Shown: one piece after another, positions 1-47,577 of the stretch
How the letters are laid out: the number at the start of each line of letters is the position of its first letter
Position numbering within the stretch: the stretch's first letter is position 1
Assembly: GCA_025435555.1 (NCBI GenBank)
Contig: JAIWWG010000160.1
Span: 1-47,577 of the forward strand
Length of the DNA stretch: 47,577 bases
Direction of reading: 5' to 3'
From: Chytriomyces cf. hyalinus JEL632
Taxonomy: Eukaryota > Chytridiomycota > Chytridiomycetes > Chytridiales > Chytriomycetaceae
Notes under the pieces: model-generated
Told to the model about the DNA's origin: nothing
Databases searched by the model: none
What the model saw: the letters and a program-made list of their open reading frames with translations, nothing else
Made by a program: the position numbers and the translations under genes

Positions 1-1597
1 TCAAAAAACTCATTAAGCGGGAAAGCGCGTCTTCTGCATCAGCCGCGGCAGAAAGCATGGAGGGGTTAACGAATGGTGAGGAGGTGTCTACTGTGTTGAA
101 AGGGGACACGCCATCACGCGAAACTGTGCCACAGCCCCCACCCAAATTTACAGATGTCAAGAAGGAGGAGGTGCAGGCATTGAGAGATGTGAGGGAGCAG
201 CTGTTGAGGAGCAGCAAAGGCGGGATGGCCGATCTTCGATCAGCTGTTTTACGTTCCACAACACGTATGATACGTGAGTTGCGTGTTTTGTTATGATCCT
301 TTTTGCGCAAGTATGAATCGATTTCGTTGCAAACAGGTTGACATGTTTGACACAAGTCCCGATCATTCACTTGTCTGTGGAGGCTTTTCGGAGTCGTATT
401 TAAAGTTTGGAGTCTGAAGGGGACAAACTTGCGCGGATTTAAGCTCAATGCAAACAAAGGTATGTCCAATAATGTCGCAATTCGTACCGAGCGCTGAGTT
501 TTTCCAAATTGCAGAGGTGACGCGAGAAGTGGAAGGAAGTGACAGCAAACGACTGGTGGGTCATGCAGGTCCTGTCTACGCTGCACGAATCAGCAGCGAC
601 AAGAAATTTGCTATTTCATGTTCTGAAGATGCCACTGGTGAGCTATTCCATTCCATATTTCATTTGCGGCAACACACGCAATTTCACACTACGCAATCTT
701 CAGTCCGTCTTTGGAGTTTAGACTCGTACTCAAACTTGGCCGTCTACAAGGGCCACAATTTCCCGATTTGGGATGTCGATTTGGCAAGCAACGATTGTGT
801 ATTTTTGCGACGAGTTCGTTTGATGGGACGTCGAGGTTATGGCGGACAGACATGATCAATCCTTTACGCATTTTTGTTGGACATGAGAGTGATGTCGATG
901 TAAGCTTTTGAATTATTCGTTCTCAGTGCATAAATCTGATCCTGGCAAACAGTGCGTCAAATTTCACCCGAATTGCAATTACGTCGCAACAGGTGGAAGT
1001 GACGGAGAAGTGCGCCTATGGAACATTCAGAAAGGAAATACGGTGCGAGTGATGCGAAGCCACACGGGACCTGTGATGGCGCTTGCATTTTCGGAGGATG
1101 GAAAGACACTGGCTTCTGCGGGTAAGCAACCCATCTGTCACATTAAGCTTGATCCTCACTCCTCGAATCAAAAAAGGTGAAGACAAGACTGTCAAATTAT
1201 GGGACCTGAACTCCGGAAGACTTATCAAGAGTCTGATTGGACATGGGGATACCGTGTACAGCGTTGCATTCAACGGCGCTGGTACGCAACTTGTGAGTGG
1301 CGGTGCCGACCAAAGCGTCATTGTCTGGAACCCGAACGCCGATCGCAAATGAGCCGGGAATGGTGCTCAAACCTGGCGGGGCTGCATTTGGAAGGCCTGG
1401 ACGCGAGAAAAACGCGTAAGTCTTTGCACTCCCAATATTGCTAATTTTTTTTAAGCAAACTGGTTTTTCACAGTTCTCCAGAAATGGTTGGAAAGTTTTA
1501 CACGAAACGGACTCCAATCTTCAATGTTGAGTACACTCGGTCGAATGTGGTGTTGGCGTATGGCCCATTTTTAGGCGCGGCGGCTGCCGCAGTATAA
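1..1597 (+). CDS. TAF5: TFIID subunit TAF5, 3' part (5' end outside window; frame breaks)
   Basis: C-terminal part of TAF5, the WD40 scaffold subunit of the general transcription factor TFIID. Exons read as about 1-273, 337-459, 515-637, 704-899, 953-1121, 1177-1415 and 1474-1597, with 53-66 nt GT-AG introns. The spliced product has a linker ending in a CFTFHNTYD-like segment, then six WD40 blades. Blade motifs include GHAGPVYAARIS, DATVRLWSLD, GHESDVDCVKFHPN, GSDGEVRLWN and DKTVKLWD. A short tail follows (RTPIFNVEYTRSN) and the stop is TAA at 1595. The order and spacing fit fungal TAF5. The frame breaks near 243, 383, 800 and 1353, each fixable by a 1-nt change; the first intron may instead end at 311. 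Splice sites and blades are otherwise sound, so I favour sequence errors over a pseudogene. Confidence 0.88.
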
Positions 1598-1627
1598 ATC
1601 ATTCATGCTCGCGATAGGAGCATTCTA

Positions 1628-1633
1628 AATAAA
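1628..1633 (+). terminator. AATAAA polyadenylation signal after TAF5
   Basis: AATAAA lies 31 nt downstream of the TAF5 stop codon and is correctly placed for a 3' end signal. Confidence 0.4.
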
Positions 1634-3372
1634 GGATCTGATATCACTTGAACTCTGCACGTTAATTTTTCAGCGCGCGATGACGATGTTTGTTGAGTGT
1701 TGGTTTGTGTGTGGTTATTTCGATGAGGCTGCACATCCTGTTTCTTTATTGCCAACTGACGTTCATTTTGCCAAAAATACAAAGTGCCCGTCTTCTTCGT
1801 TCCGAAGGTCGCGTCCTGCCCAACTGCTGTAGTGCAAGTCCTTCATCGCAAAGGTCCCATGTCCCCAGCACCACAAATCTGCAGTGTCCCTGAGTGCAAG
1901 CTTTACCAACTGGAATAACCAGGAGTTGCACAACCACCGCCTACTTGTCTTTTCTACTTTGGCGACCGGTGCAGTCTTGCACCAGGAGTTACTCAGAACA
2001 AGTTTATATGGGGGGTGGGTGGGGGACACCAGCAGTAGATGAGGACACCGGGGGGTCGACCAATGCGCGGAACTTGCGGCAGACAGTTGGACAGAACTGG
2101 GGAGGGGGGCTACGTCTTCCCAAGTGGGTTGTGGAAGCGCAGTTGTCCGAAACAGACCGAATTCTGGGGAAGGAAACTTGTCAGTAAACAAATAACAATG
2201 ACTTGGTAAAAAAAAAGTGCTCACTATTCGGTCTGTCCTCCCCTGCTATACTACGCTTACCCCCACAGTCACCCCACAATCAGGATGACTGAGGGAGAGC
2301 GTACCGCCCATCCTCCAATCCACCGCCCCGCCACCCCTCTCCACCGCCCCTTCCCCCCTTCCAGATCCAGCCGAGACCTGAAAAAAAGGAACAGCGTTAG
2401 TCGCGTGCAGAGTCACCTTGGATTACCTCAAGTGCCGTGGTAGAGTGAGGTCCCGTGGTGGAAGACTGGTTTGTGGTCAGATGGCTTAAAACTTGATCGC
2501 GAATTGAAGAAGGCAGGGACCAACTGATGATAGGAGCGGGAAGGAGTCAGAGTGTGAGATCAAATACAAGATTGTATAAAAGGATTCGATAAGAAGACCC
2601 ATCAGTTTCCATGAGCAACGAAGATCAAACACAAAGGGAGATGGGCCATGCGGGGACTTGGAGATGATGTCGAGGGTCGAATTACATGGTGAGTTGTCTG
2701 GTTGTTGATGTGAAGTTTCATCAGAGAAGAGGATGGCAAACAACAGAAGAAAAGGTCAAACCTCAACTGAGACAGTGGAGCAATACAGTGGCTGTTTGCT
2801 GGCTTAGATGAGGCGACTTGGATGCCATGAGGACGCGTCATTTGCTTTGGCTGATGACCGGCGGAGATGACAATGTGCTTGGCGAGTGACTGAAATACCG
2901 GAGCGGTAAGTGAGACCGACGCGTCAGTGAACAAAGATCCCGGCGGCAAGGAACCCAGGAGGAAGCAATGGCATTGTGGATGTGGTGGCTGCTTGGTTCA
3001 ACAGTCGGTGAGCTTGGGACTTGTAAACTCCATATCACTTACAGCTAACAGCACGTGTCAGTCAGTCAGGTGGTGGCGCGTTGCGGCCGATACCGCTCAG
3101 GTGTTGTGAGGGAGAGGGGGGTTGCTTTGCTTTGTTTTGGGCATCTTTATTTGTTTTGGCATCTTTTTTTTCCCCTGGTCGATGTTTTTTTGTTTGCAAT
3201 TTTCGCCGGGTCGAAATTCTCCGACAGTTTAACTTATCAGTTCCACTATAGCCAGGTAAAATGTGTGAACCTGCAAAAGCATCGCAGGTGCCGATTTGGG
3301 GTTAAGGGCGACACCAGCATTGATGAAAAGCAGCGAGAGATTTTTATAAAGGAATGCCCACGCGTGCCCACT
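1634..3372. other. Gene-poor interval with G-rich and C-rich tracts
   Basis: No convincing gene. Open frames here are short, low in complexity and resemble no family I know. The interval contains G-runs at about 2008-2110, a C-rich run at about 2318-2362 and a TATA-like TATAAAAGG near 2574 without a following ORF. Confidence 0.5.
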
Positions 3373-4926
3373 CTACCGCGTCAACAAGAACCGGAAATTC
3401 TGATAAAAGTCCAACATGGGACACTCCCCATTCCGCGTCTTTGCAAGCTCCAAATTCACAGCATTCTGCTTCAAAAAGTCGCGTTGTGTCACCACTTGAA
3501 CTTGTTTGCTTTCCTCCTCGCCTGAAGTAACGCCTAGTTTCAAACGCTCCCGCCGCCCAATTTCTTGATACATTTCAGCAGCAGCTTTGAAATTGGTTGG
3601 AAAGAAAATGTCAAAGAATCCCGGCTGGACGAGGTATGTGCTGCATGCAACCATGGTGCCTTTGTATCGCGTTTGAACGACGGGTGCAGTGTGTCCTGGA
3701 ATAGCTTCCGGGAGGGAGTCAAAGTCGGAGAGGATAAGTCGGTGGTTTGGAAAGTTTCGGTGAAGCTTTTCCATGAAGACCTTTTTGGTTTTTTGTACTT
3801 GATTTAGCAGGCACATCAAAACAAAACCAAAATCTCACCATCAGCATCGTCGGTAAAAACTCTGGTTTCGTCAAGTTTGTACTGAACGGGAACATGGACT
3901 TCAGCGTTTGAATCATCGGATGTGGCACGACTGGGGGTCGTTTCCCACCCGTCCAACTATTTCGAAGTTCCAAATATTGTTGAATCAGGGGATCTTCGAG
4001 CGGCTCATAGGCTTCTTGATAGTCTCCGTCCTCATCCACAAGAACAACACCTTGCACAGGATCACCCGATTCTGCCGTATATCGCACAAGATCATGCGCA
4101 AAGTTATCAACGACTTCCATAGCAATGAAATAGCACGGATCCGTGTCAATGATGTCTGTCCCAGCAGCATTCCAATCAAACACGCTCTGATTGACAAACC
4201 GTACAACAGAATCAGAATGCTGTTTCCCCACAGCAAGTTTCTGCACTGCCGACAATTTCGCACTAATCTCGACAATCGTATACTCCAACCGGCTATAAAC
4301 ATCCGGCCGCGTCGTTTGAATGGCGTCCAGGATATTGCGCGCAAGAGTTCCATTTCCCGCACCAATCTCATAAATCTTGAGTTTCCCTTGCCCGAGTCCA
4401 CTCGCTTCATTATCTTTGAGAATGTAATTCGCGACAGCGTTCCCATAATGCGGTTTAAACAGTTCCGTCGGTGTGTGCCAGACCTGCCGCATCTGTTCAT
4501 CCATTGTCCCAGCTTCTTCAAAGTCGGCATACAGTTTCGCGAGATGGTTCGAAAAGGCGACGGAGTCTTTTAGTGTGTTGAATGGGATACCATCCTTGTT
4601 TTGGGTGTGGAAGATCCGTGCATTGCGGGAAAAGTAGCCGTAGTTCGGGTTGTAGAGGCAGTCGTGGATGAATGTGCGGGTGGTCATTCGAGCGTTGATT
4701 GGAGGGTTTTGGTGGTTGTTGAGTTGTGAGGGATTCGAGAAGCGGGTGGTGGGGGGTGGTGGTTTAGATTTCGGTTTTGGTGTGTCGCTTGTGGACAACC
4801 CTTCTCGGCCCATTGCATCCCTGCATACATGTCAATATACTGATCATAAACTGCAATGCCTAATACTCACCAGTAGTTTCCGCGGCGTATTGGTGTCGTT
4901 GACAGCAGCCGAGTTGAACACCGCAT
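3373..4926 (-). CDS. NDUFAF7: Mitochondrial complex I assembly methyltransferase NDUFAF7 (MidA family)
   Basis: SAM-dependent protein arginine methyltransferase of the mitochondrial matrix. The family dimethylates an arginine of the NDUFS2 subunit during complex I assembly. Three exons are inferred: 4926-4871, 4820-3839 and 3780-3373, with introns of 50 and 58 nt and phases that join exactly to 481 aa (human protein about 440). Exon 1 supplies an Arg/Ser-rich mitochondrial presequence (MRCSTRLLSTTPIRRGNYW). The core has the family's N-terminal FIHDCLYNPNYGYFSRNARIF segment in shortened form, the SAM-binding loop YEIGAGNGTLARNIL, the acidic strand EYTIVEISAKL and the C-terminal GFFDIFFPTNF motif. 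No frame break is seen. It is divergent from the gene at 4979 with only 52 bp between start codons. Confidence 0.9.
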
Positions 4927-4978
4927 GTTGGGATATTTTTACTGGTTTTGGTAAAGTAAATAAAGTCAGTAAATAAAC
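4927..4978. promoter_or_regulatory. 52-bp bidirectional promoter, NDUFAF7 / Mim2-like
   Basis: The two start codons face away from each other across 52 bp of AT-rich sequence, so both 5' regions must share this interval. Both products are predicted mitochondrial. Inferred from gene placement only; no factor site is recognised. Confidence 0.5.
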
Positions 4979-5328
4979 ATGGAAGGAGATCTCGTCTCAA
5001 AATGGCTCAACAATCCACCTTCAGCCAGCCAGACACCGCGTGAGTACGGCGCGATGCCAGAGAGACCAAGTCAAGACGCGCGCCGTCGTTACTCGCTGCC
5101 GTCAAGCGACGGCGACGCCAACTCTGAGCATGAAAGTGATGTGGAGGAGGAAGTTTCTTTCGACCAAGTCGCAACACTGCTCGTGCCTATTCTTATTCCT
5201 CTCCTTGCGCGGGCGCTGGGCCGATACAGTTTAGTTTTGTATATATATTATATTTTCTCACAAGCTGATCTCTCAAAAACACAGTCACGCTTCGACTCAT
5301 CAAGAAACATCTATTCGGGCTCATATGA
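4979..5328 (+). CDS. Small single-TM protein, Mim2-like (mitochondrial outer-membrane import candidate)
   Basis: Two exons, 4979-5228 and 5285-5328, are joined by a 56-nt intron (weak donor GTTTAG, acceptor ACACAG), giving 97 aa. The N-terminal half is polar and ends in an acidic stretch (ESDVEEEVSFDQ). One hydrophobic helix follows (VATLLVPILIPLLARALGRY), then a basic tail (LRLIKKHLFG). The layout of acidic face, single helix ending in GR, short basic tail and under 100 aa is that of fungal Mim2, a partner of Mim1 in inserting helical outer-membrane proteins. Read unspliced, the ORF runs 199 aa into the neighbouring antisense gene, which is less likely. The family call rests on layout and a few residues; another tail- or signal-anchored protein is possible. 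Confidence 0.4.
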
Positions 5329-5388
5329 TCGTGATTCACCATACCGCCCGAATAAAAAAACGAAATTCAACGTCACCCGTCTTATATT

Positions 5389-6683
5389 CTACAATTCCAA
5401 TCCATCAAACATAAAGTCGCACTTCAATCCCGCATTATCCCTCAAATCGCACTGGATGATACAGCGCATGCTGCGCAGTTCCACCGGTACAATTCCCACC
5501 AACCGATTCGAACTCAACAGCAGTCCCCACAAATTCTCCAATCGCCCAATCTCAACGGGTATCTCCCCGCTCAACTGATTCTCGCGTAAATGCAAATGCC
5601 GCAGTTGAAGCAGTTGTCCAATCTCTGGAGGGATGCGCCCGGTGAATGCGTTTCGATCCGCGAGAAGGTACTTGAGATCTGAGAGGAGACTTATCGTTGC
5701 TGGAATGGAGCCCGAAAGGTTGTTCCAAGTCAAATTGAGTCCATTCAACTTTCTGAGCGCGTGAATTTCATGAGGAATTGTGCCAGAGAGAGCATTGTCA
5801 TGGAGATCGAGTTTTTGCAGGTTGATTAGGGAGCAAAGTTCGATTGGAATGGGTCCCGCCAAATGATTCACATACAGATGCAATTCTTGGAGTTGTTTCA
5901 GTTGTCCCAATTGCGCGGGTATATTTCCAGTTAAGTCATTGTTTCCGAGATTCAAGTAAATCAGATTGGACAACCGGTTGGGATGGGCCCGCCGAAGCGA
6001 TTTTCATTAACGGACAACTCAACAAGCGATCTCAAGTCTCCAATGGAGGATGGAAGCGGGCCATCCAGCATGTTGTCATCCAAAACAAGAGTCTCCAAAC
6101 TTGTCAGGTTCGTCAACTCGACTGGAAACGGGCCGTACAGAAAACAGGAGCACAACTGCAGCGACGTTAATTGTTTCAGAATGCCAAACGATGGTGTTAA
6201 TCGTGAAGGAAACTGCAGCTGCTGACTCCAACAAATGCGCAACAAGTGTCGCAGATAAAAGCGCGCATATACATCCTGGAATGCACGTGGCCAGCCCAGA
6301 AACTCGATATCAGTTTTTGATGGGAAATACGATCGCGTTTCTGACAGTGTAGGTTTTGGACAATGCCTGGACAAGCACAGACGCGCGAAGTGGCTCGACT
6401 CATTCGATGCAAATGAGAGCGCAGCATTAACATGGCGAGACAGTAGTCGATAGAATGCAATGGAAGCAGGTTCCATCCAGCTGAAGATCTCTTGGATAAG
6501 TTCTGTGGGAAGGGTGGAAATACTCCATCGCTTGATAGGATCAAGCTTCAAGTGGCGGATCGACGGACGGTGTTCCAGCAGCGCTTCGATGCTCAAATGC
6601 AGCGTCCTTTCGCTCGTCTCAATTACGGCAAGTTCGCTTGCACTGTGGTTGGAGTTGGGCAATCTGGAGTGCGAAGATTCCAT
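5389..6683 (-). CDS. F-box/LRR protein with plant-type LRRs (one frame break)
   Basis: A probable SCF ubiquitin-ligase substrate receptor. The first frame (6683 to about 5961) has an N-terminal polar region, an F-box beginning ISTLPTELIQEIFSWMEP and the first LRRs. The second frame (5973-5389) continues without a gap in the repeat pattern with about six more 24-residue LRRs of the plant-specific type LxxLxLxxNxLxGxIPxxL, then a short C-terminal cap. The junction near 5972 needs one extra base so that PIPTG runs into LSNLIYLNLGNN. This is either a sequencing error or a recent 1-nt deletion in a gene that otherwise has no stops. No intron is needed. It is divergent from the LRR gene at 6876. 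Confidence 0.75.
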
Positions 6684-6875
6684 CGAAGAGTTCTAGAACA
6701 GCGCATTTGTTATGGGTAATTCGACTGCGGATGCAGTGCCATTCCTTATTCGAAGTGCCGGATCCAACTTTGAGATCAAGAGTTGGCCAAATGAATTGTC
6801 ACCAACGCACACACGCAGACACCCAACACCAGACAAATTGACAAGCATAAAAAAAAAAAAAAAGGAAAAACAGGT

Positions 6876-8240
6876 ATGTTCGGGCTTCGATCGGTGCTCT
6901 CGCCGCTTCCATTTGCAACACCGCGAGCCCGGACAAAGACAAGCAAGGAGCGGCTGTCGAGACACTCATCCTTCTCGTCCGATTTGAGTCCGGAAGAGGC
7001 CGTCGAGAAGGCGTTCGAGGAGGGCAAACCCATCGTGGATCTGAGGTGTGTGTGTATGCGTTCTTGATGTTGTTTGCCGCATTACCGCTTAATTCTATTC
7101 TTGCGCACGCTGTTGAATGCAGCTATCGAAACTTGAAATGCATCCCCGCAGTCGTGTTTGATCTGGTATATTTACGATACCCAATTTATTTTATCATAGC
7201 CCCAACTCCTCACATATCCATCCTCGCATCAAGAAAAACATTGTCCACATCAACCAAGTTGTCCCATCGTGCAGTCCGCAAAAGACCAAACACTCTGAGA
7301 ACGTGCCGCCCATATTCACACCCTCGAACGACGCACAACTCTTTCTCGCAAATAACCTCATTGAAACGATCCCGCTGGATCTGTTCAGCTTGATCCATCT
7401 TACCGTCTTGTCATTGCGTGCGTATGGTTTTTTTTTTTTTTTTTTTTTTTGCGCTATCAGTTCGTTTAAACTGAGCAATCACAACACCCGCAGGAAACAA
7501 CAACATCAAATCCATTCCACGCGAAATACGGCACTTGAAGCAATTACAGGTGCTGTCGATCGGTGGCAATCAGATTGTTAGTTCTTCAATATCCTCCCAT
7601 TTTGATCCCAACTCATTATAATCTTCGACAACCAGGAAACCCTTCCAATAGAACTATGCACCTTGAACCCAACATTTCGAATCAGCGCGTTCCCGAACCC
7701 ATTCTTGAAAGCAACTCCGCAAGATGTCGAATCTCTGCGTCTCATCTCAGATCGTCATCGATCTGATCCAACAGCCGCAGAAAGCTCCATCAAACTCCCA
7801 TATTCCTTCGAACATGCCACGGCGTTGAGAATCCATTGCGAACGCCCTTTACCTACGCTCATTGAACTATGCGTGCGTAACGTGGCAAGTAACCCAAAGA
7901 CTCGAACGTGTCCCATGTTTGGTTTAGTGAATGGAATTGAAACCTGGAGGATTTGTCATTTGGTGCAGGAAGCGCGTGGCGCGTTTTGTGGTGGTGTTTG
8001 TGATAATCGATCGTGCCAGCAGGCATTCTGTGATGCGGCCGTTGAAGCCATTGTATGGGGTTCCTGTGGCGCGAGTGAAGGAAGTGGGAAAGAGTTGCCA
8101 TTTGAATTTACGTGAGTCAATTGTTCCTGCTGGTTATCTTGGATTTAATTGTGCAATATAGGTTTTGCAACAAGAAATGTTTCGCGTCTTTTCTTGCTGT
8201 CTGTGAGTCTGCGGGTACGCTTGTCCCTCCGCAAATGTAG
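6876..8240 (+). CDS. Leucine-rich repeat protein with Cys-rich C-terminus (six exons)
   Basis: Exons are inferred at 6876-7045, 7123-7165, 7234-7417, 7494-7576, 7636-8111 and 8162-8240, all with GT-AG introns whose phases join exactly to 344 aa. The N-terminus is Ser/Arg-rich. Residues about 40-150 form short LRRs of the SHOC2/PIRL kind (NNLIETIPLDLFSL, NNNIKSIPREIRHL, GNQIETLPIELCTL), unlike the GxIP repeats of the other LRR genes here. The C-terminal half has clustered cysteines (CGGVCDNRSC, then ELPFEFTFCNKKCF) that could bind a metal. Some unnamed fungal LRR proteins have this layout; the molecular role is not known to me. The third intron carries a poly(T) run at 7429-7450. Confidence 0.75.
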
Positions 8241-9525
8241 TGTCGCGTTTGTTTCAAATCTCGCCGATCGTATCGCTTTTTCTTTTTTTCTTTTTCTCTT
8301 TCCATATTCCCCTTCGACTGATGAAATCCTTTCCCGTTCTATATGCATTGAGATGCCTTAGGTCATTTTTTTATCTTTCACCCATTTTTGCAAGTTACCT
8401 CAGCACTATTCGGCGCCACTAATTAAAAAAAGACGGATCAATATCCCCTGACTTATCACCCACTCCATTTTTATATTTATTTTTCCCGTGAACTTCAGAG
8501 CCGGACCAGCCTTCGCGACCCAATGACAAGCAACTCGAGAATCTCAGGTAAGGCGCTGATGAAACAAAGATGGGCATGAGTACGGTACATAGAGGTGAAG
8601 GAACACGTTAAAGCATTTCACTTACTGGCAGAATGTGAATATGTACCAGTATATCTGGTAATGCCATGCTGTGAATAGATTTAACTTTACTTTAAGCGGA
8701 ATTGGCTGATCGATTCAAGAAAAGGAGGTTTACCTTCAGTGATGAAAAACGAGAGCGAAATTGTTGCGGCTATATGGGCGAGGGTGTCTATGTCGCGTAT
8801 GCGTCAGGTAAAAAATTAAAGAATATATTGCTCGTATGGACTCAACAGATGAAATTCACGGACGAATTGAACAACGCCAGTCCCGAAAACATGGCTAGAA
8901 ATTCGAGCGAAAAACACAACCAGGATAGACCCAGAGCCGATAGGATTCTTGGCAGTGCATGTTTGGAGAGTGGGAGTTGAGCAGTGGTCATGGGTCAACA
9001 ACACCGCGAGGGGAAATCGCGCTTACGAAGTGTTTAAAGCATCATAATTTGAAATATCGCGTAACGGCATGGCTTTGTAAATGTTACCATCCTGTTTTTT
9101 AACGTTGCGTTATTTCGGGCGACATGGAAGTTTATTTACTGAGGATTCCAAACCTTTGTGTAAAAGACCATTATTGTGGCCATCACATGTCCGATCGTGG
9201 CGAGAAAACGGGCTGGAAATAGCGTTTCTGAAGTTGTTTTCATTTTCTTTGGTTTGTTTGTTTTGATCTTATTTATTTATCCATCCGACTTTGTTACATC
9301 AGAATCCCTTTCAAACAGTACGTCACTCACCAGATACAGAAAGACTGATGAGGAGAGGCAGATCCACACAATTCTGACGGCTTCAAATCCCTGCTCCTCA
9401 TTCGAACACTGCTGAATACATTTGCTGACAATATATGAAACGCGTGCAACCTATTTATAAGCCCCCCTCACATCCAAACACTCTGAATAGTACTGAAAAA
9501 ACAAGAAAAAAAATGAGCATGGCCC
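8241..9525. other. AT-rich intergenic region, no gene seen
   Basis: Only short frames without family features or splice-joined extensions are present. The interval separates the LRR gene from the seven-TM array. I see no RNA gene or mobile-element remnant in it. Confidence 0.5.
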
Positions 9526-10497
9526 TCATGCAATGCAAACACTCATCAAAGTTTCGTTCGGACTGATACACACCACATCCGTGTCCGCCTGCGGAGAATC
9601 TTTCCGATTCAACGCTTCCCTCGACCGAATCCGCCGCAACTCTGCAGATCCCAACACATTCCTCAACTTTTCATCGGTCGAACTTCGTCTCCGCACACGC
9701 TCCCGGTACAAATTCACCTTCAAAGCCGTGAGTACAAGAGAAACGACACTCAACATTATGTAAGCGACAAGCCTTTGCCAGTCCTGGACCCACCCCGCAA
9801 ACGCGAGAATACTGCCAGCGGCACCGAGAAACACGAAACTTCCAACGAGGCCGTATTGTGCCACGATGGTCAAGGAATCATCTGAGATGGAACTCCCCGA
9901 TTCAGATGGATTGCTTTTGCGGAGAAACACGACAAACGTGAAGAGGAAGATGATATCCAAGAAAAACGTAAAGACGGCCAGGGAAGCGCCGTACCATCTT
10001 GAGATCATGAAGCTTAACGCGGCTTGATTCGGGTCCGATACACATACTGACACTATCCGGGATGTAATGGGCGGCAGGAACTGGAGTGGTAGGGTTTTGA
10101 CGACCCAGCAAAGTCCTGTTGCGAGCTCTGGCGGGAGAGTCCGTTCAAAAATTCCCTTTGCGCGATCGTAGCTGTAGTTTATATATCCAAGCTCTGCAAC
10201 ATTGAATCCGATACCTTTGGCCATGACGAGAACTCCGTCGACAGTTTTTCCCAAGCCCACATCATAGTCGAGCGCCAAATGAGCGGCAGTTTCAGCGGAA
10301 AACATGATGATAAGAGAGATCATCATTGTCAAGATGCTGAGATTGAAGGACGTGGCGATAGCGGGGCGGCCTCTGCGAGACAGCGTGAGGGCTGACTTCT
10401 CCTGCAGACAGGTGACGAAGACGATGAAGCTTGCGAGGTGGGCGACTGTCAACACCGTCATGACTATCGAGACGCAGCTGTAGATTGAGATGGACAT
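9526..10497 (-). CDS. Seven-TM protein, array copy A (intact)
   Basis: A single exon of 323 aa with seven hydrophobic helices at roughly residues 5-30, 47-73, 85-108, 120-145, 160-188, 205-232 and 240-265, no signal peptide and a charged C-terminal tail. TM3 ends in GYINYSYDRAKGIFE, whose D-R pair sits where rhodopsin-type GPCRs have D/E-R-Y. TM5 starts with SRWYGA. The tail carries the array-wide signature LGSAELRRIRSR. I do not recognise a named family; a receptor role is possible but unproven. It is closest to copy B. It is the left end and most downstream member of the tandem array. Confidence 0.8.
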   Translation of the reverse strand: MSISIYSCVSIVMTVLTVAHLASFIVFVTCLQEKSALTLSRRGRPAIATSFNLSILTMMISLIIMFSAETAAHLALDYDVGLGKTVDGVLVMAKGIGFNVAELGYINYSYDRAKGIFERTLPPELATGLCWVVKTLPLQFLPPITSRIVSVCVSDPNQAALSFMISRWYGASLAVFTFFLDIIFLFTFVVFLRKSNPSESGSSISDDSLTIVAQYGLVGSFVFLGAAGSILAFAGWVQDWQRLVAYIMLSVVSLVLTALKVNLYRERVRRRSSTDEKLRNVLGSAELRRIRSREALNRKDSPQADTDVVCISPNETLMSVCIA

Positions 10498-10986
10498 CAG
10501 CGCATTATTTTGTCAGCCAAGTTCGCGTAGAAAATATTACGTACGTTTGAGCGCTGTTTGGAATTTTTTTTGACCATTGCCAAAACAGTTCGACAAGCAT
10601 TTTACCTGCTTCGTAGGTTTCTACCCTCCGTCCGTCTCCGCCCATTGAGTTCAATAAAATGAAGTCAGTCTGAAAAACGATTTTACTCAGGACCAAAAGG
10701 TTGAGCGTGTTTCGCGACGCTGCGCCAGGAGACAAGAAAATTCTACGTCAAGAACGTCAGGTAGTCGCATTACTCGAGCAATGAAACTCGAAGTCCACTT
10801 TTGGCGGGTTAACAGCAATTACAAGACATGGTGAATCGAAACCTTGACACCACCAACAAGTCTGTCATCCACAAGAACCAAATATGGAGTCTGAAAATTT
10901 AACATACACAGCTGATACAGTACACACATAAATGGAATTTATTCACCCATTGAACATTCCTCATATTTGTTTCCTCTACTCAAAAA
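10498..10986. other. Spacer between array copies A and B
   Basis: No gene or recognisable relic. The first 40 nt upstream of copy A resemble the sequence upstream of copy B (GCATTATTTTGTCAGCCAAG against GCATTGTTTCATCCGCCAAC), as expected if the promoter was duplicated with the gene. Confidence 0.4.
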
Positions 10987-11953
10987 TCACACCGCCTCCA
11001 AACATTTCAAAGTGTCGTTAAGACCCACAAACACTGCATCTGAATACACCTTTGGAGACTCATACCGATTCAGCGTTTCCCTCGACCGAATCCGCCTTAG
11101 CTCTGCAGAACCCAGCACGTTTTTCAGCCTTGCATCTGCAGTGGATCGCCTGCGCTCACGGTCCCGGTGCAAATGAACCTTTAACGCTGTGAGAACCACA
11201 GAAACAACGCTGAGCATAAGCAAGCAACCTCAGCCACTCCTTAACCCACCCCGCAAACGCGAGAAGACTCCCCGCAGTGGCGAGAAATACAAAACTTCCA
11301 ACAGCGCCGTACTGCGCCACCACCGTCAAGGACTCATCTGCGATAGAACTCCCTAATTCACACTGAATATTCGAGTGCAGAAACACGACAAATCTGACGA
11401 GAAAGATCATGTCCAAGAAAAAGGTGAAAATAGCCACCGCAGCGCCGTACCATCTCGAGATCATGAAGCTTAATGCGATTTGATTTGGATCTGATACACA
11501 CACGGATACTGCACGGGCTGTGACAGGTGGTAGGAATTGAAGCGGCAAGGTTTTGACGACCCAGCAGAGTCCTGTCGCGAGTCCTGGAGGGAGAGTCCGA
11601 TCAAAAATTCCTTTCGCGCGATCGTAGCTGTAGTTTATGTATCCAATTTCGGCCATGTCGAATCCGATTACTCTGGCCATGACAAGAATGCCATCGACAA
11701 TATTTCCAAAGCGGACATTGAAGTCGAGCGACAAATGAGCTGCAGTTTCAGCGCAGAACATGATGATGAGCGAGATCAGCATGGTAAAGATGCTGAGGTT
11801 GAAGGAAGTGGCGTTAGTGGGGTGGCCTCTGCGCGACAGTGTGACGGTTGGCTTCTCCGACAGACATGTGACGAAGACGATGAAGCTTGCGAGGTGGGCG
11901 ACTGTCAGCACGGTCACTACGATCGACACACTGGTGTAAGTTGAGATGGGCAT
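10987..11953 (-). pseudogene. Seven-TM protein, array copy B (frameshift before TM7)
   Basis: Residues 1 to about 245 are open from the ATG at 11953 and match copy A helix by helix, including INYSYDRAKGIF and ISRWYGA. Near 11216 the frame breaks where copy A reads AYIMLSVVS; aligned by eye, 5 nt are missing (or 1 nt is extra). The other frame continues with TM7 (MLSVVSVVLTALKV) and the full tail (GSAELRRIRSRETLNR) to the stop at 10987. A 5-nt loss looks more like a real mutation than a base-call error, so this is probably a young pseudogene. If translated as is, TM7 and the tail would be lost. Confidence 0.7.
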
Positions 11954-12092
11954 CCGCGCATTGTTTCATCCGCCAACTTCGCGCGAAATCTTGTGTAAGC
12001 AGTTTGGAATTGTTTTGAAATATCGCCAACAAAACGAATTGAAAAAAAAAAAACATTTGACCAGCTTTCTTCAATATGACAGACTTGCGTCC

Positions 12093-13096
12093 CTATTCTT
12101 GTACTATCACCAGTTCCACATCCTTGGTCACCTCCAAATTTCTCAACGTACCGCTTGCGTCCCACTCCAAATCAGGCCTTGGAGACCTTCTTCCGCGAGG
12201 AACCGCGTCTCTGGTCCGTATACACCCGAACTCCGCCGATCCCAACGCATCCTTCAACCTAGCTTCAGCATCAATCTGTCTACGAACTCTCTCTCTCTCT
12301 CTCTCTCCATAGCTTCCATTTCAAACCCGTCACAATCACCGAGATCACGGTCAGTTGACAAAATGACACCATCCTTAGCACCGGGCGAAGCCACTCGGCG
12401 TACGCAAACAACGCCCCAGCTGCACTGAGAAATTCAATACTACCAGCAGTTCCGTACCGAGCCACAATAAGCAACGACTCATCAGGAGCCGAGTTTGGCC
12501 GCTCAGAAAGACTGACTATTTGCGCGCAGAAACAGAAAAAACGACACCAAAAACACGATATCTAGTAGCACCGCCACCCCTGCGGTCGCTGCTCCATACC
12601 ATCGTGAGACGGAGAAGATCAAAACCGCTTCGTCTGAACTTTGCACAAAGAACGAAGCCACACGGACTAAAATCGCGGGAAAGAACAGTAGCGGTACATA
12701 CATGACCACGTAATAGAGTACCACTGCTATCGCCGGTAACAGGGTCTGCTCAAAACTGCCTTGTGCGCGAGAGTAGCTGCAGTTGATGTATCCGATTTCG
12801 GTGGTAAGGAACCAGAGGGTGCGCCCAGTAACAAGGACTCGTTCTGTGAGACACTCCGTCGTAGTCGATTGCAACGTATAAATAGTCTCGCATACGTAAA
12901 TCAGAAGAATTGAGGCAATCATGCCAGTCAAGCTGATGTTGAAGGTCGTCATGAGTCCGGGCCGTCGGTTTCCGGAAAGCGTACTTGTTCTTGTTTCCTT
13001 GGGGGAGATGAGGAAGACAATGAAGCCAGTGAGGTGGACTGCAGTGGCGATTGTCATGGCGATGCAGGCACTGCTGTAGAGTGAGAGTGCCACCAT
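12093..13096 (-). pseudogene. Seven-TM protein, array copy C (4-nt duplication and GA microsatellite)
   Basis: Open from the ATG at 13096 through TM5 (SRWYGAATAGVAVLLDIVFL), then broken near 12510. There AGTC is tandemly repeated relative to copies D and E (RANNL, RANSL). The second frame carries TM6 and TM7 (LLIVARYGTAGS, VISVIVTGLKWKLW). It breaks again where a (CT/GA)n run at 12289-12307 replaces the segment reading GEQIRRQISAEARL in copy D. A third stretch keeps the tail signature LKDALGSAEF...CIRTRD to the TAG at 12093. Two independent lesions make this a pseudogene. It belongs to the C/D/E subgroup, which has SYSRA in place of SYDRA. Confidence 0.75.
12289..12307. repeat. (CT)n microsatellite inside array copy C
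   Basis: Nine to ten CT units within the region coding for the cytosolic tail of copy C. Sister copies have ordinary coding sequence here, so the repeat expanded after duplication. Confidence 0.8.
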
Positions 13097-13125
13097 CTAT
13101 GAGCGAGTGCTTATTTGAGAGAGGA

Positions 13126-13128
<3 letters not shown>

Positions 13129-13155
<27 letters not shown>
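13129..13155. repeat. (TG)n microsatellite upstream of copy C
   Basis: About 13 TG units lying between the copy C start codon and its conserved upstream block. Confidence 0.85.
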
Positions 13156-13157
<2 letters not shown>

Positions 13158-13189
13158 GGGGGCTGTAGCAGGAGTCCGTGGGTGAGGAG

Positions 13190-13262
13190 CGGGATTTTCA
13201 TGAAAATCCTTGTGACCGTTTTTTCGGCGCCAAAAAATATCTGGGCGAAAGAAGTTCTTCAT
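13190..13262 (-). promoter_or_regulatory. Conserved upstream block of copy C, with 18-bp perfect palindrome
   Basis: Contains GGATTTTCATGAAAATCC (13192-13209), a perfect 18-bp inverted repeat, followed by TTTTTTCGGCGCCAAAAAATAT. The same arrangement precedes copies D and E. It could be a dimeric factor site or simply ancestral promoter sequence copied with the gene. Confidence 0.5.
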
Positions 13263-13290
13263 CTATCCCAAATCTTTCCTATTTTCTTCA

Positions 13291-14292
13291 TTATTCGATG
13301 ATTTCCATTGCCACATCCTTGGTCGGCTCCAAACTTCCCATCGTCCCGCTCGCATCTGCAAAACCCCACTCCAAACCAAGCTTCGGAGACGTTCCGCCGC
13401 GAGGGGTCACGTCTCGGGTCCGAATACACCGCAACTCCGCTGATCCTAACGCGTCTTTCAACCTAGCTTCAGCACTAATCTGTCTACGAATCTGCTCCCC
13501 ATGCAGCCTCCATTTCAATCCGGTCAGAATCACCGAGATCACGCTGAACTGACAAAACGCCGCCAACCTTAGCAGTGGAGTAACCGATAAACAGTAATAA
13601 ACCAATGTCCCAGCCGCACTGAGAAACAGAAAACTGCCAGCAGCTCCATACCGAGCTACAATGAGCAACGAATCGTCACAAGTTGAGGTTACCTTTTCGT
13701 GCAGATTGTTTGCCCGTAGAAAAAGAAGAAAAGAAACCAAAAATACAATATCCAGAAGCAACGACACAACAGCATTTGCTGCTCCGTACCACAGGGAAGC
13801 AGAATATATCAAAGTCGCGTCGTAATCGCTTTTGACATAGAACGAGGCCACGCGGACCAAAACCGCCGGCAAGAACAGAAGCGGGGCGGTCTTCACCACG
13901 TAATAAAGTCCCACTGATAGCGCAGGCAACAGAGTCTGCTCAAGGATGCCTTGTGCACGAGAGTAGCTGTAGTTGATGTACCCAATTTGGGCGCACATAA
14001 AGCCGGCTATGCGAACAGTAACGATGACGCGTTCTATCACTTGCGACACTCCGCCGTAATCGATCGAAACAGATAAAATAGTCTCGCCCACGTAGATCAG
14101 AAGAAGCGAGACGATCATGACCGTCAAGTTGACATTGAATGTTGTCATGAGCCCGAGCCTGCGGCTTGCAGAACGCGTACTGGCTTGAGTTTCCTTGGAA
14201 CAGATGAGGAAGACAGCAAAGCCGGTGAGGTGGACTGAAGTAGCGGTGGTCATTGCGATGCAGACACTGCTGTAGATTGAGAGTGCTGACAT
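13291..14292 (-). CDS. Seven-TM protein, array copy D (intact)
   Basis: A single exon of 333 aa. Seven hydrophobic helices are in the same places as in copy A. TM3 ends in GYINYSYSRAQGILEQ, so the D of the D-R pair is S in this subgroup. TM5 starts with SLWYGA, the loop after it has CDDSLLIVARYG, and the tail reads LKDALGSAELRCIRTRDV. It is the only open member of the C/D/E subgroup. The 5' flank holds the palindrome block at 14316-14390. Function is unknown; membrane location is predicted from the helices. Confidence 0.8.
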   Translation of the reverse strand: MSALSIYSSVCIAMTTATSVHLTGFAVFLICSKETQASTRSASRRLGLMTTFNVNLTVMIVSLLLIYVGETILSVSIDYGGVSQVIERVIVTVRIAGFMCAQIGYINYSYSRAQGILEQTLLPALSVGLYYVVKTAPLLFLPAVLVRVASFYVKSDYDATLIYSASLWYGAANAVVSLLLDIVFLVSFLLFLRANNLHEKVTSTCDDSLLIVARYGAAGSFLFLSAAGTLVYYCLSVTPLLRLAAFCQFSVISVILTGLKWRLHGEQIRRQISAEARLKDALGSAELRCIRTRDVTPRGGTSPKLGLEWGFADASGTMGSLEPTKDVAMEIIE

Positions 14293-14315
14293 TTAAGCGT
14301 GGTGTGGGGTGTGTT

Positions 14316-14390
14316 GGGGATTGTCATGAAAATCCTGTGACGTACAAATTTTCGGTACCAAGATAATGGGCAAAATATGCACAGTTTTCT
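14316..14390 (-). promoter_or_regulatory. Conserved upstream block of copy D
   Basis: Aligns by eye with the blocks before C and E: GATTGTCATGAAAATCC, then a TTTTCGG(C/T)(G/A)CC core, then a CAAAATATG...AGTTTTCTT end. The core shared by all three is about 55 nt. One arm of the palindrome has a single change (TTGTCA for TTTTCA). Confidence 0.45.
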
Positions 14391-14422
14391 TCTTTGTCTA
14401 TCCCAAGTCTTGAATTGTTTTA

Positions 14423-15407
14423 TCACTCTCCTACATCCATTTCCACATTCTCGACTGCCTCCACATTCCTCAAAGTCCCGCTCGCTTCTGCAAAATCCCA
14501 CTCCAAACCAAGCCTCGGAGACCCTCCTCCACGGGGAAGCGTGTTTCTTGTCCGAATCCGCTGCAACTCGGCGGACCCTAACACGTCCTTCAGTCTCATA
14601 CTGGCTATCGCTTGTTTGCGAATTCGCTCACCACGTAGCTTCTATTTCAAACAAAATGATGCTCAACTGACAAAGCGACGCCATCCTTAGTGCCGAACTG
14701 ATCCACTGGGCGTACGCAAACAAAGTCACTGTTGCGGTGAGAAACAGAAAACTGCCAGCAGTCCCATACCGAGCAACAATAAGCAACGAATCATCAGGAC
14801 TGGAGCTTGCCCTTTCATTAAGGCTGTTTGCGCGCTGAAATAGCACGAAGGACACCAGAAACACAATATCCAGCAACACCGCAACGGCCGCCGTTCCGGC
14901 TCCGTACCATCGGGCGACGGAGAAGATCAGGCTCGCGTTGTCCTCGTGGACAACGAAGGACGCCATTCGGAAAAGCATCGCTGGAAGAAATAACAACGGC
15001 ACGGTCTTGACCACGTAATAAAGTCCCGCTCCAATCGCGGGTAACAGCGTTTGCTCGAATATCCCCTTTGCGCGAGAGTAGCTGTTATTGATGTACCCTA
15101 TCTCAGCAGTCAGGAACCACACAGTTCTTCCAGTGACAAGGACTCTTTCCGTCATCTGCGATACTGCGCCATAGTCGCTGGCAATATATAAATAAGTTTC
15201 GCAGCCGTAGGTAAGCAGAAGCGAGGCTATCATGATAATCAGGTTGATATTGAATGAAGACATGAACGCAGGCCGGCTTCTTCCAGAACGCCCATTTGAT
15301 CGTGTTTCCTGGGAGCAGACGATGAAGATAATGACGCCGGCGAGGTGGGTCAAAGTCGCGATTGTCACGGCGATGCAGACACAGCTGTAGGCTGAGAGGT
15401 CCTGCAT
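14423..15407 (-). pseudogene. Seven-TM protein, array copy E (TM7 deletion plus nonsense)
   Basis: Starts at the MQDLSAYS methionine (15407), which aligns with the other copies; a second ATG lies at 15422. It is open through TM6 (LLIVARYGTAGSFLFL). In TM7 about 20 nt are missing after LCQLSII relative to copy D, which shifts the frame. Just beyond, the conserved KWKL tryptophan is TAG. The old frame is still readable as LRGERIRKQ, then LKDVLGSAELQRIRTRN, to TGA at 14423. A product stopping at the shifted frame (about 14628) would have six helices and no tail. Most likely a pseudogene. Confidence 0.7.
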
Positions 15408-15468
15408 ATTTTGTGTTTGCATGAGTGAGTGAGTGAGAGGGAGTGAGTATGTGAGGGGTATGTGTACA

Positions 15469-15548
15469 GGGGGATTGTCACGAAAATCCTTTGACTAATA
15501 ATTTTTCGGCGCCGGGAATATTTGCGCCAAAATATGACCAGTTTTCTT
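15469..15548 (-). promoter_or_regulatory. Conserved upstream block of copy E
   Basis: GATTGTCACGAAAATCC followed by TTTTTCGGCGCCGGGAATATT and GCGCCAAAATATG. This is the third example of the element found before C and D; it ends against the 3' end of copy F. Confidence 0.45.
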
Positions 15549-15578
15549 TATACAAAACCGGCACTTGCTTTTTTAGTT

Positions 15579-16577
15579 TCATTGCTCGTTTATTTCCTCT
15601 TCCTTGACGGCCAGCAAGTTGCTGAGAGTTGCGTGCATATCGACAAGGACACACTCGGACCCTTGGTTCGGCGATCGACTTCCGTGTGGCAGCGTGTCCC
15701 TGGTTCGAATCCTATGCAACTCCTCATCTCCCAAAACGCACTTTAACTTGGCATCCGAATCAACCTGTCTTTTAATCCTCTCTTCTTGCAGTTTCCATTT
15801 CAGGCCAGTCAGAATCACTGAAATCACGCTCAACAGCGTGAACGATAACATCCGCAGCGACACCTCAACCCACTCTGCATAGACTAGCAAAATCCCCGCC
15901 ACGACGAGGTACACGGAACTACCTACGGCGCCGTATCGAGCAATAATCAGCATGGAATTGTCAGCGACGGAATGGCCCGTGTCCAAGGGACTATTTGCCC
16001 GCAGAAACAGCGCAAATGATACGAGAAACACAGTGTCCAGTAACACAGTCATGCTCGCTGTTGCAGCACCGTACCACCGTGACATTGAGAAGATGGACGC
16101 GGCTTCCTCATCGCTCGATGCAAACATGGTCGCAATACGGAACAGAATCGCGGGCAAGAACAGCAGCGGCACGGCCTTCACGAACCAATGAAAGCCCTTC
16201 GTAAACGCGGGCGGGAGAGTTAGTTCGAATATTCCCTTTGCGCGATCGTAGCTGTAATTGATGTACGCGATTTCCGTGCCAATGAATCCCACAGTTCGTA
16301 CAGTGAGCAGTATGTTTACCACCATGTCTGTGTCTGTTCCGTAGTCTGTCGCTACGTAGATACCGGTTTCGCAGCTGTACATCAGCAATAGACAAACGAT
16401 CATGACTATCAAGTTGATGTTGAAAGATGTCGAGATCTGAGACCGGCGCTTGCCCGTCTGCGTACAGCAGTGCTTCTCCTGGCAGTAGCTGAGGTACACA
16501 ACGAAGCCAATAAGGTGAACCAGCGTGGCGACTGTCATGAAGATGCAGGCCTGGGTGTAGCTGGAAAGGGCCGTCAT
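15579..16577 (-). CDS. Seven-TM protein, array copy F (intact)
   Basis: The start is placed at MTALSSYTQ (16577), which aligns with the N-termini of the other copies; the frame is open further to 16709 without helical sequence. The product is 332 aa with seven helices. It has the full AYINYSYDRAKGIFE motif after TM3 and SRWYGAATAS at TM5. The tail reads LGDEELHRIRTRDTLPHGSR and ends in a Glu-rich stretch. It pairs with copy G: both have QEKHCCTQTGKRRSQ or QDKHCCAQTGKRRSQ in the first intracellular loop. Expression and ligand cannot be judged from sequence. Confidence 0.8.
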   Translation of the reverse strand: MTALSSYTQACIFMTVATLVHLIGFVVYLSYCQEKHCCTQTGKRRSQISTSFNINLIVMIVCLLLMYSCETGIYVATDYGTDTDMVVNILLTVRTVGFIGTEIAYINYSYDRAKGIFELTLPPAFTKGFHWFVKAVPLLFLPAILFRIATMFASSDEEAASIFSMSRWYGAATASMTVLLDTVFLVSFALFLRANSPLDTGHSVADNSMLIIARYGAVGSSVYLVVAGILLVYAEWVEVSLRMLSFTLLSVISVILTGLKWKLQEERIKRQVDSDAKLKCVLGDEELHRIRTRDTLPHGSRSPNQGSECVLVDMHATLSNLLAVKEEEINEQ

Positions 16578-16821
16578 CAAAAAGTACGCGTTTGAATATG
16601 TTTTTGGAAATCTCATTACGTAATTTATGGGTTTGTTTACTTGGCCTTCCAAGAAAGTCGCCGAGCGAATGCGAACGGATACTGCGGAATTGAGAGGAGC
16701 TGTCTCCATGTTTCTTGTGAAAGGCAGTGTGAAGTCGCGTCCAGAATATCAAAAAGCCAAAAGAGACAAAGCGTTTCCAGCACGGTCAGGCTCACACATG
16801 CAAATTCCGTAATACCGCAAA

Positions 16822-17820
16822 TTATTCTGCTATTTCCACTTCCTTGATGGCCAGCAAGCTGCTGAGAGTGCCGTTTGTATCCACAACAAGGACACTCTCC
16901 GACCCACGTTTCGGCGATCCAACATGTGGCAGCATGTCCCGAGATCGAATCCTATGCAACTCCTCAGACCCCAAAACATTCTCCAACTTGGCTTCAGCAG
17001 CAGCTTGCCTGCTGAGACACTCATTTTGCAGCTTCCATTTCAAGCCAGTCAGAATCACTGAAATCACACTAAGCAGGATAAACGCGAACAATCGAAGCGA
17101 CTCTTCAAACCACTCTGTGTACGCAAGCATTGTCCCCGCCACGACGAGATACACGGAACTTCCAACGGCGCCGTATTGCGCGATGATGACCATAGAATTG
17201 TCAGCTACAGAATGAACCATGTCCAAGGGATTATTTGCGCGCAGAAACAGCACAAACGCAACGAGAAATACAATGTCCAGCAGGACAGTCGCAATCGCTG
17301 TTGCAGCGCCGTACCAACGCGACATTGAGGAAATAGAAACAGCCGCTTCACTGCTCGATGCAAACAGCGGCGCAATGCGGAAAAGAACCGTAGGGAGAAA
17401 CAGGAGCGGCACGGCCTTCACAACCCAATCAAAGCCAGTTGCAAAGGCGGGCAGCAGAGTTCTGTCAAATATCCCTTTTGCGCGATCATAGCTGTAGTTG
17501 ATGTACGCAATTTCAGTGGCAATGAAGCCGATAGTTCTTCCAGTCATGAGGATATTCTCCACCATCTCAGTGTTTGTTTCGAAGTCTCTTGCAATGTAGA
17601 TACTGGTTTCACAACTGTAAATCAGCAACAGAAACGCGATCATGATGATCAAGTTGATGTTGAACGATGTTGCGAACTGAGACCGGCGCTTGCCCGTCTG
17701 CGCACAGCAGTGCTTGTCTTGGCAGAAGGAGAGATAGACAATGAAGCCGACAAGGTGCGCCAGCGTGCCGACTGTCATGAAGATGCAGACACTGCTGTAG
17801 GTCGAAACGGCTACCATCAA
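16822..17820 (-). CDS. Seven-TM protein, array copy G (intact)
   Basis: A single exon of 332 aa (one residue shorter if the second Met is used). It is the closest relative of copy F over the whole length: seven helices, AYINYSYDRAKGIFDR after TM3, SRWYGAATAI at TM5, DNSMVIIAQYGAVGSSVYL at TM6 and tail signature LGSEELHRIRSRDMLPH. It is the rightmost complete member of the array. The F/G pair and the A/B pair keep the D-R motif that C/D/E have lost. Confidence 0.8.
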   Translation of the reverse strand: MMVAVSTYSSVCIFMTVGTLAHLVGFIVYLSFCQDKHCCAQTGKRRSQFATSFNINLIIMIAFLLLIYSCETSIYIARDFETNTEMVENILMTGRTIGFIATEIAYINYSYDRAKGIFDRTLLPAFATGFDWVVKAVPLLFLPTVLFRIAPLFASSSEAAVSISSMSRWYGAATAIATVLLDIVFLVAFVLFLRANNPLDMVHSVADNSMVIIAQYGAVGSSVYLVVAGTMLAYTEWFEESLRLFAFILLSVISVILTGLKWKLQNECLSRQAAAEAKLENVLGSEELHRIRSRDMLPHVGSPKRGSESVLVVDTNGTLSSLLAIKEVEIAE

Positions 17821-18029
17821 AAGTACGATATGAGTTCAAGATTTTGGGGATCAGTTTTGTCACTGGAAATCTTTTCGCGTAATTTAAACGGTTACTTTTA
17901 TTTTTGCTTCATGAAATTCGGCGGGAACATTGATGTAGTCTCATTTGAGTGATTTTGTACTGGATAATTTGAACGTCAAAAGCCAAGAGAAAGCGAGAGA
18001 GCGAGAGAGAGAGAAACAGATTTCCGAAT

Positions 18030-18168
18030 TCACGAACCCATCTTCACACACGCGTCCTTGACCTCCAAATTCTTACCCCTCAACCTCGCATCCGCCGTAG
18101 ACTTTCTGAAAACTCTTTCGCAATGCAATTGCCATTTCAAACACATCAGAATCAAGGAAACTGCGCTC
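18030..18168 (-). pseudogene. Seven-TM array relic H (3' end only)
   Basis: On the minus strand the frame reads a TM7-like SAVSLILMCLKWQLHCERV, then RKSTADARLRG, a shortened tail and TGA at 18030. It lacks everything before TM7 and the GSAELRRIR signature. It marks an eighth, decayed copy and the upstream limit of the array. The rest of 17821-18362 holds a GA-rich run near 17993-18015 and nothing else recognised. Confidence 0.6.
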
Positions 18169-18362
18169 AAAAAAATTCGATTTTCACGGGCAAGGATTTA
18201 AGAAAATATTTACGTAAAAGTTTTAAATTTTTTTCCAAACAAGCGTCGGAAGGTAACTAAAGCATGCCTGGCCAGTGACTGGGATCGACTTGATGCCTCC
18301 AGTTTGGTTCTATGACATCCTCTTCGTGACACCCATCAGATAATCCTCCTCGACACAAAAAG

Positions 18363-19327
18363 TCAAAAACTCCGCACAATCAACCGCGTCAACCCCACCA
18401 ACACAAACGCAATCTCACTACAATCCAACAAATTCGAATGCAAATACAAATACTCCAACTTGAAACACTGCCCAATTTCCACCGGAACTTTTCCGCTAAA
18501 CTGATTCCCCGCCAAATTCAACTCTCGCAACGTTGCTTGGAGTTCTAAAAGCGCGTACGGTACGGGTCCATTCATTTGGTTCCCTGAAAGATCCAATACT
18601 TCTAGAGTTTTGATTTCGCAGATTTGTGTGGGGAAACTTCCTGTCAGTTTGTTGCCCATCAGATTCAAGATTCGCAAGTTTTGCAAGGTTCGAAATTCGG
18701 AAGGAAGTTGGCCGGATAAACAATTCCGCGCAAGGATGAGGGATTCGAGGTTATGCAAGTTTCCCAGTTCTGCTGGAATATCTCCAAATAGCCTGCAACT
18801 GCTCAAATCCAAATGTTTTAGAAATCTTAGGCATCCAAGCGCTTTCGGGATCCGACTTCGGACCATGAGTCGATGTGCGCATGAGATGGATTCAACCCGC
18901 GTCAACAACTGTGTCGCAACTACATGCGCAAAATTGTTTGACGCGGTGAACAAAAGTGATTCAAACTCGTCAGGCCATGTGAGAGTTGTTTTTTGCACTT
19001 GTTTTTGTTTGGGGCAAATGAATCGGGACAAGTTTAACTGCGCGAAATGTTTGCTGGAGAGGATGTTGTTGAGGGTTCGTGATAGTCTTTGGAGGCGATT
19101 TGAGTCTCTAGGATGGATCCAGCTGCAGATTTGCTCGATAATTTCGCAGGGGAAGTCGTTGATGGAGACTGGGGTATCTGTGGGGAAGAAGAAGTGTCAG
19201 AGTTCAGATCCGCGACGGGCCATTCCCGTAGCATACATACAGATGGGTCTTCGAATCGACGTGGTATCTTGGATGGCTGCCATGGCTGTAGTGGAGGGAT
19301 GGGTTTAGAATCTGTTTTTGGATGCAT
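18363..19327 (-). CDS. F-box/LRR protein (two exons)
   Basis: Exons 19327-19237 and 19177-18363 join across a 59-nt intron (GTATGC...CCCACAG) to 301 aa. After a polar N-terminus, an F-box-like segment reads INDFPCEIIEQICSWIHP. An alpha-helical linker with a KQKQ-rich turn follows. Five or so plant-type LRRs come next: LGCLRFLKHLDLSSCRLFGD, LGNLHNLESLILARNCLSGQ and so on. The C-terminal cap ends LTRLIVRSF. The intron phase restores the F-box frame, which supports the model; without it the LRR frame would start downstream at 19031 and lack the F-box. Probable substrate receptor of an SCF E3 ligase, target unknown. No frame breaks. Confidence 0.7.
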
Positions 19328-19528
19328 CTTATCGGGAAGGTCGAGTCACCAATAATTTCACCAAACAACCAACCCTTGTGCAAAATGCGATTTGTCGAAA
19401 GTGGCACCCGCACAGACACCCTCCTTATTTATTCTTGATTTATCGATCGTATTTTATTTATCGCATTATTCTTCTTTTTATTTTGCGCTTGATTCTCAAG
19501 TCGAAGATGCGATACAGACACAAACATA

Positions 19529-19531
<3 letters not shown>

Positions 19532-19572
<41 letters not shown>
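19532..19572. repeat. 41-nt poly(A)/poly(T) tract
   Basis: Uninterrupted A41 on the + strand, 24 nt beyond the stop codon of the minus-strand gene at 19596, so T41 in its 3' flank. Homopolymers of this length are unreliable in most sequencing, so the exact length is uncertain. Confidence 0.9.
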
Positions 19573-19574
<2 letters not shown>

Positions 19575-19595
19575 AAAACAAACCCAGAAAATATC

Positions 19596-20564
19596 CTAAT
19601 AAGCTTCTTGCGCTTGCTCTTGTTGATGCTCGGTATAATCCACCGATTCCATAAACACGGACAACATCGTTTCATACCCTGCTTCCAATTCCATCGACCC
19701 AACCCTCAGCAAAAAATCAGTGTCTTCTGAATCCCGCGTCAGTTCTTCTTGATGCGATCTCACAGACACAACTTCGAGATCCGTGCACATTGACAAGACA
19801 TTTCTTCCCTCGCCGTAAATGATTGGCGGTTGCGGTGAAACAGGTGACTGCACAAGACTGCGACCGGCACCACCGTCCTTTCTGCACTCCATATACGTCA
19901 GCACGGAATCCACGTGATGCGAGGTGACATGTGATGCGGCAGATCGGGGACCGGCTTCACTCCATATGTTGTTGTTGCCGTTGACAGTAGTAGCGTGGTA
20001 CGACGGCAGTCTCTCAAAGTATTCAGACTCTGGCATAGATCCACGCTCAAGGGTCAAGAACGTCAGCAAAAAGGCTTGATCGATGGGATCCACGGTCTGC
20101 TTCCCCCCATCAGACATGCCACCGCCAGCAGCCTCGTACTCGCTTGAAACAAAACGGTACAACACCAACGCCAGTTTAGAGTCAAACAGAGACCCTCCCA
20201 TAAGCACAACCAGGTACGCATTCAGACTCGTCAGCAGTTTTGCATTTTGGGCGTCTTTGCAGCGCAGCGAGTTTGATAGTTTCGTGAGCATGTGTTTAAA
20301 TAATGAGCTTGAGTGCTGCCGTAACGAGGCTGGAAACAGCGCCGCGACGCTTTCGTAGCAGAGGGGGTTCGGGGACTGAGGAGAGTAGCGGAGATGGTCC
20401 AGCACGACTTGGTGCAGGAGGGTAAAATCGAGAGCTGTCCTTCTCAGAAGTTGCACTTTGGATGGGTTGCAGCGGTATCCCACGGCTAGGAGGAGGTCAT
20501 ACTCACTGTTACTGCCGCGAGTTTGGTTCGCACGTACGCATCGGATGCTGCTCAGTCGTTGCAT
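19596..20564 (-). CDS. Unrecognised 322-aa protein, helical N-half, Ser-rich tail
   Basis: An uninterrupted frame from an ATG with an AT-rich 5' flank. Residues 1-150 look folded and helical, with regularly spaced hydrophobics (LLAVGYRCNP, FTLLHQVVLDHL, SLNAYLVVLMGGSLFDSKLALVLYRFV). Residues 150-322 are low-complexity and acidic with a QEQAQEAY end. The helical part recalls small GAP-like helical bundles, but no arginine-finger motif can be defended, so I leave the family open. Antisense frames are shorter and poorer. Confidence 0.5.
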   Translation of the reverse strand: MQRLSSIRCVRANQTRGSNSEYDLLLAVGYRCNPSKVQLLRRTALDFTLLHQVVLDHLRYSPQSPNPLCYESVAALFPASLRQHSSSLFKHMLTKLSNSLRCKDAQNAKLLTSLNAYLVVLMGGSLFDSKLALVLYRFVSSEYEAAGGGMSDGGKQTVDPIDQAFLLTFLTLERGSMPESEYFERLPSYHATTVNGNNNIWSEAGPRSAASHVTSHHVDSVLTYMECRKDGGAGRSLVQSPVSPQPPIIYGEGRNVLSMCTDLEVVSVRSHQEELTRDSEDTDFLLRVGSMELEAGYETMLSVFMESVDYTEHQQEQAQEAY

Positions 20565-21012
20565 TGTTTTTTTCGCTTGATGCTTGATCTTTTTTTTTGT
20601 ATTTTTTGGGGAAGGATGTAGTGGCTGACTTTAAAGGGATTGCAAGGCCCAAAGACCACTTTTTTTGTACGTGGGAGAAGGCCGCAAAGGTGCAAGAATT
20701 TTGCCTCGAAGACCAAAAAAAGACCGGGCCAAGAACAAGAATTAACGGTTAAAACTTGCGCGATCGAACACAAATGAGATTGACCAATCAGATCGCGTGC
20801 ATGCTGACTGAGATGCCCCCAATGACAATCATATGGTGTGCAAACACATACACACTGACTCACAATCCCTAACTGGCATTAACTGCGATCAGAAGCGACC
20901 ACCCAGCAATACAACAAATTGAAAGCTACCATTTTTTTTTAATTCTCTTCTAGAGACATTGCTATGCTACACACACATGATCAACCCAAACAAAATAAAT
21001 ATAAACAGGCAG
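20565..21012. other. Intergenic region, no gene seen
   Basis: AT-rich 5' flank of the 19596 gene and 3' flank of the GPI protein gene. Short frames only. Confidence 0.4.
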
Positions 21013-22629
21013 TTAAAACGAAAACAGTGCAATAAGTGCGACAACAGAAGAAGCGCCAAACGCGGCAGTAGCACTGCTAGCAAGAATTCCAGCAGCCGGC
21101 TTGGCAGGAACTTGCGCGGCGGGGTTCTGCTTGGTAGCACTTGGAGCTGGGTACGTTGGTCCGTTATAAGCAACCGCACCAGCTTGAGATTGGACATTGC
21201 TGTTACTGTTGTTGGACAAGTCGACAGAAACGGCAGCAGCATTTGGAGCTAGTGGGTTGGCTGGGACCATATTTCCAGATGGGTTCGTAGTGACGCCGGC
21301 AGAAGCTCCACCTTGAACGCCTGGAGCATTGACGGTAGCTTGCACAGCGGTACCGTTCATGCTGGTTTGGACGATGGGTGCAATCACGGTGGGTGGTACA
21401 ACTGATCCTGATGGAACGTTTCCTGTAGCTGCAGCGGTAGTGGGGATGGTACTGGCTGGCGCGATAATGACGGGGTTGTTGCCTGGTACAGTGATAATGA
21501 CGGGTTTGATGGGGTTGGCAACGGCGTTGGCGCCCTTGTTGATAATTTCTGGAGAAATGGCAGCGATGGATTGGATTTGGTTGTACACGGGGCTGTTTGC
21601 TGGGAGCTTTGGAAGCAAGTTGGCACTAATATCGACTACCATCTTGAGAGAGACACCAAAGTGGATGGCGATTCCGGCAGCAGAGGCGGTGATATCAGCA
21701 CCCAACTTGATGCTAGCAATAGACTCGATGATGGAAGCGACCAAGTCTTCGCCAATGTTGAGGGCAATGTTGACTGCAGTGAGAGCCGCTTGACAAGCCT
21801 CCAGAGCAAGTCCCAATAAAGGTCCAACGATCGGAACATGAACTTTGAATCCAGCTTGTGCGTGGAGACCCAAGTCGCCCTTGATTTCGTTGCCGAGGAT
21901 TTGACCATTGACATGAGCGTCACCGCCGATTCCAGCAGCAGCTGAAACATCACCAGTTTTCAAGTTTGCAGCAACTCCGACATTGGCACCGCCCTTTGCA
22001 GTAGCATTGAGTGCAACCAAGTCTCCAATGTTAGCTTGAACTGCACCGGCACCGTTAATGCTGGCGCCCGCCGAAACTTGTCCAGTCTTCAAGTCCGCTT
22101 CCGCTTGCACCTTGGCGGCAACAGCACCGCCAGCCTTCACAGCAACCAAATCACCAACTTGTGCCTCCACAACACCTTTCGCTTTCGTATCAACGCTAGC
22201 CGCTACGTTACCATTCTTCAAATCCACGCCCACAGCAGCATGCGCATCACCCTCACCAGCAACTTTGGCCTTGACACCACCCACATTCACTTCCGCGTCC
22301 ACTTTTCCTTTCACACCTGCATCCGCTGAAATTTTCCCATCCTTCAAATCCACATTGGCTTTCACACCGGCAGCACCTGCAGCATTCACTTTTGCCAAAT
22401 CCCCGACTTGAGCAGCCACAGCGCCATTGACTTTGGCGTCGGCAGAGATTTTCCCGTCTTGTTGAACTTTGACAGCGGCTTCACCGCCTGCATGGACGTC
22501 AGCCTTGATGTCGCCGACTTGAGCGTGCGCGTTAATGTCGGCACCGGCGGAGACGCCCCCGCCGGCTTGTGCTTGGTGCGAGAGGAGGGTGATGAGGAGG
22601 AATGCGGTGTATGAGTTTAGGAGTTGCAT
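21013..22629 (-). CDS. GPI-anchored surface protein with about five 40-aa repeats
   Basis: 538 aa in one exon. Signal peptide at residues 1-22 (LLNSYTAFLLITLLSHQAQA). Residues 25-245 are about five degenerate 35-40 aa repeats of the form DLKxGxVSAxAxIxGxxxA-xVGDLxAVxA, very rich in Ala, Gly, Val and Lys and probably beta-rich or fibrous. Residues about 250-370 are a more globular helical domain (GEDLVASIIESIASIKLGAD, LLPKLPANSPVYNQIQSI). A Pro/Thr/Ala/Asn stalk follows, then a C-terminal GPI signal (SSATAAFGASSVVALIALFS). It belongs on the plasma membrane or cell wall. The globular domain recurs in the next gene, so the pair are diverged paralogs joined to different modules. A TATA-like box lies 61 nt upstream of the ATG. 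Confidence 0.75.
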   Translation of the reverse strand: MQLLNSYTAFLLITLLSHQAQAGGGVSAGADINAHAQVGDIKADVHAGGEAAVKVQQDGKISADAKVNGAVAAQVGDLAKVNAAGAAGVKANVDLKDGKISADAGVKGKVDAEVNVGGVKAKVAGEGDAHAAVGVDLKNGNVAASVDTKAKGVVEAQVGDLVAVKAGGAVAAKVQAEADLKTGQVSAGASINGAGAVQANIGDLVALNATAKGGANVGVAANLKTGDVSAAAGIGGDAHVNGQILGNEIKGDLGLHAQAGFKVHVPIVGPLLGLALEACQAALTAVNIALNIGEDLVASIIESIASIKLGADITASAAGIAIHFGVSLKMVVDISANLLPKLPANSPVYNQIQSIAAISPEIINKGANAVANPIKPVIITVPGNNPVIIAPASTIPTTAAATGNVPSGSVVPPTVIAPIVQTSMNGTAVQATVNAPGVQGGASAGVTTNPSGNMVPANPLAPNAAAVSVDLSNNSNSNVQSQAGAVAYNGPTYPAPSATKQNPAAQVPAKPAAGILASSATAAFGASSVVALIALFSF

Positions 22630-22689
22630 TTTGTTTGTTTGGGTTGTTGTGCGTTCTAGATGCTGACTGGGAAAGTGGGAAGGGAGTCC

Positions 22690-22697
22690 CTTTTATG
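22690..22697 (-). promoter_or_regulatory. TATA-like box of the GPI-protein gene
   Basis: CATAAAAG on the minus strand, about 61 nt before the ATG at 22629, a usual TATA distance. Confidence 0.4.
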
Positions 22698-23154
22698 AGG
22701 GGCGTGTGTGCGGTCATTCATTACTTGAAAATTTCGTTCAACTAAAATTAATGGTTTCCCCGAAACAGAGGGGGGGAAATAATTGGTTTCAAAAGTGAAA
22801 CAAGGAAATAGGCTGTGATCATTGGTTGGAAATAAGAATTCAGTTTCGCTGTGGAACGAGCCCAGTCACGCACGCACGCACGCACGCACGGCATCTGTTT
22901 GCGCGAAAATAGAAAAATTGTCAGGTTTTTGTTTATTTGTTTGTTTTTGTTTGTTCAGTTTGTCAGGAGTTGCTTGTTGATGAGTGATTGTCAGGTATTG
23001 CTTTGTTGGCAACTACGGCAAAAGGACGTGTGTGAACAGATTCAACTCATGCTCAAAAAATACGCGTTTTATTCAACATGCCCGATAGAAAGTTAAAACA
23101 TGCAACAACAAACAGATAATAAATGTCCATCCATCCACCCCTTTGACTTGTTCG
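22698..23154. other. Spacer between the two GPI-protein genes
   Basis: No gene seen. Contains a short (ACGC)n run near 22868-22889 and T/G-rich low-complexity sequence near 22920-22960. Confidence 0.5.
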
Positions 23155-23985
23155 CTACATCATAAACCACACACCCAAACCAATCACAAACGCATGAATT
23201 GCCGCAACATTCGCGCCTGCTCCGCTCTTTAAAATCCCAATCGGAAGACTTGTTGCTGATGAAGATTTGGATGCAGAAACAGTTGTACTGCTGCTGCTGG
23301 TGCTGATGGCGTATATTGTTGAAGGGAACATGATGGCACTACTTGGTATGGTGGAGCTTGAACTGGTTGTTGTTGTCTTTGATGTTGTTGCTGGTGTAGT
23401 AGTGGTTGTAGTAGTGATAGTGGTTTTGATGGTGGTAGAGGTTGTGGTTACGCTTGAAGTGCTAGTCATTGTGGCAGTAGAATAAGTTGGAATCGTGCTG
23501 ACAAGGTATAGCAAGTAGGAGCTCTCAGGAACAGTGCAAATGGACTGAATGACGCCATACGATGGAGAATTGATGGGAAGCTTTGTTAAAAGGCCGCGAC
23601 TGATTGTCAGTAAACTTGCCACTGGAACGTTATTCTTAAGCGCCAATCCGCACACGGCCGGTATAATATCCATGTTGGGTCCGATCGAGACAAGACCTTG
23701 GAAGAGCGATAAAACAACATCCTGTCCAAGAGACACTGCGCCGACAAGCGCGCCTGTCAATTCTTGAAAAATATCGATCGATATTCCAAACGATTTTGTC
23801 AAATCAACTGCCGGACTGTTGATCACACCGCCTGGAGCACTGATCCATGGGTTTAATGCGGCAGAATCTGCAGTGCCTGTGTTGAAACCGATTCCAAAGT
23901 TCAATCCGAGTCCGATGGGTGTTGCGAGGGTTGTTGTTGTCGCTGATGAGATGTATGCGAGGGCAATGATTGTTGCGTGCTTCAT
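23155..23985 (-). CDS. GPI-anchored surface protein with Ser/Thr stalk
   Basis: The start is placed at MKHATIIALAYISSATTTT (23985), which gives a signal peptide; the frame is open to 24096 with a polar, unlikely leader. 276 aa. Residues about 25-150 form a globular domain that parallels the neighbour: LGQDVVLSLFQGLVSI, then CGLALKNNVPVASLL, then GLLTKLPINSPSYGVIQSIC. A Thr/Ser stalk of about 90 residues, probably O-mannosylated, follows. The C-terminus has a GPI signal (KSGAGANVAAIHAFVIGLGV). Predicted at the cell surface. The shared domain is present once here, without the 40-aa repeats of the neighbour. Confidence 0.75.
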   Translation of the reverse strand: MKHATIIALAYISSATTTTLATPIGLGLNFGIGFNTGTADSAALNPWISAPGGVINSPAVDLTKSFGISIDIFQELTGALVGAVSLGQDVVLSLFQGLVSIGPNMDIIPAVCGLALKNNVPVASLLTISRGLLTKLPINSPSYGVIQSICTVPESSYLLYLVSTIPTYSTATMTSTSSVTTTSTTIKTTITTTTTTTPATTSKTTTTSSSSTIPSSAIMFPSTIYAISTSSSSTTVSASKSSSATSLPIGILKSGAGANVAAIHAFVIGLGVWFMM

Positions 23986-24558
23986 GGTTGTGGATATCTG
24001 AGGATGGGGAGTTGTTGTTGTTGATGTAGGGCCTGTTCGCTTTGTTTTTGTAGTGTTTGAAGGTTTGGTACGAATGAATTGAGGTTGACTGGGCAATCAA
24101 TTTTTTGATAGACAAATGAGTGCCGTCCAATCAGGTTTATCCGCATGCGGGGAAGGATTATTGTGGCCCAAGTTGCTTTCGAGTTCTGGCTGCGCGATAC
24201 GTGGGCTGACTGAAGACGAAGAATAGGTTCTGTCGATCGGCAGTCCGATAGCCTTGCAAGCAGGACACGTCAGTCACGAACAATCGATTCGATCGAGATG
24301 TGCGATGTGTGTGTGAAGTGTGCGAGGGGTAACAACAGGCAAATTGCGGACAAGAGAAGCCGTTGAGATTTTGAGCGTGTGCATTCAGCCTTTGCCGACA
24401 TTGTGGGAATAAAAAGCTCGGATGGGTGTATTCTGCCGTGTCTGCCCAGCCTAACTCTTGCCGTCAGCGAGCTGTATGGTGTCTGTGTCTGTGAGTGTGT
24501 GTGTGTGTGTGTTGTTAGCCTGCCATTTTTGCCAGTTCTCTATCACTCGAAAAACACC
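23986..24558. other. 5' region shared by GPI gene and eS30 (divergent)
   Basis: Divergent intergenic region. It contains a (TG)n run at about 24494-24511 close to the eS30 start codon. No other gene recognised. Confidence 0.4.
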
Positions 24559-25169
<611 letters not shown>

Positions 25170-25612
25170 ACTTGCAAGATGCAGCAGCAGCAAAAACCTT
25201 AATTTAGTTCATGTAAAGGGGAATTGGTGTGTTTTGTGGGTGGGTTTTCAGGAATATCTCTGAAGAGCGGTGGTGGAGTTAACTTGTGTTTGGGACTCGT
25301 TGGTTTTTTTCGTTCCTTGCGAAGGGGGAGATCCAGTGCGAAACGAAATACACAGTCCGCCCTGCCCATTTTGACATTGTTTATTCTGTCGTTCATCATA
25401 CATGACTGCTGCTTTTCGAATAGGTCATGCGCATGCAGAAGAACTTGCGAACACGTGATCTGACTGCTCCTGATTGTCGCAAACCATCATCCATCCAACT
25501 TAGGGCCTCAGTCCAATCGACAGAAACCAAGCGGGCATGAGTGCGTGTTAAGCGGTGAGACTCGGACTCAAGATCCGCATTTTCCATGTCAAATTAATTG
25601 CCTGCCTCCCAA
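25170..25612. other. Intergenic region, no gene seen
   Basis: 3' flank of eS30 and 5' flank of the F-box/LRR gene. Short frames only. Confidence 0.4.
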
Positions 25613-26501
25613 ATGGACGCAGCCATGGCGGACATCAACATTCTTCCCGTCGAACTCCTGATCCGCATTTTCCGTTGGATCCCGGTCCGAAACGTGCTCA
25701 AATTCCGACGGCTATGCAAAGCAGTGAACGAGAGCCTTCTGACTTGCCCTGCTCAACATGGAACTTCCGCCACTTTTGACACGCGTAAAAGCAAAATGTA
25801 CCTGTGGCTCAAGCTGCCCGAACTCTACCAGTCGGCATTTGCGAGCAAGTATCTGGCGAATACTGAGGAAATTGAAGCTGCGGCTGCGGGACCTTTTCCA
25901 GCAAGTATTCTGCAGTTAACGCATCTGAAAAGTGTGTATCTGGCGCGGTCTAACTTTACAGGCCGGCTTCCAGATGGGATTGGAGCGCTGACAAACTTGA
26001 CATCGCTGTTTCTGGACAGTAACCGATTCCAGGGAACCATTCCAATAAGCTTCAACAACTTGGTCGCTCTGCAGGCGCTCAGCTTGTTGATTGGATATAA
26101 TCCGATATACAGCCCAATACCCAAGGAACTGTGGAGCTTGGTCAATTTGGTGAAACTAGAAATGTGTCAGTGCGGTTTGACTGGATCTCTTGCTGGAGTT
26201 GGGGCATTATCGCATCTCGAAGAATTGGATGCGTGTCACAATGACGGAGGGGATACCTCCAAACGAACCACCTCAAATAAGCCGGTTAAAGTCATTGCAC
26301 TTGATTGGGAATCCGCGTTTGCAGGGCCAGTTGTGGGATTTCCAAAGGATGAATTCTTTCAAAGCGCTGTGCATGGATGAAGCAGTGTTTTCGAGTTGCA
26401 CGATTCGGGGATGCCCGCGCGTCAGTGGTGTAACGCTTATCATCCCGAGGAGATGGGTGAAGATTGGAATTCAGATTGGTCGTCAGATTCGTGAGTTTTA
26501 A
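25613..26501 (+). CDS. F-box/LRR protein, unit 1 (frame break near 26245)
   Basis: Starts at MDAAMADINILPVELLIR. The F-box covers residues 8-45 (LPVELLIRIFRWIPVRNVLK). A helical linker and then four to five plant-type LRRs follow (LTHLKSVYLARSNFTGRLPD, ALTNLTSLFLDSNRFQGTIP). After LEELDACHND the frame shifts: compared with the relic at 27.8 kb, about 5 nt are missing. The correct frame then gives GIPPNEPPQISRLKSLHLIG, DFQRMNSFKALCMDEAV and so on, to a stop at 26501. Read without correction, it ends at 26380 after 256 aa with a foreign tail. It forms a unit with the F-box gene at 26595, 94 nt downstream on the same strand. Confidence 0.65.
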
Positions 26502-26594
26502 AACGCGAGTTGTAAGCTTCAAAGATTGGATAACTTTGAAGAACTGTGTGTGGACAGTGTGGTGCTGGAGAATAGCACATTAAGATAAATATAA

Positions 26595-27607
26595 ATGATC
26601 ACACCGTGCTCCTCACCAGGCTGCCCATGCTGTCGAAGACACGCGGTGCACATCCATGAGCTGCATGACGCCTTCGAATCATCAACGGACGCTGCGATCG
26701 ACGAAACCACCTCATGCCTGGGATCGATCACTCGCTCTGCTGCTTTCGAAACAATGCCGCCAGAGATTCTCGATCGCATTGTTCAATATGTTGATGATGA
26801 ATCAATATTGCCGCTCTGCCATGCGCTGCCATACTTCAAGTACATATCCACAGCCATGTTTGACTTTGCGCAACGATTCCCATACGAAGGTTACACACCC
26901 TTTCAGCTGTGGCCAAGCATGTATTTCCCCGTGATTCCAAACTTCAGGTCGAAAATATCGCTGCAGTATATTCACGCATCATTTCGAAACACGGAGGGAA
27001 TGTGCATGTATATTGTGGCAAGGAGGTATTAAACTACCTTGGTGTACTTCCCGATGTGCTGTCTGTTCATCCTGGTGGCAAGAACGATTCAACCACTGCA
27101 TGGACCAAGTTTCTGCGCGGGCTTGCGGATGCAAAGAAACGAATTCGATGCTGTATAATGGATATAGTCTCGGCGAAAGGGAATCTTGATGAAATTGCCA
27201 GGCAACTGACGCGCCTGCAAATACAGTACCTTGTTTGGGACACCGAAGACGATCTCACAGAGGAGATTCAGGAAGCGCTTCCCCGCATTTCAGGACTGTC
27301 GTACCTTGGAGTGCATCTTCCAACAGACATTGGTGAAAACATTCTCTCTCGATGCTTGAATTTGACAGAGGTTGCATTTGCGCGACTTCTGGAACTAGAA
27401 CACTCTGCGGATCCAGTGGCATGCATTCTGCGGCTGATTAAGGGATCACGCATTCACAAAGTGTGGTGCAAGACACTGTCACAACATGGGTTTATGTATG
27501 GCTTGGAGTTACTGGAAACAATCTCGACCGATTTTCTCAAACACGGCTGGCACAAGGAAATACACGAGGATGAAGACAGAGTGTGCTTTGTTCATCGGCA
27601 TGCATGA
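26595..27607 (+). CDS. F-box protein with N-terminal Cys/His cluster, unit 1 (one frame break)
   Basis: Paralog of the intact gene at 28112. It begins with CSSPGCPCCRRHAVHIH, a candidate zinc site. An F-box follows (TMPPEILDRIVQYVDDES), then ILPLCHALPYFKYISTAMF. The frame breaks near 26930, where a single missing base would restore it; the second frame carries AAVYSRIISKHGGNVHVYC to the C-terminal HKEIHEDEDRVCFVHRHA at 27607. The C-terminal half contains LPRISGLSYLGVH and CLNLTEV, weakly repeat-like, as in LRR or FBXL-type solenoids. It may be expressed if the break is an error. AATAAA overlaps the stop region (27606). Confidence 0.65.
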
Positions 27608-27744
27608 ATAAAGGATTGGGCTGTGAGTTTTTGTGAATGAACGGGCTTTTGTTATGAGAGGTTTTGGAACGACACGTCCTGTTCTGCAAACAAGTCATGA
27701 CTTAAGTGGAGGTAGGCATTCCTTCCTCGATTTCAAACTTGGAG

Positions 27745-28070
27745 GGACTTTTCCGTGCCTCGATATTGGTTTGAAATGTGTCATTGCGGTTTGGGTGGAA
27801 TCGGGGTATTATCCGTCTCGAAGAGTTGGATGTTTGCTTCAATGACTTCACGGGGTCAATACCTCCAAATGAGATCCCTCGGCTCAGGCAACTGGAGTCG
27901 CTGCACTTGTTTGCTAACGCGCGTTTGCCGAGTCAGTTACGGGATTTTGAAGGGCAGGATTCTTTCCATGCGCTCTGCATGGATGAAACAGCGGCCTCGA
28001 CTCGCGCGATTCGGGGGTTATCAGCGTCGTGGGTGCAATGTTTATCATTGACTGCTGCGATTCCGACAGG
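27745..28070 (+). pseudogene. F-box/LRR relic, unit 2 (3' portion only)
   Basis: Corresponds to the last quarter of the 25613 gene: an EMCHCGLGG start, then in another frame LEELDVCFNDFTGSIPPNE, LRQLESLHLFANARL, QDSFHALCMDETAA and IRGLSASW. The F-box and the first LRRs are missing and there is at least one frame change. It sits directly before the second F-box gene just as the full-length LRR gene sits before the first, so gene order is conserved in the duplicated unit. Confidence 0.7.
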
Positions 28071-28111
28071 TTTTCTGATTCTGTAAAATCGTGTTCAAAA
28101 GGAGAAAAACA

Positions 28112-29224
28112 ATGCGGTCGTGCTCCTCACACTGCGTCTGCTGTCAAAGGCATGCCGCCCACATCCATTCACTCCAGCAAAGAGCGCTCTATGAACTCAA
28201 CTTCTATCGCAAACTGCTCCAAATGGACCCGTTGACCCGAATGGACGCATTCGAATCATCCAAAGACCTTGCGATCGTCAAACCCGTTTCATGCGAACGA
28301 TCCATCACCCGCTCTGTTGCTTTCGAAACAATGCCGCCAGAGATTCTCGATCGCATTGCTCAGTTTGTGGACGGCAAATCGATTCTGCCGCTCTGCCATG
28401 CGCTGCCATACTACAAATACATCTCAGCGGCCATGTTCGACTTTAAGATTCGATTCGTGGGCGAAATGTACAAACCGTCCAAGCTATGGCCAGATATGCA
28501 TTTCCCCATGCTTGGAGGCACGCATTCAGAAATAACCGAATTCCCAATCCAACACATGCACGCCGCTGGAGTGTACGCACGCATTGTTTCGAAGCACGGC
28601 GGGAATATCCATGTGCCTTGTTCCACGAATGTAGTAAACTATATTGGCGCTCTGCCTGATGTAGTGTCTGTTCATCCTGGCAATGACTTTTCAAGCTCAG
28701 GATGGGGCGATCTTCTGCGCGGGCTTGCAGATGCAAACAAGCAAATTCGATCATGTATAATGGACGCGGGCGGTGGGTACGACAATTGGGATGAAGTTGG
28801 CCGGCAACTGACGCGGTTGCAAATACAGACACTCATCTGGAGAGATGAGTTCTTTAGAGATGACTTCTTTCCCCTGGAAGTAGTTCAGGACGCGCTTCCA
28901 TTCATTAAAGGCCTATCGTACTTTGCAACAGATGTTCCAGGAGACTGTGGTGAAAACGACTTTCTTTCTCGGTGCGAGGATTTGAAAGAGATTGAGTTTC
29001 TGAGACTACTGATTGAAGAACCTGTGGGTCAGGCGGATTGGATTTTGCAGCTGATCGAGGGATCGCGTATTCATAAAGTGTGGTGCGAGAAACCGCGGCC
29101 GAACAACTATGAGGAGGATTCGAAAACATTGGAAATAATTACTTCTGAGTTTCTCCGGCATGGCTGGCACAAGGAAAGCAACGATGCTGATGAAAAAGTG
29201 TGCTTTGTTTACCGACCTTCATGA
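28112..29224 (+). CDS. F-box protein with N-terminal Cys/His cluster, unit 2 (intact)
   Basis: 370 aa from MRSCSSHCVCCQRHAAHIH (an upstream in-frame ATG-like start exists at 28091). The leading C-x3-C-x-C-C-x3-H-x3-H pattern is shared with the first copy. The F-box reads TMPPEILDRIAQFVDGKSIL, followed by CHALPYYKYISAAMF. The remaining 250 residues are a conserved repeat-like region: ARIVSKHGGNIHVPC, GALPDVVSVHPGND, LADANKQIRSCIMD, VGRQLTRLQIQTL, SRCEDLKEIEFLRL and HGWHKES to the end. The layout suggests an SCF substrate adaptor whose C-terminal part binds the target. This is the only undamaged one of three copies. Confidence 0.72.
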   Translation: MRSCSSHCVCCQRHAAHIHSLQQRALYELNFYRKLLQMDPLTRMDAFESSKDLAIVKPVSCERSITRSVAFETMPPEILDRIAQFVDGKSILPLCHALPYYKYISAAMFDFKIRFVGEMYKPSKLWPDMHFPMLGGTHSEITEFPIQHMHAAGVYARIVSKHGGNIHVPCSTNVVNYIGALPDVVSVHPGNDFSSSGWGDLLRGLADANKQIRSCIMDAGGGYDNWDEVGRQLTRLQIQTLIWRDEFFRDDFFPLEVVQDALPFIKGLSYFATDVPGDCGENDFLSRCEDLKEIEFLRLLIEEPVGQADWILQLIEGSRIHKVWCEKPRPNNYEEDSKTLEIITSEFLRHGWHKESNDADEKVCFVYRPS

Positions 29225-29384
29225 ATGATGGGAACGTGTGAATATAATGGCAGGCACTTCTGGCTTACATTTCGCGGTTTTGAGCACAAAAAGTTCCACA
29301 AACTGAGTTGACTGCAGGGTGAGTCTCGCATATGAGATCAACAGTGGGGTTTCCATAAATAAAATCAAAAAAAAAAAAAAAAGA

Positions 29385-29900
29385 ATGCGCGCTGTTGAAG
29401 GCACGCAGTCCTTACCCACTCGCTGCAGCGAAGAGCGCTCGATGACCTCAATTGCTATCGCAAACTCTTTCAAAAAAGCCTGGACGAATCGTTCGCAGAC
29501 CCTGCGATCGTCAAACCTGCCCCAATACCTGGGATCGATCACTCGCTCTGCTGCTTTCGAAACAATGCCGCCAGAGATTCTCGATCGCATTGCTCAGTTC
29601 GAAGACGGCAAATCGATTCTGCCGCTGTGCCATTCAATACGATACCACCACGGCCATGTTTGACTTTGGCCGTCGATTCCCATTCGAAAACTACAAACTG
29701 CACGAGCTGTGGCCAAACTTGTTTTCCCCATGAACCAAAACAAAGAGTCGCAAATAATCGACTTCCCGATGCATCATTTCGGAGTATTTGCACGTATTAT
29801 ATCCAAACACGACCGAAATTTTATTACGATTGCGTATGCACAAGGAAACGCATGATGATTATGGGAAAGTGTGCTTTGTTCGGGGGGAGGAATTCATGAG
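29385..29900 (+). pseudogene. F-box protein relic, unit 3
   Basis: Directly after an A-run (about 29369-29384). It contains a decayed N-terminus (a Ser/Leu-rich piece matching the copy at 28.15 kb), the F-box TMPPEILDRIAQFEDGKSIL, several frame changes, QIIDFPMHHFGVFARIISKH, then a large deletion joining straight to the C-terminal HKE...KVCFV. The Cys/His cluster is lost. Clearly a pseudogene. Confidence 0.75.
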
Positions 29901-29990
29901 TGATGAATCTGACTGAGTGTGATGAATCAGACGCTGGGATGATGAATCGGACGCTGAATATGATGAATCAGACTCTGAGTATGATGAAGA
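29901..29990 (+). repeat. Degenerate GATGAATC(A/T)GAC repeat
   Basis: Four to five imperfect copies of a GATGAATCAGAC-type unit, 18-24 nt apart. In one frame they would encode Asp-Glu-Ser-Asp blocks. It lies just beyond the F-box relic and probably arose from its acidic C-terminal codons. Confidence 0.6.
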
Positions 29991-30029
29991 AAATCACATT
30001 ATCTGAGGTACCTTCACGTTGAGGGATTC

Positions 30030-30072
30030 AGAAGGGTGTGAATTCTTTCCATGCGCGGTGTATGTATGAAAC
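30030..30072 (+). pseudogene. F-box/LRR relic, unit 3 (short)
   Basis: About 40 nt matching the NSFHALCMDET segment of the LRR genes at 26.36 kb and 27.96 kb (here NSFHARCMYET). It ends abruptly where sequence copied from the RNA-repair gene begins. Confidence 0.55.
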
Positions 30073-30187
30073 TTCGAATCAAGCGGCAGTGTTCGGGGGT
30101 TCAGTGTCGATGCCACGAAGGATTGAGAATAAATCACGGCGGTGGGTTAATCCAAGACATAAGATGTCCAAGTCTGAAGATGGAGAG
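30073..30187 (+). repeat. Copied fragment of the RNA-repair gene (source 45608-45741)
   Basis: About 115 nt aligning by eye to 45608-45741, antisense to the nucleotidyltransferase exon, with few mismatches and one internal deletion of about 20 nt. Matching stretches include TTCGAATCAAGCGGCAGTGT and CATAAGATGTCCAAGTCTGA. Orientation relative to the + strand is the same as at the source. Confidence 0.85.
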
Positions 30188-30312
30188 TTGCAATTCAAAT
30201 GCACTTCACTTTCACGGCGCACACGTGTCGCAAATCACATGCTTCGAGTTCAAACCACAACGGTTGATTTTTATTAACTGTTACGACATTGAAGAATTCT
30301 GCAACTGCATTT

Positions 30313-32145
30313 TTACCGCACATCAATTGAAAGCACAAACTGAGATAATTGTTTCAAATCACTGTCAACCTTTACAGCAACATTTCCTTCTTTTGTAACA
30401 AGATTCTGCTCTCGGTAACCACTGAAGCGTGTGTGTGGAACAACAAAATACAGTTTCGACATTCCACTATCCTTCATAATTTTCTTCAGCTCAACCATTT
30501 TCACCCCGTGATTTCGCGAAACAGTCATTTGAAATAGACCAACCGAAGGAATCAAAGAATCGATGCATGGATAGTTTTTTCGAGCGGCTGTATAGAGAAC
30601 ATTGATATCCGTACAATCCTTTACATCTTCGAAGGTCTGTTTCAGGCGTGCGGGTAGGACCAAATCAACGCTGGCAGCAGTAGGGTCCTTAAGTGAGCGA
30701 ATTTTGAATGTCCCTCCTTTGGATAGTTGGCGATGAGCAAAGGATTCGAACAAATTCCCACGAAGAGAAGAATACAGCGTTTCACAATCAGGGGCAAGCA
30801 AAAACGTGTGTAGTTTGCTTTCCTCCTGGGCGATGAAAACTTTGAGAGCTTCTTCCACAATATATTCTGCATGTATAAAGTTAGATACATATTATGCTTG
30901 ATTGAAAAACTCGACGTACCCGAAGCAAATTTAAGGGAATAATCATGATAATCATCGGAGACTGCGTAATGGATTATCAAGTGACTAATTTCGTCTTCTT
31001 TTGACAAGTACCCATCTGCCATAAGTTTGAACTCGTCAATATTCAACCGCCCAAGTGCTCGCTCAATTGTTCCACGTAGTCTGTCGGGTTTTTCGAACAC
31101 AAAGCGTGCGATTCCACCAATCAAATTGAAACGTTCTTCGACTACAGCGGGGGATAAATCATACAAAGCACGAGCTGCAAGCAGTTCTTCCAAATCCCAA
31201 ACAGGAAGATAGAAGAGAGGGGCCGTTTTTGTGAACTTGATAAACTGTTTGTAGTGCTTTCGAGCTGGCGGGGCAACGACAACAGTAATGGCACCAACGG
31301 CGGACGGACCATTAGGAAGTGCATCCGTGAGATACCAGGTGGCAGGAGAATCCAAATGTTGACGGAGAGAAGCGTAATTTGTCGTCTTAAAACAGCGCTC
31401 GCTATCGAAAACGTATATCCAAGGTGCATCCTTGGCTCGATGCAAAACAATAGTCTTCACGTTATCCATCTTGCGCAACCTCCACATGACATAAAACAAA
31501 AATACGCTCTTCCCAATCCCAGGAATTCCAGTGATTGCAAACCCGCTCGTTTCCCTTTCGTCCATCGAATTAATTCCATAAAGTGCCTTCTCCCAAATCA
31601 ATTGAAACATAAGAGGATAGCATTTCCTTATTAAGAACTGTTTCGGGATTTCTTGGCAGAAAGTTGGAGCAGGAATGAACATCAGGCAATCGTCAACAGG
31701 AGCCACACTCGAGAGAGAATTCCAAAAATCAGACATATTGGTTGATGCATAGATATCCATTGCAGTTAATGATAGTAAAGAAGTGGCTGGTGCTGAATAG
31801 ACACCATTAAATTCAATATCGAAAGCAAATCAGGCACCATTCACCTGCGCCGGTCAGTCCAGGTCGGTATGATTCCCTCTTATCCAGCGCCCCCCTCGCC
31901 TCCTTCCGCGCCGCCCCCCTCTCCTTCAGCGCCGCCCTGGCCTCCTTCCGCGCCGCCCCCCTCTCCTTCAGCGCCGCCCTGGCCTCCTTCAGCGCCGCAT
32001 CCCTAGTTTTGTATGCTGGCTCTCCACCCGTCTTCACCGTCCAGTCTTCCAAATTCTTCACAGCTTTCGAAACATCCCTCCTCGCCTCTTCGACGGCAGC
32101 TTCGGCTTCGGCCACGGCTCGTTGTGCGATGGCAAGGTCGTCCAT
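30313..32145 (-). CDS. CR-type (Crinkler/RHS-like) effector: coiled coil, P-loop NTPase, nuclease-like C-terminus
   Basis: Three exons, 32145-31845, 31792-30920 and 30866-30313, joined by 52- and 53-nt introns whose phases match; 575 aa. Residues 1-100 are an Ala/Arg/Glu coiled coil with a duplicated 14-residue unit. Residues about 112-390 are a P-loop NTPase: Walker A GIPGIGKS at 189-196, then APWIYVFDSE, TWYLTDALPNGP and WDLEELLAARAL, typical of Crinkler and trypanosome RHS proteins. The last 180 residues (LRGNLFESFAHRQLSKGG, then YREQNL near the end) match the restriction-endonuclease-fold module of the CR superfamily. These proteins act as secreted or intracellular effectors in oomycetes, chytrids and mycorrhizal fungi. 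No classical signal peptide is seen. All three exons are open, so it looks functional. Confidence 0.8.
31898..31999 (-). repeat. 42-bp tandem repeat in the coiled-coil header
   Basis: Two identical 42-bp units (31898-31939 and 31940-31981) plus a partial third, coding for ALKERGAARKEARA on the minus strand. 42 is a multiple of 3, so copy number can change while the frame is kept. Confidence 0.9.
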
Positions 32146-32176
32146 TTTTTAACGTACTTAATTAAGATAAAAAGTA

Positions 32177-32256
32177 CGACTGGAAAACTTGACCGAAAGA
32201 ACAAAAAAGTACCGATCAAACACAGTCAAAATTGCACAGGCCGGGCTCTAATCGTG
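32177..32256 (-). promoter_or_regulatory. Upstream block of the CR effector, shared with the F-box/LRR gene at 41290
   Basis: Read in gene direction it contains CCCGGCCTGTGCAATTT, GACTGTGTTTGATC, GGTACTTTTTTGTT and GTTTTCCAGT, 32 nt before the ATG. The same words in the same order stand before the ATG at 41290. About 80 nt with a handful of mismatches and one 4-nt indel. Confidence 0.7.
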
Positions 32257-32478
32257 TAATGGTTGCAAATGATTTTGCAGAAGAGTAAACAAAGCTGCGT
32301 TTCATGTCATCGGTCATGTCCGCGCGTGTGTCGAAACAACGCGCCAGGGCTTCAGATGGGCAGGTAGTTTTAAATGGCTTTGTCGTGTAAAATGCTATTC
32401 TCTATTCGTGAGTGAAGCTACTACTCTCTTATTATATGCGCAACTTCAAAAACGCTTAATTCAGACAATTCAGACATC

Positions 32479-34594
32479 TCACCAGCAAGTACCGTCTTCG
32501 GATGGTCGGGATTCTGTTTCTGTCTCCCAGCGAAACGCAATCACCGGCCTGTCCGTCGACTGCTTTCGAAAACGTTCCAGTAAATCCCCCTCAAAACGAT
32601 TTCCACTCAGATCCAGCCGCTTCAAATCCCTGCAACCACCAAGATCAACCCGCTCAACTGATTGTTGCTCAAATCGAGCGTCTTGATTTGTTTCATGCTT
32701 TCGAACGAATCACAAGGAAGAGTACCGCTGAAGCAGTTGTTGCTCAAATCAGAGCGTTCGATGGATTGATAACGTAGCATGGAAGCAGGAAGTGGACCCG
32801 ATAACTGATTGTGGCTCAAGTTCAAACTTTTCAGATATTTTGGGTCTCCCGTGTCAGTTGGCAGCTGACCAGAAAAACGATTGTGGTCCAGGTGCAGGCT
32901 TTGAACATACTGCCATTCTCTAAATTTCGGTAGTGGACCCGACATTCGATTATGATTCAGTTTTAGCGTGTTCAAACGCCGCGGCAAAAAGCTTTCTGGC
33001 ACGGAACCAGTTAACTGATTATGGCTGAGATCCAACGTGTTCAGCATGGTCAAGGCTCCAACATCTCGCTGCAATGAGCCGACAAAGCTGTTGTTGTTCA
33101 ATCTAAGCGTGGAGATATTGGAAAGCATGAAAATTCCGGATGGAATCTCTCCAGTGAGTTAGTTGTGACTGAGATCCAATGTCCGCAAATGAAGAAGGCT
33201 TGGTACAGAGTCTGGAATTTCACCATACAATTGGTTGTGACTCAGGTTGAGCACTATGAGAAAAGTCAAACGCCCAATTTCCATCGGCAACCGGCCGCTG
33301 AGCTTGTTGTATTGCAGCGACAGATCCGTGAGGCTCACAAGCGAGGTGATTGAATCGGGAATTGCGCCGCATAATTCGTTTCTGTCAAGATACAGGAGTT
33401 CCAATTTGGATAGCCCCCCAATCTCAGTTGGGATTGGCCCTTGGAGGTTATTTCCTTGCAAGTTGAGGTACTCGAGGTTTGTAAGCGACATGACGTAGTC
33501 AGGAAGTCTCCATGAGAGACGGTTTTGAGAAAGGTCCAGCTCTGACATTAACAATGAAACTTCATCTTTTCCGCCGGCTCGTTCGAGCTGATTCCATTTC
33601 AGTGACTGCGAAACAAGGATGCCGATGGATGTCGTGAAGTGATTCCAGTGATGCGGTCGGAATCAAGAGGAACAATTGAGGAAACTGGTGGGCTCTTCGA
33701 GTTTCGATCAAATTTCGCGCCCTGAAGCAATGGCAGCCGGAATATCGATTCTGGAATAGCTCCAGAAAATCGATTCTGCTCGCAATGCAGCGTCTTCAGT
33801 TGTATGCATCGACCAATGGATTCTGGTATTGGTCCTTCGAAATGGTTGCTGCTCAGCGACAAACTCTGTAGCTTGGTCATTCTGCCAAACATATCTGGCA
33901 GCTTGCCTGAAAGCTCGTTATTTTGCAGGCGTAAGTCCACCAAGTTGACCAAGTTGCCAAAACTCGCAGGAATGCAGCCACTGAGCCTGGTATTAGACAT
34001 ATCCAGTACTTCCAGGTTAACGAGGTTTCCTAAACTGTCAGGCATCGTGCCTTCAAGATTCGTGTCACTAAAGTTCAAATTCTTCAAGGTGACGAGATTG
34101 CCCAACTCCGACGGGATTGGACCGGTCACGGTCTGGCCCATCAAATTTGCGCCTTGAGTACAGACGAGCCCCCAAAATCCAAGGATCAATTGTTTCAGGC
34201 AACCGACCGTGTTTGGCAGTGGACCTGTCAGATGGAAAGTTTTCATGGGGCCGTCGACTTCCGAAGGAAACCATTCCAAGATAGAAGTCGCATTGCTTGA
34301 TTTTCTCGGGTTTATTGGGACGACTTTGAGAGTCGTCAAGGGGTACTGATGGAATACTTCGTATTCAAATGCTCGAGCCGTTTCTGTTAGGGCTCGTCGC
34401 AAGAAGTCCTTCCCAAATGACGCAGGTGTAACGAAACAAAAGATATCCTCAGGACTGTCTGCGTTGGATTCGCGAAAATGTCCCATGTGAACCAGGCCAA
34501 TCAGACGCGCTTGGAGTTTGTTGGGAATCTGCAGCATTTTCATGGGTCCCAAATTTAATAAAATGTGGTCCTGTTTATTTATGAGTGCGGCCAC
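32479..34594 (-). pseudogene. LRR protein lacking most of its F-box, three lesions
   Basis: Homolog of the F-box/LRR gene at 41290. It begins MAALINKQD, and the F-box is mostly deleted: LQIPNKLQA runs straight into RLIGLVHMGH. The conserved CFVTPASFGKDFLRRAL block and about eight plant-type LRRs follow. Near 33625 one base is missing. The frame continues with RLPDYVMSLTNLEYLNLQGN and more LRRs. At 33159-33161 a CAA glutamine codon of the SHNQL repeat is TAA. Beyond it LRRs go on (NISTLRLNNNSFVG and so on). Another shift near 32640 leads to a tail with DLSGNRFEGDL and VIAFRWE, to a stop at 32479. The in-frame nonsense and the F-box loss make it a pseudogene even if the shifts are errors. Confidence 0.75.
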
Positions 34595-34935
34595 TGGTCA
34601 GTTTCGCGATTGCGATGGATTCATACTGACGTTGTAAGTGGACTTGATATCATTGGCAGATTGTGCGCGCGCAAGTTTCAAACTCTTCAGCTTTGATCTC
34701 GCGTGGCACAGTTGTGACAAATAAGAATGTGCGTGATTTCAATTCCACGCTGAGCCGGAGATAAAACCGCTTCGACGGCGCGTGAAATGTCCGTTTGATT
34801 TACTCCGAATTCTGACTGTGTTTGAAAAAGATTGTTGAAAAGATTTGAACCAGATTGCGACAGTGCCGAGCCCATTTTCCCGAAACTCCTTATTTTCAGA
34901 CCTCGCACAAGAAGTACCAAGCCATACACGGACGT
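34595..34935. other. Spacer between LRR pseudogene and LRR fragment
   Basis: No gene. The 50 nt flanking 34594 (AATAAAATGTGGTCCTGTTT, then GAGTGCGGCCACT) match the 5' flank of the inverted relic at 43.7 kb, showing the two were duplicated together. Confidence 0.5.
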
Positions 34936-35475
34936 TTACCACTTCTGCCAGCGGAACGGGATCACAGACTTGTTCGACCGCGTTCGAAAATGATCCGGCA
35001 AATCCCCTTCAAAATGATTTCCGCTCAGATCCAGCAGTTCCAAGAGCCAATAACTTTCAAGACTCTCGGGAATCAACCCGTTAAACTGGTTGCTGCTCAA
35101 GTCAAGCATCCTGATACGTTTCATGCTTTCAAACATGGACGCAGGAAGGGGGCCTGAAAACTGATTATGGCTCAGGTTTAAACTTTTGATATCCGCTAAA
35201 TCTTGCGTTGGCAGGTGGCCAGAAAATTGATTGTGGTCGAGGTGCAAGGTTAAAATTCGCTCCAAAGCTTCCAATTTCGGGAGCGGACCCGACAGTTGAT
35301 TATGGCTCAGTTTTAGGTATCTCAAACGCGGAAAAATGGTGTTCTGCAAAGAACCAGTCAATTGATTGTGGCTGGCGTCGATCCATCTTAACTGGAATAC
35401 GCTTCCAAGATTTTGATGGAAGGGACCAACGAGGTTGTTGTTGTTTAGTTGAAGCATGGAGAGATTGTATAGCAT
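34936..35475 (-). pseudogene. LRR fragment (C-terminal half only)
   Basis: About seven plant-type LRRs and the C-terminal cap (DLSGNHFEGDLPDHF, VIPFRWQKW), open for 179 codons and parallel to the last third of the pseudogene at 32479. The 5' two thirds, including the F-box, are absent and there is no promoter-like sequence, so it is a truncated copy. Confidence 0.7.
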
Positions 35476-35676
35476 GAAAATAGGTAGGATCGATCCCCGC
35501 CAAAAGGCATGGCCGCAACAGCACGTGACTTTATTCGCTGTTAAATATTAAGTGCAGGGTATATTTCCCCGTCCAGTTTGCTTGAAATAAATTTTTCACG
35601 AGGACACAAACACGGACAACGCCTTCACCAATGAAATTCACGGAAGCATCTGCTGACACAGTCGCGATATTATTGA

Positions 35677-38338
35677 TCAGTTCACGCTGGCACTGAACGC
35701 GCGTTTGCACTCGTCACAAAACGCTTTCGCAGAAGCGGAACTTTCAAATTCCATCACTATCGAATACACAGTTGAGTCATACAATCTTCTCCTCCCCATA
35801 TTAGGTGAAGATTCCAGAGAAGGGGGAGGCAGCCGAGAGATGGTGAAGATATTTGCAACACAGGTCACTTGCGATGCTGCATCGATATAAAAACACGCCG
35901 CGTTCTTTGCTGAATTGAAAGAGAACCACTCCCTGGACCTGAATCGGTGCATTTCTGCCTGCCCCGCACACCAATTGCTCCAAGAGTTTCTTCCAGTCCT
36001 GATTTTGTAAATGCAATGATCCACAGTCTGAAAACTCATATCAGCGCATATTCATTTCCATCTTCAAAAATATGCGCTTTAAAACTCACATTACAAAGAA
36101 GCTTGCGATGGTATGTTATCGTTGGGGCGAGTATCGCCAAATCGACACTTTGCACTGCGTTCCCAATCTTTGACCGCACCATCGATGCATCTTTGACAGC
36201 TGAGATTCGAGAACGCACCAATGAAGCCACACTACAAGAGCGACGGGAATACGCGTCTCTGTACAGTTCCGAAATGGATGACTTGAACAGCAGAACGAGA
36301 CACAGCGTCACATTCGTCCACGTCAAAAAGCAAAATTTGACATCATGCAAGAATAGATAGGATGTCGCCGCATCTTCCCGAAGGACCACGAATCCAAATA
36401 CAGTGAATAAAAACATGATCGCCATGGGCGTGGATTGATTATACTTCTCCCATCGAACTCGCGTCAACAATGCGATACACGGCACAAGCATAAGTAAGAT
36501 GCCGATGCACAAGTAGTATGCCGCGGATAAATACACTGAGGGCAGAGCGATACAAGACAAGTAAACCTGGTTCGCGCTTTTGTTTTCGAAAGGTTTAAAC
36601 GTTCCCTTTGAGATCCAGCCAGCAAGGAAAATAAACTCCACAGCAATAGTGATCGCGTTTGCTGCTCGTATGCGACGCGCCAAAAGTGCTGGTTTCCTCA
36701 CGCGTTTCTTGCCAAACATCAAAATCATGAGAGCGCTCCTGAAGACCATTGCCGACATAATCATTGAAAATCCAAGAAGAAACATCGATATCCGCAACTT
36801 GCAAAACAATTTGTTGAATTCTCCAAGATAGAATAGCAACGATGCGTATGATACAACAGCCCCCATCAAGGAAATCGTTGCTTCCGGCAAAGAGAGAGCC
36901 TTGACGGCCGGATGGTCTTTCGATCTCCACAATATAAAGCTTAGGAAGAGTGCAAAGATGATTCCCAATATGATAAGGACTGTGATTACAGTCCCGACTC
37001 CCTTTGCGGCTGAAAGGAAGGCAATGATCCGCTTTTCTGCCCCATCGCCTGGAAACTCTGCGACCCCTGTCAGAATATGTACAAGAGGTGCGTCCAACAA
37101 TACCTCTCCAAAATCCGGACGTCGTATTCCGGTCTGCAGAGAACGCAGTCATGTAAACATCTGTGTGTCCAAATGGTACGCATTCATACTCATTCCCAGT
37201 CATGGCGCAGGCGTTCCAAGGACTGAAAGAAGCAATTAAATATCTGCTGGAGCGATAAAGTGGAATGATTTCACCCTTCTTTTGCCAATCCCCTTGCTCA
37301 GTCAAGATAAATGGATCAGTGATCATTCCATGGTATCCCATGTTTTTGAATAACGAATAGTTCATGAGGTGATTTAGATTCTTTGTTGAAAGATCTAGAA
37401 TGGAACTGTCGGGCAGCAGCTGTGAAGCCAAGTTACTTCTGGGATACATTTTTACATGCAACGAAAAACAAACCAAATTCCATCCAGAATCCATGTTCAT
37501 GGCGCAGTCATAGAAACTGTCCAAGGCATTGTAGATCACGTCATTGTCGGTGAAGTTGTATCCAGAGAGTCTGATGAGTTCTTGCCTCCCTTCCTGAAAA
37601 GTCGGCCGACTTGTATCCGAATTTGCGCATGAAACAAGAACGAATCCTCGAATAAGCTCAAAATATCTTGAACCGTATACTGGAGTTGCATATTATTTGA
37701 ATCGCATCAGTTCCGGTACTTGAAGAAAAATGAGCAGACTATCGTTTCTCACACAGTGTCGCGTTCTCAAAAGGCATTGGGTAGTTGGTACCGATGTACA
37801 CATGATTTTTTTCGACCATTTCTCTGCTCCCCATACCGTGGATAAAAGCTGCGGTGAAATCGTTCGAACCAGTAACAATAATGTATCTGTGAGAGTTAGA
37901 CCGAGCTGATGATTGCCGGAGAGATTCCACAATATAGTCAAGCATAAACGCGTCTGAACCGTCTTCCATCCCGAACTCGCAAAGAATCAAAATATTCTGT
38001 CGCTGGAGTGACTTTCGGATATCCAGAAAAGCTGCGTAAAAAGCACTGAGATACCGCGCGAAAAAGAAAATAGAGATGAATTCAATTTAACTGTTATAGC
38101 CCAAGTCGTTGCTTCTTTGATATACGATCGCTACTCTTCCGACTTTCATGTACTTTAACACTTGGTATATGCTGCTCCCCGCCCCTATTCATTGATCCAT
38201 TCAGTGGTCAGAATGACAGCAGCAAGAAAACACACCAGAGCCGCCGTACGTTCGCCACAAGTACGGGTAATTGTTTTTGTTTGAATAACGCGGCGAGCCG
38301 ATCGCTCCCGAGCAGTAAGGGATTTGCGCATTCGAGAG
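35677..38338 (-). CDS. Class C (GABA-B/mGlu-like) GPCR, 5'-truncated, with PH-like tail
   Basis: Exons 38338-38236, 38184-38092, 38031-37753, 37679-37180 and 37133-36036. Four introns of 46-73 nt join in phase, strong support for the model. The ligand-binding Venus-flytrap (ANF receptor) domain starts mid-domain at AQIPYCSGAIGSPRYSNK. It continues with LKYMKVGRVAIVYQRSND, YIIVTGSND, and later GYHGMITDPFILTEQGDW. The seven-TM domain of class C follows (HPAVKALSLPEATISLMG, ISMFLLGFSMIMSAMVFRS). The cytosolic tail continues after a 1-nt break near 36036 as a PH-like segment ending SIVMEFESSASAKAFCDECK at 35677. The first part of the flytrap domain and the signal peptide are missing: the frame closes at TGA 38341-38339. 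Either an upstream exon was not recognised or the gene lost its 5' end. Confidence 0.7.
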
Positions 38339-38432
38339 TCATTTCTGAACCAATATTCGCTTGTTTGAGAGCGCTGCCATTCATTTTTTTGAAACACAAA
38401 ACAGATAAACCAAAGCCTTCCCACTGTTTATT

Positions 38433-38960
38433 TCAATCCATAACTTGGTACTCCGCTTCTGCTTTTTCAACAACCCTCTCCACAACTATCGACAAACTAT
38501 TTCCCACATCAAAGAAGCTTTCCCGGAGATTCTTGTCACATAAGTTCAGAAGTATTACTTCATCAATATTCGGATAAGAGTCGCTTGCGTGGACGAAAAA
38601 ACATCTCCCGTCGAACCGTGCCATAACCTCGCTGCTGTAGTGAGTACAGCATATGAACAATATGTTACGACGTCCTGTACATACAGCTCCTTCAAACATT
38701 CTGTTGAAAACGAAACATTCCCTTGACAGGTGGCTCCATGAGAAGGCCGTTGTCCCGTAATTTTTCACAGCAAGACCAACAGTAAGGACAAATGATTCTG
38801 CCCCGAACTTTGCGGAACCGATCAAAAACGCATCAGAAGAAGCAGACTTTGATCGTGGCTTTAGACATATTGGTCCAGGACCGATTGAATCCAACAACCT
38901 TGGCCAAGCGGCCGGATGAGCAGTATCTGAATCAATTAAAGCTGATGCAAAACCAGCGCT
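38433..38960 (-). CDS. Unrecognised open frame between glycosyltransferase-like and GPCR sequence
   Basis: A continuous frame (to 39035 if the overlapping part is counted) with Cys-rich and hydrophobic stretches: SFVLTVGLAVKNYG, RNILFICCTHYSSEVM, VILLNLCDKNLRESFF, ending EYQVMD. It has no clear start of its own and no family I can name. It lies between a truncated glycosyltransferase-like piece and a truncated GPCR, so it may be an exon of either or a third fragment. Confidence 0.3.
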   Translation of the reverse strand, partial: SAGFASALIDSDTAHPAAWPRLLDSIGPGPICLKPRSKSASSDAFLIGSAKFGAESFVLTVGLAVKNYGTTAFSWSHLSRECFVFNRMFEGAVCTGRRNILFICCTHYSSEVMARFDGRCFFVHASDSYPNIDEVILLNLCDKNLRESFFDVGNSLSIVVERVVEKAEAEYQVMD

Positions 38961-39342
38961 TGTAATTTTCGGAATTCGGCGCACAGTGAAATGCTGACTC
39001 ATCATCCCTCCGATCCACTTCATTCTTGTGCGCATTGTTGCTCCACATTCGTTTCACACCCGCCAAATCGTCCTGCGATCCATCCAACTTTAAACCCACC
39101 CGCTTCCTCGTGTCCACGTATAACTGCGAATATACATCCACCATCTTATAATCGCCAATAGCAAAACCCGGCTTGTCTCCCACGACAAGCAAGTTTTCAA
39201 TTCGGTTCAAAAACGTGGCGAGTTGGATTGCGACACGGTCAATTAGAGTTTCTGAGCCGGTTTTGAGAACGACGGCAATATTTGGGAATTGTCCTTCTGC
39301 TGTGGGTGCTGCTGTTGTTTGATTGATGGACGGCTGTATGGG
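38932..39342 (-). pseudogene. N-terminal fragment of a GT31-like fungal glycosyltransferase
   Basis: After a stop at 39345 the frame opens with a Thr/Ala/Gln-rich stem, then FPNIAVVLKTGSETLIDRV, LATFLNRIENLLVVGDK and YKMVDVYSQLYVDTRK. Many fungal GT31-type transferases begin their catalytic domain in this way (VKTG, then LLVVSD). The expected following acceptor/donor region with the DDD/DxD motif is absent; the frame ends at 38932 after KRWF. No start Met is found in frame, so it is partial at both ends. The family call is by resemblance only. Confidence 0.35.
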
Positions 39343-40009
39343 CTTTCAAAGAATGCGTTGGACGGTATTGGCCACCGAATCAACTGGACGATAGGTAATT
39401 GCGATGCTTGTTTGGAACCTTATTGGGCGGTGTTTTTGATGGTTTCATGGGGTTGGGTGGAGTGCTGGAGTAGCGGGTCAGAATGATGCTGGAGAGGCTT
39501 AAGAAGCCGTTTGCACCGGCGGGCGTGTTGTGAGGAGCGTGAGGAGACGCCTTCGCCGTGTTTGTGCAGCTCATTTTACGATACAATAGATCGGGATATT
39601 ATTGGAACAGTGCACTTAGCAAGCAAGCAAATGTTGATATTTCCCCGGTTGATTCGGTAATGTTCGGCTGGATCCATGTCTTTGTTTTTTCGGGAATTTC
39701 ATGCCCAGATCTGTGTTGGCGTATTCATGCGAATAACGAGTCCAATCCCACCCACGGCTGAAGACTAGGGCGGATGTTGAAGATTTTTTTCTCAGCGCCG
39801 CAATGCATATCATTCATCAGTTTCCTCCTGGTAGCTTTTAACGTGGGTCTTAATGGCGTTGTCGAAATGGGTGTGCGAGTAATCACTCAAACGCGCCAAT
39901 CAAATATTGAAAGCTGCCAAATGTATCAACTGACAATGAAGACAGGGTCTCAGAAAAACTCTCACAGATCTTCAGATTGGAGTCTCCAGCCACGTCAAGT
40001 GGTCTCATG
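39343..40009. other. Rearranged intergenic sequence
   Basis: No supported gene. Short open frames on both strands lack recognisable domains. Confidence 0.4.
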
Positions 40010-40159
40010 CTATAGCATCTTCTGCCGAAAGGTATCAACACGCACGCTCACCAGCATCCACACCAACATAACCACAAGCACCAGTACCAGCACCGGCACA
40101 GCAATGTCAACAAGCCTCGCGTTTGAACAATAAAATGAACGCGTGGCAGCGAAGCTCAT
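40010..40159 (-). CDS. Small 49-aa single-TM ORF
   Basis: ATG at 40159. A short basic/aromatic N-terminus is followed by one long hydrophobic helix, VDIAVPVLVLVLVVMLVWML, then a basic tail RVDTFRQKML and TAG. It could be the anchor exon of the type II membrane glycosyltransferase whose fragment lies downstream, but no in-frame splice link was found. It may equally be an isolated microprotein or chance. Confidence 0.3.
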   Translation of the reverse strand: MSFAATRSFYCSNARLVDIAVPVLVLVLVVMLVWMLVSVRVDTFRQKML

Positions 40160-40319
40160 ATGCACAGGAGCAGGTTATTTCGAGAATAAATGGCGAGTCC
40201 GATGCAAAGAACCCGGGAAGGTTCCAGCGGCCTACAGTGCACGCGCGAGTGAATCTGACTAGTCTGCAAACCAATCAAAAAGTCGCGCTTAATGGCCCAT
40301 TAAAAAACCGTCTGAAGAG

Positions 40320-41027
40320 TTGATTTTGTCGGAAAATGCCGTGACTGGTACAATCCCTTTGGAGGTGGGCAACCTCGTCAGCTTGAAGTACCTGAATCTT
40401 AGTGACACGCGACTTGTAGGCACAATACCAGACAGTTTTGGGAACTTGGTCAATCTTGAGAGGCTGAAGATATTCAGCGCCAAGCTGACTGGCCCTATTC
40501 CTGCAAGTTTCGGGAACTTGGTCAACTTGGTCGAGCTGATTCTGCGTAGAAGCAAGTTTTCAGGCACGGTGCCCGATATTTTTGGAGGAATGACCAAGCT
40601 GCAAACTTTGTCCTTGTCCGAAAACCATTTCGAAGGGCCGGTGCCAGAATCCATTGGCCAATGCATGAAACTGATAAACCTTCACTGCGATCAGAATGAA
40701 TTTTCAGGTTCCATCTCTGAAGTGATATTCCGATTGCCGCTACTTCAGCAATTGTGCTTCAAGAACAATTTGATAATCTGGGAATCTTGTATCAGTGCTG
40801 AATCTGTCGAAATGGGAGACGCGCAGCCAACTTTAATTGTGGATCCTGACGCTGATCGTATCACGGGTATAATCTCTTTGCCTCCGACAGCATTGCTTGA
40901 TCTCCAGTCACTAAATGCGGCGTACAATCAACTAGGAAACAGCTTTGCAGGAAATCATACGGTTTTGCCGTCAATGTCGAGTTTGCATTTTTCTTGCAAC
41001 CGACTGCCTGGGAGAGTTCCTACCTAC
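40320..41027 (+). pseudogene. LRR fragment without F-box, fused to antisense kinase relic
   Basis: Open through about eight LRRs (GNLVSLKYLNLSDTRLVGTI, GGMTKLQTLSLSENHFEGPV, IGQCMKLINLHCDQNEFSG), closely matching the middle of the genes at 41290 and 34594. It ends at LPGRVPTYQ, where the coding match stops. Before 40320 a few degraded LRR-like residues (NLTSLQTNQKVALNGPL) can be seen. Both the F-box and the C-terminal LRRs are missing, and the frame runs on to 41117 only through antisense kinase sequence. Confidence 0.65.
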
Positions 41028-41100
41028 CAGTTTGAGGTCTCTGTGGACAATGCCCATGAAATGCATGTAGCTGAGACCTGTGTTGATAATAAAATCAGCA
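41025..41100 (-). pseudogene. Protein kinase exon relic (catalytic loop)
   Basis: On the minus strand: GLSYMHFMGIVHRDLK, the subdomain VIb catalytic loop, preceded by an acceptor-like CAACACAG and followed by a donor-like GTAGGT. Too short to be a gene; a single kinase exon stranded antisense at the end of an LRR fragment. Confidence 0.55.
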
Positions 41101-41162
41101 TGATCGTTGATAAATGAGAATGTCCTCAAGCCTTTTCTAATTTGGACTGTGTTTGATCGGTA

Positions 41163-41243
41163 ATTAGATCCCGGCCTGTGCAATTTGGACTGTGTTTGAT
41201 CGATCGGTACTTTTTTGTTTTGTCGGTCGAGTTTTCCAGTTGA
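41163..41243 (+). promoter_or_regulatory. Upstream block of F-box/LRR gene, shared with the CR effector
   Basis: Counterpart of 32177-32256, ending about 47 nt before the ATG. The word AATTTGGACTGTGTTTGATC also occurs a second time just upstream (41139-41158), a local partial duplication. Confidence 0.7.
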
Positions 41244-41289
41244 AACAGTCGTTAAATGTGAAACATAAAAAAAGAAAAAACGGAGACAC

Positions 41290-43047
41290 ATGCACCTGCT
41301 CGATTTGCCCGTCGAAGTACAAGTTCACATCTTTCTGCAGCTTAATCCATTCAATATTGCTCAGTACCGGCGTGTCTGCCGCTCCTTCAACAACCTGTTG
41401 ACTGGTCCTCCGTTCTCGCATCTGATTGGCCTGATTCACATTGGACACATCCCCCATCCAATTTCGAGCGATCTTGCAGAAGTTTTCTGTTTCGTTACGC
41501 CTGCATCGTTTGGGAAGGACTACTTGAGACGAGTCCTGGCAGAAGTGTTCAAGTACTCTCGATATCACCAGTGCACTTTGATGACTCCGGATGATTTCAA
41601 AGTATTTCTTCTCAAGCCAAGAAACGAGAGTTCCCTGCTGGAATGTTTGCCGTCGCAAGTCCATCGTCGGAGTGAACCCTTTCACATGGTTGGTCCACTG
41701 CCAAGCACTATCGGCTGCCTGAAGCAACTGACATCCTTGGAGTTGAAAAACCACAAGTTGTCTGGCCCCATCCCGCGCAGTTTGGGTGATCTAGCAATGT
41801 TAACGAATCTGAATTTGAAGGGCAATCATATGACTGGCCCTGTTCTAGCGGAACTGTGCAATCTTGTCAACTTGAGGATTCTGAATCTCGCAGGCACGCT
41901 TCTTGACGAAACAATACCTGACACGATTGGAAACCTTGTCAACTTGGATGTGCTGAATCTTTCTCGTGCCAGGCTGACTGGCTTCATCCCTGTGAGTATT
42001 GGGAACTTGGTCAACTTGGTCAAGTTGAATCTACGGAATAACCAACTTTCAGGGTTGCCGGATACGTTTGGAGGGATGACCAAGCTGCAAAGTTTGGATG
42101 TACGTGACTGCAATATGGAAGGGCCAATACCGACATCCATTGGTCAATGCATGCAGTTGACAACATTTTTCTGCCAAAGGAATAAGTTCAAGGGTTCTGT
42201 CCACGAATCGATTCTTCGACTGCCATTGCTTCGAAACTTGAGACTTGACAGCAATTTCTTAACCTGGGAAAGTTCGTCACTTTGCAATGTCAGCGCCCAG
42301 CCAGTCCGAATGGAAACCGCGGCAAGTGGCGTTAATCGTGACTGTGATCGTGAATCTGGAACAACCATCAGTTCGAATCAACTCAAAGGGGACAGTTTAG
42401 CCGGTGCAACAGATGGACCTGCGCTCTTCCTGGATCTTTCTCGAAATAAACTCTCGGGAGGGATTCCACACTTCATCACCACACTCACAAACCTGCAAGA
42501 GCTTACGTTGAGTGATAGTAAGCTCAAAGGCCCACTACCAACTGAAATCGGAAGGTTAACAAAATTGGAGAACCTGAAACTTGACCACAACCAAATCTCT
42601 GGCGAAATTCCTGAGTCCATATCGGGTCTTGTTGCGTTAAAGTCGCTAAATCTTAGCCTGAACGTTCTGATTGGCAGAATTCAAAATTCAATTTCGTCAC
42701 TTGTGAATCTCACTCATCTGTCTTTCAATCACAACAAGCTCAGCGGTCCCTTGCCGACGGACATTGGACTGCTTACTTCCCTCGTAAGTTTGGACCTCAG
42801 TCACAACCAGTTATGTGGTGAAATTCCAGAATCATTTGGAAACTTTACGCGTTTACAATCGTTGAGTCTCAGTCACAACTGCTTCTCCGGTGAAATTCCA
42901 GAATCCTTTGGAAACTTTACGCGTTTACAATCGTTGAGTCTCAGTCACAACTGCTTCTCCGGTGAAATTCCAAAGTCAATTGGAAACCTTGTTCATTTGT
43001 GGATATTGGATCTCAGTCATAACCAGCTCTCCGGCGAAATTCCATGA
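41290..43047 (+). CDS. F-box/LRR protein, largest open member (585 aa)
   Basis: The F-box at residues 1-42 (LLDLPVEVQVHIFLQLNPFN, then YRRVCRSFNNLL) is followed by IGLIHIGHI and the conserved CFVTPASFGKDYLRRVL block shared with two relics here. About 18 plant-type LRRs (LxxLxLSHNxLSGEIPxS) then run to the end. It stops abruptly at LSGEIP with no C-terminal cap; the sequence beyond is an inverted, decayed paralog, so the original 3' end was probably lost at that junction. Two adjacent repeats are identical in protein. Likely SCF substrate receptor with an elongated solenoid. Its 5' flank is shared with the CR effector gene. Confidence 0.78.
   Translation: MHLLDLPVEVQVHIFLQLNPFNIAQYRRVCRSFNNLLTGPPFSHLIGLIHIGHIPHPISSDLAEVFCFVTPASFGKDYLRRVLAEVFKYSRYHQCTLMTPDDFKVFLLKPRNESSLLECLPSQVHRRSEPFHMVGPLPSTIGCLKQLTSLELKNHKLSGPIPRSLGDLAMLTNLNLKGNHMTGPVLAELCNLVNLRILNLAGTLLDETIPDTIGNLVNLDVLNLSRARLTGFIPVSIGNLVNLVKLNLRNNQLSGLPDTFGGMTKLQSLDVRDCNMEGPIPTSIGQCMQLTTFFCQRNKFKGSVHESILRLPLLRNLRLDSNFLTWESSSLCNVSAQPVRMETAASGVNRDCDRESGTTISSNQLKGDSLAGATDGPALFLDLSRNKLSGGIPHFITTLTNLQELTLSDSKLKGPLPTEIGRLTKLENLKLDHNQISGEIPESISGLVALKSLNLSLNVLIGRIQNSISSLVNLTHLSFNHNKLSGPLPTDIGLLTSLVSLDLSHNQLCGEIPESFGNFTRLQSLSLSHNCFSGEIPESFGNFTRLQSLSLSHNCFSGEIPKSIGNLVHLWILDLSHNQLSGEIP
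42817..42960 (+). repeat. 72-bp tandem duplication of one LRR
   Basis: Units 42817-42888 and 42889-42960 differ at one base (CATTTGG against CCTTTGG) and encode the same 24 residues. An exact one-LRR insertion. Confidence 0.95.
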
Positions 43048-43049
43048 GC

Positions 43050-43726
43050 ATGCTTCGCCGCAAGTTCAACTTCTTCAACTTGACGAGGTTTCCAAGGACA
43101 GAGACGACAGATCCAGTCAGGTTTTTAAACTCCAAGTCCAGCACTGTAAATTAAACCATGTCGCATATTCTGGTTGGAATGCTTTGCGGAAGTGCCAACA
43201 CAGCCAGGTGACGCATGCCATCCATTGTATCTGGCAGCGGGCCCACAAATCGAATCGCTTTTCTGCCACGAGTTATGTTCTTTCTGCCACGATTTCTGAT
43301 CGAAGGATACTTTGCAAGCATTGCGACTTTGTTGTGTGGATTCGCCAAAATGTTTTAACGTGTGGCAACCGGAAACGATTGAACATGATTTGCGAGAAAG
43401 CCATGGCCGGCACTCGAGCGCACCGCAGCGTGGAGTCGCGTAAAGAATTCGTTGCGACAGGCCCGCGTGCTGGCGAAGCAGAACATATCGACTGAGCCAA
43501 GAAGGGTGGACTGGAGCAACAGCTGCAGACTCCCAACAAACTCCAAGCGCAAATCTTTCACCTGCTGGACTCGTTCGAAGCTGTCAAGTACCGCCGTGTG
43601 CGTCTGTCGCCCAACGACTCGCTGTCGAGCGCTTGCCTCGCATGCTGTTGCACAGTCATGTGTGCCAAATTTAATAAAATGTTGTCTTGTTTCTTTTTGG
43701 TCTTGTTTATTTTTGAGTGCGGCCAC
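43050..43726 (-). pseudogene. Inverted F-box/LRR relic
   Basis: Minus strand from MAALKNKQD (43726), as in the pseudogene at 34594. A decayed F-box zone and a trace of the conserved block (MFCFASTRACRNEFFTRL) come first. Then in other frames RFVGPLPDTMDGMRHLAVLA, VLDLEFKNLTGSVVSVLGNL and VKLKKLNLRRS, ending against the 3' end of the 41290 gene. Several stops and frame changes. Confidence 0.65.
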
Positions 43727-44088
43727 TTCGCGCGCACGAGTGATTCAATGCCACGCCTTAAAGATTGGCAGCAGACGCGACGTTTGATTTCAAATTCCCG
43801 CCAGACTTTCTTCGAAGCGTTCCAGTATTCCCTTTACGGAGCAGCTTTATTTTATTTCGTGCTTGTTATTATCCTGCATTGGACACTCGAACCTCACTTC
43901 AGAAACTCTTTATTCAAACAGCGCTATGTCAGATCTATTGTCGGACATCTCACCATCCAACACGATCATTTGGACAGCAGAAATACAGTGGATGTGGAGC
44001 CTGGAGGAACGTGCGAATCCTTCTTGGCTCCAAAAAAAAGTGCTTCTTTGAAAGAATCTATTCCAAATACAGCTCTCTGCCAGGAAAT
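43727..44088. other. Spacer between LRR relic and RNA-repair gene
   Basis: The first 60 nt carry the duplicated LRR 5' flank (TTATTTTTGAGTGCGGCCAC). The open frame covering the rest on the + strand runs on antisense to the RNA-repair gene and has no family features, so I do not call it. Confidence 0.4.
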
Positions 44089-47000
44089 TCAACTGAAAAT
44101 ACAGTCCGACTTGGACTTTCGATCCCACACAACCTCCACAACACTCTCCCCACTCTGCCCACTCACAACAACACGCTTAAAATACCATACTCGATGAAAC
44201 GGAATCCAATCTTCTCCTTGCTGATCCGCTTTCCTCGCTGCAAAGTCCGTGAACGGAATCTCTTGAATTCCCGTGAACCGGTCCATGTATCCAATCACAA
44301 ACGTGTCTGGGTCAAAGCGGTTGTCCCACACGATTCGGTTAAAAACGTCCTCGGAGCTGCGGAGTTTGGATTTTGATGAGATTGTTGAGGAGATGCCGGT
44401 GGCGGCTACAAGGTCACGTTCAAACACGCGTTGTGGTGCAGCTGGTTCGGGGTGTGGCATCTCAACAGGTGCAGATGTGGGATCGTACACTGGTGCAGGA
44501 ACTAAATTCGATACTGCATCTTTCGCAACACGCAATGCCTGAACCCACATTCCTACAGGAAATTCCTCCGCCATGACTTGTGCCTCAAAGTTGACGAGAA
44601 GGTTATCCAGCATTGCGAGCGCTGACTTTTGTTCCGATGGAGACGTTGGAAATGTTTCTCCTTTCGAAAGTCCCAGGATAAAGTTTGCCGTCGTTTCAGG
44701 GTCGTTTTCGGGTTGAACCAGCCATTGTGACCATGGTCGAACTGCAATGGACGGACATCTTTGATGGATGTGGATGAGGAGGGTGATGAATTGGCGTTCG
44801 ACTGTCGCTTTGAGTTTTTGGAGTTGTTGGAAACTGATTCCGGAAGTTTGAATGTGGATGAAGGAGGAGTGTCTGGAAAAACCAAACCGTTATGAGTTAC
44901 AGTTCAATAGAAATTCATGGATAACACTCACTGTTCGAGAATGGGATATTCCTGGCAGAGCTTCTCCAAAAAGTCTTCTCCAAATTCACTTCCCTGCGCC
45001 TCTACTTCACAAACCAAATCGTACCCACGCTTAAGTTCCTGAACCCACACATTCCGACTCACAGTCACAACATTTCGACAAATATTGATGCTCCCAGAAG
45101 GCGCAACCACAGTCATCCGATCTCTCTCCTCTCGATGCACACTTGTTCCACGAACCTTAGAATCCCATTCCACAGGCACATCCCAATCATGAGCACTCCA
45201 AACTCTAAAAAATTCCGCAACAAGCCCTCCAGCCGTAACATCCCCACTCAAACCACCACCACGCTTAAACAACCCTGCCAACAAAACAATCAAAGCATGA
45301 GAAGGCGGAAACCCTAATTTCACAAGATCCATCCCTTTCACACGCGCCCAAACTTTCAACACGCGTGCGGCGAGGCGGAACGCGCTTTTGCAAGTGTCAG
45401 AGACCGCATGTTGGATAAGCTGCGCGTCCGTGTAACTCGCGAGGAGTGCACGTGTTTGTGCGGGGAACACTGTTTCTGCGATAGCTGCGTCCAAGTTAAA
45501 TGCGATTCGAGAATGTGTTGCTGGGATTGGGAACGTTGCGTATTGAACATCCACATGGATTCCGTGAATCGATAATTCAAGGATTGGGATCTTGGCGTCA
45601 GCCACAATTCGAATCAAGCGGCAGTGTTCTGGGAATGGGAATGGATCTCGTTCTTCAGTGTCGGTGCCACGAAGGATTGAGAATAAATCTCGGCGGTGGA
45701 TTAATCCCAGGCATAAGATGTCCAAGTCTGAAGATGGAGAGTCTGTTCCGAGGGTAAATGAACCAACTGGGGTCATGTAAAAGGGGGAAGGGTAGAATGC
45801 TTTGGCGAAAATGTCTTGGAGAGCAGACAAGGCTGCGACACGGGTCGCAAACGATGCTTTTGTGGGAAGCGCATTTTGAGATAGTAAGAACTTTGAAACG
45901 GACGCGTCTGTAGTTCAAAATATTAGAATCACAAAAGTCAAGCATTTCAGAGAATCAACTCACCCGCTGCACAGTCTTTCTCCACCTCCTCATACGAACG
46001 CGCAATCTGAACTCTACCAACATCCTCACCAGCTACATTCTCACATCCCCGGCTCAACAAGCATGCAACCCCATAATGATCCGACACATCCTCCTTCAAC
46101 CCGCGCCCAACAATCCACGACTTTCCAACATCCCAATCCTTCAACCGAACAAGCACACGATCCATCCGCAATACCACACCACGTCTCGAAACCTGTGCAG
46201 CCAACGAATTCCTTATAGAATTATACGTCACCCCATCAGCACCGGCAGGCTGTGTGCAAGACCATGCGTCTTGAAACCCAGCCTCTACAAACGCAGCTTC
46301 AAGCGCGCTTTTGGATTCCATATTGAAATCGCCCATCACAATTGCATCGCGTGGACCCAAAACGTCAACAAGCGTCCGAAACTGGTTACATCGAAGACGA
46401 GACTTGTCACCAGCGTAGTCACTCGTCAAATGAACCACTGCGACTTGCAATTCACCAAAACTAGCAACAATAGCCTTTTTGCCAATTGAAAGTTGAACAA
46501 TTTGATGCGAAAACGGGTATTTCGACAAGAGAAGCAGGTTCGTTGGGACTTGATCCATGGTTAGGGCTGAAATAAAGTAGTGCGACTGGATCGACGCGTC
46601 CTCCAGTGCAAGGTTCAAAAATGTGCTGTTGACTTCTTGCAGGGCAATCAGATCAGGTCCTTCCTGCTCCAGAATCCAAAGCAACGATTGAAACCGGGTG
46701 TCAGCATCGTAATTTGAAGGATGTGAGGGGTCGTTTAGAATATTGTATGTGAGGAGGGACATGTCCGAAATGTGAGTAATGTCCGGATTTGTTGTATCTG
46801 ATGAACTTTCCCAAGCATTGGAAGCCCGATTGTAAGCGCATGATTGAAGCGTGGCATTCGCAATAACGGGAGTCTCAATTTTTGAAGTGGCAACAACAAC
46901 AGTTGCTGCAACCAGACTGACTTCCTTGACACTCAAATCCTTCAACAGCGGCAACGAAATCGCACACGAATACGCCTCCATCTTCCCAACCTTCTTGGAC

Positions 47001-47577
47001 ATGATTGCAACAGCATCCACACACACCCTCAACGGGAACGCATCTGTCCCCAACAACTCTTTCTGAATCAATCGTTGCAACGGACCCGGGTCCCCAGCCG
47101 CCATCGTAGCCACAGTCAAATGCGGTCGAAATTCATGCCGGTCCGGTCGAACATTCATTCTCGATGGCAGAGATGCGTCCAGTTGTCGTTTCAGGTGTTC
47201 CAATTCGATGCAAGTTTCGGAGGGTTCGAGAATGATTGTGGAGGATCCTCCTCGATGCGAGAAGACAGAGACAGTGTCAAAGAGAAGTTCGATGGATGTG
47301 CATTGTTGAGTGATGGGTGTGAATGCGTCTTGCAGTTGTTTGAGGGTGGCTTGGGAGACGGGTAGTTGAGGTGGAGGGATCAACGTGACATGGGGAGGCC
47401 TGCGTTTTTAACTTTGAATAAACTGGATATTGTGACCAAAAATCGCAAGGAATACACAAACCATCTTGGAGCAGCCTTGTCGTACTTTTGCCGAAACTGT
47501 TGAATTGTATGCATGGTGGATCCTGGAGTTTCTATAGTCTCGGTTGGGGCAAGGACGACGACGCAGAGGGCACCGAG
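44089..47577 (-). CDS. RNA end-repair/processing fusion: 2H phosphoesterase, EEP nuclease, NTase, MJ1316 domain (5' end outside window)
   Basis: Exons 47577-47462, 47399-45964, 45907-44932 and 44872-44089, with introns of 56-62 nt in matching phases; at least 1103 aa. Numbered from the window edge: residues about 1-190 are a 2H (LigT-like) phosphoesterase with PPHVTL (40-45) and RPHLTVA (130-136). Residues about 252-490 are an endonuclease/exonuclease/phosphatase fold: TYNILND, ALQEVNS, VMGDFNME and SDHYGV. Residues about 540-870 are a poly(A)-polymerase-type nucleotidyltransferase: GSFTLGTDSPSSDLDIL with Asp 578 and 580, third Asp 636 in IHVDVQYA. Residues 1018-1103 are an MJ1316 (DUF504) domain: FNRIVWDNRFDPDTFVIGY, then PFHRVWYFKR. 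All catalytic motifs are intact. 2H enzymes act on 2',3'-cyclic or 2'-5' ends and MJ1316 is proposed to bind cyclic RNA ends, so repair or remodelling of damaged RNA 3' ends is the best reading. Confidence 0.85.

Follow-up and report, generated by a model that had tools for sequence, protein, structure and literature searches.

A four-domain chytrid protein predicted to heal RNA ends and its bacterial relatives with permuted domain order

The 2',3'-cyclic phosphate is the usual product of metal-independent RNases. LENG9 of animals is composed of a CCCH zinc finger, an MJ1316 domain and a 2H domain, and TDP2 (tyrosyl-DNA phosphodiesterase 2) acts in DNA repair and has a single catalytic domain. 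In PMC6514570, MJ1316 is stated, with citation of earlier work, to recognise cyclic phosphate ends, and diverse fusions of this domain to RNA-repair domains across eukaryotes are reported with reference to Burroughs and Aravind (2016). The latter paper (NAR, gkw722) probably covers the MJ1316-fusion family dealt with below. Since fusions of MJ1316 and RNA-repair domains are already in print, as PMC6514570 indicates, we do not claim a first description; a literature search of titles and abstracts found no description of the four-domain fusion.

Here we analyse a stretch of 47,577 nucleotides from the chytrid Chytriomyces cf. hyalinus JEL632, termed “the window” in the following. The gene at its right end codes for a single polypeptide with a 2H phosphoesterase, an EEP domain, a poly(A)-polymerase-type nucleotidyltransferase and an MJ1316 domain, which is rather likely to be an RNA end-healing enzyme. 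The catalytic steps, the substrate, the order of the steps and the cooperation of the fungal protein with any ligase are what we infer, and they are worded below as predictions.

Gene structure, domains and catalytic residues

The four-domain gene occupies positions 47577-44089 of the minus strand and consists of four exons, the spliced translation of which is a frame of 1103 amino acids with a stop codon at its end. The three short introns are all of the GT-AG type: intron 1 (62 nt, 47400..47461) lies inside the 2H domain, intron 2 (56 nt, 45908..45963) interrupts the nucleotidyltransferase palm, and intron 3 (59 nt, 44873..44931) interrupts the poly(A) polymerase (PAP) central domain and the region following it. 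The closest homologs of the protein come from Chytriomyces confervae and C. hyalinus, and its continuity with other chytrid homologs supports the splicing model. The contig (C69, 47577 bp) stops within the gene, the 5' end of which is cut while the frame is still open at the window edge. Since the N-termini of the homologs P0001 and P0002 reach nine residues further upstream, the gene appears slightly truncated, with approximately nine N-terminal residues absent. P0001, the deposited model from C. confervae, is missing the larger part of the nucleotidyltransferase palm and differs at its C-terminus, an anomaly that may be a gene-prediction error.

From the N-terminus, the 2H phosphoesterase covers residues 18-197 (46925..47526, minus strand, across intron 1; Pfam PF13563 and our own profile) and the EEP domain residues 251-489 (46049..46765, minus; PF03372 and conservation). 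The nucleotidyltransferase palm follows at residues 515-659 (45483..45973, minus, across intron 2; own profile and conservation), the poly(A) polymerase central domain together with the region after it at residues 692-984 (44449..45386, minus, across intron 3; PF04928 and own profile), and MJ1316 at residues 1009-1099 (44104..44376, minus; PF04457 with 2.4e-19, and own profile). The four-domain fusion put forward in a preliminary description of this DNA is thus borne out, as Pfam and our own profiles place all these domains in one spliced frame. The profile search proposed there puts 2H (PF13563), EEP, PAP central and MJ1316 (PF04457) above the curated Pfam cut-offs, the last of these with 70.2 bits at a cut-off of 26.3. 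The palm stays below its Pfam cut-off, yet is clear with a profile from fungal homologs (2e-43), which, like our other domain profiles, was built from an alignment that contains the window protein itself.

The structure model of an ortholog shows a poly(A) polymerase fold, the match reaching about residue 950 of that ortholog; the fold lists are filled by EEP and polymerase domains, and MJ1316 and 2H lie outside their reach. When the MJ1316 domain alone was compared with the PDB, all E-values were 0.39 or worse and no solved relative was found by sequence. The polymerase part of another homolog, P0014, resembles a CBASS cyclase model weakly and far below the threshold (18.5 of 200 bits).

The preliminary description had also called all active sites intact, an assertion that held up when the window protein was aligned with 45 homologs, of which 38 come from named sources, fungi throughout, and 7 are unnamed. 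At 13 of the 17 positions presumed to be catalytic in these enzyme families, the residue is invariant in 46 of 46 proteins. In the 2H domain, which carries two H-x-T/S motifs in the window protein (H42/T44 and H132/T134), both histidines are found in 46/46 sequences; the position of T44 is T in 7 and N in 39, and that of T134 is T in 43 and S in 3. The catalytic set of the EEP domain (N258, E294, H362, D396, N398, D452, D479 and H480) is complete, seven of the eight residues being present throughout and N398 in 45/46. The window protein also shows the canonical features of poly(A) polymerases, i.e., the G-S motif (G566-S567), the D-x-D (D578, kept in 45/46, and D580), a third carboxylate (D637) and the central domain.

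Among EEP families, the best profile match of this domain is to TDP2 (2e-21), followed by an unassigned EEP protein (5e-10), nocturnin (9e-7), ANGEL2 (0.0017) and CNOT6L (0.0034); phmmer with the window EEP domain alone against the PDB returned no match at 0.1. TDP2 is also the closest structure in a comparison with the ortholog model. By sequence profile and model, the EEP domain is therefore TDP2-like rather than CCR4/ANGEL-like. ANGEL2 is reportedly a cyclic phosphatase, hence the attraction of a CCR4/ANGEL-type reading, which we rejected by sequence because its matches are far weaker than that to TDP2. The proximity to TDP2 may speak for an action as phosphatase or 5'-end phosphodiesterase rather than as exonuclease, and the “trimming” of RNA ends originally ascribed to the EEP domain is unsupported.

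The TDP2-like assignment raises the question of which end and which adduct the EEP domain treats. Conceivably, the protein serves both ends of broken or protein-linked RNA, with 2H and MJ1316 acting on the 3' end and the TDP2-like domain freeing the 5' end of a tyrosyl or other adduct. We consider this improbable, as the structural scores of further EEP folds come close (neutral sphingomyelinase 23.4, nocturnin 22.4) and resemblance to an EEP subfamily does not fix the substrate; we know of no adduct substrate for this EEP domain.

Two domain orders and a bacterial ligase-kinase neighbour

Judged by its homologs, the window protein truly belongs to a broad family of fungal proteins and is not unique. 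Full-length homology connects it to P0004 (46% identity over 100%), P0005 (42% over 99%) and P0008 (34% over 100%), and a search with P0025 found 512 homologs, the best 120 of which are dominated by Sordariomycetes. Several fungal members are publicly annotated as polynucleotide adenylyltransferase or nuclear poly(A) polymerase 1. In a set of 156 proteins (155 retrieved homologs and the window protein), the order 2H-EEP-NTase-PAPc-MJ1316 occurs in 124, a number that includes the window protein, matched by all five domain profiles in this order, as well as P0001 with its mostly absent palm. Those with a named source are fungi, ranging from chytrids through Sordariomycetes. A different order, MJ1316-EEP-2H-NTase-PAPc, is found in 25/156 proteins, the source-named ones being bacteria of the Myxococcota, and seven proteins are without one or more domains. 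In two of the proteins with bacterial order, P0034 and P0035, the first 2H histidine is kept and the second 2H motif is lost.

When prokaryotes were scanned with a single genome for each species, 164 relatives came up, and 80 loci among them were retained (by record title, 20 from Myxococcota and 60 from Actinomycetota). Each of the 80 loci contains an ORF with MJ1316 ahead of EEP. The fungal palm profile is silent in 61 of 82 bacterial multi-domain ORFs; a nucleotidyltransferase motif was found with a relaxed regular expression, in another stretch, in 75/80 loci, after a stricter expression had caught only 15/80 and proved too strict. Among the five loci without the motif, L030 and L065 seem to have a broken frame, G-S is replaced by G-A in L031, and L050 and L077 have D-x-N.

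In a tree of 53 sequences, based on four concatenated domains with the palm omitted, fungi (support 0.955) and bacteria (0.752) form separate clades; the root is a midpoint root, from which the direction of a transfer is not readable. That one set of domains recurs in two orders speaks for its functional coherence, and the separation of the clades implies that the function may differ between fungi and bacteria.

Clustering of the ORFs flanking the 80 bacterial loci brought out one gene directly upstream. It codes for a protein with an RNA_ligase domain (PF09414) and AAA_33, a kinase-type P-loop domain (Pfam, two examples), and in NCBIfam the AAA_33 part of this ligase-kinase gives a far sub-threshold match to polynucleotide kinase-phosphatase. 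With a profile that was itself derived from 44 ORFs at these 80 loci, and counting genes cut by a contig end, the ligase-kinase lies directly upstream on the same strand in 53 of the 80 loci, namely in 53/60 from Actinomycetota and 0/20 from Myxococcota. The distance from its stop codon to the first MJ1316-matched residue has a median of -1 bp (range -23 to 50). As a control for the selection of loci, 148 genomes of Actinomycetes, which apart from the included seed genome do not depend on those loci, were searched: the ligase-kinase (at 1e-20) was present in four, the seed genome among them, MJ1316 in exactly the same four, and the two were adjacent in each. Without the seed genome, the genes coincide in 3/147 genomes, for which the probability would be approximately 2e-6 with genomes independent of each other, as these are not.

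The gene pair in Actinomycetota supports a role in RNA end healing. Alternatively, the enzyme might tail RNA for decay, i.e., strip the 3' cyclic phosphate, mark the broken RNA with a tail and pass the end to an exonuclease instead of a ligase. This alternative deserves to be kept in mind and is unlikely, since the pairing with a ligase-kinase in 53/60 Actinomycetota loci and the exact co-occurrence in 148 genomes fit sealing better. For RNA end healing, the two-gene arrangement of Actinomycetota offers a tractable experimental test.

Seven Actinomycetota loci are without the ligase-kinase; a single neighbouring ORF was inspected at six of them (all except L077), and none is a ligase. Likewise, no ligase was found among two neighbouring ORFs in each of two Myxococcota loci. 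At the locus L058, a separate EEP ORF lies upstream. The Streptomyces loci L050 and L077, with their D-x-N in place of D-x-D, are also without the upstream ligase-kinase, and the two losses may represent joint decay. At the genome level, 16/20 Myxococcota gave no ligase-kinase match at 1e-5 and the other four only weak ones, which, together with the lack of an adjacent gene in all 20 loci, indicates that the partnership is not universal. RtcB, which seals cyclic-phosphate ends without such healing, was matched in 20/20 Myxococcota genomes. The RtcB-matching stretches number 4 to 8 in each of these genomes (G001-G020), some of them being pieces of one gene.

Copies, ligases and neighbours in the chytrid genome

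The chytrid assembly (37.8 Mb, 242 contigs) contains four MJ1316 matches. Apart from the window copy of the four-domain gene, there is a 99% identical one on contig C155, likewise cut by its own contig end and without an in-frame stop. C168 holds a partial copy with two in-frame stops and no 5' half, and C99 a partial copy with one in-frame stop that is without the N-terminal part and a middle part. By a simple counting method, the rough dN/dS between the window copy and that on C155 is 0.26; the values for C168 (0.21) and C99 (0.27) are hard to interpret in view of the decay of these copies. C46, a candidate for a second intact locus, was rejected as apparently a small degenerate remnant.

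On C155, the 99% identical copy of window positions 43041-47415 is fused to an inverted copy of 35485-36526, so that either an inversion or an assembly join near 43041 sets C69 and C155 apart. Within the window itself, a short remnant of the nucleotidyltransferase exon (30094-30198, minus; residues about 570-604) adjoins a possible CR effector gene (30316-31829, minus). A similar exon remnant is present on C56, and on C168 an effector-like stretch as in the window adjoins the half copy of the four-domain gene. These remnants and effector-like stretches may have one old duplication in common.

According to domain matches, sealing enzymes exist in the chytrid, at sites unlinked to the four-domain gene. 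Two genes with PF09414 were identified, on C175 and C32, neither of them linked to it, and no linked ligase gene was found on C69, which ends inside the gene. At the C175 locus, successive ORFs carry domains of 2H, phosphatase, kinase and ligase type (2H-SAK, PTP-SAK, AAA_33 and RNA_ligase). Its homologs in C. confervae, Physocladia, Entophlyctis, Rhizoclosmatium and further fungi are single proteins, and it matches the bacterial ligase-kinase profile over the ligase part (1.4e-11). C189 has a match to RNA_lig_T4_1 (PF09511), presumably the Trl1-type family, and C164 a match to RtcB. PF08302 (Trl1) found no match in the chytrid genome, but none in any control genome either. Among the named matches of a fungal ligase search (at least 88 proteins), Sordariomycetes are absent, although they dominate the best 120 of the 512 P0025 homologs; a strict co-occurrence in fungi is therefore not seen in the matches listed.

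Twenty long ORFs of the window were run through Pfam, and those with a match are mostly leucine-rich-repeat (LRR) proteins, some with an F-box. The F-box cut-off is reached at 41269-43044, 25598-26377 and 5964-6692, an F-box below the cut-off is present at 18366-19196, and only LRRs are found at 33602-34597 and 40293-41114. The Pfam-matching ORF nearest to the four-domain gene is an F-box and LRR protein. The two ORFs at 30316-31829, which we take to be the CR effector of the preliminary description and which are located approximately 12 kb away, gave no Pfam match above cut-off (best ART, 0.034); one of them has a P-loop-like stretch by eye. Two further features were observed in the window. 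Adjacent ORFs with similar hydrophobic starts at 9529-17835 (minus) look by eye like a tandem membrane-protein family, of which three tested ORFs had no Pfam match, and a 7tm_3 class G-protein-coupled receptor domain (9.7e-19) is located at 36039-37148 (minus).

These neighbours bear on the proposal, made in the preliminary description, that the protein is a fungal defence or counter-effector enzyme, selected to undo RNA damage caused by effectors or toxins. The literature connects RNA repair with biological conflict (PMC6514570), the region is present in several rearranged copies, and the partial copy on C168 adjoins a stretch that resembles the possible CR effector. Yet, the nearby Pfam-matching ORFs are F-box/LRR proteins, which we read as ubiquitin-ligase adaptors, the family is present in many fungi, and PADLOC at 0.001 gave no match for the ortholog P0004, two bacterial family proteins and two ligase ORFs. 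The link to effectors and defence is thus weak, and we regard a defensive role as very improbable. From the original RNA end-repair reading, the role in repair remains likely, backed by the ligase-kinase neighbour in Actinomycetota, and the trimming and the defence link are unsupported.

Predicted mechanism and relation to known systems

The preferred reading, RNA end healing, would proceed as follows. MJ1316 would recruit RNA with a 2',3'-cyclic phosphate at its 3' end, and the 2H domain would open the cyclic phosphate. The TDP2-like EEP domain might then take off the phosphoryl group that is left, or some other adduct, to produce a clean end, the 3'-OH of which could be extended by the poly(A)-polymerase-type module, either to replace lost nucleotides or to tag the end. 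Finally, a separate RNA ligase-kinase would join the pieces, a function predicted for the neighbour gene in most Actinomycetota loci and, in the chytrid, for at least one unlinked ligase. If this is right, a large fungal set would turn out to be RNA end-healing enzymes, comprising the 512 homologs of P0025, many of whose best 120 are named polynucleotide adenylyltransferase or poly(A) polymerase.

A bolder version, to which we assign little probability, holds that fungi and bacteria each built a four-activity RNA end-healing machine in a different order and that both RNA ends are served. MJ1316 and 2H would deal with the 3' cyclic phosphate, the TDP2-like domain with blocked 5' ends including protein adducts, and the PAP module with 3' restoration, before a partner ligase acts. 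If true, RNA breaks that are protein-linked or chemically blocked would have a route of repair.

TDP2 is the closest solved relative of the chytrid EEP domain by sequence profile and structure; it differs in having one catalytic domain, whereas the chytrid EEP domain sits within a four-domain protein. LENG9 shares with the chytrid protein the presence of MJ1316 and 2H in one polypeptide, but has a zinc finger and is without EEP or nucleotidyltransferase. The C175 protein of the chytrid, with its Swiss Army Knife domains, likewise follows a multi-domain RNA end-healing design that includes 2H; in contrast to the four-domain protein, it has its own ligase and a kinase-type domain, and its three ORFs are without a Pfam match to MJ1316, EEP or nucleotidyltransferase.

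The bacterial MJ1316-EEP-2H-NTase proteins of Myxococcota and Actinomycetota combine the same four-part set in one polypeptide, yet differ from the chytrid protein in their permuted order, their separate clade and, in most Actinomycetota loci, a ligase-kinase neighbour. The fungal 2H-EEP-PAP-MJ1316 proteins agree with it in both domains and order, although the ascomycete branch is distant (P0025, 24% identity over 85% of the window protein) and the first 2H motif is H-x-T in the chytrid protein as compared to H-x-N in 39 of the 46 aligned proteins.
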